From: a virus
Strand: one strand, 5' to 3'
DNA length: 39,394 nucleotides
Virus record (IMG/VR): IMGVR_UViG_3300030328_001830
Location: 1 to 39,394 of that record
The position numbers and the translations under genes are program-made. Shown piece by piece: positions 1 to 39,394 of the stretch. The notes beneath the pieces were generated by a model. The model saw nothing but the letters and a program-made list of their open reading frames with translations. It was not told the DNA's origin and did not search any database. Numbering within the stretch: the stretch's first letter is position 1; every line of letters begins with the position of its first letter.

Positions 1-110
1 TTATAGTTATGACCCCAATCTTGTTTTAATCTTAATGACTCAAAAACCCTAAGCAACCCAGTTTGTGAAGCTGCCATAATATCGTATAAATCTAATTTAA
101 CTTCTATCAT
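1..110 (-). CDS. PD-(D/E)XK-like protein, partial (runs off left edge)
   Basis: This is the first 36 codons of the same gene that is complete at 37636-38145, starting MIEVKLDLYDIM and cut by the window edge. Its ATG (110-108) overlaps the TGA of the upstream membrane-protein gene as ATGA, which suggests translational coupling. In the right-hand copy the junction is a 2-base gap instead, so the upstream gene has been exchanged exactly at this start codon. Confidence 0.85.
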   Translation of the reverse strand, partial: MIEVKLDLYDIMAASQTGLLRVFESLRLKQDWGHNY

Positions 111-112
111 AA
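1..112. repeat. Left-end copy of terminal homology A
   Basis: Bases 1-112 match 38036-38147 with about one mismatch (position 78). The block covers the start of a PD-(D/E)XK-like gene. Homology stops two bases past the ATG of that gene, where the neighbouring upstream genes differ. It shows that the window wraps around a circular map. Confidence 0.95.
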
Positions 113-310
113 AATTTTTTTGTTTTTAAAAAATGATCTCCAACCCCATGATCTTAAAATTGAAACAACAGTAAATATTAGTGCTATGTGCAAACTTTCA
201 ATTATGTTTGGATGTAAGTTAAAAAAATATGGAAAAATTGTTAGCTGAATAATAATTGCTAAAATTAATCCACTTGTAACATCAATAAAACTTTCTAATA
301 AACTGTTCAT
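107..310 (-). CDS. Small membrane protein, DUF7220-like
   Basis: A 67-residue protein starting MNSLLESFIDVTSG, with two hydrophobic segments at about residues 10-33 and 41-58 and a basic C-terminal tail (WGWRSFFKNKK). Length, the N-terminal SLLES and the aromatic/basic end resemble the small phage and prophage membrane family often labelled DUF7220, whose function is unknown. The start is the ATG at 310, which overlaps the TGA of the upstream gene as ATGA; an upstream in-frame TTG would add ten residues and is less likely. In the right-end allele this gene is absent and two other genes take its place. Confidence 0.75.
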   Translation of the reverse strand: MNSLLESFIDVTSGLILAIIIQLTIFPYFFNLHPNIIESLHIALIFTVVSILRSWGWRSFFKNKKIL

Positions 311-537
311 AATAAATAGTTTCCTTGTTGGTCTAGGCAATAGTGAGCTGCTATGCCTTTTTTATTGTAAATATAAAAACCCCAAATCTCACCATTACCA
401 TCTTCAAATTTAGGATTGTCATACCAAGTAGCTTTGCTTTCAAATGCTTCATCACAATTTGTAAAATTTTTGATATTTATTTTTTCGTAAAGCAAACCTT
501 GTGATGTCATTAAAACTAAAATTAAATAAGCTTTCAT
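307..537 (-). CDS. Small secreted protein with two cysteines
   Basis: A 76-residue protein with an N-terminal hydrophobic, signal-like stretch (MKAYLILVLMTSQGLL), followed by a soluble part with two cysteines (NCDEAF and HYCLDQ) that could form a disulphide in the periplasm. Marine phages commonly carry such short secreted proteins of unknown role. The ATG at 537 overlaps the TGA of the metalloprotease-like gene, and its own TGA overlaps the next ATG. A second allele, about 95% identical in DNA, lies at 39177-39394; the proteins differ at only a few positions (EIW/QLW, DQQ/DQD). Confidence 0.8.
   Translation of the reverse strand: MKAYLILVLMTSQGLLYEKINIKNFTNCDEAFESKATWYDNPKFEDGNGEIWGFYIYNKKGIAAHYCLDQQGNYLL
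309..524. repeat. Left-end copy of terminal homology B
   Basis: Bases 309-524 correspond to 39179-39394 with about 11 mismatches in 216 bases (about 95% identity), mostly synonymous in the gene for the small secreted protein. The match begins at the start codon of the following, exchanged gene and runs to the last base of the window. Confidence 0.93.
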
Positions 538-854
538 TTAGCAACACACCTTTTTATAAATTTTGATAATTCTGGATTTTGTAAAAAAATTTTAGAAAAC
601 TCTGAGCCTATAAAAGTAGCAACACCCTCCTCACCAAGATTCTTTAAACGAATCGATGACTTGTGAGCTATCATGTGTGCTATTTCATGTAGTAAAGTAT
701 CTAGTAAAGTTATTTTTTTTAAATCTTCTGATAAAGCTATGATTGATTTGTCAGTATCATAGTAACCATAAATGTTTTCTTTTTTAGCGTCTTTCCTAGC
801 TAATTTAACGATTTTTACCTTAAAATTACGATATTTAATCTCTTTCAGAATCAT
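534..854 (-). CDS. Putative zinc metalloprotease-like protein (HExxH)
   Basis: A 106-residue protein with the zincin motif HEIAH (residues 56-60, in LLHEIAHMIAH) and a downstream GEE (74-76) that could give the third zinc ligand. Short phage proteins with HExxH followed by an acidic helix are common and are loosely annotated as SprT-like or ImmA-like metallopeptidases; the substrate is unknown. The start is the ATG at 854, preceded by AGGGG four bases upstream. It is the first gene of the leftward operon that leaves the divergent control region at 855-956 and continues across the window ends. Confidence 0.75.
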   Translation of the reverse strand: MILKEIKYRNFKVKIVKLARKDAKKENIYGYYDTDKSIIALSEDLKKITLLDTLLHEIAHMIAHKSSIRLKNLGEEGVATFIGSEFSKIFLQNPELSKFIKRCVAK

Positions 855-902
855 AAAACCCCTATGTTATAAATTATCAAAAATAATGTTGCAATTAGTA
901 TT

Positions 903-923
903 TGTTATAAGTAAAGTATAACA
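903..923. promoter_or_regulatory. Divergent promoter/operator with inverted repeat
   Basis: TGTTATA (903-909) and TATAACA (917-923) form a perfect 7-base inverted repeat around a 7-base spacer. Each arm is also an extended -10-like element (TGTTATAag rightward, TGTTATAct leftward), placed between the divergent genes at 854 and 957. A TTGCAA box at 889-894 may be a rightward -35. A repressor bound here could govern both operons. This is a prediction from sequence only. Confidence 0.5.
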
Positions 924-956
924 CAATGGTAATAGACAAATGACAAAGGAGAGTGT

Positions 957-1655
957 ATGTTTGAGATAGATAAATCTAATATGGATAGCATTTTTCAAAA
1001 AGATAAATTAGAGGAGCAATTAGGCTTACATAAGGTTTCAAGGGATCAAATATTAAGAGAAACTCTAGGTAAAAAAGTTAAAGATTTTAATAACTGGAAA
1101 GTTAAATGGTCTAGGTTAATTAATAAAAAACAAGAAGATCCACATAATTTTGGTTTATTGGAACTATCCGAATTATTGGCAGAATATTTTAATAAAAAAA
1201 GATATAATGGCTTACCCTTTTTATCATCTACTTATTTTATTACCAAAGGTTGTACTATTAATTGTATTGGTAATTTTATGCAAAATGGTCAAATAAGAGA
1301 ATTTAAAGCTAAAGAAAATTGGAAATTAAATGTAACTGACTATTGGACTAATCATGTTGCTATTATTGTTAGACAAGGATTTTTACAAGGAGCAGTACGA
1401 TTTATGAAACCTCTTAGTAAAGTAAGATCAAGTTCCGATTACACTTTATCGGTTGTTAGGCAAAAGAAAACTAAGATTATTTACTGGGGTTGGTTAATGC
1501 CTCAAGCAAATGGCAAATATACTGTTGAAGAAAGATCGTTAATATCTGACAAAAAATTAGGGGATATAGTTACCAATATAGAAATTGATGGCTCTGCAAA
1601 AATTGAGGGAATAGTTTATCCACAAGAGAATCATTGGATTAAGCCTAAAAAATAA
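957..1655 (+). CDS. Unrecognised 232-residue protein, candidate repressor-like regulator
   Basis: First gene of the rightward operon, with a good AAGGAG six bases before the ATG at 957. Residues 1-80 look helical and include DFNNWKVKW (43-51), reminiscent of the recognition-helix/tryptophan part of CI-type phage repressors. Residues 90-225 look beta-rich (FITKGCTINCIGNF, HVAIIVRQGFLQGAV, KLGDIVTNIEIDG), a layout like the S24/LexA-type C-terminal domain, but I see no convincing catalytic Ser-Lys pair. The position beside the divergent operator fits a regulator. Alternatives are a replication protein or something new; I cannot name the family. Confidence 0.6.
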   Translation: MFEIDKSNMDSIFQKDKLEEQLGLHKVSRDQILRETLGKKVKDFNNWKVKWSRLINKKQEDPHNFGLLELSELLAEYFNKKRYNGLPFLSSTYFITKGCTINCIGNFMQNGQIREFKAKENWKLNVTDYWTNHVAIIVRQGFLQGAVRFMKPLSKVRSSSDYTLSVVRQKKTKIIYWGWLMPQANGKYTVEERSLISDKKLGDIVTNIEIDGSAKIEGIVYPQENHWIKPKK

Positions 1656-1677
1656 TATTAGCGATAAGTTATAATAC

Positions 1678-1707
1678 TATTGCAATACCTTATAATATAG
1701 TTATAAA
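1678..1707 (+). promoter_or_regulatory. Internal promoter with palindromic -35 region
   Basis: A TTGCAA -35 box (1680-1685) and a TATAAA -10 box (1702-1707), 16 bases apart, precede the exonuclease gene. The -35 sits inside a perfect 10-base palindrome TATTGCAATA (1678-1687), a possible operator. Several further TATAAT-like strings lie in this 60-base gap. The predicted start of transcription is within a few bases of the ATG at 1716. Confidence 0.5.
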
Positions 1708-1715
1708 AGTCTTAT

Positions 1716-2591
1716 ATGACGAATCAACCTAAGATTTTAGGCGATTGCTATAAGAAATTTGGCTTGGCACATACCAGTAAGAGTCAAAACACAATACCTG
1801 ACGATATTAGATTAAGAAATTACATTTTAATAACAAAAAAACAAAAAGCTAACCTACCTACTAATTGTTCATTTACTGGTGGAACTATAAGCCATGAAGT
1901 TATTCAATCTGTTAAATGTAGCAACAAATCGTTTGGCGATGCTTTTAAATTAGTTAAAGATAAAATAACTAATTATGAGCCGGTAGATGAAAAAGATAAA
2001 ATTAAATTTAATTACATTATTGAGAATCTAGAGCCTTTAGTTCAAAACCACTTAGATAATATTAAAGAAGTACCTAACCAAGAATGGAAAGCAGAACTTG
2101 AATATACACATTGGGACTCAGAAAAAATAAAAACATATTTTTTAGCTTATGTTGACCTAGTTGGTGAAACACATTTTGGCGATATTAAAAATGTATTTGG
2201 CACATTAACCAAAACTAAAAAAGGTTACAGTTATTCAAAAAGGAAATGCCCACAAGTTCCATTTCATAGTGACTGCCTACAAATTGCACTATACCAAAAA
2301 CTGCTGCCAAAACATAAACCATTTCTAACTTATGCTAGTGATAGTGATAGAATTATTTTTACACCTGAGAACTGTGTAGAGCTTAGACCTGAAAACCTAC
2401 AATATTATTATGATGAACTTATTCTTTATCAAAGATGTTGGGAAAAGAAATTAGAACTAGCTGATGGCGATATTAAAACTTTAGCACTTTTGGTCAAACC
2501 TGACTTTAGTGAAATACGAAAAAATGGATTCTGGTGGAAAGGGATAGATCCAGAAATAATAAAAAGCTTTAGGGATTTGTATGAACTTTAA
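1716..2591 (+). CDS. PD-(D/E)XK exonuclease, RecB/Cas4-like
   Basis: A 291-residue nuclease with the motifs of the RecB/Cas4 exonuclease superfamily in order: GGTISH (55-60, His60), acidic residues around AELEY (126-130), the core D147 in AYVDLVG, D156-I-K158 in GDIKNV, and QIALYQ (Q189-x3-Y193). It probably degrades double-stranded DNA ends to give single strands for the annealing protein encoded two genes downstream, as in lambda Red-type pairs. There is no ribosome-binding site before the ATG, and a promoter is predicted to start almost at it, so the transcript may be leaderless. The end overlaps the next gene by 11 bases. Confidence 0.8.
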   Translation: MTNQPKILGDCYKKFGLAHTSKSQNTIPDDIRLRNYILITKKQKANLPTNCSFTGGTISHEVIQSVKCSNKSFGDAFKLVKDKITNYEPVDEKDKIKFNYIIENLEPLVQNHLDNIKEVPNQEWKAELEYTHWDSEKIKTYFLAYVDLVGETHFGDIKNVFGTLTKTKKGYSYSKRKCPQVPFHSDCLQIALYQKLLPKHKPFLTYASDSDRIIFTPENCVELRPENLQYYYDELILYQRCWEKKLELADGDIKTLALLVKPDFSEIRKNGFWWKGIDPEIIKSFRDLYEL

Positions 2592-2799
2592 ACAATTGGT
2601 TAAGCATTATGAAACTTTGGAAAAAAAAGATTTGATTCAAAAAATTGTAGATAAAAATTCATTAATTTTAAAACAAGAAGATGAGATTGAAAGATTAAAT
2701 AAAGAAGTAAATCAAATTAAAGAACTTGAACAAGATCACAAACAAATAAATGGCAACTTACACACAGAACTAAACAAATTGAGAGAGGCTAAACAATGA
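2581..2799 (+). CDS. Small coiled-coil protein
   Basis: A 72-residue, highly charged protein with a long predicted coiled coil (about residues 20-70, for example EDEIERLNKEVNQIK and LHTELNKLREAKQ). It begins inside the end of the exonuclease gene with AGGGA upstream, and its TGA overlaps the ATG of the annealing-protein gene (ATGA). Sandwiched between an exonuclease and a putative recombinase, it may be an accessory or oligomerisation factor. No family is recognised. Confidence 0.7.
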   Translation: MNFKQLVKHYETLEKKDLIQKIVDKNSLILKQEDEIERLNKEVNQIKELEQDHKQINGNLHTELNKLREAKQ

Positions 2800-3470
2800 A
2801 AACAAAATCTTTAATTGATGCAATAGATCAATTTAGAAAAAATATTGAAGATAACGATTATGTTAAACTAGGTGCTAAAGGTAAATACCTTACTGTACCT
2901 TACAGATTAAAATTTGTTAGGGAGTATTTTGGGGAAAGAATTAGAATTATTACTGATAGCTTTGACCTGGATAATGGCTCTCATAAATTTAAAACAGAAA
3001 TTTATTTAGATGACAAGATAGTTGCTACTGGTTTGTCTAAGCAGATGTTTAACAAGGACAAAGAGTTTGAAAAGCAATCGACTGTTAGTTGTGGAAGAGC
3101 ATTAAGTTTTTTAGGATTCTTTGGCGATGAGTTAGCGACTGCTGAGGAAATGGAACAATTTCTTAAACCACCAGTTAATGTAACTAAAGTTGAAACTAAA
3201 AGTGCAACACCAACAGAAAAACCAATTACAAAAAATGTTAAGCAAATGGCAGATGATTGGATTAAGCAAATGACTGATGTTGCTAAACACTCAAAATCAC
3301 AAAACAATTTTGAAAAAAATTTAACTCCATTTAGAGAAGATTATAAATCAGATTTAATATTTATATCTGGTGATTTAATTCAATCGGAAAGAGTTGATAA
3401 CACATACAACAAACTAAAATCACAAATACAAAATAATCAAATAAATAGGAGTGCTAATAATGGCAGATAA
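2796..3470 (+). CDS. Putative single-strand annealing protein (Erf/Sak-like)
   Basis: A 224-residue protein. The first ~125 residues carry VPYRLKFVREYFG, a beta-strand section with IYLDDKIVATG, then STVSCGRALSFLGFFG. This resembles the TSAxGRALxxLG signature seen in Erf/Sak-type annealing proteins. The C-terminal half is low-complexity and polar, as is common in this group. Directly following an exonuclease, it would anneal single strands during phage recombination. The assignment rests on motif resemblance and context; a single-stranded-DNA binding protein is an alternative. It overlaps the next start by a few bases. Confidence 0.55.
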   Translation: MKTKSLIDAIDQFRKNIEDNDYVKLGAKGKYLTVPYRLKFVREYFGERIRIITDSFDLDNGSHKFKTEIYLDDKIVATGLSKQMFNKDKEFEKQSTVSCGRALSFLGFFGDELATAEEMEQFLKPPVNVTKVETKSATPTEKPITKNVKQMADDWIKQMTDVAKHSKSQNNFEKNLTPFREDYKSDLIFISGDLIQSERVDNTYNKLKSQIQNNQINRSANNGR

Positions 3471-3684
3471 TAATTACGATAATTCTGGTGCTATGTGGAA
3501 AAGACAAAGTAGAGATACAGATGTTGCTGGAAAAAAATATCCTCAGTATGAGGGTAACATTACAGTTGGTGGAACTAAAAAGAAAGTTGCAGCATGGCTT
3601 AATGTTGAAAAAACAAAAGATACCCAACCAGATATATCCTTAAAAATTAGCGATATGGTCAGCAAGGAAAGTACACCCTTTTAA
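3460..3684 (+). CDS. Small DUF736-like protein
   Basis: A 74-residue protein starting MADNNYDNSGAMWKR. I chose the ATG at 3460 because AGGAG lies eight bases before it; an upstream GTG would add three residues. The pattern (MWK near the N-terminus, PQYEGNITVGG, KKKVAAWLNVEK, DISLKISDM) resembles small DUF736-type phage proteins and suggests a compact beta-barrel. Being beside recombination genes it may bind single-stranded DNA, but that is inference. Its TAA overlaps the next ATG. Confidence 0.65.
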   Translation: MADNNYDNSGAMWKRQSRDTDVAGKKYPQYEGNITVGGTKKKVAAWLNVEKTKDTQPDISLKISDMVSKESTPF

Positions 3685-3977
3685 TGAAAGACCAAATTAA
3701 TCCAGACCACTATAAAAAAAGTATTGAAACTTTTGACGCAATCTCATCTCAACTTTCACCAATGGAAATCATTGGTGGGTTGAGGTGGCAAATTTTAAAA
3801 TACACAATGAGGTTTGGTGCTAAAGAAAATGGCTCTATTGGAGCTTGTATAACCGATATTAGCAAAGCCGAATGGTACACAAATAAATTAATCCAATATT
3901 TAAACGACCTTAAAAAAGAGGGATTGTTTATTGGTGAGCCTGACAATGTTGCTGAATTATTCAAGGATAAGAAATGA
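3684..3977 (+). CDS. DUF3310 family protein
   Basis: A 97-residue protein with the DUF3310 signature: NPDHYKKSIETFDAI at the N-terminus, LKYTMRFGAKENG in place of the usual KYxxRxxxKN, and ISKAEWYTNKLIQYL in place of DLKKAxWYLxxLI. DUF3310 proteins are frequent in phage early regions and sometimes labelled nucleotide-kinase-like; their function is unproven. It is tightly coupled on both sides, TAATG at the start and ATGA at the end. Confidence 0.8.
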   Translation: MKDQINPDHYKKSIETFDAISSQLSPMEIIGGLRWQILKYTMRFGAKENGSIGACITDISKAEWYTNKLIQYLNDLKKEGLFIGEPDNVAELFKDKK

Positions 3978-4267
3978 AAAATGGAAATGGGCATATATAT
4001 TTAAGCCAAATAAAATTAGATGTTTTAAAATATATAAAATATTTTATTCAGCAGTACGATTATTCACCAACCTATAAAGAGATTGGCCACAAGTTTAAGT
4101 TCTCAAGAGCTAGAGCCGGTGCAATCATAGCAGAATTATTTAAGTTAAATTTAATAAGTAAAGGTGAACAAGCACACCGAAATATAGAATTAAGCGATAA
4201 TCAAATTAGTAAAATTTCCATGCTTAAAGTTAATAAAAGTTATTCAACAATGGAGTTTAGAAAATGA
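3974..4267 (+). CDS. LexA-type winged-helix DNA-binding protein
   Basis: A 97-residue protein in which residues 9-65 match the LexA N-terminal DNA-binding fold: LSQIKLDVLKYIKYFIQ, DYSPTYKEIGHKFKFS, then a recognition helix RARAGAIIAELFKLNLI and a wing. It has no S24 protease domain, so it would not self-cleave. It may regulate the early operon or sense the host SOS response by competing for operators. It starts and ends with ATGA overlaps. Confidence 0.7.
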   Translation: MKNGNGHIYLSQIKLDVLKYIKYFIQQYDYSPTYKEIGHKFKFSRARAGAIIAELFKLNLISKGEQAHRNIELSDNQISKISMLKVNKSYSTMEFRK

Positions 4268-4512
4268 CAAAAGTTTTAAAAGAAAGTTTTTATGAAGCAA
4301 GTTTTAAAGTTAATGAAGAATTTGATAATGCAGAAATAGCTGCACAATCAGATAAGCCAAGTGAAATGGCTAAATTAGATGTTTTGGATATTAAGTTTTC
4401 AAAATCCAAAATAACATTAAAACCAAAGGAGCAATATGGATCCAAAGAAAATATTGGAACTCAAGCTACAGCAAGAAAGGACAGCTCAAAAGATGCACAA
4501 GCACAAAAGTAA
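4264..4512 (+). CDS. Small acidic/polar protein of unknown function
   Basis: An 82-residue protein with an N-terminal helical part (VLKESFYEASFKVNEEFD) and a low-complexity, probably disordered tail rich in K, S, Q and A. No family is recognised. It overlaps the preceding gene by ATGA, and the next short gene begins inside it in another frame. Confidence 0.6.
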   Translation: MTKVLKESFYEASFKVNEEFDNAEIAAQSDKPSEMAKLDVLDIKFSKSKITLKPKEQYGSKENIGTQATARKDSSKDAQAQK

Positions 4513-4600
4513 TTTTGAGAAATGTAAAAATAAGATTGCTGTAATCAGTTCTAAAATTTTTGAAGAGGAGTCAAAGAGAGAGTTTAGAATACACTCTTAA
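4436..4600 (+). CDS. Small charged helical protein (54 aa)
   Basis: A 54-codon reading frame (MDPKKILELKLQQERTAQKM...) beginning within the preceding gene, with AAAGGAG four bases before the ATG. The product is strongly helical and charged, with one cysteine. The good ribosome-binding site and the lack of any other gene downstream to 4678 support it. Function unknown. Confidence 0.55.
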   Translation: MDPKKILELKLQQERTAQKMHKHKSNFEKCKNKIAVISSKIFEEESKREFRIHS

Positions 4601-4626
4601 TTGATTTTTTACACTAATACTAGAAG

Positions 4627-4656
4627 TTGAAATAAACTTAATAGGGATCATATGCT
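4627..4656 (+). promoter_or_regulatory. Candidate promoter for the XRE regulator
   Basis: A TTGAAA (4627-4632) and TATGCT (4651-4656) pair, 18 bases apart, lies in the 77-base gap before the XRE gene. It would allow this regulator to be transcribed separately from the operon. Confidence 0.35.
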
Positions 4657-4677
4657 TAAAAAAAAGGAGAGAAAGTA

Positions 4678-5079
4678 ATGCGAAAAAGACCATACAAAGC
4701 TTATAAAAAATCCGATGAGGAAACTTTATTAAATAAAGCCATTGGTAAAAAAATTAAAGAAGCAAGACAAAATAGAATTATTTTTATTGATGTGCCTGAA
4801 GTTAAAAATGTTACAACTGCACATACAATTAAAAGGCAAAAAATTTGTACCCAAACAGAATTATCTAAAGCAGTTGGAGTTACTTTTCAACAAATCCAAA
4901 AATATGAGAGAGGTCAAAATGGAGTTAGTTCAACAAAGCTATTAAAGATAAGCAGATTTTTTAACAAGCCACTTGATTATTTTACAAGTGCTGCAAACGA
5001 TTTATTAGGTCAAGGTAATCTACCTGGTAGAAGCTCAGATGTAATTTTAGCTCCCTCTAATGTTGCTGAGTTAAATTAA
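4678..5079 (+). CDS. XRE/Cro-CI family transcription regulator
   Basis: A 133-residue protein with an HTH_3 domain: helix 1 at about residues 16-32 (LNKAIGKKIKEARQ), then the turn and recognition helices TQTELSKAVGVTFQQIQKYERG (61-82) and a typical close KLLKISRFFNKPLDYF (90-105). About 25 extra residues (IIFIDVPEVKNVTTAHTIKR) split the first helix from the rest, which is unusual. The C-terminus is short and polar, with no protease or oligomerisation domain. It has a strong AAGGAGAG leader and its own gap upstream. It is a candidate lysogeny/lysis control protein. Confidence 0.8.
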   Translation: MRKRPYKAYKKSDEETLLNKAIGKKIKEARQNRIIFIDVPEVKNVTTAHTIKRQKICTQTELSKAVGVTFQQIQKYERGQNGVSSTKLLKISRFFNKPLDYFTSAANDLLGQGNLPGRSSDVILAPSNVAELN

Positions 5080-5150
5080 AATGATTATCAATAAATGTGA
5101 AACACTTATAAGAGATTTGTAACCTCTTATATTTTATTTGTTGTGTATAG

Positions 5151-5177
5151 GGGGAGGAGCAATCCTCCCCTTTTTTT
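5151..5177 (+). terminator. Strong rho-independent terminator
   Basis: A perfect 8-bp stem GGGGAGGA / TCCTCCCC with a GCAA tetraloop, directly followed by seven T. It ends the rightward operon about 70 bases after the XRE gene. A weaker hairpin with arms ATAAGAG (5108-5114) and CTCTTAT (5124-5130) precedes it. Confidence 0.9.
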
Positions 5178-5348
5178 ATGTATTTTGTAATTTGGAAACC
5201 TAAAGATAAATTTACTAGCTTTACCAATAGTATATTTTCTTTAGAAAAAGATGCTAGGGAGTTTGCTAGAAAAAGTATTAAACGAAAAATTGAATGGGAT
5301 GTAGTTCTCTATAATAGTGAGAACTACGATAAGTATTGGTATAAATAA
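5178..5348 (+). CDS. Small protein directly behind a terminator (56 aa)
   Basis: A 56-codon frame (MYFVIWKPKDKFTSFTNSIF...NYDKYWYK) whose ATG touches the T-tract of the terminator at 5151-5177. There is no separate ribosome-binding site; the only GGAGG lies inside the terminator hairpin 20 bases upstream. It ends one base before the convergent minus-strand gene. The aromatic-rich, well-formed product argues that it is real. Expression would need read-through or an unseen start. Confidence 0.5.
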   Translation: MYFVIWKPKDKFTSFTNSIFSLEKDAREFARKSIKRKIEWDVVLYNSENYDKYWYK

Positions 5349-5513
5349 TTATTGTTTTTTTATATGTACTTCGGCATCTTTTTTATTAACAAAGAATTTT
5401 TTAGTAAATAATTCATTATTAACATTTTTTATAAATGTTTCTAATTCATATTTTTTAATTCTTTTACTGCCATGATTAACTCTATAAATAAATAATTTAT
5501 TTTTTATTGTCAT
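5349..5513 (-). CDS. Small basic protein downstream of integrase
   Basis: A 54-residue lysine-rich protein (MTIKNKLFIYRVNHGSKRIKK...). The ATG at 5513 is chosen because the leader AAGGAGAGAGAAAATG precedes it, the same 16 bases that lead the first gene of this operon at 7663. It lies 11 bases after the integrase stop and ends one base from the convergent gene. Size and charge would fit a recombination-directionality factor, but no excisionase motif is evident. Confidence 0.6.
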   Translation of the reverse strand: MTIKNKLFIYRVNHGSKRIKKYELETFIKNVNNELFTKKFFVNKKDAEVHIKKQ

Positions 5514-5524
5514 TTTCTCTCTCC

Positions 5525-6673
5525 TTATTTCCAATTAAAGTGTTGATTTTGATAATCTATATGTTGGTCTGCATCAGCATTATTTTTATAAAGCTTAATG
5601 TAGTTCTCATTAACAAAGTTAATATCCTTATCACCTAGATCCCTTGCTAATAACAAAGCATTCTCTTTATGCTTTTTAGTATATGCCCAATAGGTAGCCA
5701 TATAGTGCCTAAAGAAGTACGACTTTCTTGGTATGGGTAGTTGCACCTTATTCTTGGCTAACGCACCCTCTAAACCCCTTATAATTTGTTCTACGCATAT
5801 AAATTTACCTTTGCTATTAAGAAACAAATAATCTTGGTGGTCTGGCAAGGTATTAACATGGTCGTTAATTAAGTCTTTTAACTTAGTAGATATAACTAAA
5901 GTTCTAACCCCATTGTCAGTTTTAGTTACACCAATGTTCTTACCTTTTTTAACTGCCTTATCTATACTAATGCTTGGAATGTTAGCTTTAAATAATAAAC
6001 TCTTTTTATTTAATGCTCTTATCTCACTAGGTCTACAAGCAGTTTCCAACATGATTTTACACATCAGTTTTATTATAGGTCTATTAATATCTTCAATAAT
6101 ACCCATAACCCTATCCATAGGCCAAACATCAAAATCTATAGTCTTTTTGACCTTTTTAGGCACTATAACTGTTTTTAAAAAATCCTTGTCTTTGCATACA
6201 TTTTTATTCAATTTATCAATATCTACTTGATGTTGTAGCAAAAGACTTAGGGTATTGAACACTTTTCTAACAGTATTAGCACTAATTTGTTTAGCTTTTA
6301 TCTTACCTTTTAGGTGTTCCACAAAGTCATTAACCTTATGTTTATCAATTAACCTTATATCTACATTGGTAAAATAAGGAATTATGTGGTTAATAAAAAA
6401 GCTAATATAATCATCCTTTGTACTCTTATCTAATTTACCTACACTAATTTTATAATCTTGGTGTTGGCAAAAATCTATATTAGCTTCTCTTAAAAATATT
6501 TGTGAGGAAGATGTTTTTTCTAAACCTATTTCTTTTACTTTCTCTTTAGCCAAAACCTCTACTGCACTCTTGGTCTTAGCAGAAATAAATTTAACTTGAC
6601 CATCTAAACCAAAGTATCTCCATCGCCAAATTTTTTTACCATTTTTAACTGTATCTTTAATTGCTAGTTCCAT
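5525..6673 (-). CDS. int: Tyrosine recombinase (phage integrase)
   Basis: A 382-residue integrase. Residues 1-50 resemble an arm-binding domain (KIWRWRYFGLDGQVKFISAKTKSA), 60-160 the SAM-like core-binding domain (DFVEHLKGKIKAKQISANTVRKVF), and 180-375 the catalytic domain. Catalytic candidates are R214 (ETACRPSEIRAL), K251 (VTKTDNGVRTLV), R322 in FFRHYMATY and Y358 in ENYIKLY. The usual histidine of HxxR is Y319, and the LGH position reads LGD (D348). It would recombine attP at 7932-7974 with a host tRNA-Thr gene. It is the fourth gene of the operon starting at 7663, joined to the previous gene by TAATG. Confidence 0.93.
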   Translation of the reverse strand: MELAIKDTVKNGKKIWRWRYFGLDGQVKFISAKTKSAVEVLAKEKVKEIGLEKTSSSQIFLREANIDFCQHQDYKISVGKLDKSTKDDYISFFINHIIPYFTNVDIRLIDKHKVNDFVEHLKGKIKAKQISANTVRKVFNTLSLLLQHQVDIDKLNKNVCKDKDFLKTVIVPKKVKKTIDFDVWPMDRVMGIIEDINRPIIKLMCKIMLETACRPSEIRALNKKSLLFKANIPSISIDKAVKKGKNIGVTKTDNGVRTLVISTKLKDLINDHVNTLPDHQDYLFLNSKGKFICVEQIIRGLEGALAKNKVQLPIPRKSYFFRHYMATYWAYTKKHKENALLLARDLGDKDINFVNENYIKLYKNNADADQHIDYQNQHFNWK

Positions 6674-6963
6674 TATGACCTCACTTTACTAATAATTTTG
6701 CTAAGTGTAATTGTTTTGTATTTTTTTCTATCTTCAGGAATTATTTCACATAGCAACTGAGCTCCCCAACTACTATCAATATTTTTACCACCTGAGCCAC
6801 TTTTAAAACCTAACTCTTTTAAGCATTGGACAGTATGCTCATAACCCCATGTACTTTTAATTATATGGTCAAAATAAGGTGTAACTTTTTTAGGTTGCTT
6901 AACTTCTTTCCACCCACCAGTTAAAAATGACTTAGGTAAATTAACTAAAATATATTCATTCAT
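6673..6963 (-). CDS. Hypothetical protein in integrase operon (96 aa)
   Basis: A 96-residue protein, MNEYILVNLPKSFLTGGW..., with no membrane segment, a glycine/serine loop (SGSGGKNIDSSWG) and a basic C-terminus. Its TAA overlaps the integrase ATG and its own ATG overlaps the preceding TAA, so all are translated together. No family is recognised; a role in integration or excision control is possible from position alone. Confidence 0.65.
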   Translation of the reverse strand: MNEYILVNLPKSFLTGGWKEVKQPKKVTPYFDHIIKSTWGYEHTVQCLKELGFKSGSGGKNIDSSWGAQLLCEIIPEDRKKYKTITLSKIISKVRS

Positions 6964-7196
6964 TAACCTAACTCCATTTCTAACTCTAAATCTGAGTCTG
7001 ATTTATGTAGGCTTTTCACATCGCATTGGTTTTTAACATTTGACCATTTAGTAAATAGTGCATTACCATTTTTTAAATGCACAGATACATTATCAATTGA
7101 AGTATCAATATTAACAAACTCAATAGTGCTAATATTAATTGGCTTAACATTTTGGAAAAACTCCACAACACTAAGTCTGCTTGTAGTTTTTGTCAT
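6963..7196 (-). CDS. Hypothetical protein in integrase operon (77 aa)
   Basis: A 77-residue protein with a beta-rich middle (STIEFVNIDTSIDNVSVHLKNG) and an acidic tail (SDSDLELEMELG). No motif is recognised. It is coupled by TAATG to both neighbours. Confidence 0.65.
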   Translation of the reverse strand: MTKTTSRLSVVEFFQNVKPINISTIEFVNIDTSIDNVSVHLKNGNALFTKWSNVKNQCDVKSLHKSDSDLELEMELG

Positions 7197-7663
7197 TACT
7201 TTACCTCATGCTTAAATGTTGGAGTATAGTTTTTAGCATTAACATCACTTTTCCAATTAGGAACTGTAAATAACATTTCTGCTCTTTCTTCAGTCATAAG
7301 GTATTGTTTATTGTCAACTAAGTTTAAAACAATAAATGGGTTTTTTCTTGCTTTAGGTCTATATCCACAAAGTGTATATTTTCTTTTACCTTGTGATGTA
7401 GTTATTTCTGCAACTTTGGTTGAGTCTAAAGGTTTCATCCAACTTTTATTTGCTTCTCTAACCTTTAACTCATGTGCTAAAGCTTTTTCTTCTTCACTTA
7501 AAGCATTAGGTAAAGATACTTTTAATTTAATTGTAAAAGTATCATCATCATAAGTTGCGTTACCAAACTCAATATTCAAATTAAGTTTTTCTTTGTTAAT
7601 AATTGATTTAAGTTTATCTCTAACTTTATCAATATATTTAGGTGTTATTTTCTCAGTTTTCAT
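7196..7663 (-). CDS. Hypothetical protein, first gene of integrase operon (155 aa)
   Basis: A 155-residue protein with an N-terminal helix (PKYIDKVRDKLKSIIN), a beta section (DTFTIKLKVSLP) and a C-terminal part with TLCGYRPKARKNPFIVLN. No known domain is recognised. The ATG at 7663 follows the leader AAGGAGAGAGAAAATG, identical to that of the gene at 5513. Upstream is the AT-rich promoter/operator region and attP. Confidence 0.65.
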   Translation of the reverse strand: MKTEKITPKYIDKVRDKLKSIINKEKLNLNIEFGNATYDDDTFTIKLKVSLPNALSEEEKALAHELKVREANKSWMKPLDSTKVAEITTSQGKRKYTLCGYRPKARKNPFIVLNLVDNKQYLMTEERAEMLFTVPNWKSDVNAKNYTPTFKHEVK

Positions 7664-7688
7664 TTTCTCTCTCCTTGTTTGTTTATTT

Positions 7689-7708
7689 AACTTAATTAAT
7701 ATTAAGTT
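7689..7708. promoter_or_regulatory. Inverted repeat upstream of integrase operon
   Basis: AACTTAAT and ATTAAGTT form perfect 8-base arms around a 4-base spacer, in the leader of the integrase operon and next to several TATAAC/TATAGT strings (7708-7729) that could be -10 boxes. It is a likely operator or regulatory hairpin. Confidence 0.45.
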
Positions 7709-7722
7709 ATAATAAAGTTATA

Positions 7723-7838
7723 CTATACCACTAACACCATTACAACAATAATCAGTTGCTTATTTTGCCCTATTTTACTTAGCTTATTTACTAGGTATAA
7801 AAAAAGTATAAGTGCAGATGGTATAGTTTTGGTATAAT
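7723..7838. repeat. Arm-type repeats, left of attP (GGTATAR)
   Basis: GGTATAG/A occurs at 7723-7729 (minus), 7794-7800, 7820-7826 and 7831-7837 (plus). The last two are 11 bases apart, about one helical turn. Placement beside the attP core and upstream of the integrase operon fits integrase arm-binding sites. Confidence 0.55.
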
Positions 7839-7868
7839 CCCAAGCGATTCCCACTATAATTTGGGCAT

Positions 7869-7908
7869 AAAAAAAAGGCCGAAAAGAATCTTGCGATTCA
7901 ATTCGGCT
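7869..7908 (-). terminator. Rho-independent terminator, end of late operon
   Basis: Read on the minus strand: GCCGAA pairs with TTCGGC, then a small AA/AA internal loop, then GAATC/GATTC closing a GCAA tetraloop, followed by eight T. It would stop leftward transcription from the structural/lysis genes before the integrase operon. Confidence 0.85.
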
Positions 7909-7931
7909 ATATATATAAGTTTTTTTACAAT

Positions 7932-7974
7932 GCCCTTGTAGCTCAGCTGGTAGAGCAATTGATTTGTAATCAAA
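7932..7974 (+). other. attP: attP core: 5' half of tRNA-Thr(TGT)
   Basis: The bases from GCCCTTGTAGCTCAGC to TCAAA form the first 43 positions of a tRNA: a 7-base acceptor strand, the D arm GCTC/GAGC with AGCTGGTA, and an anticodon arm ATTGA-TTTGTAA-TCAAA with anticodon TGT (Thr). Pairing fails at position 27/43 and no variable loop, T arm or CCA follows, so tRNA identity ends just after the anticodon stem. This is the classic attP of an integrase that recombines in a host tRNA gene. Confidence 0.85.
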
Positions 7975-8020
7975 AACCCCAACAACATTACTATTGGTTT
8001 TATTTATTTTTTCATTATGT

Positions 8021-8133
8021 GGTATAGGCAAGGTATAATTTAGCATAACGAATCTTAATTAAGTTTTAAGTTCTTATACTATAATGATAACCTAAAGTAC
8101 ACAGCTATACCACCAGTCAACTGATTCTATACC
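8021..8133. repeat. Arm-type repeats, right of attP (GGTATAR)
   Basis: GGTATAG 8021-8027 and GGTATAA 8032-8038 (plus) are again 11 bases apart. GGTATAG occurs at 8105-8111 and 8127-8133 (both minus), 22 bases apart or two helical turns. With the left group they flank the tRNA half on both sides like P and P' arms. Confidence 0.55.
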
Positions 8134-8145
8134 CACCCTTACCCT

Positions 8146-8200
8146 CTAGCGAAAGCTAGGACAATGAACTTGCTAAACAAGTAGTTCAACCTATTCGGTT
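8146..8200. other. Three consecutive small hairpins
   Basis: CTAGC-GAAA-GCTAG (8146-8159), an imperfect GAAC..TTG/CAA..GTTC hairpin (8166-8187) and AACC-TATTC-GGTT (8188-8200) sit in the gap between the end of the last late gene and attP. They could be part of a structured RNA, transcript 3' end or protein site; function unknown. Confidence 0.4.
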
Positions 8201-8414
8201 ATTTGTTTTCTTCTTCTAATAATTTTTTAATTTTTAAAATATCACTTGGTACTGAATCTGCTAATATTGCTGCTTCAGCTTCACCCATAGATCCTTTGAC
8301 AATATTTTTTCTTAATTGGTTGGATGATTGTTCTATTTTAGCTTTCATCTCAGCTTTTTTCTTTTCCTCTTCATTAAGCGATTTAAAATTATTTTTTAAA
8401 AATGCACTTACCAT
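8199..8414 (-). CDS. Small helical protein, last gene of late operon
   Basis: A 71-residue, lysine/glutamate-rich helical protein (MVSAFLKNNFKSLNEEEKKK...) ending DILKIKKLLEEENK. Its start is supported by GGAG seven bases upstream, and the preceding gene ends only three bases away. The N-terminus resembles the MSDFLNNYYKS opening of the 667-residue virion protein. Function unknown. Confidence 0.6.
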   Translation of the reverse strand: MVSAFLKNNFKSLNEEEKKKAEMKAKIEQSSNQLRKNIVKGSMGEAEAAILADSVPSDILKIKKLLEEENK

Positions 8415-8417
8415 TAT

Positions 8418-8594
8418 TTACTCCATCTTTTGTTTGTTGTTATATTCTTCTCTATCGCATTTAAAGTGTGCATGAGTTCCACCATAGAATGATAAGAAGC
8501 TCATATCATTTGTAATATCTTCTTTACAAATTTTACATTTGCCTACATGAATAACTTTTGTAGTCTTTTTCCATAATTTTTTTTTAACTGCCAT
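8418..8594 (-). CDS. Small zinc-finger-like protein (58 aa)
   Basis: A 58-residue protein with a basic N-terminus (MAVKKKLWKKTTKV), a CKIC pair (Cys20, Cys23) and HAHFKC (His41, His43, Cys46), a plausible zinc site. The ATG at 8594 overlaps the TAA of the upstream gene, and the stop lies three bases before the next ATG. It may bind nucleic acid or act as a structural metal protein. Confidence 0.65.
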   Translation of the reverse strand: MAVKKKLWKKTTKVIHVGKCKICKEDITNDMSFLSFYGGTHAHFKCDREEYNNKQKME

Positions 8595-8818
8595 TAAGTA
8601 TTAGCTGATGGTTTTACTTCCTCATTACAGATAAACTTAATAAAGATTTTATTTTTATTAACATCCTCATAGCCTATTTCTTCTAGTTTAAGAATTGACT
8701 CTGTGTTTCCAGCTATCATACAAGAATAGCCATCAACAAATAAATCAGGGTATCTGTAAGGTGGTAGGCAAGTGCTTGTTACACCAGAACACATAATCAG
8801 ATTAAGTACAAAATTCAT
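8594..8818 (-). CDS. Small secreted cysteine-containing protein
   Basis: A 74-residue protein with a hydrophobic signal-like N-terminus (MNFVLNLIMCSGVTSTCLPP) and further cysteines (YSCMIAG, KFICNEE), giving four in all. The plan resembles small secreted proteins found near lysis genes of marine phages; role unknown. Joined to both neighbours by TAATG overlaps. Confidence 0.65.
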   Translation of the reverse strand: MNFVLNLIMCSGVTSTCLPPYRYPDLFVDGYSCMIAGNTESILKLEEIGYEDVNKNKIFIKFICNEEVKPSANT

Positions 8819-9036
8819 TAATCATCTTTCTTTTTAAGTTTATGCAGCTCATCTTCTAAACTTGTAATTTTTTTATTGGCATCTTCTAAGTCTTGTGCTG
8901 AGTGTTCTAATTTTTGTAGACATCTTTTGTTAGCACTATCCTTAGACTTACCGGCATCTTGCAGTTCGGCTACTTCTTGTTTGAGTATTCTAACTTGTTC
9001 TTTATACTCATTAATCAGTTCTAAATTTTCTGACAT
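8818..9036 (-). CDS. Coiled-coil protein of lysis region
   Basis: A 72-residue, almost entirely coiled-coil protein (heptads such as VRILKQEVAELQ and ITSLEDELHKLKKK) without a membrane segment, ending KKKDD. It lies directly after the holin-like gene, one base away. It may be an accessory lysis or spanin-like component, but without a membrane anchor that is only a guess. Confidence 0.65.
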   Translation of the reverse strand: MSENLELINEYKEQVRILKQEVAELQDAGKSKDSANKRCLQKLEHSAQDLEDANKKITSLEDELHKLKKKDD

Positions 9037-9426
9037 TTATTTTTTTTTAAAAGTAGAAACACCTTTGATACCTAAAATTGTACTAAAAGCTCCAACCACA
9101 AGTGCTTGGTAGAACATAGGTAAATTTGCAAACTTATTAAAAAATATATCTATCTTTTGTTGTATATCTGGATCATCACTAAATACTGACCAAGCCAAAA
9201 GTAAGAGAGGGATGCTGATAAGTATGAGACAAAATTCGTCTTTCCAGTCCCCTTTATGTGAATCAATTACAGCTTTTTTAAATTCGACCTCCCCATTAGC
9301 CATGCGTTCAGCTAACTTTAGTTCAGCTACAGATTCTAATTCTTTTGTTTTTCTTCTATTTGATGCAATAGACATTCCAGTTTTAATAATACCTGGAACT
9401 AATTTAGTTGCTAAACCTAACCACAT
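9037..9426 (-). CDS. Putative holin (GTA-type three-TM holin-like)
   Basis: A 129-residue protein with a short N-terminal hydrophobic helix (MWLGLATKLVPGIIKTG), a long charged middle with KGDWKDEF, then two strong membrane segments: FCLILISIPLLLLAWSVF (about 66-83) and FYQALVVGAFSTILGIKG (about 105-122), and a basic tail. This plan matches phage and gene-transfer-agent holins of the 3TM type. A strong AGGAGG overlaps the lysozyme stop codon just upstream, so holin and endolysin are made from one message. It would form the membrane lesion that lets the lysozyme out. Confidence 0.7.
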   Translation of the reverse strand: MWLGLATKLVPGIIKTGMSIASNRRKTKELESVAELKLAERMANGEVEFKKAVIDSHKGDWKDEFCLILISIPLLLLAWSVFSDDPDIQQKIDIFFNKFANLPMFYQALVVGAFSTILGIKGVSTFKKK

Positions 9427-9435
9427 AGTAACCTC

Positions 9436-9867
9436 CTATAATTTTGCTGATTGCATTTTACCGGCTAACTTACCAGCTCTTGCCGGTGTTTGTTTTGCCC
9501 ATAGTGAGTCAAGCATTTGAAAACTAGCCTCACCATAATCTTCATTATCTAAAGCTTTCCACATATTCTTAAATTTACTAACACCACCCTCACCTATTTG
9601 GTAGACCATGTTAATAATAACTTCTTTAGCAGTATTGTTAATTTGCCTATCACCAATAAGTCTTTCAGCAGCATCTAGTGTTCTTTGAAAATCAGACTCA
9701 AATACTCTTTCACCCTCTTCTTTTGTGTACTCAATGCCATGCTCATAATCGTCATTAGGTGTTATTTTGTGGCCATAGAATATGGTATCAAAACCCTCTG
9801 AGCATTGATAAATCTTATTTACATAACCCTCACAAAGTTTAATTTCTTCTTTTACTTCTTCGTACAT
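9436..9867 (-). CDS. Endolysin, T4-type lysozyme (GH24)
   Basis: A 143-residue lysozyme cleaving peptidoglycan between MurNAc and GlcNAc. The catalytic pattern E-x8-C-x5-T is present: Glu13 (CEG), Cys22 (YQCSEG) and Thr28 (DTIFYGH), with the GHKIT motif after it. Cys replaces the Asp20 of T4 lysozyme, a substitution known in this family. There is no signal peptide, so export needs the holin next door. The C-terminus (WAKQTPARAGKLAGKM) is typical of the fold. AAGGA lies upstream of the ATG. Confidence 0.88.
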   Translation of the reverse strand: MYEEVKEEIKLCEGYVNKIYQCSEGFDTIFYGHKITPNDDYEHGIEYTKEEGERVFESDFQRTLDAAERLIGDRQINNTAKEVIINMVYQIGEGGVSKFKNMWKALDNEDYGEASFQMLDSLWAKQTPARAGKLAGKMQSAKL

Positions 9868-9979
9868 TATTTTTCCTTTTTAGATTTGTTGTGAATATAA
9901 TTCGGTAATAACAAACTTTTGAGTAAAGCTTTCTACAAAAACACTCTATTGCTAAAAGAATTTTTTCTAATACTTTCAT
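9839..9979 (-). CDS. Small basic protein overlapping endolysin start (46 aa)
   Basis: A 46-codon frame (MKVLEKILLAIECFCRKLYS...) preceded by AGGAG at good spacing and overlapping the lysozyme start by 29 bases. It has a short hydrophobic helix, three cysteines and a strongly basic end. It fills the otherwise empty gap between two genes. Function unknown. Confidence 0.45.
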   Translation of the reverse strand: MKVLEKILLAIECFCRKLYSKVCYYRIIFTTNLKRKNNVRRSKRRN

Positions 9980-9988
9980 AATCTTCTC

Positions 9989-10192
9989 CTAGCATTGACA
10001 ACCCTCACAAGCACAAAGCTCTTGATCGTAATGATGTAAATGCAAATCATCTTTACAATGACAATCACATTTACAATCTTTGCACTTTTTTTTTCTTTTT
10101 TTTTTCTTAGGTTTTGGAAAAAATACTCTGTCTAAATGCTCTGAAAATGTATCTAGCCAACCAAAGAAAGTGTATAAAATTTTATCTATCAT
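9989..10192 (-). CDS. Cys/His-rich, metallothionein-like small protein
   Basis: A 67-residue protein. Residues 1-25 form an amphipathic or hydrophobic helix (KILYTFFGWLDTFSEHLDRVFF), 27-36 are a run of proline and lysine/arginine, and 37-67 carry nine cysteines (37, 40, 42, 44, 46, 60, 62, 65, 67) and four histidines (45, 51, 53, 54). The end resembles a metallothionein or multi-metal cluster protein tethered to a membrane-active helix. The ribosome-binding site is weak, and the gene starts inside the end of the preceding short gene. The role is unknown; metal binding is inferred from composition. Confidence 0.65.
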   Translation of the reverse strand: MIDKILYTFFGWLDTFSEHLDRVFFPKPKKKKRKKKCKDCKCDCHCKDDLHLHHYDQELCACEGCQC

Positions 10193-10298
10193 TTTGTAAT
10201 TTCTTTCTATTGTATAATTTTTTGCTTTTAATAATTTTTTTGGAAAAATGTTTTAACTGCCTAGCAATAGGGTTTCTTTTCTTGTTTGGTGATCTCAC
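10182..10298 (-). CDS. Short basic conserved-type protein (38 aa, GTG start)
   Basis: A 38-codon frame starting at a GTG that overlaps the TGA of the upstream gene (GTGA). The product (RSPNKKRNPIARQLKHFSKK...LYNRKKLQNDR) fits the short basic K-x-NP-x-A-x-x-L ... YxRKK proteins common in phages and proteobacteria, function unknown. Coding potential and coupling make it a likely gene. Confidence 0.6.
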   Translation of the reverse strand: MRSPNKKRNPIARQLKHFSKKIIKSKKLYNRKKLQNDR

Positions 10299-10549
10299 TT
10301 AGTATAACCAGATGAATCGTATTTATCTTTAATAATTTTAACTACTCTATATCTGCCATTATCATTTTCAATAATTGCATCTACCTTTCCACATTGCATT
10401 CTAACATTTTCTGGATTAACACTTCTTTCAACTGTCCTTTTTGCTTTAAGACATGAACTCATCTTTTGATCTTGAATATAAGTATGTTCAATTATTCCAC
10501 CCTGATAAAACATACATAAAACTATTACACCACTAATGACTGTTTCCAT
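10295..10549 (-). CDS. Small secreted or membrane-anchored protein
   Basis: An 84-residue protein with an N-terminal hydrophobic segment (METVISGVIVLCMFYQGGII) followed by a periplasmic-type domain with two cysteines (SSCLKAKR, MQCGKV). Short proteins of this form accompany phage lysis genes and may act on the envelope; function unknown. It overlaps the upstream gene by 17 bases. Confidence 0.65.
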   Translation of the reverse strand: METVISGVIVLCMFYQGGIIEHTYIQDQKMSSCLKAKRTVERSVNPENVRMQCGKVDAIIENDNGRYRVVKIIKDKYDSSGYTK

Positions 10550-10937
10550 TTTGCCTTACCTTGTCTTTTAATTTTTCTATTTCACTAAGCAATCTATCTA
10601 CATCTTTTTGCAATCTAGATATGTTAGTTGCGTTATGCCGACTTTCCTTTAGCTCTTCTTGAATATCTTCTATATCTTTTAAAGCATCCTCAATGAGTAA
10701 AAATTGTTCACTATCTGCTGGTAAAGTTCCAAGTTCTCCTCTAGGCCATTTTATTGAAAACTCAACTGCTCCCTCTAAATCTTTTTTAATTAATTTTGTA
10801 TCAACTTCTAATAAGTTAATTCTTTCAATTACAGAAAATCCAAACCAAGCTGCTACAAGACAAGCTCCAATAATGCTAATTAAATTACCAATCGGTAGAT
10901 TTATTCCTGTATTTTGATTAAGTTTTAAATCTTTCAT
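10533..10937 (-). CDS. Single-span membrane protein with coiled coil (spanin-like)
   Basis: A 134-residue protein. A membrane segment lies at about residues 15-38 (PIGNLISIIGACLVAAWFG), then an extended region and a coiled coil to the end (DIEDIQEELKES, LQKDVDRLLSEIEKLKDKV). This topology is that of an inner-membrane spanin or another envelope-linked virion/lysis factor. No outer-membrane lipoprotein partner is obvious. Its ATG overlaps the TGA of the nuclease gene. Confidence 0.6.
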   Translation of the reverse strand: MKDLKLNQNTGINLPIGNLISIIGACLVAAWFGFSVIERINLLEVDTKLIKKDLEGAVEFSIKWPRGELGTLPADSEQFLLIEDALKDIEDIQEELKESRHNATNISRLQKDVDRLLSEIEKLKDKVRQNGNSH

Positions 10938-11269
10938 AATTCGTTACCATGATCTACCATCACAATTTTTATGCCTAACTTCTTTTGTTTGGCAGTTGGA
11001 GATCGCCATATTTTTCTACGATATGGTTTTATATGTTTTCTGTATGTGTTGGTTTTTATATCTAGTAAGTGAATCTCACCATCTGGTGATACTGCAATTA
11101 AGTCAAATGGACATTGTGGGTTACAGGCTTTTGCGACATGAAAACCTTGTTTAGTTAAATTAACTATTTCTTGGTATTCGCCAATTGTGCCTTTAACATC
11201 TGTGCTTAACTTAACAGATTTATTACAAGACTTACTAAGGAGCTTAGACTTATTAGACCGACTGCCCAT
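10934..11269 (-). CDS. PD-(D/E)XK nuclease-like protein (small resolvase-like)
   Basis: A 111-residue protein with the restriction-endonuclease core: KGTIGEYQEIVNL (Glu31/Glu34), PFDLIAVSPDGEIHLLDIKTN (Asp56, then Asp70-Ile-Lys72). Length and layout resemble archaeal-type Holliday-junction resolvases and similar phage nucleases. It may trim or resolve DNA before packaging, although it sits among lysis and virion genes. Its only usable ATG lies 64 bases inside the upstream gene, an unusually long overlap, with no clear ribosome-binding site. Confidence 0.7.
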   Translation of the reverse strand: MGSRSNKSKLLSKSCNKSVKLSTDVKGTIGEYQEIVNLTKQGFHVAKACNPQCPFDLIAVSPDGEIHLLDIKTNTYRKHIKPYRRKIWRSPTAKQKKLGIKIVMVDHGNEL

Positions 11270-11412
11270 AATAATTTATAAACATTATCCACTTTTTCGT
11301 CTAAGTGAGTTAAATGATTATCCTTAATTACTGAAATTTTGTTGTGTATTAATTTAATTTCACCTTGTAACTTTATTATTTCTTGTGCGTTTTTTTGAGA
11401 CTGTGTGGCCAT
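11206..11412 (-). CDS. Small coiled-coil protein with C-terminal membrane anchor
   Basis: A 68-residue protein: an N-terminal helix or coiled coil (AQEIIKLQGEIKLIHNKIS, THLDEKVDNVYKLLW) and a C-terminal membrane segment (AVGLISLSSLVSLVINLLS). The plan is that of XhlA-like lysis-associated proteins. Its ATG overlaps the TAA of the large virion protein gene. Confidence 0.65.
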   Translation of the reverse strand: MATQSQKNAQEIIKLQGEIKLIHNKISVIKDNHLTHLDEKVDNVYKLLWAVGLISLSSLVSLVINLLS

Positions 11413-13415
11413 TACTCCAGTTCCTCAGAGCCAATAGTTACTGCTCTCAAAAGAACAACTGCTTTATTTTTATTTTTCCAATTTTTAGCCAAATCAATAA
11501 ATGCTTGTATGCCATTTTCACTAACCATAGCTTCTGCTATTTCTTGTGATGATTTAGAAAATGTTCTTTCTCCAAACCAATTTTTAATTCCTGTAGTACC
11601 AAAACCCTCTAGTAAATTTTGCCAACCCTTACTTAATTCTTTTTCAACTTTAATATTTGTTGCTGTACTAGATCCTATCTTACCACCAGCAGTAGATGCT
11701 TTTAAAACATCAGCAAAACTTGTTACAGCTTTTGTTACATCTGATCTTTTAACAGTTTTATCTGTTTGTTTGGCCAACTGAAACATAACCTCAGTAAAGT
11801 TTTCTTTATTTCTAGGTGTTTTTAAAATTGCGTTATAAAAATTATTACCAATATTTAAACCTTTATTCATATTATCAATAGCAGCTCTATCAAAAGCACT
11901 ATTAAAAAAATCACTTGCTATATTTTGCCAAGCACCATCTACACCACTTTTATTTACTGCATTTGCTAACTTTTCTATATCTGATGATCTAACATTATTA
12001 GATGTAATATATTTATATAGGTTTGCATTTGTTTTTGAACTTTCTGCCCATTTACCAGTTTTAAGACTGTTGAATAACTCTGTAACCGATCCTTTACTTA
12101 AAGGTTTTTCGTATGTGTCAGAAAATACTTTGTATTTTTTATTAGCTTTTTTCCAATCATCGCTAGTAGCTAAAACTTTTTTAACTGCTTCTTTTGCGTC
12201 ATCATAAGATTTTGATATAGCATAATTTCCACCTTTTGCAGATTGGAAACTACCATCTCTAAATTCTTGGTAAATTTTATTTATAATACGACCTTCACCA
12301 CCAGATTTACCAATAATAATTGCTTTTCTATTTAGAAATTTTGCAATCTCTTCTGGTGCATCTTTAGCAATTTCTAATAACTCTAATCTCATATTATCAA
12401 CAGACTGTGCATCAAAAAAACTTTTATCAAATTTAGCACCACCAGATTTAATCCACATTTTTGATCTTTGGCTATCTAGCTTTAAAGCTACTTTTTTCAT
12501 TTGTTCGTTAATACTGCTACTTGTAATAAGACCTGAGTCAGGCAATAAACCATTATCCTTACCCCAATTTTTAATATAATTTTTTAATTGTGTTGGTCTG
12601 TTTTTCCAAAAAGTATCTAGTGTTTTGTTGCCAATCATGTTTGCAGATGTAGCACCCTCTAATTTTAAAATAGATTGAACTTGAGTAGCTTCACCAACAG
12701 TTAAATCAAGACCATATTTTTTTGCATTTTTTTGTATTTGTTCTGCAGCTTCAATAGTTTTAGCATCTGGCATTACATTGTCTACCAAGCCAGATAAATT
12801 ACCTTTTCTTAAAGCTAGTAAATCTAATATAACATTACTAACAACACCAACACCAGTACCCATACCCTCACTATTTAAAGTGTTTGTTGCAGCTTGATCT
12901 ATTAAACCACTTGCTCCACCAGTACCCATTAAAACAGCTTTAGCTTTAGGTGCTTTTGCTAATAAACTATAAGGCATATACTCAGCAGCACTTCCAGCAT
13001 ATTCACCAACTGTAGTCTTTGCTTCATAGTTAGCAGCATCATTTAAAATATTTTTATTTATCCATTCACCAGGTCTAAATTTTTCAACTTCAACAGGCAG
13101 TTTGCTATTTGTAATAATTTCATTTTGATCTGCTTCTGATAGACCGGCATCGGTTGCCCATTTTTTAAATAAAATATCTTTACCACTATCAATGGCATCT
13201 AAAAGCATAAAAGGTAAATCTATAATTTGAACAGCACTCCCAACAAATTTATTAGAAGCTGCTAACACAGGATCTAAAGCCTGTTCCATTATAGATAAAT
13301 CTTGGTTTTCTACTTTTTCTGTATCTAAAGTATTATTATTATTTGATGAAAATAACTTTTTCTTTTCCTCTTCTATATTTATTGACTTATAATAATTATT
13401 TAAAAAATCTGACAT
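11412..13415 (-). CDS. Internal virion / DNA-ejection protein (667 aa)
   Basis: A large helical protein, 667 residues, with an apolar stretch at about 150-200 (YMPYSLLAKAPKAKAVLMG, GVGVVSNVILDLLALR). No enzymatic motif is visible. Its place after the fibre genes and before lysis, in a run of three long helical proteins, matches the ejection proteins of P22- and T7-like phages, which leave the capsid and form a channel for DNA. The stop/start TAATG links it to the next gene. Confidence 0.6.
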   Translation of the reverse strand: MSDFLNNYYKSINIEEEKKKLFSSNNNNTLDTEKVENQDLSIMEQALDPVLAASNKFVGSAVQIIDLPFMLLDAIDSGKDILFKKWATDAGLSEADQNEIITNSKLPVEVEKFRPGEWINKNILNDAANYEAKTTVGEYAGSAAEYMPYSLLAKAPKAKAVLMGTGGASGLIDQAATNTLNSEGMGTGVGVVSNVILDLLALRKGNLSGLVDNVMPDAKTIEAAEQIQKNAKKYGLDLTVGEATQVQSILKLEGATSANMIGNKTLDTFWKNRPTQLKNYIKNWGKDNGLLPDSGLITSSSINEQMKKVALKLDSQRSKMWIKSGGAKFDKSFFDAQSVDNMRLELLEIAKDAPEEIAKFLNRKAIIIGKSGGEGRIINKIYQEFRDGSFQSAKGGNYAISKSYDDAKEAVKKVLATSDDWKKANKKYKVFSDTYEKPLSKGSVTELFNSLKTGKWAESSKTNANLYKYITSNNVRSSDIEKLANAVNKSGVDGAWQNIASDFFNSAFDRAAIDNMNKGLNIGNNFYNAILKTPRNKENFTEVMFQLAKQTDKTVKRSDVTKAVTSFADVLKASTAGGKIGSSTATNIKVEKELSKGWQNLLEGFGTTGIKNWFGERTFSKSSQEIAEAMVSENGIQAFIDLAKNWKNKNKAVVLLRAVTIGSEELE

Positions 13416-14755
13416 TATAATCCCTTTCCAGATTTAGCTTTTAAATATTTTTCTAAAATATCTTCCCAGTCTTGATTAGGAAATTGTATGTTCATTAATT
13501 CAATTGCTTTTTCTGGTGCATATTGATCTATTTTATAAGACTTAAATAACTCATCTAAGTATTCACCATTTGGTTTTATCTCTGTTTTTAAAAATTTACC
13601 AAAAGCCTCTGAATAAACTCTTTCACCATCATCATTAATTTCATAAGTTTTACCACCAGTAGCTCTAAATTTTTTAGATTTTGCTAATAGTTCTTTTTGT
13701 ATTCTAATCTGGTTTTTCATCTTAGCTCTATAGGTAGCTGGACTATCTTTAGAACTTGGTATAGATGCTTCTAACCATGCAATCTCTTTTTCACCAGCAG
13801 CAACACCAGTAATTTCTTTTCTGTATTGGTTAAAGTATTGTAAGTTTCCTTGATCCCAAACACTATATCGTCTTAAATAAGCTCTATCTTTATCGTTCAT
13901 TTCCATACCAGCTTTGTCTAACAATAAAAGCTTTTGGTATCTAATTTTACCACCATAAGTTAAAAACTCATCTTCAAACATTATGTTGGTAGCTTCTAAT
14001 TGGCCAAGAAGTTTATCAGCACCAATTACTTCTTTTTCTAGTTTGCCTTTAGTAGATTTGCTTAAACCACTTGCATCTGTAGCATTAACATTTTGTTTAA
14101 ATTCTGTGTAACCTTGTTTTAATAAACCCTCTAATTCAGATGCAACATTTTTATCTGATATGTTTAAACTTTTAATATCATTACCATCTGCTGACTTTAA
14201 AGTAATAATATCTGGTTTGACATATTTGTCAGGTTTTACAAGGGAGTAATCACCTTGTAACAATATGTTGGCTTCTTTAATTTGATCTGGGTTGTTTAAA
14301 TCTAAAGTAACTTTTTGACCATCGTTTTTATAAAAAGTTGTAAAACTAGGTTTATCAGTTTTAACTTTTTTAGATTGAAACTTACTTGTATCTTGTGAAA
14401 TAACAGATGCTTTTTCAAACCTATAACCACCCTCACCATCATTTAAAGTTGGATCATAAATTTCTTTTAAATCAGGTTTTTTAGTACCAAATTTATTTTT
14501 CTTTAACCATTCTAAAGGAAACATTTTAAATATTTTCTTTTGATCTTCTGGTACTTCTTTTTCGTATTGTTTAATTAATTTTTTCTTTTCCTCTTCTTCT
14601 TCCATAGCAGAGTACATAGATGCAGTTTTCATACCTTGCATCATCATTGGAAGTGCTGAGTCTGGAGCTTTGCCAGAGAGTCCAGCAGTTAATAAACCTA
14701 TGCCACCTAAAACTTCTGGTGAGTATAATAATCCTTTAAAAGGTGAGTCTGCCAT
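13415..14755 (-). CDS. Internal virion / DNA-ejection protein (446 aa)
   Basis: A 446-residue protein with a methionine- and glycine-rich apolar N-terminus (GIGLLTAGLSGKAP, LPMMMQGMKTASMYS), then acidic/lysine-rich helices (EEEEEKKKLIKQYEKE) and a long soluble part. It is predicted to be packaged inside the head, with its N-terminus able to interact with membrane during ejection. The family is not recognised by name; the assignment is by position and composition. Confidence 0.55.
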   Translation of the reverse strand: MADSPFKGLLYSPEVLGGIGLLTAGLSGKAPDSALPMMMQGMKTASMYSAMEEEEEKKKLIKQYEKEVPEDQKKIFKMFPLEWLKKNKFGTKKPDLKEIYDPTLNDGEGGYRFEKASVISQDTSKFQSKKVKTDKPSFTTFYKNDGQKVTLDLNNPDQIKEANILLQGDYSLVKPDKYVKPDIITLKSADGNDIKSLNISDKNVASELEGLLKQGYTEFKQNVNATDASGLSKSTKGKLEKEVIGADKLLGQLEATNIMFEDEFLTYGGKIRYQKLLLLDKAGMEMNDKDRAYLRRYSVWDQGNLQYFNQYRKEITGVAAGEKEIAWLEASIPSSKDSPATYRAKMKNQIRIQKELLAKSKKFRATGGKTYEINDDGERVYSEAFGKFLKTEIKPNGEYLDELFKSYKIDQYAPEKAIELMNIQFPNQDWEDILEKYLKAKSGKGL

Positions 14756-15813
14756 TATAATAGTCCTTGTTCTTTTAAGTAGTTGTAATAAATATTACTA
14801 GCTGTCATTGTGCCTGAATAACCATACTGATCTATGTTTGGTGTCATGTTCATTGTTTTGGCCAAATCTGCTTTTGCTTGATTATATGTTGTTATATAAT
14901 CAGATGAAATTCCTAAGTTTTCTTGATTGGCATTTGCAAAATATTCATCAACCATAGATGTTTCTTGAGTTGGTGCATTACCTACTAAATAAGGTAAATC
15001 TGGTATTGCATCATTATAAGCATTCTCCCAATCTTGATCGGTTAAATTATCTTTAACTGAGCCATCGCTATTAAAAATTCTACCAAACCAACCACCTTGA
15101 TCTAAAGCTCTACCACTTCCTGTGCCTTCTTTAGCACCATATTTATAAGTACCATAATCAGTAGTAAAATTTTCTTTTAAAGTTCTACCAGCAGCTATTA
15201 AAAGTCTAGCAAGAGGAAAATTAGCAGCAGTTGGATTTGTAGCTGAAACATCTTTCCAATGTTCACTAAAGCTTAAATTTGTAGTTCCCTCATTACCTTT
15301 ATAAAATGAATAATTTTTACCCTCTGTGCCTTTAAGCTTATTCATTTCTAATTGGTATGCTTCTTGTTGTTCTTTAGTCCAATCATTCCAATCAGATTGA
15401 TTGTGGTCGCCCTTTTGATGTTCTTTAATTGCTTTTTGTGTGGCTTTCCAATGATCCTTGTCTGGCTCCATATACTCATCTTCAGCATCAACTGTACCTA
15501 ATTCAACTTTTGTCAAATCTCTTTTTACAGTTCCTGAATCTGTATGTGGACTATGCCTATCAGGTCTATTATCATTATTGTTGTTTCCTGTTGATGTATC
15601 TTTTGTTGAACTTGGACTAGATCCCTCAAATTGTGATTTGCTCTGTCCATAATTATCCCATTCAGGATATGCAAAAATACCAGATGCAGTTGGTGTTTTT
15701 TTACCACCAGCTTCAACCAACATATCTCTTTCGTTTGGTGTTATATAAGCTAAAAAGTGATTTTCTGGTGCTTCCTCATTTAAGAGTCCAGCATATCTTT
15801 TAAGTGTATTCAT
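14755..15813 (-). CDS. Internal virion / DNA-ejection protein (352 aa)
   Basis: A 352-residue polar protein with a low-complexity segment near residues 65-100 (SSPSSTKDTSTGNNNNDN). It starts MNTLKRYAGLLNEEAP at the ATG at 15813, one base after the stop of the 36-residue membrane protein, so it probably relies on coupling; an in-frame upstream TTG is a weaker alternative. It belongs to the run of putative ejection proteins. Confidence 0.55.
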   Translation of the reverse strand: MNTLKRYAGLLNEEAPENHFLAYITPNERDMLVEAGGKKTPTASGIFAYPEWDNYGQSKSQFEGSSPSSTKDTSTGNNNNDNRPDRHSPHTDSGTVKRDLTKVELGTVDAEDEYMEPDKDHWKATQKAIKEHQKGDHNQSDWNDWTKEQQEAYQLEMNKLKGTEGKNYSFYKGNEGTTNLSFSEHWKDVSATNPTAANFPLARLLIAAGRTLKENFTTDYGTYKYGAKEGTGSGRALDQGGWFGRIFNSDGSVKDNLTDQDWENAYNDAIPDLPYLVGNAPTQETSMVDEYFANANQENLGISSDYITTYNQAKADLAKTMNMTPNIDQYGYSGTMTASNIYYNYLKEQGLL

Positions 15814-15814
15814 A

Positions 15815-15925
15815 TTATGCAATTATTGAAATAACAAATAGTACAGCTAAAACCATAATCCATTTGCTAGGTCTTGTGTTAATTTTTGTTTCCATATCAA
15901 AAATTATTTTTTTTATTTTATCCAT
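15815..15925 (-). CDS. Tiny single-span membrane protein (36 aa)
   Basis: A 36-residue protein, MDKIKKIIFDMETKINTR..., with a C-terminal membrane helix (WIMVLAVLFVISIIA). AGGAGG precedes the ATG at 15925, which overlaps the TAA of the previous gene; its own TAA lies one base from the next ATG. It may help ejection proteins cross the membrane or be a lysis accessory. Confidence 0.65.
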   Translation of the reverse strand: MDKIKKIIFDMETKINTRPSKWIMVLAVLFVISIIA

Positions 15926-16629
15926 TATAGTAACCCTCCTAAGAATCCTAAACCACCACCTATCAATGCACCTGGCATCCCAAATTTAGATCCAATTAAA
16001 GCTCCACCCATCGCAGTTGTTATTGGGTTTGATGATGTTTGTTGATTTTGTGTTTGTACTGGTAGACCAGTTGCGATTGGATTTATTAAACTACTGTATT
16101 GTTGAAGTGCAGCAAAAGGAGCCATGTTTTTTTGTCGTTCAATATTTTCTAATTGTTGGCCAGTTTGAACTAAACTAGGTGTAGCACTAGCAATACCTAA
16201 CTGTCTTTGTCGTTCTCTTTCATACTGTTCAAATGCCATTGGTAAAGCAGCATCTGTAATACCACCTATAATTTGCTGTTGATTCATCGCACTACCTGGA
16301 GTCCGACCAGCACCTGAGAATTCTGTATTTATTGCTGTAGCAATTTCATTTCCAGCACCTTGTAACATTGGCGATAAAAATGGGTTTAAATACTTACCAG
16401 ATAAAGTGTCTGCCAACTGTTGATTAGCAGCAGTACCCATAAGTTCTTGGGCAGCTAATCCTTGTGTAGTTTGTTGGCTTGGTGCTACATAACCAGCAGC
16501 TTTTACACCTTGATTATATAAACTACCTGACTCTGATATAATTTGATTTAAAGCTGGTTTAGCCGGATCATAAGGATCCATTTTAGAAATAGACTGACCA
16601 CCACCTGAATTACCACCACCAAATGACAT
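15925..16629 (-). CDS. Glycine-rich virion protein with C-terminal glycine zipper
   Basis: A 234-residue protein. It has a glycine-rich N-terminus (MSFGGGNSGGGQSIS), a helical Q/A-rich middle and a C-terminal glycine-zipper-like hydrophobic end (GGALIGSKFGMPGALIGGG). Such an end can insert into membranes and is common in phage ejection proteins. It is the first of the ejection set after the GNAT-like gene. Confidence 0.6.
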   Translation of the reverse strand: MSFGGGNSGGGQSISKMDPYDPAKPALNQIISESGSLYNQGVKAAGYVAPSQQTTQGLAAQELMGTAANQQLADTLSGKYLNPFLSPMLQGAGNEIATAINTEFSGAGRTPGSAMNQQQIIGGITDAALPMAFEQYERERQRQLGIASATPSLVQTGQQLENIERQKNMAPFAALQQYSSLINPIATGLPVQTQNQQTSSNPITTAMGGALIGSKFGMPGALIGGGLGFLGGLL

Positions 16630-17072
16630 TATTCATTCTCCTTTTTTTCTATTTGTTTTTCTAAGACTACATGAGTCTTTTTGTAATTAAATTGTTCCAT
16701 TATTTTTTCCCATCCTTTTCTTGCAAAAAGTTCCATCTGGTCACATTTGTTTTTAGAAGCAAAATCTTCTAAATTTTTAATTAAATGTTGCCACTTTTGT
16801 CTTTGCCTACCAGTTACTATAAAAATATTACAAGACCTTTTAAGTTTGCGTTGCACTATTTCTGTTACAACAACTCCATAATATTTATCTAAAGTTGTTT
16901 TTTGGTTTTTATCCCAAACTATCCAAAGCTGAAACTTTTCTTGTTTTAAAGTTTCTAATACAAAATCACTATCAGTATGATTGCCTGAATATGACAAAGC
17001 TTCTTGAATATCTTTTTTAATTAGATTCCACACATCATCTATATTAGATGTTGGTATTCGTACTAAATTCAT
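16629..17072 (-). CDS. GNAT-fold acetyltransferase-like protein (T7 gp13-like)
   Basis: A 147-residue protein with a GNAT-type layout: an N-terminal helix pair, strand QLWIVWD, a central strand pair (GVVVTEIV, NIFIVTGRQRQKW), a helix LIKNLEDFASK, then CDQMELFARKGWEKIMEQF and a last strand VVLEKQ. Phages such as T7 encode a GNAT-like protein (gp13) needed for assembly of internal virion proteins. Its position directly ahead of those genes suggests the same role here. Enzymatic activity is unproven. Confidence 0.65.
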   Translation of the reverse strand: MNLVRIPTSNIDDVWNLIKKDIQEALSYSGNHTDSDFVLETLKQEKFQLWIVWDKNQKTTLDKYYGVVVTEIVQRKLKRSCNIFIVTGRQRQKWQHLIKNLEDFASKNKCDQMELFARKGWEKIMEQFNYKKTHVVLEKQIEKKENE

Positions 17073-17401
17073 TAGGTAATACTTAAATAACTTATTCCTA
17101 TGTGAATACTATCTGTTGAGCTTATTGTTGTTTTTAACGCATCTGCTTTTTCTAGCACCAAAGGTACTGATAATATTTCAACAGATGTGTTTGCTGCAAG
17201 TGATTGTGTATTTAAAATTGTAAATTCTGCATTACTTTGTGAACTATCTAATACATCCATTGATATAGTTGGTGTATTAGCAGTATTGTTGGTTACTATA
17301 ATAGATTTAATAATAATAGTTTCGTTAGCACCTGATGTTATTAAAGTTGTTTCACTTGTAGATGTAATTGCTTTACCAAAAAATTTATAACTATTTGCCA
17401 T
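17072..17401 (-). CDS. Small beta-rich virion protein (fibre region)
   Basis: A 109-residue beta-rich protein (ETIIIKSIIVTNNTA, TPTISMDVLDSS). Its size and strand pattern are matched by the gene at 21791-22120 (about NVSTSAISVDVYIV and SLELIDGGAKIVL), so they look like paralogues. Probably a small structural or capping protein of the tail or fibres. It overlaps the upstream gene by 11 bases. Confidence 0.6.
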   Translation of the reverse strand: MANSYKFFGKAITSTSETTLITSGANETIIIKSIIVTNNTANTPTISMDVLDSSQSNAEFTILNTQSLAANTSVEILSVPLVLEKADALKTTISSTDSIHIGISYLSIT

Positions 17402-17612
17402 CTGTTTTTTCTTCTTTAGGTAAGTAACTTAAAATATGTTGTAGTTTTGAAAAATTACTATCTTTAATTCCAATCCAATTATCTATTTCTTTATTAATAT
17501 CGGTATGCTCAGGTATAATTCTAGGATTAGTTAAAAGTAGTTTTATATTCTCATCTGCTTCTAAAATCTTAGACTCATATCCTTTACGCAAGGATTCTAT
17601 TCTGTTGTTCAT
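17391..17612 (-). CDS. Small helical protein of fibre region
   Basis: A 73-residue charged protein (MNNRIESLRKGYESKILEA...) with no recognised motif. It overlaps both neighbours by a few bases. It may be a fibre assembly chaperone by position only. Confidence 0.55.
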   Translation of the reverse strand: MNNRIESLRKGYESKILEADENIKLLLTNPRIIPEHTDINKEIDNWIGIKDSNFSKLQHILSYLPKEEKTDGK

Positions 17613-17932
17613 TTTTTAGGATATTTAACTTTTACTTTAAGTATCGCTTGGTAAAAATCAAAATATTTATGTTGTAATGTAATATCTTTATCTATTGTGT
17701 GCCATAGCATATCCAATTGATCTCCTATTTCAGGATAAGCATTTCTTCTTTGTTGTGCATAATTAGATTGTTCTGGCTCATTAGCCATCTCATTCATTTT
17801 AGCTTCTATGTCAGCTTTAGAAATATTGTTTGGGTTTTCATCATGCCAAATAATTTCACAAGTATTTATATCTGATCCACTTACAGAAACTTCTGCATTA
17901 GGATTTATTTTAAGTATTGCGTCTATAATCAT
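17609..17932 (-). CDS. XkdW-like fibre-associated protein, copy 1
   Basis: A 107-residue protein whose C-terminal part contains RRNAYPEIGDQLDMLWHTIDKD and ends KVKVKYPKK. This R-x-YPxxxDQLDxxxHD-like pattern is typical of small phage tail-fibre-associated proteins related to XkdW. A second copy with RQAYGFWGDQLDEIYHDID lies at 19985-20314. Likely a fibre assembly or tail component. Confidence 0.65.
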   Translation of the reverse strand: MIIDAILKINPNAEVSVSGSDINTCEIIWHDENPNNISKADIEAKMNEMANEPEQSNYAQQRRNAYPEIGDQLDMLWHTIDKDITLQHKYFDFYQAILKVKVKYPKK

Positions 17933-18429
17933 TATCCTGCTATCTCCAATGCAATTATATTATTTTGATTTGTTGAGTTCTCTCCAACACCAGCAGTTCC
18001 AGAAGATGCTTTTGCTTGAACTTGATATGTAATTTCTGAAGTTGTGCTAGGCGAATCTAGGTATGTCATTCCAACACCTCCCCAAAAATCATGTGCTTGT
18101 GCTGATCTAGCAAAACTTATTCCATAAGTACTATTTCCAATATGAGAAGTTGCTCCACCAGAAATAGCTCTTTCCCATCTAATAGCCCAATATTGTTGAT
18201 CTGAATTTTGATACATATTTGTATTTAACAATAATAAAATTTTAGAACTTGTTGCTGCTGGAGTAATTGTTAATGATAAATTAGTAACATCTACAAAGCT
18301 AGTACTTGTAGTAGAAAAAATATTAATACCTTGTGTGGCTTGAACTTGTAAAACTGTTCCAGTAGAAATAGCTGCTGGTAAAGCAGTTATCGCAGATATT
18401 GTATTATTGTTTGGTTTAATTATTGCCAT
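17932..18429 (-). CDS. Fibre/virion beta-sandwich protein
   Basis: A 165-residue, serine/threonine-rich protein starting MAIIKPNNNTISAITALP. It contains strands such as SLTITPAATSSKILLLLNT and ends IIALEIAG, a pattern seen in marine phage virion fibre proteins. Probably a receptor-contact or decoration piece of the tail fibre. Starts with a close overlap to the upstream small gene. Confidence 0.6.
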   Translation of the reverse strand: MAIIKPNNNTISAITALPAAISTGTVLQVQATQGINIFSTTSTSFVDVTNLSLTITPAATSSKILLLLNTNMYQNSDQQYWAIRWERAISGGATSHIGNSTYGISFARSAQAHDFWGGVGMTYLDSPSTTSEITYQVQAKASSGTAGVGENSTNQNNIIALEIAG

Positions 18430-18629
18430 TACTCTCCACCTCCATTATCTATTACTGTTCCACCATCTGCTATCCATTCTTGGATTGTTTGGTAATCTGT
18501 GTTTGCTGTATCTACTGGTACAAATGATATTAAATCACTATTTGTAAAAGATACTTTGTAATTAACAAATTCGTTATTTGTTATAGTGTAATGTTTTTCT
18601 ATTGTATTAATATTTATTTTATCAATCAT
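18429..18629 (-). CDS. Small tail-fibre-associated protein
   Basis: A 66-residue acidic protein (NYKVSFTNSDLISFVPVD, then DYQTIQEWIADGGTV). The ending DYQxIQEWIADG is common in short proteins encoded beside phage fibres. Function unknown; likely fibre assembly or attachment. Confidence 0.6.
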   Translation of the reverse strand: MIDKININTIEKHYTITNNEFVNYKVSFTNSDLISFVPVDTANTDYQTIQEWIADGGTVIDNGGGE

Positions 18630-18631
18630 AA

Positions 18632-19981
18632 TTATAACTCCGAATCTGCTGTATAACTTGGTGGTAAATAATTTCCTTGAGGTTGCCTATAGGTTTCAAA
18701 TATAAACCTAGTTTTATTTGCCACAGACCAGCCTCTACCTGAAGTTTCTGTGATAGTAGGTGCTGCTCTCATTGGAACAGGAAAATTATTCCAATATACA
18801 TTATAAGCATCATTTGAAGAATAAGGTGCATAAAAAGTTGAAAGATTACCATGCACCCAATAATATCTAAAACATCTTTTTTCATTTACATCAACAGGCA
18901 AGAACTCAAAATCAGATGCAGATGTTCCAGTTTCAACTTGTAATCCTGTCATGTACCATTCATTTGATGTGCTATCTGCAAGATTAACTTGACCTACATA
19001 TCTATTTGCAGTTGTTTCTGATCCCCAAGAAGTTTGTAGTGTTCCAGAAGTATAATCACTTCCAGCTGCTAAAGCAAATTGTACTAAAAAACTTGCAGCA
19101 TTATCATTATCCAAAGTTCCTGTTGTATCACCAGCAAAAGTTAAAGTTTTCTTTTCCCAAGTATCAGCAGATGAAATTGTATATGATTGAGAAATTGCTC
19201 TTGTATTATCATTATCTTTTAATTCTAAAATATATGTTCCAGTTTTATTTGATCTTACCCAAAATGAAACTGTTAAACTTTCAGCGTTTGCAGTTCCTTT
19301 TTTTAAATACTGTAAATTTTGACCTTCTATAAATTGTTGAACACTTACAAAATCACTAGCACCTAAACTAGCATCAGCAGTTGTGTTATCCCATTTTAAA
19401 GAAGTTGCAAAACCTTGACCAGATGGAACAGTTGTTGATTGACTTATAGTCCAAGTTCCAGCACTAACTATAACACATCTATATCTATCAAGTGCATGGT
19501 ATCCACTTGAAGTTAATGAAGATGCAGAAGTTGATCTTTGTGCTATGCTCATATCTCCATTGATGATGATGTTTTTAAATGCTGATTGATTTTGAATAAC
19601 ACCACTTGCAAGTTTAGCAGCAGTAATTGTTGCATCAGTTATTTTTGCAGCAGTAACTGCATCATCTGCTAATTTAGCAGTAGTACAAGTTGAGTCACTA
19701 GGCACTCCCAGATCCAGAACATCACCAAGTATCTGAATAAAATCTATAACATCACCAGTAGCAAGATTACTAGCAAAAGTAATTGTTGATCCACTAACAG
19801 TAAAAGAACTGTTTGGTTTTTGGATTGTGCCATTCAAACTGCAGATCATGTGATTAGCCGACTGGGGAATTACATTAACTGATCCTACTTGCATTGTGTA
19901 TGCAGCTTGACCATTAACTACAGATATTGCATCACAAATCTGAAAGTTTCCGATTGTTGGTTTAGTTCCGATATATGCCAT
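18632..19981 (-). CDS. Tail fibre protein with carbohydrate-binding-like C-terminus
   Basis: A 449-residue protein. The N-terminus (MAYIGTKPTIGNF, LNGTIQKPNSSFTVSGSTITF, ATGDVIDFIQILG) is an attachment module shared with the 297-residue fibre at 20882-21775. Then come AAKL-type repeats (AKLADDAVTAAKITDATI) and a long beta-rich part from about residue 135 (NIIINGDMSIAQRS, GYHALDRYRCVI, FWVRSNKTGTYIL), typical of phage fibre/carbohydrate-binding domains. It probably recognises the host surface. Confidence 0.75.
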   Translation of the reverse strand: MAYIGTKPTIGNFQICDAISVVNGQAAYTMQVGSVNVIPQSANHMICSLNGTIQKPNSSFTVSGSTITFASNLATGDVIDFIQILGDVLDLGVPSDSTCTTAKLADDAVTAAKITDATITAAKLASGVIQNQSAFKNIIINGDMSIAQRSTSASSLTSSGYHALDRYRCVIVSAGTWTISQSTTVPSGQGFATSLKWDNTTADASLGASDFVSVQQFIEGQNLQYLKKGTANAESLTVSFWVRSNKTGTYILELKDNDNTRAISQSYTISSADTWEKKTLTFAGDTTGTLDNDNAASFLVQFALAAGSDYTSGTLQTSWGSETTANRYVGQVNLADSTSNEWYMTGLQVETGTSASDFEFLPVDVNEKRCFRYYWVHGNLSTFYAPYSSNDAYNVYWNNFPVPMRAAPTITETSGRGWSVANKTRFIFETYRQPQGNYLPPSYTADSEL

Positions 19982-19984
19982 TAA

Positions 19985-20314
19985 TTAACTCTTTGGGTTT
20001 GCGTCTTTAATTGATTTAATTCTAGCTTTCCAAGCATCTATGTCATGGTAGATTTCATCTAACTGATCTCCCCAAAAACCATAGGCTTGTCGTCTAGTTG
20101 CATCTACTTGAGCATTACTCTCAGCAGTATTTGCAGCAGTTTCATAAGATGCTAATTGCTCATCAGTTGGTTGTGCAATATCTAAGTTCCATTCTTTGAT
20201 ATACGCACCTTGACCATTACTGTCGTCTTGCAACTTAACATCATTCATAAAATCTACATTAGAAACTCCATTAGCTTCGCAGTATGATTTTATTTTTGTT
20301 GATAGATTTGCCAT
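19985..20314 (-). CDS. XkdW-like fibre-associated protein, copy 2
   Basis: A 109-residue protein with RQAYGFWGDQLDEIYHDIDAW near the C-terminus and a final KSIKDANPKS, paralogous to 17609-17932. AAGGAGG lies upstream of the ATG. Both copies directly accompany fibre genes. Confidence 0.65.
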   Translation of the reverse strand: MANLSTKIKSYCEANGVSNVDFMNDVKLQDDSNGQGAYIKEWNLDIAQPTDEQLASYETAANTAESNAQVDATRRQAYGFWGDQLDEIYHDIDAWKARIKSIKDANPKS

Positions 20315-20335
20315 AGTTTGTCCTCCTTAATATTG

Positions 20336-20875
20336 TTATTCTATAATTTTATATCCATAAAACCAGTTTCTAAATGTTGCATTATTTCCAGAGCCAGTTG
20401 GAACTTTTACATCACCACTATCTGTTGTTCTAACATATACATAAATTTCGTAATAATCATCATCATCATGTGCAACAACTAAATTCATTGAACTATCTAC
20501 AGTAGCAACTCTATAAGGAGATAAAGTTGCACTTTGAGTATAAACTAAACTAGAACCATTTTTATAAAGTTCCATTTTTTGAGCGAACAAATGTTCTGAT
20601 GCGTCATAACTCCAGAATGAAGCACCAATATAACTTTTACCAGCAAATCCTGGAGTAAATCTATAATTTGTTGATGGATCATAAACTCCTCCTACATCAT
20701 AAACTTCATTAGAATATGCAACTTTAGTTGATGTTTCATTACTTACAACTTGATCGCCTGTACAAGAAGCAAAAAAAGCTGGAGTATTAACACCAGAAGC
20801 ACCAGTTACAGTTCCTGTAAATGCAAAGTTATCTGCTAAATTTATTGATTCTGATTGTATTTTATCTATTGCCAT
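20336..20875 (-). CDS. Fibre protein with C1q-like domain
   Basis: A 179-residue protein: a short N-terminal attachment part, then residues ~30-179 with the C1q/TNF-like pattern TPAFFASCTG, STKVAYSNEVYDVGGVYD, YRFTPGFAGKSYIG, ELYKNGS, YYEIYVYV and a final FYGYKIIE. C1q-like trimers are used as binding heads on phage fibres. It is paralogous to the C-terminal half of the neighbouring 297-residue protein. Confidence 0.7.
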   Translation of the reverse strand: MAIDKIQSESINLADNFAFTGTVTGASGVNTPAFFASCTGDQVVSNETSTKVAYSNEVYDVGGVYDPSTNYRFTPGFAGKSYIGASFWSYDASEHLFAQKMELYKNGSSLVYTQSATLSPYRVATVDSSMNLVVAHDDDDYYEIYVYVRTTDSGDVKVPTGSGNNATFRNWFYGYKIIE

Positions 20876-20881
20876 AATTTA

Positions 20882-21775
20882 TTAAACTCCTATTAATTTG
20901 TATGCACCAAAAAAAGTATATTGAGGATTTGCTAAAAAATTGTTTGTTCCAGTATTTCTGATGTATCCAAAAACTTCTAGATAATCAGATGATCCATTCA
21001 TATCCACAGTTGTAAAACTGTTCCAAGCACCATCACCTCCACCTGTATAATCTTTAATAAAAATAGTAGCATAAGAAGCACCACTTCCATTTTTTCTAAT
21101 ATCAGTTATAAGTTGAACATGAGATCCTCCACTTGAAGATCCATCACTAAAAATCATACTATAAACAAAATATTTTCCAGCAGTTGTTGGAGTAAATCTA
21201 TAATTTGTTGAGTTATCATAGCAACCATCTGTATCCCAAACTTCTGTGTTAAATTGACATTTTGTAAATGTTGTAGATGAAACTGATTGATTTGAACTTA
21301 AATAAGCATGGAAAGATGGAGTATTAGCAGATTTTAAATAACTATAATCTACTCTCTTTAATGTTCCAGCATCAGAAATTAACAGTTCATCTGTATCTGC
21401 TGGTGTTGCACCTAAAGCAGTTGTTCCAGATATTATGTCATTATTTAATTTAGCAGCAGTTACACTTGTTGATGCAAGTTGTGCAGTTCCAACAGATGCG
21501 TTTGGTGGATTAACAGTTTGTAAAGCTCTGCCAAGATAAACTGCATACATTACATCTCCAGATGCTGTTGCACTTGTAAGTGTAAGTGTAGTACCAGAAG
21601 CTGTGTATGCTTTACCACTTCCAGGTTGTTGAACTACTCCATTAATAACTAATCTGATTTCATTCTCATTAGTTACAGCATGAGATAAAGTATAGTTAGT
21701 AGTAGCCGAAACTGAAAAAGTTTGTGTTTCAAAACTTGCATAAGATTCTGCTGGTTGATTTCCCAAATATGCCAT
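20882..21775 (-). CDS. Tail fibre: attachment module plus C1q-like head
   Basis: A 297-residue protein. Residues 1-100 form the attachment module MAYLGNQPAES...VINGVVQQPGSG...TASGDVMY shared with the 449-residue fibre. The linker has AAKL-type repeats. Residues ~148-297 are a C1q-like domain (TPSFHAYLSSNQ, YRFTPTTAGKYFVYS, DIRKNGSG, LEVFGYIRN, FFGAYKLIGV). It appears to be built from modules also used separately by its neighbours. Confidence 0.7.
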   Translation of the reverse strand: MAYLGNQPAESYASFETQTFSVSATTNYTLSHAVTNENEIRLVINGVVQQPGSGKAYTASGTTLTLTSATASGDVMYAVYLGRALQTVNPPNASVGTAQLASTSVTAAKLNNDIISGTTALGATPADTDELLISDAGTLKRVDYSYLKSANTPSFHAYLSSNQSVSSTTFTKCQFNTEVWDTDGCYDNSTNYRFTPTTAGKYFVYSMIFSDGSSSGGSHVQLITDIRKNGSGASYATIFIKDYTGGGDGAWNSFTTVDMNGSSDYLEVFGYIRNTGTNNFLANPQYTFFGAYKLIGV

Positions 21776-21790
21776 GTGTTAATTTTCCTA

Positions 21791-22120
21791 TTATGTTGAA
21801 ATTGTATCTATATAAGAAACAACTGTATCTAAAGATGATGCAACTGTACTAATAGCAGCGATTTTATCACCACTAGCCAATACAATTTTTGCACCCCCAT
21901 CAATTAATTCCAAAGATCCACCTGATGGAATTGGTGCTGATTTAATTAGATAATAATTAGTAGATGATTTAACGATATAAACATCAACACTAATTGCTGA
22001 TGTTGATACATTTGCACATCTAATACCAATTACAGTATCGTAACTATCAGCTTGTGCTAAAATATCTACTGCACTTGTTCCTGTGTTCCTTGTAATTTGA
22101 TTTCTAAAGTTTTGTGCCAT
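21791..22120 (-). CDS. Small beta-rich virion protein, paralogue
   Basis: A 109-residue protein (MAQNFRNQITRNTGTSAVDIL...) with the same size and strand order as the gene at 17072-17401. AAGGAAAATAAATA precedes the ATG. Likely a small tail or decoration protein. Confidence 0.6.
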   Translation of the reverse strand: MAQNFRNQITRNTGTSAVDILAQADSYDTVIGIRCANVSTSAISVDVYIVKSSTNYYLIKSAPIPSGGSLELIDGGAKIVLASGDKIAAISTVASSLDTVVSYIDTIST

Positions 22121-22141
22121 TATTTATTTTCCTTTTTTATT

Positions 22142-23962
22142 TTACAGAGCAACTGCCATAGCGATTGCAAAACCAGCACTTGCTGCACTAGAGTTTGCAT
22201 CTACTAAAGTTACTATTCTTGATAGAGCTGCTTTCCTGTTTGTACCACCAGCACCATCATCAACTACGATTAAATCTGATGTTGTTAAGTCTGCTCCAAT
22301 ATCAGTTGCTCCATCAATATTTAAAGCTGATACTGAAACTTTATTAGCTGTACTGATCGTACCTAATTTTGAGTCTGCAATACTATTGATTGCAAGAGTA
22401 ATATTTCCACTAGATGTAACTGGTGTACTTCCTACTGTAAATTCTCCAGCACCACTATCGGCTATGCCAACAGAGGTTACTGTTCCTGTGTTACTAGGTG
22501 TAATTACAGTATAAGTAATTGAAGTTGAGCCAACTGATCCTGTGTTATCAGTAGTACATAAAAATATTTTATTATCGTTTGTAGAGCCTTGATTAACTAC
22601 AACCATTCCACCAGATAATTCTGCAATACTATCATGCTCTGGATCTCTTGAAGCAGCACCACTTGAAACTGCTAAATATAAACCATTCTCACTAGCTGTA
22701 CTTTGATCTTTAACTAAAACTCTATCACCAGCAACAAGGGTAACTCCATCTATGGAATCTCCAGCCTCTAGGCCATTTGATAAATTTACATTTGCTGTAG
22801 TTCCACATTCTGCAATCGTTCTAGTTCTTAATCCAGCTACAGCTTGATCTACATAATTTTTAGTAGCAGCATCTGATGTACCTGATGGTGAGCCTAACCC
22901 TGTAATACTTCCACCTGATATTGAAACATTACTTGATGCTTGTGTAGCAATTGATCCTAGTCCTAAAGAAGTTCTAGCAGTAGCACCAGACTCTGTTACA
23001 AAGTTTGATCCATCACCAACAATAAAATTACTGTCAGTTGGTGTTAGTCCAGCAACATCAGTTAATTGTGCATCACTAGCTTGTTTTGCATCTAACTGAG
23101 TTTGAATTGCAGATGATACACCATCAAGATAACCAAGTTCAGTTGTTGTAACATCACTAACTTCTACTTTACCTGAACCATTAGATTGTAATGCTCTTGA
23201 AGCAGTTAAGTCAGATGATGCTATAGTTGATGCACCACCACTTATTGTTGCTTGTTTTGAATCTATTTGTGTTTGTACTGCACTTGTTACACCATCTAAG
23301 TAACCTAATTCTGTTGAGGTTACATCTGATACTGCAATCTTTTGTGAGCCATTAGATATTACTGCTCTACTAGCAGTTAAACTTTCAGTATCAATAGTAG
23401 AAGCTGATCCTGTAATAGTTGCTTGTTTAGCATCTAATTGAGTTTGGATAGCACTTGATACTCCATTTAAGTATTGAAATTCTGTGTCTGAGATTGTTCC
23501 ATCTGCAATTTTAGTTGCAGCAATCCCTGTAGGTATAGAGTTATTAGTTTTGGATAAAGCACCAATATAAACTGTAGTAATAGCTTCATTAGATAATGAG
23601 CCACTATCCCATGTTACATTTACAGTAGTGTTTGTAGAAAAAGATGAACTTGAAATTGTTCCATAAATAGTGCCAGGTGTTGATGCTGTTAATTTAATTC
23701 GTCTACCAGCATGATATACAGAGGTTACATTAACACCAGCTATTGTGAAAGATGTGCCTGAAGCATAAGCATAAGTTACACTAGCATCGCCATCACCATA
23801 CTCAACCCATTGACTATCATTAAACCAATCTCTAGTATTTTTCATTAATGCTCTAATAGCATTGTTCAAATTACTAGGTAGCATCCCCTCATCTACATCA
23901 ATAGAATTAAGTGATGTGTTACTGGCTTGGGTTGTTGAATAATCTTTAATGTTTGTTGTCAT
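22142..23962 (-). CDS. Tail fibre with 57-residue internal repeats
   Basis: A 606-residue protein. Residues 1-60 (NLNNAIRALMKNTRDWFND) are a typical fibre N-terminus. From about 160 to 335 a 57-residue unit repeats three times, each with YLxGVxSAxQTQxDxKQA (starting near residues 164, 221 and 278), probably a triple-stranded shaft. After residue 370 (DAATKNYVDQAVAGLRTR, then a DRVLVKDQ section) comes a domain seen in many phage fibres. This is probably the main side fibre that adsorbs to the host. Confidence 0.8.
   Translation of the reverse strand: MTTNIKDYSTTQASNTSLNSIDVDEGMLPSNLNNAIRALMKNTRDWFNDSQWVEYGDGDASVTYAYASGTSFTIAGVNVTSVYHAGRRIKLTASTPGTIYGTISSSSFSTNTTVNVTWDSGSLSNEAITTVYIGALSKTNNSIPTGIAATKIADGTISDTEFQYLNGVSSAIQTQLDAKQATITGSASTIDTESLTASRAVISNGSQKIAVSDVTSTELGYLDGVTSAVQTQIDSKQATISGGASTIASSDLTASRALQSNGSGKVEVSDVTTTELGYLDGVSSAIQTQLDAKQASDAQLTDVAGLTPTDSNFIVGDGSNFVTESGATARTSLGLGSIATQASSNVSISGGSITGLGSPSGTSDAATKNYVDQAVAGLRTRTIAECGTTANVNLSNGLEAGDSIDGVTLVAGDRVLVKDQSTASENGLYLAVSSGAASRDPEHDSIAELSGGMVVVNQGSTNDNKIFLCTTDNTGSVGSTSITYTVITPSNTGTVTSVGIADSGAGEFTVGSTPVTSSGNITLAINSIADSKLGTISTANKVSVSALNIDGATDIGADLTTSDLIVVDDGAGGTNRKAALSRIVTLVDANSSAASAGFAIAMAVAL
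23076..23475 (-). repeat. 171-base tandem repeats inside the tail fibre gene
   Basis: Three copies of a unit encoding YL(N/D)GV(S/T)SA, spaced 171 bases (57 codons) apart, begin near 23473, 23302 and 23131. The DNA copies have diverged at synonymous sites, so this is an old protein repeat rather than a recent duplication. Confidence 0.7.
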
Positions 23963-23969
23963 GTTGCTC

Positions 23970-24116
23970 CTAATTCATAAACCAACTAAAAGCTTTATCG
24001 CTTTCAGCATTATTCTTGTTAATTAATGTATTTACAGCTTCCTCTACTTGTCTTTGAAAAAACTCTTGTGTTTCAATTGAGTATCTTATGTTATCAATAT
24101 CTATTTTATCTGACAT
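23970..24116 (-). CDS. Small helical protein between tail and fibre genes (48 aa)
   Basis: A 48-codon acidic helical frame (MSDKIDIDNIRYSIETQEFF...SWFMN). The ATG at 24116 overlaps the TAA of the upstream tail gene, and its TAG lies just before the GGAG of the fibre gene. The tight packing supports a real gene; function unknown. Confidence 0.6.
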   Translation of the reverse strand: MSDKIDIDNIRYSIETQEFFQRQVEEAVNTLINKNNAESDKAFSWFMN

Positions 24117-25600
24117 TATCTACTTCCACCCTGACTTGCTGTTAAATCAATACCTTGTGCATTAGTCCAAAGACTCTCTGCCGGTATTTTTACATTAGCT
24201 CTAAAGTATCTGCCACTTTGTCTTACTGGTGCAATACCTGATGTGTTAATTGTACTTGATGATGAACTTGTAACTGTATCTGCAAGTTTATCTCTAGTTT
24301 TAACAACTACATTTGAAGTTGCGTCTACTAAAGGTCTTACACCAGTTACATTAGCTCTTAAACCTGGAAACAATTCTGTTTCTTTAGTTTCAAGTTCAGC
24401 TTCTAAATTTTTTCCAGAAAAAATAGCTGCTTTAAAATTTTCATCTATAGCACCTAAATATAAATGGCCACTTGTCCAATAAGCTGTGTCTAGTGAAATA
24501 TTAATATCTTCTAAGTTCTCACTAATAATATCCATTAACTCAACTGTGTTTGCTACTACAAATTGTTTAAAAATTTGTGAAGCTTTAACATTAGCTGTAC
24601 TCCATTTTTGCGTTACATAATTATAAATTAATAATTTATCGCATATCCCTGTAGTGTTTGGATTATCTTTACTAGGGTATAACCAAATCGCTAAAGTGTT
24701 AAATGGATCAACTGCTGCTGTAATTCTATCTGTGTAAGCTTTGTTTAAATCACCATCAAAAAATCTATTTACTTTTTCTGCACCAATCGGCAATACTTGA
24801 TCGCCATTAATTTGAAAAAATCCATCAGAAGCATAAAAGAAAACTTGTCTGTTGTCTTGGCAAACAGTTTGGCCATAAACAGCTCCTCTATTCGGACTTA
24901 TAACTGAAAATCTAAAAACTACATTTCCACCAACAAAGTCCATTCTAATTATTTGGTCTTGTCTAAAAACATAACCAACCTCACCAGAAGTTATGGCCAC
25001 AACTTGACCACCACTACCAGGTAAATCTTGTGTATCTGATGAACTAACACCAGCTTCCCAAATGCTAATATCGTTTAATCCAGACCATGCAACTCTGTTT
25101 TTTGCATTTTCTATATTACCAGTCACTAAAAAATCTCTAATAACACCACTTATTTTAAATTTAGCCGGTACTGTACCTTGACCACTACTTGTTACTAAGC
25201 TTTGTAATGTTGCAAAGTTAGTTGAAGTACCCATTAAGTAATACATAGGTGGATTAACACCATTAGATGCAATTACATAGTTACCAAACTGTGTAAATGT
25301 AAAAAAATCTGTATCACCACCACTAACAGTACATGATCCTTTAACACTAGAAAAAGTACCAGATGTTAATTTATAAATATCTGTTTTAGTTCCTACAAAA
25401 GTAAAAACTGTGTTTGTGTTATCTCTAAAACTACCAGCACCTTTTGCATTTTGCGTTACATTAGATGCACCACTATAAGCAACTAAACCTTTAACTGGTT
25501 TGTAGCTTGATTGTGCATGGTACACATTAGTTGCTACTGTTGCACCAGGATTTAAATGATCTGGTTGGTCAGGCAACCATTCTCCAAAAGGTAATTGCAT
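24116..25600 (-). CDS. Tail/stabilisation protein (P22 gp10-like)
   Basis: A 494-residue protein starting MQLPFGEWLPDQPDHLNPG. It is beta-rich throughout with repeated blade-like stretches (GAGSFRDNTNTVFTFVGT, FTQFGNYVIASNGVNPPMYY, FRFSVISPNRGAVYGQ, FFYASDGFFQING). Length, opening and place after the adaptor match the packaged-DNA stabilisation / tail hub proteins of P22-like and other short-tailed phages. It plugs the portal-adaptor channel and joins it to the fibres. Confidence 0.7.
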   Translation of the reverse strand: MQLPFGEWLPDQPDHLNPGATVATNVYHAQSSYKPVKGLVAYSGASNVTQNAKGAGSFRDNTNTVFTFVGTKTDIYKLTSGTFSSVKGSCTVSGGDTDFFTFTQFGNYVIASNGVNPPMYYLMGTSTNFATLQSLVTSSGQGTVPAKFKISGVIRDFLVTGNIENAKNRVAWSGLNDISIWEAGVSSSDTQDLPGSGGQVVAITSGEVGYVFRQDQIIRMDFVGGNVVFRFSVISPNRGAVYGQTVCQDNRQVFFYASDGFFQINGDQVLPIGAEKVNRFFDGDLNKAYTDRITAAVDPFNTLAIWLYPSKDNPNTTGICDKLLIYNYVTQKWSTANVKASQIFKQFVVANTVELMDIISENLEDINISLDTAYWTSGHLYLGAIDENFKAAIFSGKNLEAELETKETELFPGLRANVTGVRPLVDATSNVVVKTRDKLADTVTSSSSSTINTSGIAPVRQSGRYFRANVKIPAESLWTNAQGIDLTASQGGSR

Positions 25601-25602
25601 AA

Positions 25603-26277
25603 TTAAGCCGAATTAGTTGTTGATGTATAATTACTTCTAAATGGTGATGCTATTGTATCTTCACCTCTTTGTACTAAAGGTGATCCACTAAATTGATCTT
25701 CCCTGTCATTTAATTCTAATCTTTCCATAGCTGTTTGATACATTTGCGACCAAGTTTGTACTTGTTGTGGATTTACTCCACCTAAAAAATTAGCAGCATG
25801 AAATAAAGCACCATACAAATAAATTGCTGGGTGGCTTTCTAAAATATAATTTGTTGTAGCACTATCTGATAAAGCACTAAATTTTTTATAATAATTTATG
25901 TAGCCGGTATAACTTGAATCTGGTTTAGGCATAAACCTAAAAGTATCACCAAGTATTGTATAGCTTGATGGTAATCCTGTTCTAGATGTACCTTTAACTT
26001 GATCCATTTGGCTAGGTGTCATGTATCTTAAAGGGTGTTTTGTACTGCCACTTAAAATATAAAAATCTCTTACTTGTAAAAAATCTGTTGGTAAAGCTTC
26101 TGTTTCGCTATCTATTGTTATAGTAGTTTGAGCTATCATTTTTCTAATTCTTAATTTTGAATTAAAATCAGCTTCTACTAATTTAATAAAATCATCTGAT
26201 ATTTCAGATGATAAATCTGATCTATTAAGCCAGTTAGCAATTGATGCTTTTAAAGTTGTGTAAGTAGTTAATGCCAT
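25603..26277 (-). CDS. Head-tail adaptor (P22 gp4-like connector)
   Basis: A 224-residue protein with the phage adaptor pattern: an N-terminal helix set (LKASIANWLNRSDLSSEISDDFIKL), EADFNSKLRIRKM, ALPTDFLQVRDFYIL, then YINYYKKFSALSD and a helical C-terminus (YLYGALFHAANFLG, MYQTAMERLELND). It would sit below the portal ring. Start/stop overlaps couple it to the upstream gene. Confidence 0.75.
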   Translation of the reverse strand: MALTTYTTLKASIANWLNRSDLSSEISDDFIKLVEADFNSKLRIRKMIAQTTITIDSETEALPTDFLQVRDFYILSGSTKHPLRYMTPSQMDQVKGTSRTGLPSSYTILGDTFRFMPKPDSSYTGYINYYKKFSALSDSATTNYILESHPAIYLYGALFHAANFLGGVNPQQVQTWSQMYQTAMERLELNDREDQFSGSPLVQRGEDTIASPFRSNYTSTTNSA

Positions 26278-26618
26278 TAAAATCTTCCTGGTGCAGTTCT
26301 AAAATATCTATAATCAGAACTATTTAATTTTTCTTTTAAAATTTTTGTTTGAACATCTTTAGGTAAAGCAAACCAATTACCATTGTTTTGATCCCCATTA
26401 TATTCTTTTGCCCAAATTTCTAAAATAATAGTAGGTATGGTAGCCACTCTTTTTAAACCTTTATCAGGTGAGTAACCATCATTTTGGGTATATAATTTTT
26501 TATTGTGATCTAAAATTGGTTTATGATTTACAGTTCTTTCTTGAACAACACCTTTATTTTCGTTGTCATGAAAAGTTTCTGTAATTAAACCATCTTTTTC
26601 TACACTAATTTTTCCCAT
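26277..26618 (-). CDS. Small head/neck protein of unknown function
   Basis: A 113-residue protein (GLITETFHDNENKGVVQERT, TIPTIILEIWAKEYNG, DYRYFRTAPGRF). The WAKEYNG ... RTAPG ending recurs in marine short-tailed phages next to adaptor genes. It probably contributes to the head-tail junction; the exact role is unknown. TAATG overlaps at both ends. Confidence 0.6.
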   Translation of the reverse strand: MGKISVEKDGLITETFHDNENKGVVQERTVNHKPILDHNKKLYTQNDGYSPDKGLKRVATIPTIILEIWAKEYNGDQNNGNWFALPKDVQTKILKEKLNSSDYRYFRTAPGRF

Positions 26619-26752
26619 TATCTACCTTGACCTTTGTATCTAGTTTGCTTTCTTTGTCTTTTTTGACTTTTCGATTGCGTCTTACGATGAACTCCTGGTC
26701 TTTTTTTTGGTTTTGGTCTTGGTACAAAATGAATAAACTTTTGTTTAGCCAC
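26618..26752 (-). CDS. Short arginine/lysine-rich protein (44 aa, GTG start)
   Basis: A 44-codon frame starting at a GTG that overlaps the TAG of the preceding gene (TAGTG), ending in a TAA that overlaps the next ATG. The product (KFIHFVPRPKPKKRPGVHRK...RYKGQGR) is very basic; similar short proteins with the FVPR-KPKKRPGVHKK pattern are common in marine phage head regions. It may bind DNA in the capsid. Confidence 0.7.
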   Translation of the reverse strand: MAKQKFIHFVPRPKPKKRPGVHRKTQSKSQKRQRKQTRYKGQGR

Positions 26753-27036
26753 TAAGCACTCATTTCAACAATAGAAATAACCTCACTATTACCACCTAAA
26801 GCAGCCACTTTTTCACCTGGAGAAACTTTAAAAATTTCTGGTTGATCTGCTGGTATAAAAATATGATCAGCAGTTGCAGTTGGCGATGCTCCAAAAACTA
26901 TATGAAAATCTGTTGATGCAGCAACTCTTACATATTCAGTTCCAGCACCAAAAGCAGCCGATGCAAGTGACGCAGCACTTCCAGCCATTGTTATTTTTTG
27001 TAAGACTATTGGTCTTAAAGCATAATTAAAACTCAT
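26752..27036 (-). CDS. Small head structural/decoration-type protein (94 aa)
   Basis: A 94-residue beta-rich protein (EYVRVAASTDFHIVFGASP, DHIFIPADQPEIFKVSPGEKVAALGG). Such proteins encoded downstream of the major capsid gene often decorate the head or neck. AAAGGA lies upstream of its ATG. Confidence 0.6.
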   Translation of the reverse strand: MSFNYALRPIVLQKITMAGSAASLASAAFGAGTEYVRVAASTDFHIVFGASPTATADHIFIPADQPEIFKVSPGEKVAALGGNSEVISIVEMSA

Positions 27037-27049
27037 AATTTATTTTCCT

Positions 27050-27154
27050 TTATTTTTTGTATTTTACTTTTTTGCCTTTTTTCTTGGCATAAGATTTTGC
27101 TTTTTTCATTCCACTTTTTGTGTATGAAAACTTTTTTTTCCCTACCATTGGCAT
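27050..27154 (-). CDS. Short lysine-rich protein (34 aa)
   Basis: A 34-codon frame MPMVGKKKFSYTKSGMKKAK..., with AAAAAAGGAAATAAATT just before the ATG at 27154. The MPMVxxKKFSYTKxGMxxAK pattern recurs in phage structural operons, function unknown; it may neutralise DNA charge in the head. An overlapping 60-codon frame in the same place is rejected. Confidence 0.7.
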   Translation of the reverse strand: MPMVGKKKFSYTKSGMKKAKSYAKKKGKKVKYKK

Positions 27155-27178
27155 AATTTATTTCCTTTTTTAATTTAC

Positions 27179-27217
27179 ATTTGAGGGGAAATATCGCTAG
27201 ACAGGATCCCCTCAAAT
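27179..27217. other. Long hairpin downstream of decoration gene
   Basis: ATTTGAGGGG (27179-27188) pairs perfectly with CCCCTCAAAT (27208-27217), a 10-bp stem with a 19-base loop, in the 70-base gap after the 115-residue gene. No T-tract follows on the minus strand, so it is more likely a transcript 3'-end stabiliser or attenuator than a full terminator. Confidence 0.6.
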
Positions 27218-27224
27218 TTTGTAA

Positions 27225-27572
27225 TTATCTTCTAATAACAAAAGTTACTAAAAGTTTTTTAGTTCCTGTAGATGCACCATCGGTAATCATTTCGATAGTT
27301 CCATCTTCTTCAACTTGATTCAAAGCTGTAGGCTCTGCTGTATCAACAGTACCAGCTGCTGATCCTGAGTGTGCAACAGTAATTCCACCACCAGTTACGG
27401 CAGTACCACCTATTTCAAAAGAAATACCGGCATTTGCACCAGAGATCGCACCTTGAAGTGCAGTTATAATTTTAATTATTCTTCCACCATCTGGGATTCC
27501 AACAAAAGTTGAAGATGCTGTAGAAATATCCTCAATCTCTGCTGTTATAAAATAATCGTTAAGAGTTCTCAT
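27225..27572 (-). CDS. Head decoration-type protein (115 aa)
   Basis: A 115-residue, glycine/alanine-rich beta protein (IPDGGRIIKIITALQGAIS, FEIGGTAVTGGGITVAHSG, GTKKLLVTFVIRR). It is encoded first after the major capsid gene and bracketed by two stable hairpins, which suggests strong, separately tuned expression as expected of a capsid cement protein. AAGGACAAAAAAC leads the ATG. Confidence 0.65.
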   Translation of the reverse strand: MRTLNDYFITAEIEDISTASSTFVGIPDGGRIIKIITALQGAISGANAGISFEIGGTAVTGGGITVAHSGSAAGTVDTAEPTALNQVEEDGTIEMITDGASTGTKKLLVTFVIRR

Positions 27573-27641
27573 GTTTTTTGTCCTTATTTATTTGCTTCGT
27601 TCCGTCATTGACTTCAAAGACCAAACAAAATGTTAATTGAA

Positions 27642-27665
27642 TATAGGGGGATTGCTCCCCCTATA
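27642..27665. other. GC-rich hairpin after major capsid gene
   Basis: TATAGGGGG (27642-27650) and CCCCCTATA (27657-27665) form a perfect 9-bp stem with a 6-base loop, ten bases after the capsid stop codon. No T-run follows on the minus strand. Probably an mRNA-stabilising or partial-termination element that sets capsid versus downstream expression. Confidence 0.7.
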
Positions 27666-27675
27666 ATTATATAGA

Positions 27676-28623
27676 TTAAGATGTTGTTAAATCAAAAACA
27701 CCACCACTTGCTGCTTCGTTTTTAGAAACAAGTGTGTATTCTGCTAACATAGCTTTCTTCGCAGCGTCACCAGTTTTTGCAAGATCAACCAATTGGAAGT
27801 CTCTTAAAAAGGCAACTGCCCACATATCAGGTGATAAAACATAAGCACTTCTGCTTCTGCTAAATCTGTTAGGTACAACAGTCATCGCACCAAAATCAGA
27901 TTCATAAATATCAACTGCTGCTACCAATCTTTTATTTTCTGCTGGGTCAAATCTAGTTGATCCACCAGTAAAGCCTGATAGTTTTTGTTTGTTGAAAGAG
28001 CCAAGCATAATCATAGATGGATCTCCACCAGAGTCCCATACTTTTTTGATTACATCTTTAAGCTGTGCTTCTGTGAAAGCTCTTTGAGTTCCATCAGTTC
28101 TAGCATTAGTACCAGATGTACTTGGATCAGCTCCACTACCACCACCTTTAGATGTGTTAGTTTTGATCCATGATTCAATACCAGCTAATCTTCTAGGTGT
28201 AGAGTCATCGCCAGTTACTGGTGCTTGGTTTGCAGTTAATGAAGTTTCCATATCTCTTTTTAACTCTTTAGAGTTTTTAGAGATTTGGTAAGCTAATTCA
28301 TTATTTCTACCAGCTGTAGATACTGCGTCTAGAGTACCAGAAACAATTACAGATTTTCTAGATATCTGAGTTCTGTTTCCAATTCTAGTTGTAGTACCAG
28401 GTGCAGAGAAAGCAATCTCATCACCTTCAATTTGGTAGTTATCACTAGCTGCTGCTGCTAAACTGTCAGTTTGCCATTCATGATAAACTGCTGTCGCTTT
28501 TTCTTTTCCTATTCCTGACATAAATGGTGTGTCTGTTGGAGAGATATTATAGATTATATCTGATAAATCTTCTCTTTCACCCACAGCATCGTATGTAGAA
28601 TAAGTTCCACTTACTTGTGACAT
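27676..28623 (-). CDS. Major capsid protein, SU10/DUF5309 type
   Basis: A 315-residue HK97-fold capsid protein. The N-terminus SGTYSTYDAVGEREDLSDII, followed by SPTDTPFMSGIGKEKA and YHEWQTDSL, is the hallmark of the DUF5309/SU10 major-capsid family; later parts (ISKNSKELKRDMETSL, MIMLGSFNKQKL, AVDIYESDFGAMTVVPNR, LLRDF-like FLRDFQLVDLAKTGDA) fit the P- and A-domains. It lies after the scaffold gene and before the decoration genes. AAGGAAAATAACT leads the ATG. Confidence 0.9.
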   Translation of the reverse strand: MSQVSGTYSTYDAVGEREDLSDIIYNISPTDTPFMSGIGKEKATAVYHEWQTDSLAAAASDNYQIEGDEIAFSAPGTTTRIGNRTQISRKSVIVSGTLDAVSTAGRNNELAYQISKNSKELKRDMETSLTANQAPVTGDDSTPRRLAGIESWIKTNTSKGGGSGADPSTSGTNARTDGTQRAFTEAQLKDVIKKVWDSGGDPSMIMLGSFNKQKLSGFTGGSTRFDPAENKRLVAAVDIYESDFGAMTVVPNRFSRSRSAYVLSPDMWAVAFLRDFQLVDLAKTGDAAKKAMLAEYTLVSKNEAASGGVFDLTTS

Positions 28624-28647
28624 AGTTATTTTCCTTATGTTGAGTTG

Positions 28648-29682
28648 TTATTGTTTGTTAATCATATCTAAAAATATGCTGGTAGCATCTTTAACACTTC
28701 CAGATTTTTTTAGACGACTCAACTTTTCTTTTCTAGCTTTGTAATTGACATCAGCTTTGCTTTGTTTAACCCCACTTGAAAAAACTTTGCCAGGTTTAGA
28801 AATCTTTTTAGCAATATTTGGTTTTGCCTTTTGTAGACTTCTATATTTCATAGCATCATTTACCAACATAACTATTCTATGATCGTACACTTGTGCAATT
28901 TCTTGGTCATTAAAACCATAATTGTTAAGTGTGCTTTTCATATTAGTTTTTAAACTTGATGCTTTTTGAGGATCAGAAAATTCAGGCATTTTTGATACCA
29001 ATTTTCTTTGTTGATCTTGTAAAAAACTATCAAATTGTTTTTGCTGTTCCGATTGCGTTTTAGCCATAGCAGAATTAAGCTTTTCTTGCTTTCGTCTTAG
29101 TCTATGTTCAATCCTTGCAGCTTCTGTTGGATCTTCTTCGTACAACTTTTCCAAATCAGCAGAATTAATCTCTGTTTGTAATTGTTGTTGGGCAACTGAC
29201 ATTAACCGATTCACTTCACTAAGCTTTGTAGAATAGTCTTGTCTTTGCTTTTCCGACTCCGATTGAAAATTTTTCCTTTGACTAGAAAGTTCTTCAGTCT
29301 TTTGTCGATAATCAGCATCTCTTGAGTAACCATTTCTCAACTCATCAAGGGTAACATCGAATTCTTGTCCATTTACTTTAACTTTGTAAGATGGGGACTC
29401 TTGTTTCTCTTGAGTATCAATTTGTTCTTCGTCTTGAGATACATCTTCGGAAGCTTCTTCGTTAGATTCTTCTTCCACTATTTCCTGTTCTTGAGGTTGA
29501 TCTTCATTTGAAGATTCCTCTTGTGTAAGTTCAGGAGAATTCTGTTCTTCTTCTGTGTTTTGTTCTTCTGGTTTTTCATCTTTAGATTCTATTTTGGGAT
29601 CTAATAAACCAGTTATTGCTTTTGTTGCTTTAGTAATGTCAGTTTCAGCTCCCTTTAGAGGGTTTGCATAATTGTCTGCCAT
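28648..29682 (-). CDS. Capsid scaffolding protein
   Basis: A 344-residue, very acidic N-terminal half (EEQNTEEEQNSPELTQEESS) followed by KVKVNGQEFDVTLDEL, GYSRDADYRQKTEEL, a long coiled coil (about 125-225) and a basic C-terminus (KKISKPGKVF, YKARKEKLSRLKK). The order acidic region, coiled coil, basic tail directly upstream of the major capsid gene is that of a scaffold, whose tail binds capsid protein. AAGGAGC leads the ATG. Confidence 0.8.
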   Translation of the reverse strand: MADNYANPLKGAETDITKATKAITGLLDPKIESKDEKPEEQNTEEEQNSPELTQEESSNEDQPQEQEIVEEESNEEASEDVSQDEEQIDTQEKQESPSYKVKVNGQEFDVTLDELRNGYSRDADYRQKTEELSSQRKNFQSESEKQRQDYSTKLSEVNRLMSVAQQQLQTEINSADLEKLYEEDPTEAARIEHRLRRKQEKLNSAMAKTQSEQQKQFDSFLQDQQRKLVSKMPEFSDPQKASSLKTNMKSTLNNYGFNDQEIAQVYDHRIVMLVNDAMKYRSLQKAKPNIAKKISKPGKVFSSGVKQSKADVNYKARKEKLSRLKKSGSVKDATSIFLDMINKQ

Positions 29683-29728
29683 AATTTGCTCCTTTTAGTT
29701 AAGTTCCTGTTGTGTAGGTTGACTTATC

Positions 29729-30214
29729 CTAACTTTTTTTGTTAGAATTTTTTCTGTAATTTATTATAGAAAATTTATTTAGATTTGCATTTTTACCAAA
29801 TATCATAATACACATTGGCAACCACAAACCTCTTTTTTCATTATTAAAATTTACTTCACCATTAATAAATCTTATTTCAGCATTAAGTGAAACTTCTGCC
29901 CACCATTTAGTATTACTTCTAACTGGTATAAGACAAACTTTAGTTGTTAATTTATTTTTATTATATGTTTCGTAATATGCTTTTTTAACCCATTTAGATA
30001 AATCTCTTGAAAAAGGTGGATTCATCCAACAATTTTCATTCCAACTTTTATTTAAAGCATTTTCTTCCTTTGTCCAATATCTGGGTAATTTAAAATTATT
30101 TTTACTAGCACAAACATCAAAAGTTAAATTAAATTCTTTAATTAATGGATTAACTATTTTTAAAGGTGTACTATATTCAATGCTTTTACTTACACCAACT
30201 ATATTAGTTCCCAT
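29729..30214 (-). CDS. Phage N6-adenine DNA methyltransferase (Dam-type, PF05869-like)
   Basis: A 161-residue methyltransferase with the order known for phage DNA N-6-adenine methyltransferases: EYSTPLKIVNPLIKEFNLTF (13-32), DVCAS (33-37), the catalytic NPPF (65-68, WMNPPFSRDLSKWV) and a strand VCLIPVRSNTKWW. It would use S-adenosylmethionine to methylate adenine in phage DNA and block host restriction. It is inserted between portal and scaffold genes, an unusual place; the gene ends in the 47-base gap before the scaffold. Confidence 0.85.
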   Translation of the reverse strand: MGTNIVGVSKSIEYSTPLKIVNPLIKEFNLTFDVCASKNNFKLPRYWTKEENALNKSWNENCWMNPPFSRDLSKWVKKAYYETYNKNKLTTKVCLIPVRSNTKWWAEVSLNAEIRFINGEVNFNNEKRGLWLPMCIMIFGKNANLNKFSIINYRKNSNKKS

Positions 30215-30507
30215 TAGAATTTTTGTTCTTTGATACTTTTTCTAAAATCCTCTAATTGTTTAGAGGCTAATTTGCCGGTATCTAAAATTTCTAGTAAATT
30301 TTGTTCTACTTTACCAACTATATTGTAAGCTAACCACAATTTCTCTCTAGCTTCTGTTTCTTTAGCACCAGTATTAAATAAACTTTCGGCATAAAGCTTT
30401 TTTAACTTATCAAAACTCTCTTTTAACAAAGGATTTTCAAAAAGTTGTTTAGCTTTGTTCGATTGGCTCACTTCCTGTTGGAGTTTGTCCTGTTGGCTCT
30501 TGTTCAT
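30214..30507 (-). CDS. Small helical protein overlapping portal gene
   Basis: A 97-residue helical protein (NKAKQLFENPLLKESFDKLKKLY, EKLWLAYNIVGKVEQNLLEIL). The ENPLLKEAFxxL motif recurs in short proteins encoded after phage portals. It starts 59 bases inside the portal gene in another frame and has no later methionine. It may help portal or scaffold assembly. Confidence 0.65.
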   Translation of the reverse strand: MNKSQQDKLQQEVSQSNKAKQLFENPLLKESFDKLKKLYAESLFNTGAKETEAREKLWLAYNIVGKVEQNLLEILDTGKLASKQLEDFRKSIKEQKF

Positions 30508-32641
30508 ATAAAGCTTTTACCTGATCTTGTACCATTTGTGATTGCCTACTAGCTTCTCTAAAATCTTTTGTCGATTCTGCGACTAACATTTTATTTAAAT
30601 CAGCATCAGCTTTTATTTGTTGTGAATCTATTTGAGTATTATATTTCAACTCAAGTTCTTTCATTTTAATTTCGTTTTCTAAAAGAATTTCTGCATTGTC
30701 AGATTTAATTTTTTTCAATTCAAGTTCTAACTCAGCAACTTTTCGTTTTTCTTCACTTGCTATTCTAGTAAATTCTATTTTTTCAATTGGCGATGGCTCT
30801 GGTGGTGGTGGAGGTGTAACCATACCTTTACCCATGTCAGGATTTACAAAGTAATTCTCAACATTTTTTAAACCAGCATTTTCAATAATTTTAGCCAAAC
30901 TATTGTAAATGTTTTTTAAGCTAACCATAGGGTATTCCCTATTACCCTGTAATTGAAAGGCTTGTAACTGTCTTTCTAGAATATTGTTAAGCATCATAAT
31001 CTGTTGTTCTTTAGAGCCACTACCTAGACCGACTGCAATAGAGATATTGTATCTATTTCGCCACTCAGTAGGTTTGACTGGTATGAACTGATTATTAAGT
31101 TCTACAATTCTTTCTTTGTCTTGATACTTACAAGTAAGTTCAAAAATTCTTTTAAATAAATCTTTAATTCCTGTTTCAGCAAACACTCTAGCAATCAACT
31201 CCATACGCATTTGCGATTGAGTCATTATTGCATTAACACCAGTTGCAGTTTTGTTTAAACTATCTGCATCTAAGCCTTGATTATATCTTGTAACCCCAGT
31301 TCTAGTTTCCCTAACAGTATCTAAGTATTCTAATAATGGAAATGCTTGTTGCGATATAGTTTGTGATTGCATCGGCAACATAACTTGGCTTGGTGGTTGT
31401 TTAGTTCTAACTACCCCACCAGGTCTTGATGTTAATAGGTCATCCAAGTTGACCATGCCATCCATTATGGCTACTCTGTTGTTGTTAGTTAAATACATAT
31501 TGTCTAGCAACTGACGCATTACAGTTGATTTAACTAATTGCACATCTTCAACTAACTCTGAAACTGATCTGCCATAAAATCTGTGTGGCATTGGTATTGG
31601 TGTTAAACTACAAAAAGGAATAGCATCGCAACTTTCGTTGGCCAATATTGTATAGCCACCAGCACCGGCAACACAAACTTTTCTAAGTTCAGCAATCCCA
31701 TCACCATCCATATCTACTTTCATGTAGCACTCATAAATTTCTATTTCTTGAGTAGCTTCATCAGGTGAATTGTTAAATGGGTTTTCGTCTATATCGCTAT
31801 ACCTAGTTAATCTTTCATCATTTAAAATAATATTATTTGATGTAGGTAAATTTTCAACAACATCTCTATCAAAACCCATCTTAATAAGATCGGATCTAGT
31901 TTTTAAAACTCTATGTGCAACAAAATCTGCATCCTCAATTGATTTTGCAGTTCGTTGTATTAAAAATTCTTCTGGTGGAACATTTTCTATTTTAACTCTA
32001 CCACCTTTTGATGTTCTTTTAATAATGCAGTTGTGCAGCATTGGAGTTGGCTCTTCTTCTACCAACTGGCCTTGCTTAGTTGCTTCAACTAATAATAAAT
32101 CCATAGCTGCTTTCATCTTTTCATCAACAAAAGATTCCTCTTCAACTATTTCAACATTTTCATCATCAAGTAATAACTGGTATTCTTGATCGTTTAAATT
32201 TTTATAAGTTTCTTGTTCTATATCAATAGACTCATCCCAATAAACTTTTACAATTCCATTTTTTTCAATTAAAGCATCTTTAAACCAAGTATATAAAACA
32301 CTAAAACCATTATTATCTTTATTAAAGATATAATTAATATAATTAGTAGCTTGTTCGGCTAAAGGTACATCCTCTGATTTTACAGGCTCACATTTAACCA
32401 CTTGGTCACTAGCTGTAAAAATTCTAAGTAAATTAGGTAAAATAGTTTCAATAGTGTCAGCTACATCGGTTGATACAACTTGCGATCTGCCATCTATTTC
32501 AGTTCCTAATTTTTCACCTAAATAATATTCAACTGATTTTTTTCTTTGAGAAGTTAAATTACCCCCCATAAAACCAATTGCATTATTTATCTCAGAGTTA
32601 ATAATACTTCTTAATTCTATATCTGTTACTTTATCTGCCAT
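30449..32641 (-). CDS. Portal protein
   Basis: A 730-residue portal. The opening resembles marine short-tailed phage portals (NNAIGFMGGNLTSQRKKSVEYYLG, VVSTDVADTIETILPNLLRIF), with a central body (CDAIPFCSLTPIPMPHRFYGRS, LVKSTVMRQLLDNMYLTNNN, TGVTRYNQGLDADSLNKTATG) and a long C-terminal coiled coil or barrel after a proline run (PPPPPEPSPIEKIEF). Twelve copies would form the DNA entry ring. It lies two bases after the terminase stop. Confidence 0.88.
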   Translation of the reverse strand: MADKVTDIELRSIINSEINNAIGFMGGNLTSQRKKSVEYYLGEKLGTEIDGRSQVVSTDVADTIETILPNLLRIFTASDQVVKCEPVKSEDVPLAEQATNYINYIFNKDNNGFSVLYTWFKDALIEKNGIVKVYWDESIDIEQETYKNLNDQEYQLLLDDENVEIVEEESFVDEKMKAAMDLLLVEATKQGQLVEEEPTPMLHNCIIKRTSKGGRVKIENVPPEEFLIQRTAKSIEDADFVAHRVLKTRSDLIKMGFDRDVVENLPTSNNIILNDERLTRYSDIDENPFNNSPDEATQEIEIYECYMKVDMDGDGIAELRKVCVAGAGGYTILANESCDAIPFCSLTPIPMPHRFYGRSVSELVEDVQLVKSTVMRQLLDNMYLTNNNRVAIMDGMVNLDDLLTSRPGGVVRTKQPPSQVMLPMQSQTISQQAFPLLEYLDTVRETRTGVTRYNQGLDADSLNKTATGVNAIMTQSQMRMELIARVFAETGIKDLFKRIFELTCKYQDKERIVELNNQFIPVKPTEWRNRYNISIAVGLGSGSKEQQIMMLNNILERQLQAFQLQGNREYPMVSLKNIYNSLAKIIENAGLKNVENYFVNPDMGKGMVTPPPPPEPSPIEKIEFTRIASEEKRKVAELELELKKIKSDNAEILLENEIKMKELELKYNTQIDSQQIKADADLNKMLVAESTKDFREASRQSQMVQDQVKALYEQEPTGQTPTGSEPIEQS

Positions 32642-32642
32642 A

Positions 32643-33911
32643 TTAAACTATATAATTTGTGTTGATTGGAACTTGTTTTTTCCAATTTGAAATTTCAGCA
32701 CCTTGTCCAATTATGCCAGTCCTAAAAGCATCAGCACAATGGGATGCAAAATTGTGCATCGGTTTATTTTTAAAGCATTGGTTTTTATCATCCCATCTTT
32801 TTTGATAAGCTTTTAAATACTCAATTCCTGTTTTGCATTTTTCTTTATCAAACCAGCAATTAGTTAATGCTTTTCGTACTGCCTCAATTCCATCTTCAAT
32901 AGATAGTTTTGGAGCTACTTCAAAATTAATACCAAGCTCTAACGCACTTTCTAATCTTGATTTACCCATATTACCAAGTTCTCTAACTTTAATATCATGG
33001 GGTGCTATGTGTTTAGAATACTCATAACCTTTTTGATCTAAAACTTCTGCATAATGATCTAAGCCATAACCACTATTTTCATAATGGTCTATTAATCTTA
33101 TTTCACCTTTATACCTTTGGGCAAACCATATTGCAGTTGAATCGTTAAGACCTAAATCCCACCAAGTCTCTACATCCAGGTTATCATCGTAAGGTACATC
33201 AGCAATCTTACCTTCTTTTGCCAGACCCTCTATAATAGATCCGAAATAACTGCCGGTTATGGCAGCTTGAAAACTACACTCAAATTCTTGGTCATACAAA
33301 TCATTAGACATGATAGCTTTTGCAGCTTCAAGTTCATCATTGTCTAAAATTTTAGTATCACTAGCTTTAAATACACAAGCATACCAATCTTTAGTTTCTA
33401 GTGCTTGGTTATATAATTCAAAAAAATAATTACGACCTTTTGGTGTACCTATAAATACACACCAACCTTTTCTATCTGCCAGAGCTGGTCTTATTACCTC
33501 TGGAAATATAGTTGGCTTTATGGCTTGTGTTTCATCGAAAACGCAACCATCTAAAAATATACCTCTTAGTGCTTGATCGTTCTCAGCACCTAATATTGTA
33601 ATCCTTGCACCATTAGGTAAATCGCACCTAAGCTCAGATTCGTTGAATTTCGTACCAGGAATTTTACCGGCATAGGTTTTTATGTAATCCCATGCTGTCG
33701 CCTTTCCTTGTTTGAATGTGGGCGAAAGAAACGCATATCTGGGGTTAGGCAAGGGATTAGTCAAAGCTGCTTTTAGCATATGATTAATCGTCATGACTGT
33801 TTTCCCAGCTCTTCGGTGTAAAACCAAAACACTAAATCGATGTTTATCGATTTTCTTGTGCAAAAAATTCTGTAATTCTCTTGGCTTGTATGGAATGACT
33901 ATGTTTGCCAT
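32643..33911 (-). CDS. terL: Terminase large subunit
   Basis: A 422-residue packaging motor. ATPase: Walker A LHRRAGKT (31-38), Walker B LDGCVFDE (120-127) and coupling motif FIGTPKG (153-159). RNase-H-like nuclease: Asp252 (WWDLGLND), Asp305 (IAPHD) and Asp393 (SHCADAFR). It cuts concatemeric DNA and pumps it through the portal. It follows the small-subunit region and precedes the portal gene by one base. Confidence 0.93.
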   Translation of the reverse strand: MANIVIPYKPRELQNFLHKKIDKHRFSVLVLHRRAGKTVMTINHMLKAALTNPLPNPRYAFLSPTFKQGKATAWDYIKTYAGKIPGTKFNESELRCDLPNGARITILGAENDQALRGIFLDGCVFDETQAIKPTIFPEVIRPALADRKGWCVFIGTPKGRNYFFELYNQALETKDWYACVFKASDTKILDNDELEAAKAIMSNDLYDQEFECSFQAAITGSYFGSIIEGLAKEGKIADVPYDDNLDVETWWDLGLNDSTAIWFAQRYKGEIRLIDHYENSGYGLDHYAEVLDQKGYEYSKHIAPHDIKVRELGNMGKSRLESALELGINFEVAPKLSIEDGIEAVRKALTNCWFDKEKCKTGIEYLKAYQKRWDDKNQCFKNKPMHNFASHCADAFRTGIIGQGAEISNWKKQVPINTNYIV

Positions 33912-33929
33912 TTTAAAACAAAACCCCCC

Positions 33930-34121
33930 TTAGTGTACTGTTACACCTCTGGGTACATTTAATAATTGTTCTATGCCTAAATCATTCATGATGTGATGGC
34001 TAAAATATTTGCACTCAGTTAAATCGTTAAAACCTCCAAAGTGTACTACAACACTATTAGTAGATTCCATTATGTAGATAACTGCTGAATATCCTTGTTT
34101 GCCATCTTCGTAATCGAACAT
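33930..34121 (-). CDS. Small protein upstream of terminase
   Basis: A 63-residue protein (SVVVHFGGFNDLTECKYFSHHIMNDLGI). The VHFGGFxxxxEAxxFxxxIxxxLGI shape recurs in short phage proteins. AAGGG precedes the ATG at 34121. Function unknown; it probably belongs to the packaging block. Confidence 0.55.
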   Translation of the reverse strand: MFDYEDGKQGYSAVIYIMESTNSVVVHFGGFNDLTECKYFSHHIMNDLGIEQLLNVPRGVTVH

Positions 34122-34298
34122 ATTAAAAACCCTTGTTTATTTGTGTGTACCACCCCTAATTTTTTTTATAGTTCCCAATATAGCCTGATGGGTGGCTTCG
34201 CTTCAAAACCCCCCAAATCCTGTGTTTTAATCTGAAAACTGACTAATAATCACTTGCTTTGGTTTATTTACCTTGAAAATTAATAATTTTATGTTGCC

Positions 34299-34316
34299 GG
34301 TATAAAATTGGTATAA
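34299..34316 (+). repeat. Third GGTATAR pair, 11-base spacing
   Basis: GGTATAA at 34299-34305 and 34310-34316 are separated by AATT, the same 11-base spacing as the two pairs flanking attP. It lies in a non-coding gap far from attP. Confidence 0.55.
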
Positions 34317-34339
34317 ATTTATTAATTTTTTGTTTGTAC

Positions 34340-34356
34340 TTTAGAATAATTCTAAA
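34340..34356. promoter_or_regulatory. Palindrome in terminase gap
   Basis: TTTAGAAT and ATTCTAAA are perfect 8-base arms around a single A. It may be a protein binding site or a transcript hairpin. Confidence 0.45.
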
Positions 34357-34460
34357 ACATTTAGTGAACATTTGTCCTATAAATACTTCTGTGCTAGTTT
34401 TATCTGATGCTCTGAACATTTTAAACAAAACATAGCAATTACAATACTTTTACCAATAAC

Positions 34461-34880
34461 TTACTTATCCCACTTAACAACTAATGGAGTATTTTTATCG
34501 AAATTTAATGTAGTTGCATCCTTTTTAGCATAATATTTGGGTTGAATCCGTTCACTTTTCCATTTACTTAAATCTACAAATGACTTGATGAGATGAGTCT
34601 GACCTAAGTCAGTCTTTTCTTTTGTTTTACTATTAGCAATACTTTCGTTTAATAAATCAGTAGCTGCACTAAGTACAAATTCCATGCTATCCATCTTAGC
34701 CTCTTCATAAGCTAGTCGTAAATTATTATCCTTTTTCATCCATGTTCTAAAGGTTTCCCAACATGGTCTATCTGGATCCTTGTTTTGTGGTGAAAGTACA
34801 GCTCTAAGTGATTTACCTTGTGCTAATTCTTCTAGCATTTCTTTAATCACTTTATCATTTTTCTTAGTCTTATTGGCCAT
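34461..34880 (-). CDS. terS: Terminase small subunit
   Basis: A 139-residue protein. The N-terminal DNA-binding part reads GKSLRAVLSPQNKDPDRPCWETFRTWMKKDNNLRLAYEEAKMD, the usual G-x-SLR ... P..T...W...D...R..YEEA pattern of phage small terminases, followed by a helical part and KWKSERIQPKYYAKKD near the C-terminus. It recognises the packaging site and recruits the large subunit, which lies about 550 bases downstream. No clear ribosome-binding site. Confidence 0.8.
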   Translation of the reverse strand: MANKTKKNDKVIKEMLEELAQGKSLRAVLSPQNKDPDRPCWETFRTWMKKDNNLRLAYEEAKMDSMEFVLSAATDLLNESIANSKTKEKTDLGQTHLIKSFVDLSKWKSERIQPKYYAKKDATTLNFDKNTPLVVKWDK

Positions 34881-34902
34881 TTTATTTACTTATTTGTGGT
34901 TG

Positions 34903-34954
34903 TAATATTGTTAGCGATAGTGTTAATATTGTTATCAACCGATTCTAACGAATC
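34903..34954 (+). promoter_or_regulatory. Control region of the plus-strand small gene
   Basis: TAATATTGTTA occurs at 34903-34913 and 34924-34934, 21 bases (two helical turns) apart, followed by the inverted repeat GATTC-TAAC-GAATC (34941-34954). It separates the minus-strand terminase gene from a plus-strand gene, so it may carry operators for either direction. Confidence 0.45.
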
Positions 34955-34968
34955 AAAAGGAGAGAAAT

Positions 34969-35127
34969 ATGTTTAATAAATCTAAAACTTTAACAACTCC
35001 AATTGTTATGTTTAAGTTTCCTATTGTTAAATACTACAGGAATAAAGATAAGTTCCAATCAGCATTAAAGAATAGGAAGATGTTAAAAAAGCTTAAAATA
35101 AAAGACTTTAAGCCAATTGAACAGTAA
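34969..35127 (+). CDS. Isolated plus-strand small basic protein (52 aa)
   Basis: A 52-codon frame (MFNKSKTLTTPIVMFKFPIV...) with AAGGAG six bases before the ATG, the same AAGGAGAG leader used by early and integrase-operon genes. It is the only plus-strand gene within the leftward late region. The product is basic (RNKDKFQ, KNRKMLKKLKIKDF), so it may bind nucleic acid or a host protein. Its control region carries phased repeats and it is followed by a large hairpin. Confidence 0.65.
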   Translation: MFNKSKTLTTPIVMFKFPIVKYYRNKDKFQSALKNRKMLKKLKIKDFKPIEQ

Positions 35128-35138
35128 TTGTTCATAAG

Positions 35139-35195
35139 GGGGTAGCAAGTTTGAGAGAGAGAAAGAAAGAAAGGTTTGCTACCCCATCATATGAT
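35139..35195. other. 10-bp hairpin with purine-only loop, plus palindrome
   Basis: GGGGTAGCAA (35139-35148) pairs with TTGCTACCCC (35176-35185); the 27-base loop is mostly A and G (GAGAGAGAGAAAGAAAGAAAGG). A perfect palindrome ATCATATGAT (35186-35195) follows. No T-tract on either side. It may stabilise the small plus-strand transcript, form a regulatory RNA or mark a DNA site. Confidence 0.6.
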
Positions 35196-35281
35196 TCAAA
35201 CTAAAAAAAAGGTTTTAAAAAAAAACACTTCAATTAAGTATAAAGTTTTTCTTTAACTTATTTGATAACTTGTCAAATCTT

Positions 35282-35695
35282 TTACAAATATTTTTTTAAA
35301 TTCTTGTTTGCTACTTCACAAGCTTCTACCAAAGCTCTAAAATACATATATCTTATTTTTTCATGTGACCAATCTAAGTAGAATCTTTTAAGTTGTCTGT
35401 AGGATCTGTAGGGAAAGTGTCTAAGGTAAATTAGTTCTCTTTTATCAGCTTTAACATCCAACATAAGCATAGTTACAAAATCATATATAGATAATTGTCT
35501 GGAAGTCGGAATTATTCTTGGTCTAGCAGTAGATGGTGCCGAATCTTTATAAGTATCCTTATCTGGTGATACATCTAACAGTTCAAAGTTAGTAGTACAT
35601 CTTGGTTTTTTAAGTCCAGGTAATTTATTATCCACAAATGCTGCTATGGATAAAAATCTATCTAATTGGTCGGTAGTCAGTCTAACTGTTATCAT
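35282..35695 (-). CDS. Putative late regulator, DUF6362-like / sigma-region-4-like helix-turn-helix
   Basis: A 137-residue protein. Its C-terminal half contains ADKRELIYLRHFPYRSYRQLKRF, then YLDWSHEKIRYMYFRALVEACEV, resembling a sigma region 4 or DUF6362 helix-turn-helix. The middle (ARPRIIPTSRQLSIYD) fits the linker of that family. It is encoded just upstream of the terminase genes, where phages often place late-gene activators. It overlaps the previous gene by 14 bases. Confidence 0.6.
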   Translation of the reverse strand: MITVRLTTDQLDRFLSIAAFVDNKLPGLKKPRCTTNFELLDVSPDKDTYKDSAPSTARPRIIPTSRQLSIYDFVTMLMLDVKADKRELIYLRHFPYRSYRQLKRFYLDWSHEKIRYMYFRALVEACEVANKNLKKYL

Positions 35696-35888
35696 TTTGT
35701 TTATACAATTGGTCTAAATATTGGTTAAATCTATCCTTTGATAAGGATTTCTGTAATTGTTTGGTTTTTTTGTTTTGGTCATGTGCTTTTCTGTTCTTAA
35801 TTCTACTATCCTTAGCTTTTTTGTAATAAAAGTTAGTATTTTTAACCATATTACCTATTATTTTTTTAATCTTATCTTTTTGCTCCAT
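35682..35888 (-). CDS. Small lysine-rich protein
   Basis: A 68-residue basic helical protein (KIKKIIGNMVKNTNFYYKKA, KKTKQLQKSLSKDRFNQYL). No motif is recognised. It precedes the putative regulator and overlaps it. The region upstream holds two sets of direct repeats rather than a clear ribosome-binding site. Confidence 0.55.
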   Translation of the reverse strand: MEQKDKIKKIIGNMVKNTNFYYKKAKDSRIKNRKAHDQNKKTKQLQKSLSKDRFNQYLDQLYKQNDNS

Positions 35889-35894
35889 ATATAT

Positions 35895-35962
35895 TATTTT
35901 CTATTAAGTATTTTCTATTTAAGACCTACAAAAATTAACCCCCATGACCTACAAAAATTAAC
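35895..35962. repeat. Direct repeats next to HTH gene (iteron-like)
   Basis: A 17-base unit GACCTACAAAAATTAAC occurs at 35923-35939 and 35946-35962 (period 23). Just to its left TATTTTCTATT occurs at 35895-35905 and 35909-35919 (period 14). The area is AT-rich and abuts the stop of a winged-helix gene, so it may be an origin or operator. Confidence 0.6.
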
Positions 35963-36369
35963 TACCGAACTTTTGGATTTATGGTGATAACTGTACCCCT
36001 GTTAATTTCTTGTGATAACTTTTTGTTGTGTATTTTTTGTTTAATGCTTTCGCTAATTCTTCGTCTTTTACCATTATTCATACGAATAATTTCTTGCATC
36101 TTATTCCTATCAAATGTGTAGTTGTTAGCTTTGTTTCGTTTAGGTTGGTGTCTAGCAACTAGGCCAAACAATGTTAAATTGTCTAAATACTTTCTAAGTG
36201 TAGCCTCAGATTTAATGCCAGTTCTACGCATTAAATATTTATTAGACACATTTACACCATTTTTGCAGTTATGGAATCTTCTTATTAGGATATACAATAG
36301 CTTTTCATGGCTATTCAAATTTAGGTTGTCTAGCAAATCAATATCTACCTTTTCAAAAGTCCAACTCAA
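35962..36369 (-). CDS. Winged-helix replication-initiator-like protein
   Basis: A 135-residue protein. Residues ~17-95 form a HTH_36-like winged helix: LNSHEKLLYILIRRFHNCKNGVNVSNKYLMRRTGIKSEATLRKYLDNLTLFGLV in pieces, as in the N-terminal domains of phage replication proteins and plasmid initiators. The tail is basic. The start appears to be a TTG overlapping the TGA of the MT-A70 gene (TTGA). No other replication gene is visible in the phage, so it is the best candidate to direct host replication proteins to the repeats just downstream. Confidence 0.6.
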   Translation of the reverse strand: MSWTFEKVDIDLLDNLNLNSHEKLLYILIRRFHNCKNGVNVSNKYLMRRTGIKSEATLRKYLDNLTLFGLVARHQPKRNKANNYTFDRNKMQEIIRMNNGKRRRISESIKQKIHNKKLSQEINRGTVITINPKVR

Positions 36370-36974
36370 AGTCTTAACTCCTTGTTTTCGGCAGTCGGTT
36401 TAAATTTGTCTGTTTGATTACCCCAAATATCCCAACCTGGTGTAACAGTTCTGCTAAACATTTCTAATCTTGGTAAATCCCCACAAAGCTGTACGATTTT
36501 TTCCCTAATGCAATCAGGCTTTCTACTATGCTCTCTTATTGGCTCATAAATTACCTGGTGTATGCCTTTATCTAATCTTTTGGGTTTGCCTTTAGTACCT
36601 AATAAACAAATTTCTGCGTTACTCCTTGTCCAACCACCCATTCCCCAAAAACTATCAAATGAGTCTACTGGAAAAAATGATGATTGCTTAACATCAGTTC
36701 TTTTATTAGTTTTAATCCATACAAAAGCACAAGTTTTTAGTTCAAAACCCCAAGACTTAATTACATCTAAACCCTCTTGCAGTAATGGGAAAGTTGCCCA
36801 CATAAATAAAATGCTATCATCTGCTGTAATATCTTTTACTGGTATTGAACAAATATCCTCAATTGGCATTACAGGATAGTGCTGCACCTTAGCTCTTTGT
36901 GGTAACTTACCATTGTAAGACCAAGCTGGATCAGCATAAATAATATTGTATTTTTTATTAGGCAACTCAATCAT
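36366..36974 (-). CDS. MT-A70 family adenine N6-methyltransferase
   Basis: A 202-residue methyltransferase. The catalytic DPAW (residues 15-18, NIIYADPAWSYNG) is the DPPW motif of MT-A70 enzymes; also present are ILFMWATFPLLQEGLDVIKSWGFE, a central WxK section and REHSRKPDCIREKIVQLCGD near the end, all typical. Probably methylates adenine in phage DNA. The ATG at 36974 is preferred over an upstream GTG; it overlaps the end of the zinc-finger gene by 8 bases. Confidence 0.87.
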   Translation of the reverse strand: MIELPNKKYNIIYADPAWSYNGKLPQRAKVQHYPVMPIEDICSIPVKDITADDSILFMWATFPLLQEGLDVIKSWGFELKTCAFVWIKTNKRTDVKQSSFFPVDSFDSFWGMGGWTRSNAEICLLGTKGKPKRLDKGIHQVIYEPIREHSRKPDCIREKIVQLCGDLPRLEMFSRTVTPGWDIWGNQTDKFKPTAENKELRL

Positions 36975-37134
36975 CCTCACCACCTTTACCTAATTCTTCT
37001 AATGGTATTTGTAATATTTCAGATGAGTAATGGTCTGGGCAATAGTGTTTATTGTTTTCTGTTAATACTGCGTTAGCTTCACAGTCTTTAATGCAACACT
37101 TCTTTGCCGGATCACCATACATATTTAGTTCCAT
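36967..37134 (-). CDS. Small zinc-finger-like protein (55 aa)
   Basis: A 55-codon frame. It has a cysteine cluster KKCCIKDC (Cys13, Cys14, Cys18) and HYCPDHY (Cys32, His35), a likely zinc site, then an acidic tail. Either ATG at 37134 or the one four codons later (MYGDPAKK) could be the start. It is packed between two methyltransferase genes and may be a partner of them. Confidence 0.65.
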   Translation of the reverse strand: MELNMYGDPAKKCCIKDCEANAVLTENNKHYCPDHYSSEILQIPLEELGKGGEDD

Positions 37135-37156
37135 TCATTTATTTCTTCTAAAAAAC

Positions 37157-37645
37157 TTATTTTATTAGACACTCTTTTTCCTTTTCTTTCATTTCAACTG
37201 TTGCGATTGTGTCATTGTGTTGGCCACCATGAGCAACTAAAACAATTTTCGTTATTTTAAATCCATATTTTTCTCCAATACCCCCACTATTCCAACCAAA
37301 AGAAATAACTTTGCCATTACTTTTAATTATTCTTGAAATTTCTTTTTTACAATTTGTCCAATAAGAAGCATTCATTGGATGGTCAAAAGCTAAACCATTA
37401 TTAGAATACATTTCTTTTAATTGTCTTTGAGAATATGGTGGATCAAAAACTAAAAAATTTTCTGAATTATCAGGTATAGTTTTTAAATAATTAATAGCAT
37501 CTTGTTTATAAGGAAAAGGAAATGGATCTATATAATTATCCCCTAATTCAAATTTTATTAGTTCTGCAAAAGGTTTAATTGTAAAAGTTTTGTGAGATGG
37601 CATAGACCAAAATCTTTTAAATTCAATTTTATTTTTTAATTCCAT
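37157..37645 (-). CDS. DPPY-type DNA methyltransferase-like protein
   Basis: A 162-residue protein with the catalytic DPPY (residues 68-71, FLVFDPPYSQRQ), preceded by a motif-I-like NYIDPFPFPY (37-46) and followed by GKVISFGWNSGGIGEKYGFK and VLVAHGGQHNDTIATVEMK. This layout matches small phage adenine-type methyltransferases; the glycine-rich SAM loop is reduced. It overlaps the PD-(D/E)XK-like gene by 10 bases, suggesting a functional pair. Confidence 0.75.
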   Translation of the reverse strand: MELKNKIEFKRFWSMPSHKTFTIKPFAELIKFELGDNYIDPFPFPYKQDAINYLKTIPDNSENFLVFDPPYSQRQLKEMYSNNGLAFDHPMNASYWTNCKKEISRIIKSNGKVISFGWNSGGIGEKYGFKITKIVLVAHGGQHNDTIATVEMKEKEKECLIK

Positions 37646-38145
37646 GCTCCATCTTTCAAAAATTTAATTGGTGTAAGTTTATCTAAACTTAGTGAATGAA
37701 CTTTTGGTCTGTCAGTAATACCAAAGTCTGTTAAATATTTTTCAGTACCTAAAACATAACTGCTATTAACAAAGCCATGAATTTCGTAAGTCGGACTTTT
37801 ATCAATAACTAATACATAGATTTCCCCAGCTTTACTGCCTTTAGGTCTTATTATTAAACTATTATGTTTTTTAGGTAGTTGGGATCTAACTTGTAAGTGA
37901 ACATCATGCCAAATAATATCTGGATTAGCACCATGATTTACATGAAAGTTAAAAGAAGTATCTAGGTAACGACAAACTGCAAGTTCTGCACAAGCACCAC
38001 TTATTGATTTTGCTATTTGGTCATTAACACTACCTTTATAGTTATGACCCCAATCTTGTTTTAATCTTAATGACTCAAAAACCCTAAGCAACCCAGTTTG
38101 TGAAGCTGCCATTATATCGTATAAATCTAATTTAACTTCTATCAT
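37636..38145 (-). CDS. PD-(D/E)XK-like protein of unknown function
   Basis: A 169-residue protein. ISGACAELAVCRYL, then GANPDIIWHDVHLQVRSQ and SLIIRPKG ... IYVLVIDKSP give the layout of the restriction-endonuclease fold (Glu, Asp, Q-x-R), with Arg where the catalytic Lys would stand. Similar phage proteins with ALGE-x-AVAKYL ... QVRTR are common but uncharacterised. The ATG at 38145 is preferred over an upstream TTG. A partial second copy is at 1-110. Activity is uncertain. Confidence 0.65.
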   Translation of the reverse strand: MIEVKLDLYDIMAASQTGLLRVFESLRLKQDWGHNYKGSVNDQIAKSISGACAELAVCRYLDTSFNFHVNHGANPDIIWHDVHLQVRSQLPKKHNSLIIRPKGSKAGEIYVLVIDKSPTYEIHGFVNSSYVLGTEKYLTDFGITDRPKVHSLSLDKLTPIKFLKDGAWN

Positions 38146-38147
38146 AA
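38036..38147. repeat. Right-end copy of terminal homology A
   Basis: Matches 1-112 with about one mismatch; covers the start of the PD-(D/E)XK-like gene. Beyond 38147 the sequence is unrelated to that after 112. Confidence 0.95.
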
Positions 38148-38378
38148 TCAATCTGGTATTTTTTCTAAATGTGGATGGTGTAATTTAATTTTTTCGTACT
38201 CTCTTTCTGACAGTTCAGGATTTAATTTTTCACAAAATGCCAAGATTAAACTTCTCATTTCAGAGTTGTTTAACAAATCAAATCCTGCCATTTCAAAAAT
38301 TTGGTTGTATTCTTTAGGGGTAAAATTAATTTCCTCTAAATCATTTAGTTTTTGTTTTATCTTTTCATATTTTTTCAT
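38148..38378 (-). CDS. Small acidic helical protein of the cassette
   Basis: A 76-residue charged helical protein (MKKYEKIKQKLNDLEEINF...). The ATG at 38378 is fixed by GGAG six bases upstream; a longer frame from 38408 is not supported. It is present only in the right-end allele, between the PAPS-reductase-like gene and the PD-(D/E)XK-like gene. Function unknown. Confidence 0.7.
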   Translation of the reverse strand: MKKYEKIKQKLNDLEEINFTPKEYNQIFEMAGFDLLNNSEMRSLILAFCEKLNPELSEREYEKIKLHHPHLEKIPD

Positions 38379-38379
38379 A

Positions 38380-39180
38380 TTAAACTCCACACATACCCTC
38401 ACATTCATTGTTAAATAAATCTAGTTGATCTGTTTTTTCGTTAAAATCTATTTCGCCAATTGGCTTTTTACTGTTATGTAAAAATAATTCTTCATCCTTA
38501 TTTTTTGACTTATTTCTTATAAAATTATCTAATTTTACAACTTCATCCCATTCTTGTTTGTTTTCTTTTACTAATTTCCATTCATCATTGTTATGAAATG
38601 GACAAAATGTACAAGCTGATCTTGGAGGTTTTGGATAATTATTTTTTTCCATCCATTCAATACAATGTATTCTTCTAAAATCTTTTTCAACTAATGGATA
38701 AACATTTGTAATATATTTTTTTGGATTTATTTTCATTCGGAAAGTTTCTTCTTTTGATATGCCCATTAACATTTCAACATGAGCATCTTTTTTAATTCTT
38801 TCGCCTTTTTGTAATCCTAAAAGTTCTCTTACTTTTTTATTTACAGGAATTATTTTATAATGATTTGTGCATTGTCGTCTTGATAAACCAGCTTTACCAG
38901 TAATTTTATTTTTTGTATAAACTGGTATTAATGAAAACTGATGGTAATCAGTAAGCATTTGTATAGTATCTTTTTTTAAATCACCTTTTTTAACAATATA
39001 AACTGGATATGATAATTTTGTTTGTAACCATTTTAACCAATTATAAACAGCTTTAGGCTCACTCATAGTATCTGAAAATATTGCAGCATCTACCATAGGA
39101 ACTTCACCTTTTTCAATCATGAGAGCTAAAGTAGAACTTTGAACACCAGCACCTAAACTTAATATTCTTAATTTTTTCAT
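38380..39180 (-). CDS. PAPS-reductase-like PP-loop protein
   Basis: A 266-residue protein of the adenine-nucleotide alpha-hydrolase/PAPS-reductase superfamily. The PP-loop variant SLGAGVQSS is at residues 8-16. Four cysteines lie at 104 (RRQCTNHYKI), 173 (HCIEW), 190 and 193 (SACTFCPFHNNDEW) and could hold an Fe-S cluster. Many phages carry this family; a role in sulphur assimilation or DNA/tRNA thiolation has been suggested but not shown. It starts at the ATG overlapping the TGA of the secreted-protein gene (ATGA). It lies beside methyltransferase genes and is missing from the left-end allele. Confidence 0.83.
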   Translation of the reverse strand: MKKLRILSLGAGVQSSTLALMIEKGEVPMVDAAIFSDTMSEPKAVYNWLKWLQTKLSYPVYIVKKGDLKKDTIQMLTDYHQFSLIPVYTKNKITGKAGLSRRQCTNHYKIIPVNKKVRELLGLQKGERIKKDAHVEMLMGISKEETFRMKINPKKYITNVYPLVEKDFRRIHCIEWMEKNNYPKPPRSACTFCPFHNNDEWKLVKENKQEWDEVVKLDNFIRNKSKNKDEELFLHNSKKPIGEIDFNEKTDQLDLFNNECEGMCGV

Positions 39181-39394
39181 AATAAATAATTTCCATCTTG
39201 GTCTAGGCAATAGTGAGCTGCTATGCCTTTTTTATTGTAAATATAAAAACCCCAAAGCTGACCATTTCCATCTTCAAATTTAGGGTTGTCATACCAGGTA
39301 GCTTTACTTTCAAATGCTTCATCGCAATTAGTAAAATTTTTGATATTTATTTTTTCGTAAAGCAAACCTTGTGATGTCATTAAAACTAAAATTA
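39177..39394 (-). CDS. Small secreted protein, second allele, partial
   Basis: Same protein as 307-537, about 95% identical in DNA. The frame is still open at the right edge, so only the first five residues of its signal-like N-terminus are cut off. An internal ATG at 39380 is not the true start, judging from the complete copy. Its TGA overlaps the ATG of the PAPS-reductase-like gene. Confidence 0.8.
   Translation of the reverse strand, partial: ILVLMTSQGLLYEKINIKNFTNCDEAFESKATWYDNPKFEDGNGQLWGFYIYNKKGIAAHYCLDQDGNYLL
39179..39394. repeat. Right-end copy of terminal homology B
   Basis: Corresponds to 309-524 at about 95% identity and runs to the last base. Together with 38036-38147 it flanks the alternative cassette. 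Confidence 0.93.

Follow-up and report, generated by a model that had tools for sequence, protein, structure and literature searches.

An exchangeable gene slot represented by two alleles at the ends of one marine phage contig, and the modular operon around it

The two ends of the IMG/VR virus record IMGVR_UViG_3300030328_001830 (39,394 bases, the whole stretch being referred to below as the window) share sequence with each other and enclose different genes, which raises the question of whether they are two places in one genome or two versions of a single place. A repeat search gave two direct-repeat pairs, 1-112 with 38036-38147 at 99% identity and 299-524 with 39169-39394 at 94%. An earlier, sequence-only reading had described 1-112 as equal to 38036-38147 and 309-524 as equal to 39179-39394; the pairs are real, but base-by-base comparison showed that they are not equal, with 1 mismatch (position 78) in the former and 11 in the latter, none of these within 461-524, although that reading had itself allowed for 5% divergence. 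The unshared stretch between the repeats measured 196 bases at the left end and 1,031 bases at the right, in agreement with the approximately 196 bases for one small membrane-protein gene and 1,030 bases for a PAPS-reductase-like and a 76-residue gene that had been reported. A chance origin of the repeats was ruled out by hundreds of bases at 94-99% identity and by the same order in many independent contigs. The exact runs at the contig ends were also considered as a k-mer signature, and since their lengths (77 and 64 bases) do not agree on any single k they were given no weight.

On the minus strand the left end reads M78-p76-DUF7220-p171, the last being cut by the contig start. The first gene of the operon encodes an M78/SprT-like small metalloprotease (534-854; Pfam PF06114, E 2e-5) and is followed by p76 (307-537), a 76-aa protein with a hydrophobic N-terminus that looks secreted, then by a DUF7220 small membrane protein of 67 aa (107-310; PF23858, E 8.5e-16), which has an ATGA overlap with both neighbours, and by the 5' end of p171 (1-110; 99% identical to 38036-38145). 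The right end, on the same strand, reads p76-PAPSR-p76b-p171-MT162-Zn55-MT-A70-Rep. Here the 3' part of p76 (39177-39394) is cut by the contig end and precedes a PAPS-reductase-like/SspD-like protein of 266 aa (PAPSR, 38380-39180; phrog_424, E 7.6e-41), p76b (38148-38378; 76 aa, of unknown family, co-travelling with PAPSR), p171 (37636-38145; 169 aa, with a predicted PD-(D/E)XK-like fold), the DNA methyltransferase MT162 (37157-37645; 162 aa; phrog_11619, E 2e-29), the small Cys-rich 55-aa Zn55 (36967-37134; position conserved in relatives), an MT-A70 adenine methyltransferase (36366-36983; PF05063, E 1.7e-26) and a replication-initiator-like HTH protein (Rep, 35962-36369; Pfam HTH_36, PHROG replication initiation). 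An NCBIfam profile search gave 0 matches above a cut-off. The position between p76 and p171 is referred to as slot A, that between p171 and Zn55 as slot B and that between Zn55 and Rep as slot C. In both slot A alleles the p76 stop codon (TGA) overlaps the start of the next gene as ATGA (310-307 and 39180-39177), and on the other side the limit of homology is 2 nt upstream of the p171 ATG, the p171 start standing two bases inside the shared block. The breakpoints are thus located at gene junctions; the earlier reading had placed them at start/stop overlaps.

The relation between the two ends was resolved by a locus (L128) on an independent IMG/VR contig, 3300009790_000085, which also supplied other loci in the comparison. 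This contig aligned in one continuous order to window 1-5350 at 98.6%, to p171 (37636-38147) at 99.2% and to 31457-37127 at 98.8%; it is about 98.7% identical to the window on both sides of slot A and holds the left allele intact, contiguous with complete copies of p76 and p171. Given that L128 runs from window position 1 into 38035 through an unbroken p171, the two ends of the window are one place on a circle. Over positions 1-524 there was a single mismatch to L128 (position 181), with none in 1-112 and none in 309-524, while the right-end p76 differed from L128 at 11 of 219 positions (95% identity), which assigns the left end to the haplotype of L128 and the right end to a different one. 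This is what the sequence-only reading had held, namely that two alleles of one exchangeable slot derive from different strains. An excess divergence like that of the right-end p76 (11/219, the mean being 2.7) also occurs elsewhere, as 362 of 10,581 windows reach that level. L128 is the only close relative (about 98.7%) that covers slot A, and the right allele was found in none equally close.

The explanation that we prefer, with a probability of roughly 0.88 for the whole of it, is that the window is the consensus genome of a population of marine phages with a distant relationship to Pelagibacter phage HTVC106P, that this genome maps as a circle of about 38.0-38.9 kb and overlaps itself at a polymorphic slot where the contig ends show two slot A alleles of co-existing strains, and that the operon is modular, M78-p76-(A)-p171-(B)-Zn55-(C)-Rep, with whole genes gained, lost and replaced between phages. 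The assembler would have stopped where at least two strains differ, each contig end having run into a different slot A allele. The unit genome amounts to 38,035 bases with one allele and to 38,870 with the other. Related genomes are near this length (38,710 bases for L130 and 36,945 for HTVC106P) and 39,394 bases exceeds the unit circle by a typical amount of terminal redundancy, as would also be expected if the record were one headful-packaged, circularly permuted molecule cut from a recombinant concatemer and carrying a different allele at each end. Such a heterozygote requires that the record stem from a single molecule (long read or fosmid), of which there is no sign, and ends placed right around the polymorphic slot fit assembly breaks and not random headful cuts, which makes this alternative very unlikely. 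A tandem duplication, in which p76 and p171 would each be present twice in the genome and enclose a different gene content each time, would agree with the presence of both copies in one record. This was rejected as hardly credible, because each of the nine long relatives (9/9) has a single p171 and because L128 has M78-p76-DUF7220-p171 once and then continues straight into the window's downstream genes; both repeat copies also run off the contig ends, as an overlap predicts. Equally hard to credit is a chimeric misjoin with the left end taken from an unrelated virus, which would account for the difference between the ends but is refuted, unless L128 itself is chimeric, by the 99.4% identity of window 1-954 to one continuous L128 stretch with a complete p171 and the continuation at 98.6% over 1-5350.

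The contents of slot A under the circular, two-strain reading were then compared among relatives. Scans of IMG/VR with p171, p76, PAPSR, p76b, DUF7220 and Rep returned approximately 290 loci, many of them from the same contigs, and slot states were counted in the 41 sequences with a readable slot, taking one locus per contig and including the window. The slot was empty in 21 and contained PAPSR in 6, DUF7220 in 5, an HNH nuclease in 5 and PAPSR together with p76b in 4. The DUF7220 gene of the left allele was found in this slot in L128, L134, L145, L146 and L167. The upstream border is constant, p76 (with relatives in about 30 contigs) standing upstream of the slot throughout the lineage. When the slot is empty, p76 and p171 mostly overlap by 4 nt (ATGA or GTGA), and gene-sized gain or loss therefore leaves the operon undisturbed, which bears out the earlier suggestion of whole-gene swapping without disturbance of the operon. 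The same gene-exact difference was seen between L009 and the right allele, which are 92% identical through p76 and PAPSR and from which p76b alone is missing in L009. The comparison of related genomes at this locus, which had been recommended earlier, thus showed alternative slot contents recurring across 41 contigs and the left allele intact in L128; the single slot that had been described is real, yet it is one part of a larger modular operon with an empty state, an HNH state and neighbouring slots.

Mapped on the p171 tree, the slot A states required 17 changes compared to a mean of 18.8 for shuffled labels (17 or fewer in 16 of 200 shuffles), which indicated that slot A content is nearly decoupled from p171 ancestry. 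Replacement has been recurrent: sequences with near-identical backbones carried unlike slots, DUF7220 versus PAPSR plus p76b at 99.2% p171 identity and PAPSR versus PAPSR plus p76b at 98.6%. Inserts also cross lineages and can be far closer to each other than the backbones are, with p76b 86% identical in L171 and DUF7220 91% identical in L167, versus only 51% and 49%, respectively, for p171. PAPSR-p76b pairs are present in unrelated phages, and in other phages PAPSR, DUF7220 and p76b pair adjacently or overlapping in all combinations. An overlapping PAPSR/DUF7220 gene pair was observed in many unrelated phage contigs (L048, L107, L116-L119, L230-L239); a functional partnership of the two proteins is possible.

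Slots B and C vary as well. Some relatives have no gene between p171 and Zn55, others a C5 methyltransferase, MT162, a second C5-like enzyme or a 2OG-Fe(II) oxygenase, singly or combined. Between Zn55 and Rep they have MT-A70, an N6/N4 methyltransferase or two of these, or enzymes of both kinds. The window and L128 differ in both slot A (right allele) and slot B despite 99.2% identity in p171; the slot B of L128 has a C5 methyltransferase in place of the window's MT162, which is absent from L128 and 96% identical at the nucleotide level to L029. Slot B follows the p171 tree somewhat more than slot A does, and slot C could be read in few contigs. The Rep135 of L257-L265 was 90-93% identical to that of the window versus 54-56% for p171, and exchange between lineages thus seems to extend to the replication-initiator gene.

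The protein between slots A and B, p171, was modelled from a 21-sequence alignment (AF2 pLDDT 90.5), whereas the single-sequence model had a pLDDT of 31 and was unusable. The model matched mostly PD-(D/E)XK enzymes (Hjc, NhoI, PvuII, I-Ssp6803I) with Z scores of at most 7.9, which possibly reflect just a common arrangement. Residues E53 and R86 are invariant, and the canonical D...(D/E)xK residues of the superfamily were not found in the p171 alignment, a Q/E-x-R standing where (D/E)xK is expected. Nuclease activity is therefore uncertain, being either doubtful or of a variant kind. A search of bacterial genome contigs gave no p171 homologues. The insert of the right allele, PAPSR, matched the PADLOC SspD profile over residues 5-253 (E 5.3e-16), a match to a family profile and not to an activity; a sequence search for relatives with solved structures gave none that was significant, and the slot neighbours p76b, p171, DUF7220 and p76 gave no PADLOC match to sspB/sspC or dndD/dndE. 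In PAPSR loci that also have a p171 homologue the two are less than 400 bases apart in 21 of 22 cases (some contigs being counted twice), but p171 is absent from 89 of 111 PAPSR loci. It was thus rejected as a general PAPSR partner and is a frequent neighbour only. Given that p171 adjoins the exchanged genes in the window lineage and PAPSR in several distant phages, it could be thought to take part either in the exchange, as a resolvase-like or homing-like promoter of swapping, or in modification, where it would supply the nicking activity of a minimal phage phosphorothioation pair formed with the SspD-like protein; we consider such a role unlikely.

The exchange of whole genes probably occurs when phages infect the same cell and recombine homologously within the conserved neighbours of the slots, selection presumably retaining those joints in which start and stop codons overlap and the operon stays translatable, and the HNH inserts may additionally move by homing. 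Given that the exchanged genes are mostly DNA-modifying enzymes, the array most likely varies the anti-restriction protection of the phage, each strain being equipped with different protections against host restriction, to judge from the family names only. The methyltransferases would shield the phage DNA against restriction, and a sulfur-based DNA modification is possible for the SspD-like protein. PAPS reductases have been assigned to phosphorothioation systems (PMC12707154) and reported from many mobile elements, with their function left open (PMC11437467).

That strains exchange genes in this manner is already known from flexible gene modules or metaviromic islands (Mizuno 2014, PMC3909814; Bellas 2020, PMC7468147), and it is well supported that the window represents a clear and well-resolved new example of this phenomenon. 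Bellas 2020 described phages whose cores are nearly identical and whose gene modules are interchangeable and shuffle independently; the modules most often contain orphan DNA methyltransferases and homing endonucleases, and assemblies stop at the flexible regions (PMC7468147). Likewise, the window lineage has a near-identical core in which whole genes are replaced or missing at set positions, a slot content nearly independent of the tree and contig ends at the site. Unlike the modules described, it was revealed by the two ends of one contig, has three slots side by side in a single operon, joined by start/stop overlaps of 4 nt, and carries PAPS-reductase-like, DUF7220, p76b or HNH genes in slot A. 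In a limited search of the literature, no paper describing this operon was found.

No close isolate was obtained by megablast, and the closest by terminase in the phage collection was HTVC106P (MN698244, 60%), which was also the only isolate found in the p171 protein search. In this phage gp07 (a C5-type methyltransferase), gp08, gp09 (of the HNH family), gp10 (a p171 homologue) and gp11 (a 2OG oxygenase) stand in a row; parts of these kinds also make up slots A and B. The cluster differs in that its p171 homologue is just 26% identical to that of the window and in that the terminase genes are on the other strand, and no match to DUF7220, PAPSR or MT-A70 was found beside it. The C5-type methyltransferase is 92% identical between HTVC106P and L017, against the 26% for p171 between HTVC106P and the window. 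Variation at the population level is also known from SAR11 phages, where pelagiphages of the HTVC010P type have a hypervariable region that was read as the result of an arms race; it lies in virion/tail genes (PMC10504331), whereas that of the window lies in an operon of mostly DNA-modifying enzymes. With regard to the SspD/DndC phosphorothioation enzymes, the right-allele protein resembles them in its profile match and differs in that no SspB/C or DndD/E partner was found among the adjoining genes, its neighbours being p76b, DUF7220 or p171.

These findings give a gene-level view of marine phages whose core remains stable while genes that are probably protective are swapped: the slots are fixed, the joints measure 4 nt, several inserts can replace one another, and inserts are common to distant phage lineages. 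Overlapping but non-identical ends of contigs recorded as linear can expose both complete circular-mapping genomes and strain polymorphism, and a systematic search for such ends is feasible. Bench work has two concrete candidates in p171, the conserved neighbour, and the SspD-like insert.

A tyrosine-integrase-like gene at 5525-6673 (phrog_1, E 5e-33) suggests that the window phage is temperate or formerly temperate. Adjoining this gene, a second small replacement relative to L128 was observed, in which 166 bases of the window (5351-5516, with a 61-aa ORF at 5349-5534) correspond to about 263 different bases. A further Dam-type DNA methyltransferase is located at 29729-30214, flanked by the portal and capsid genes within the head-gene block.
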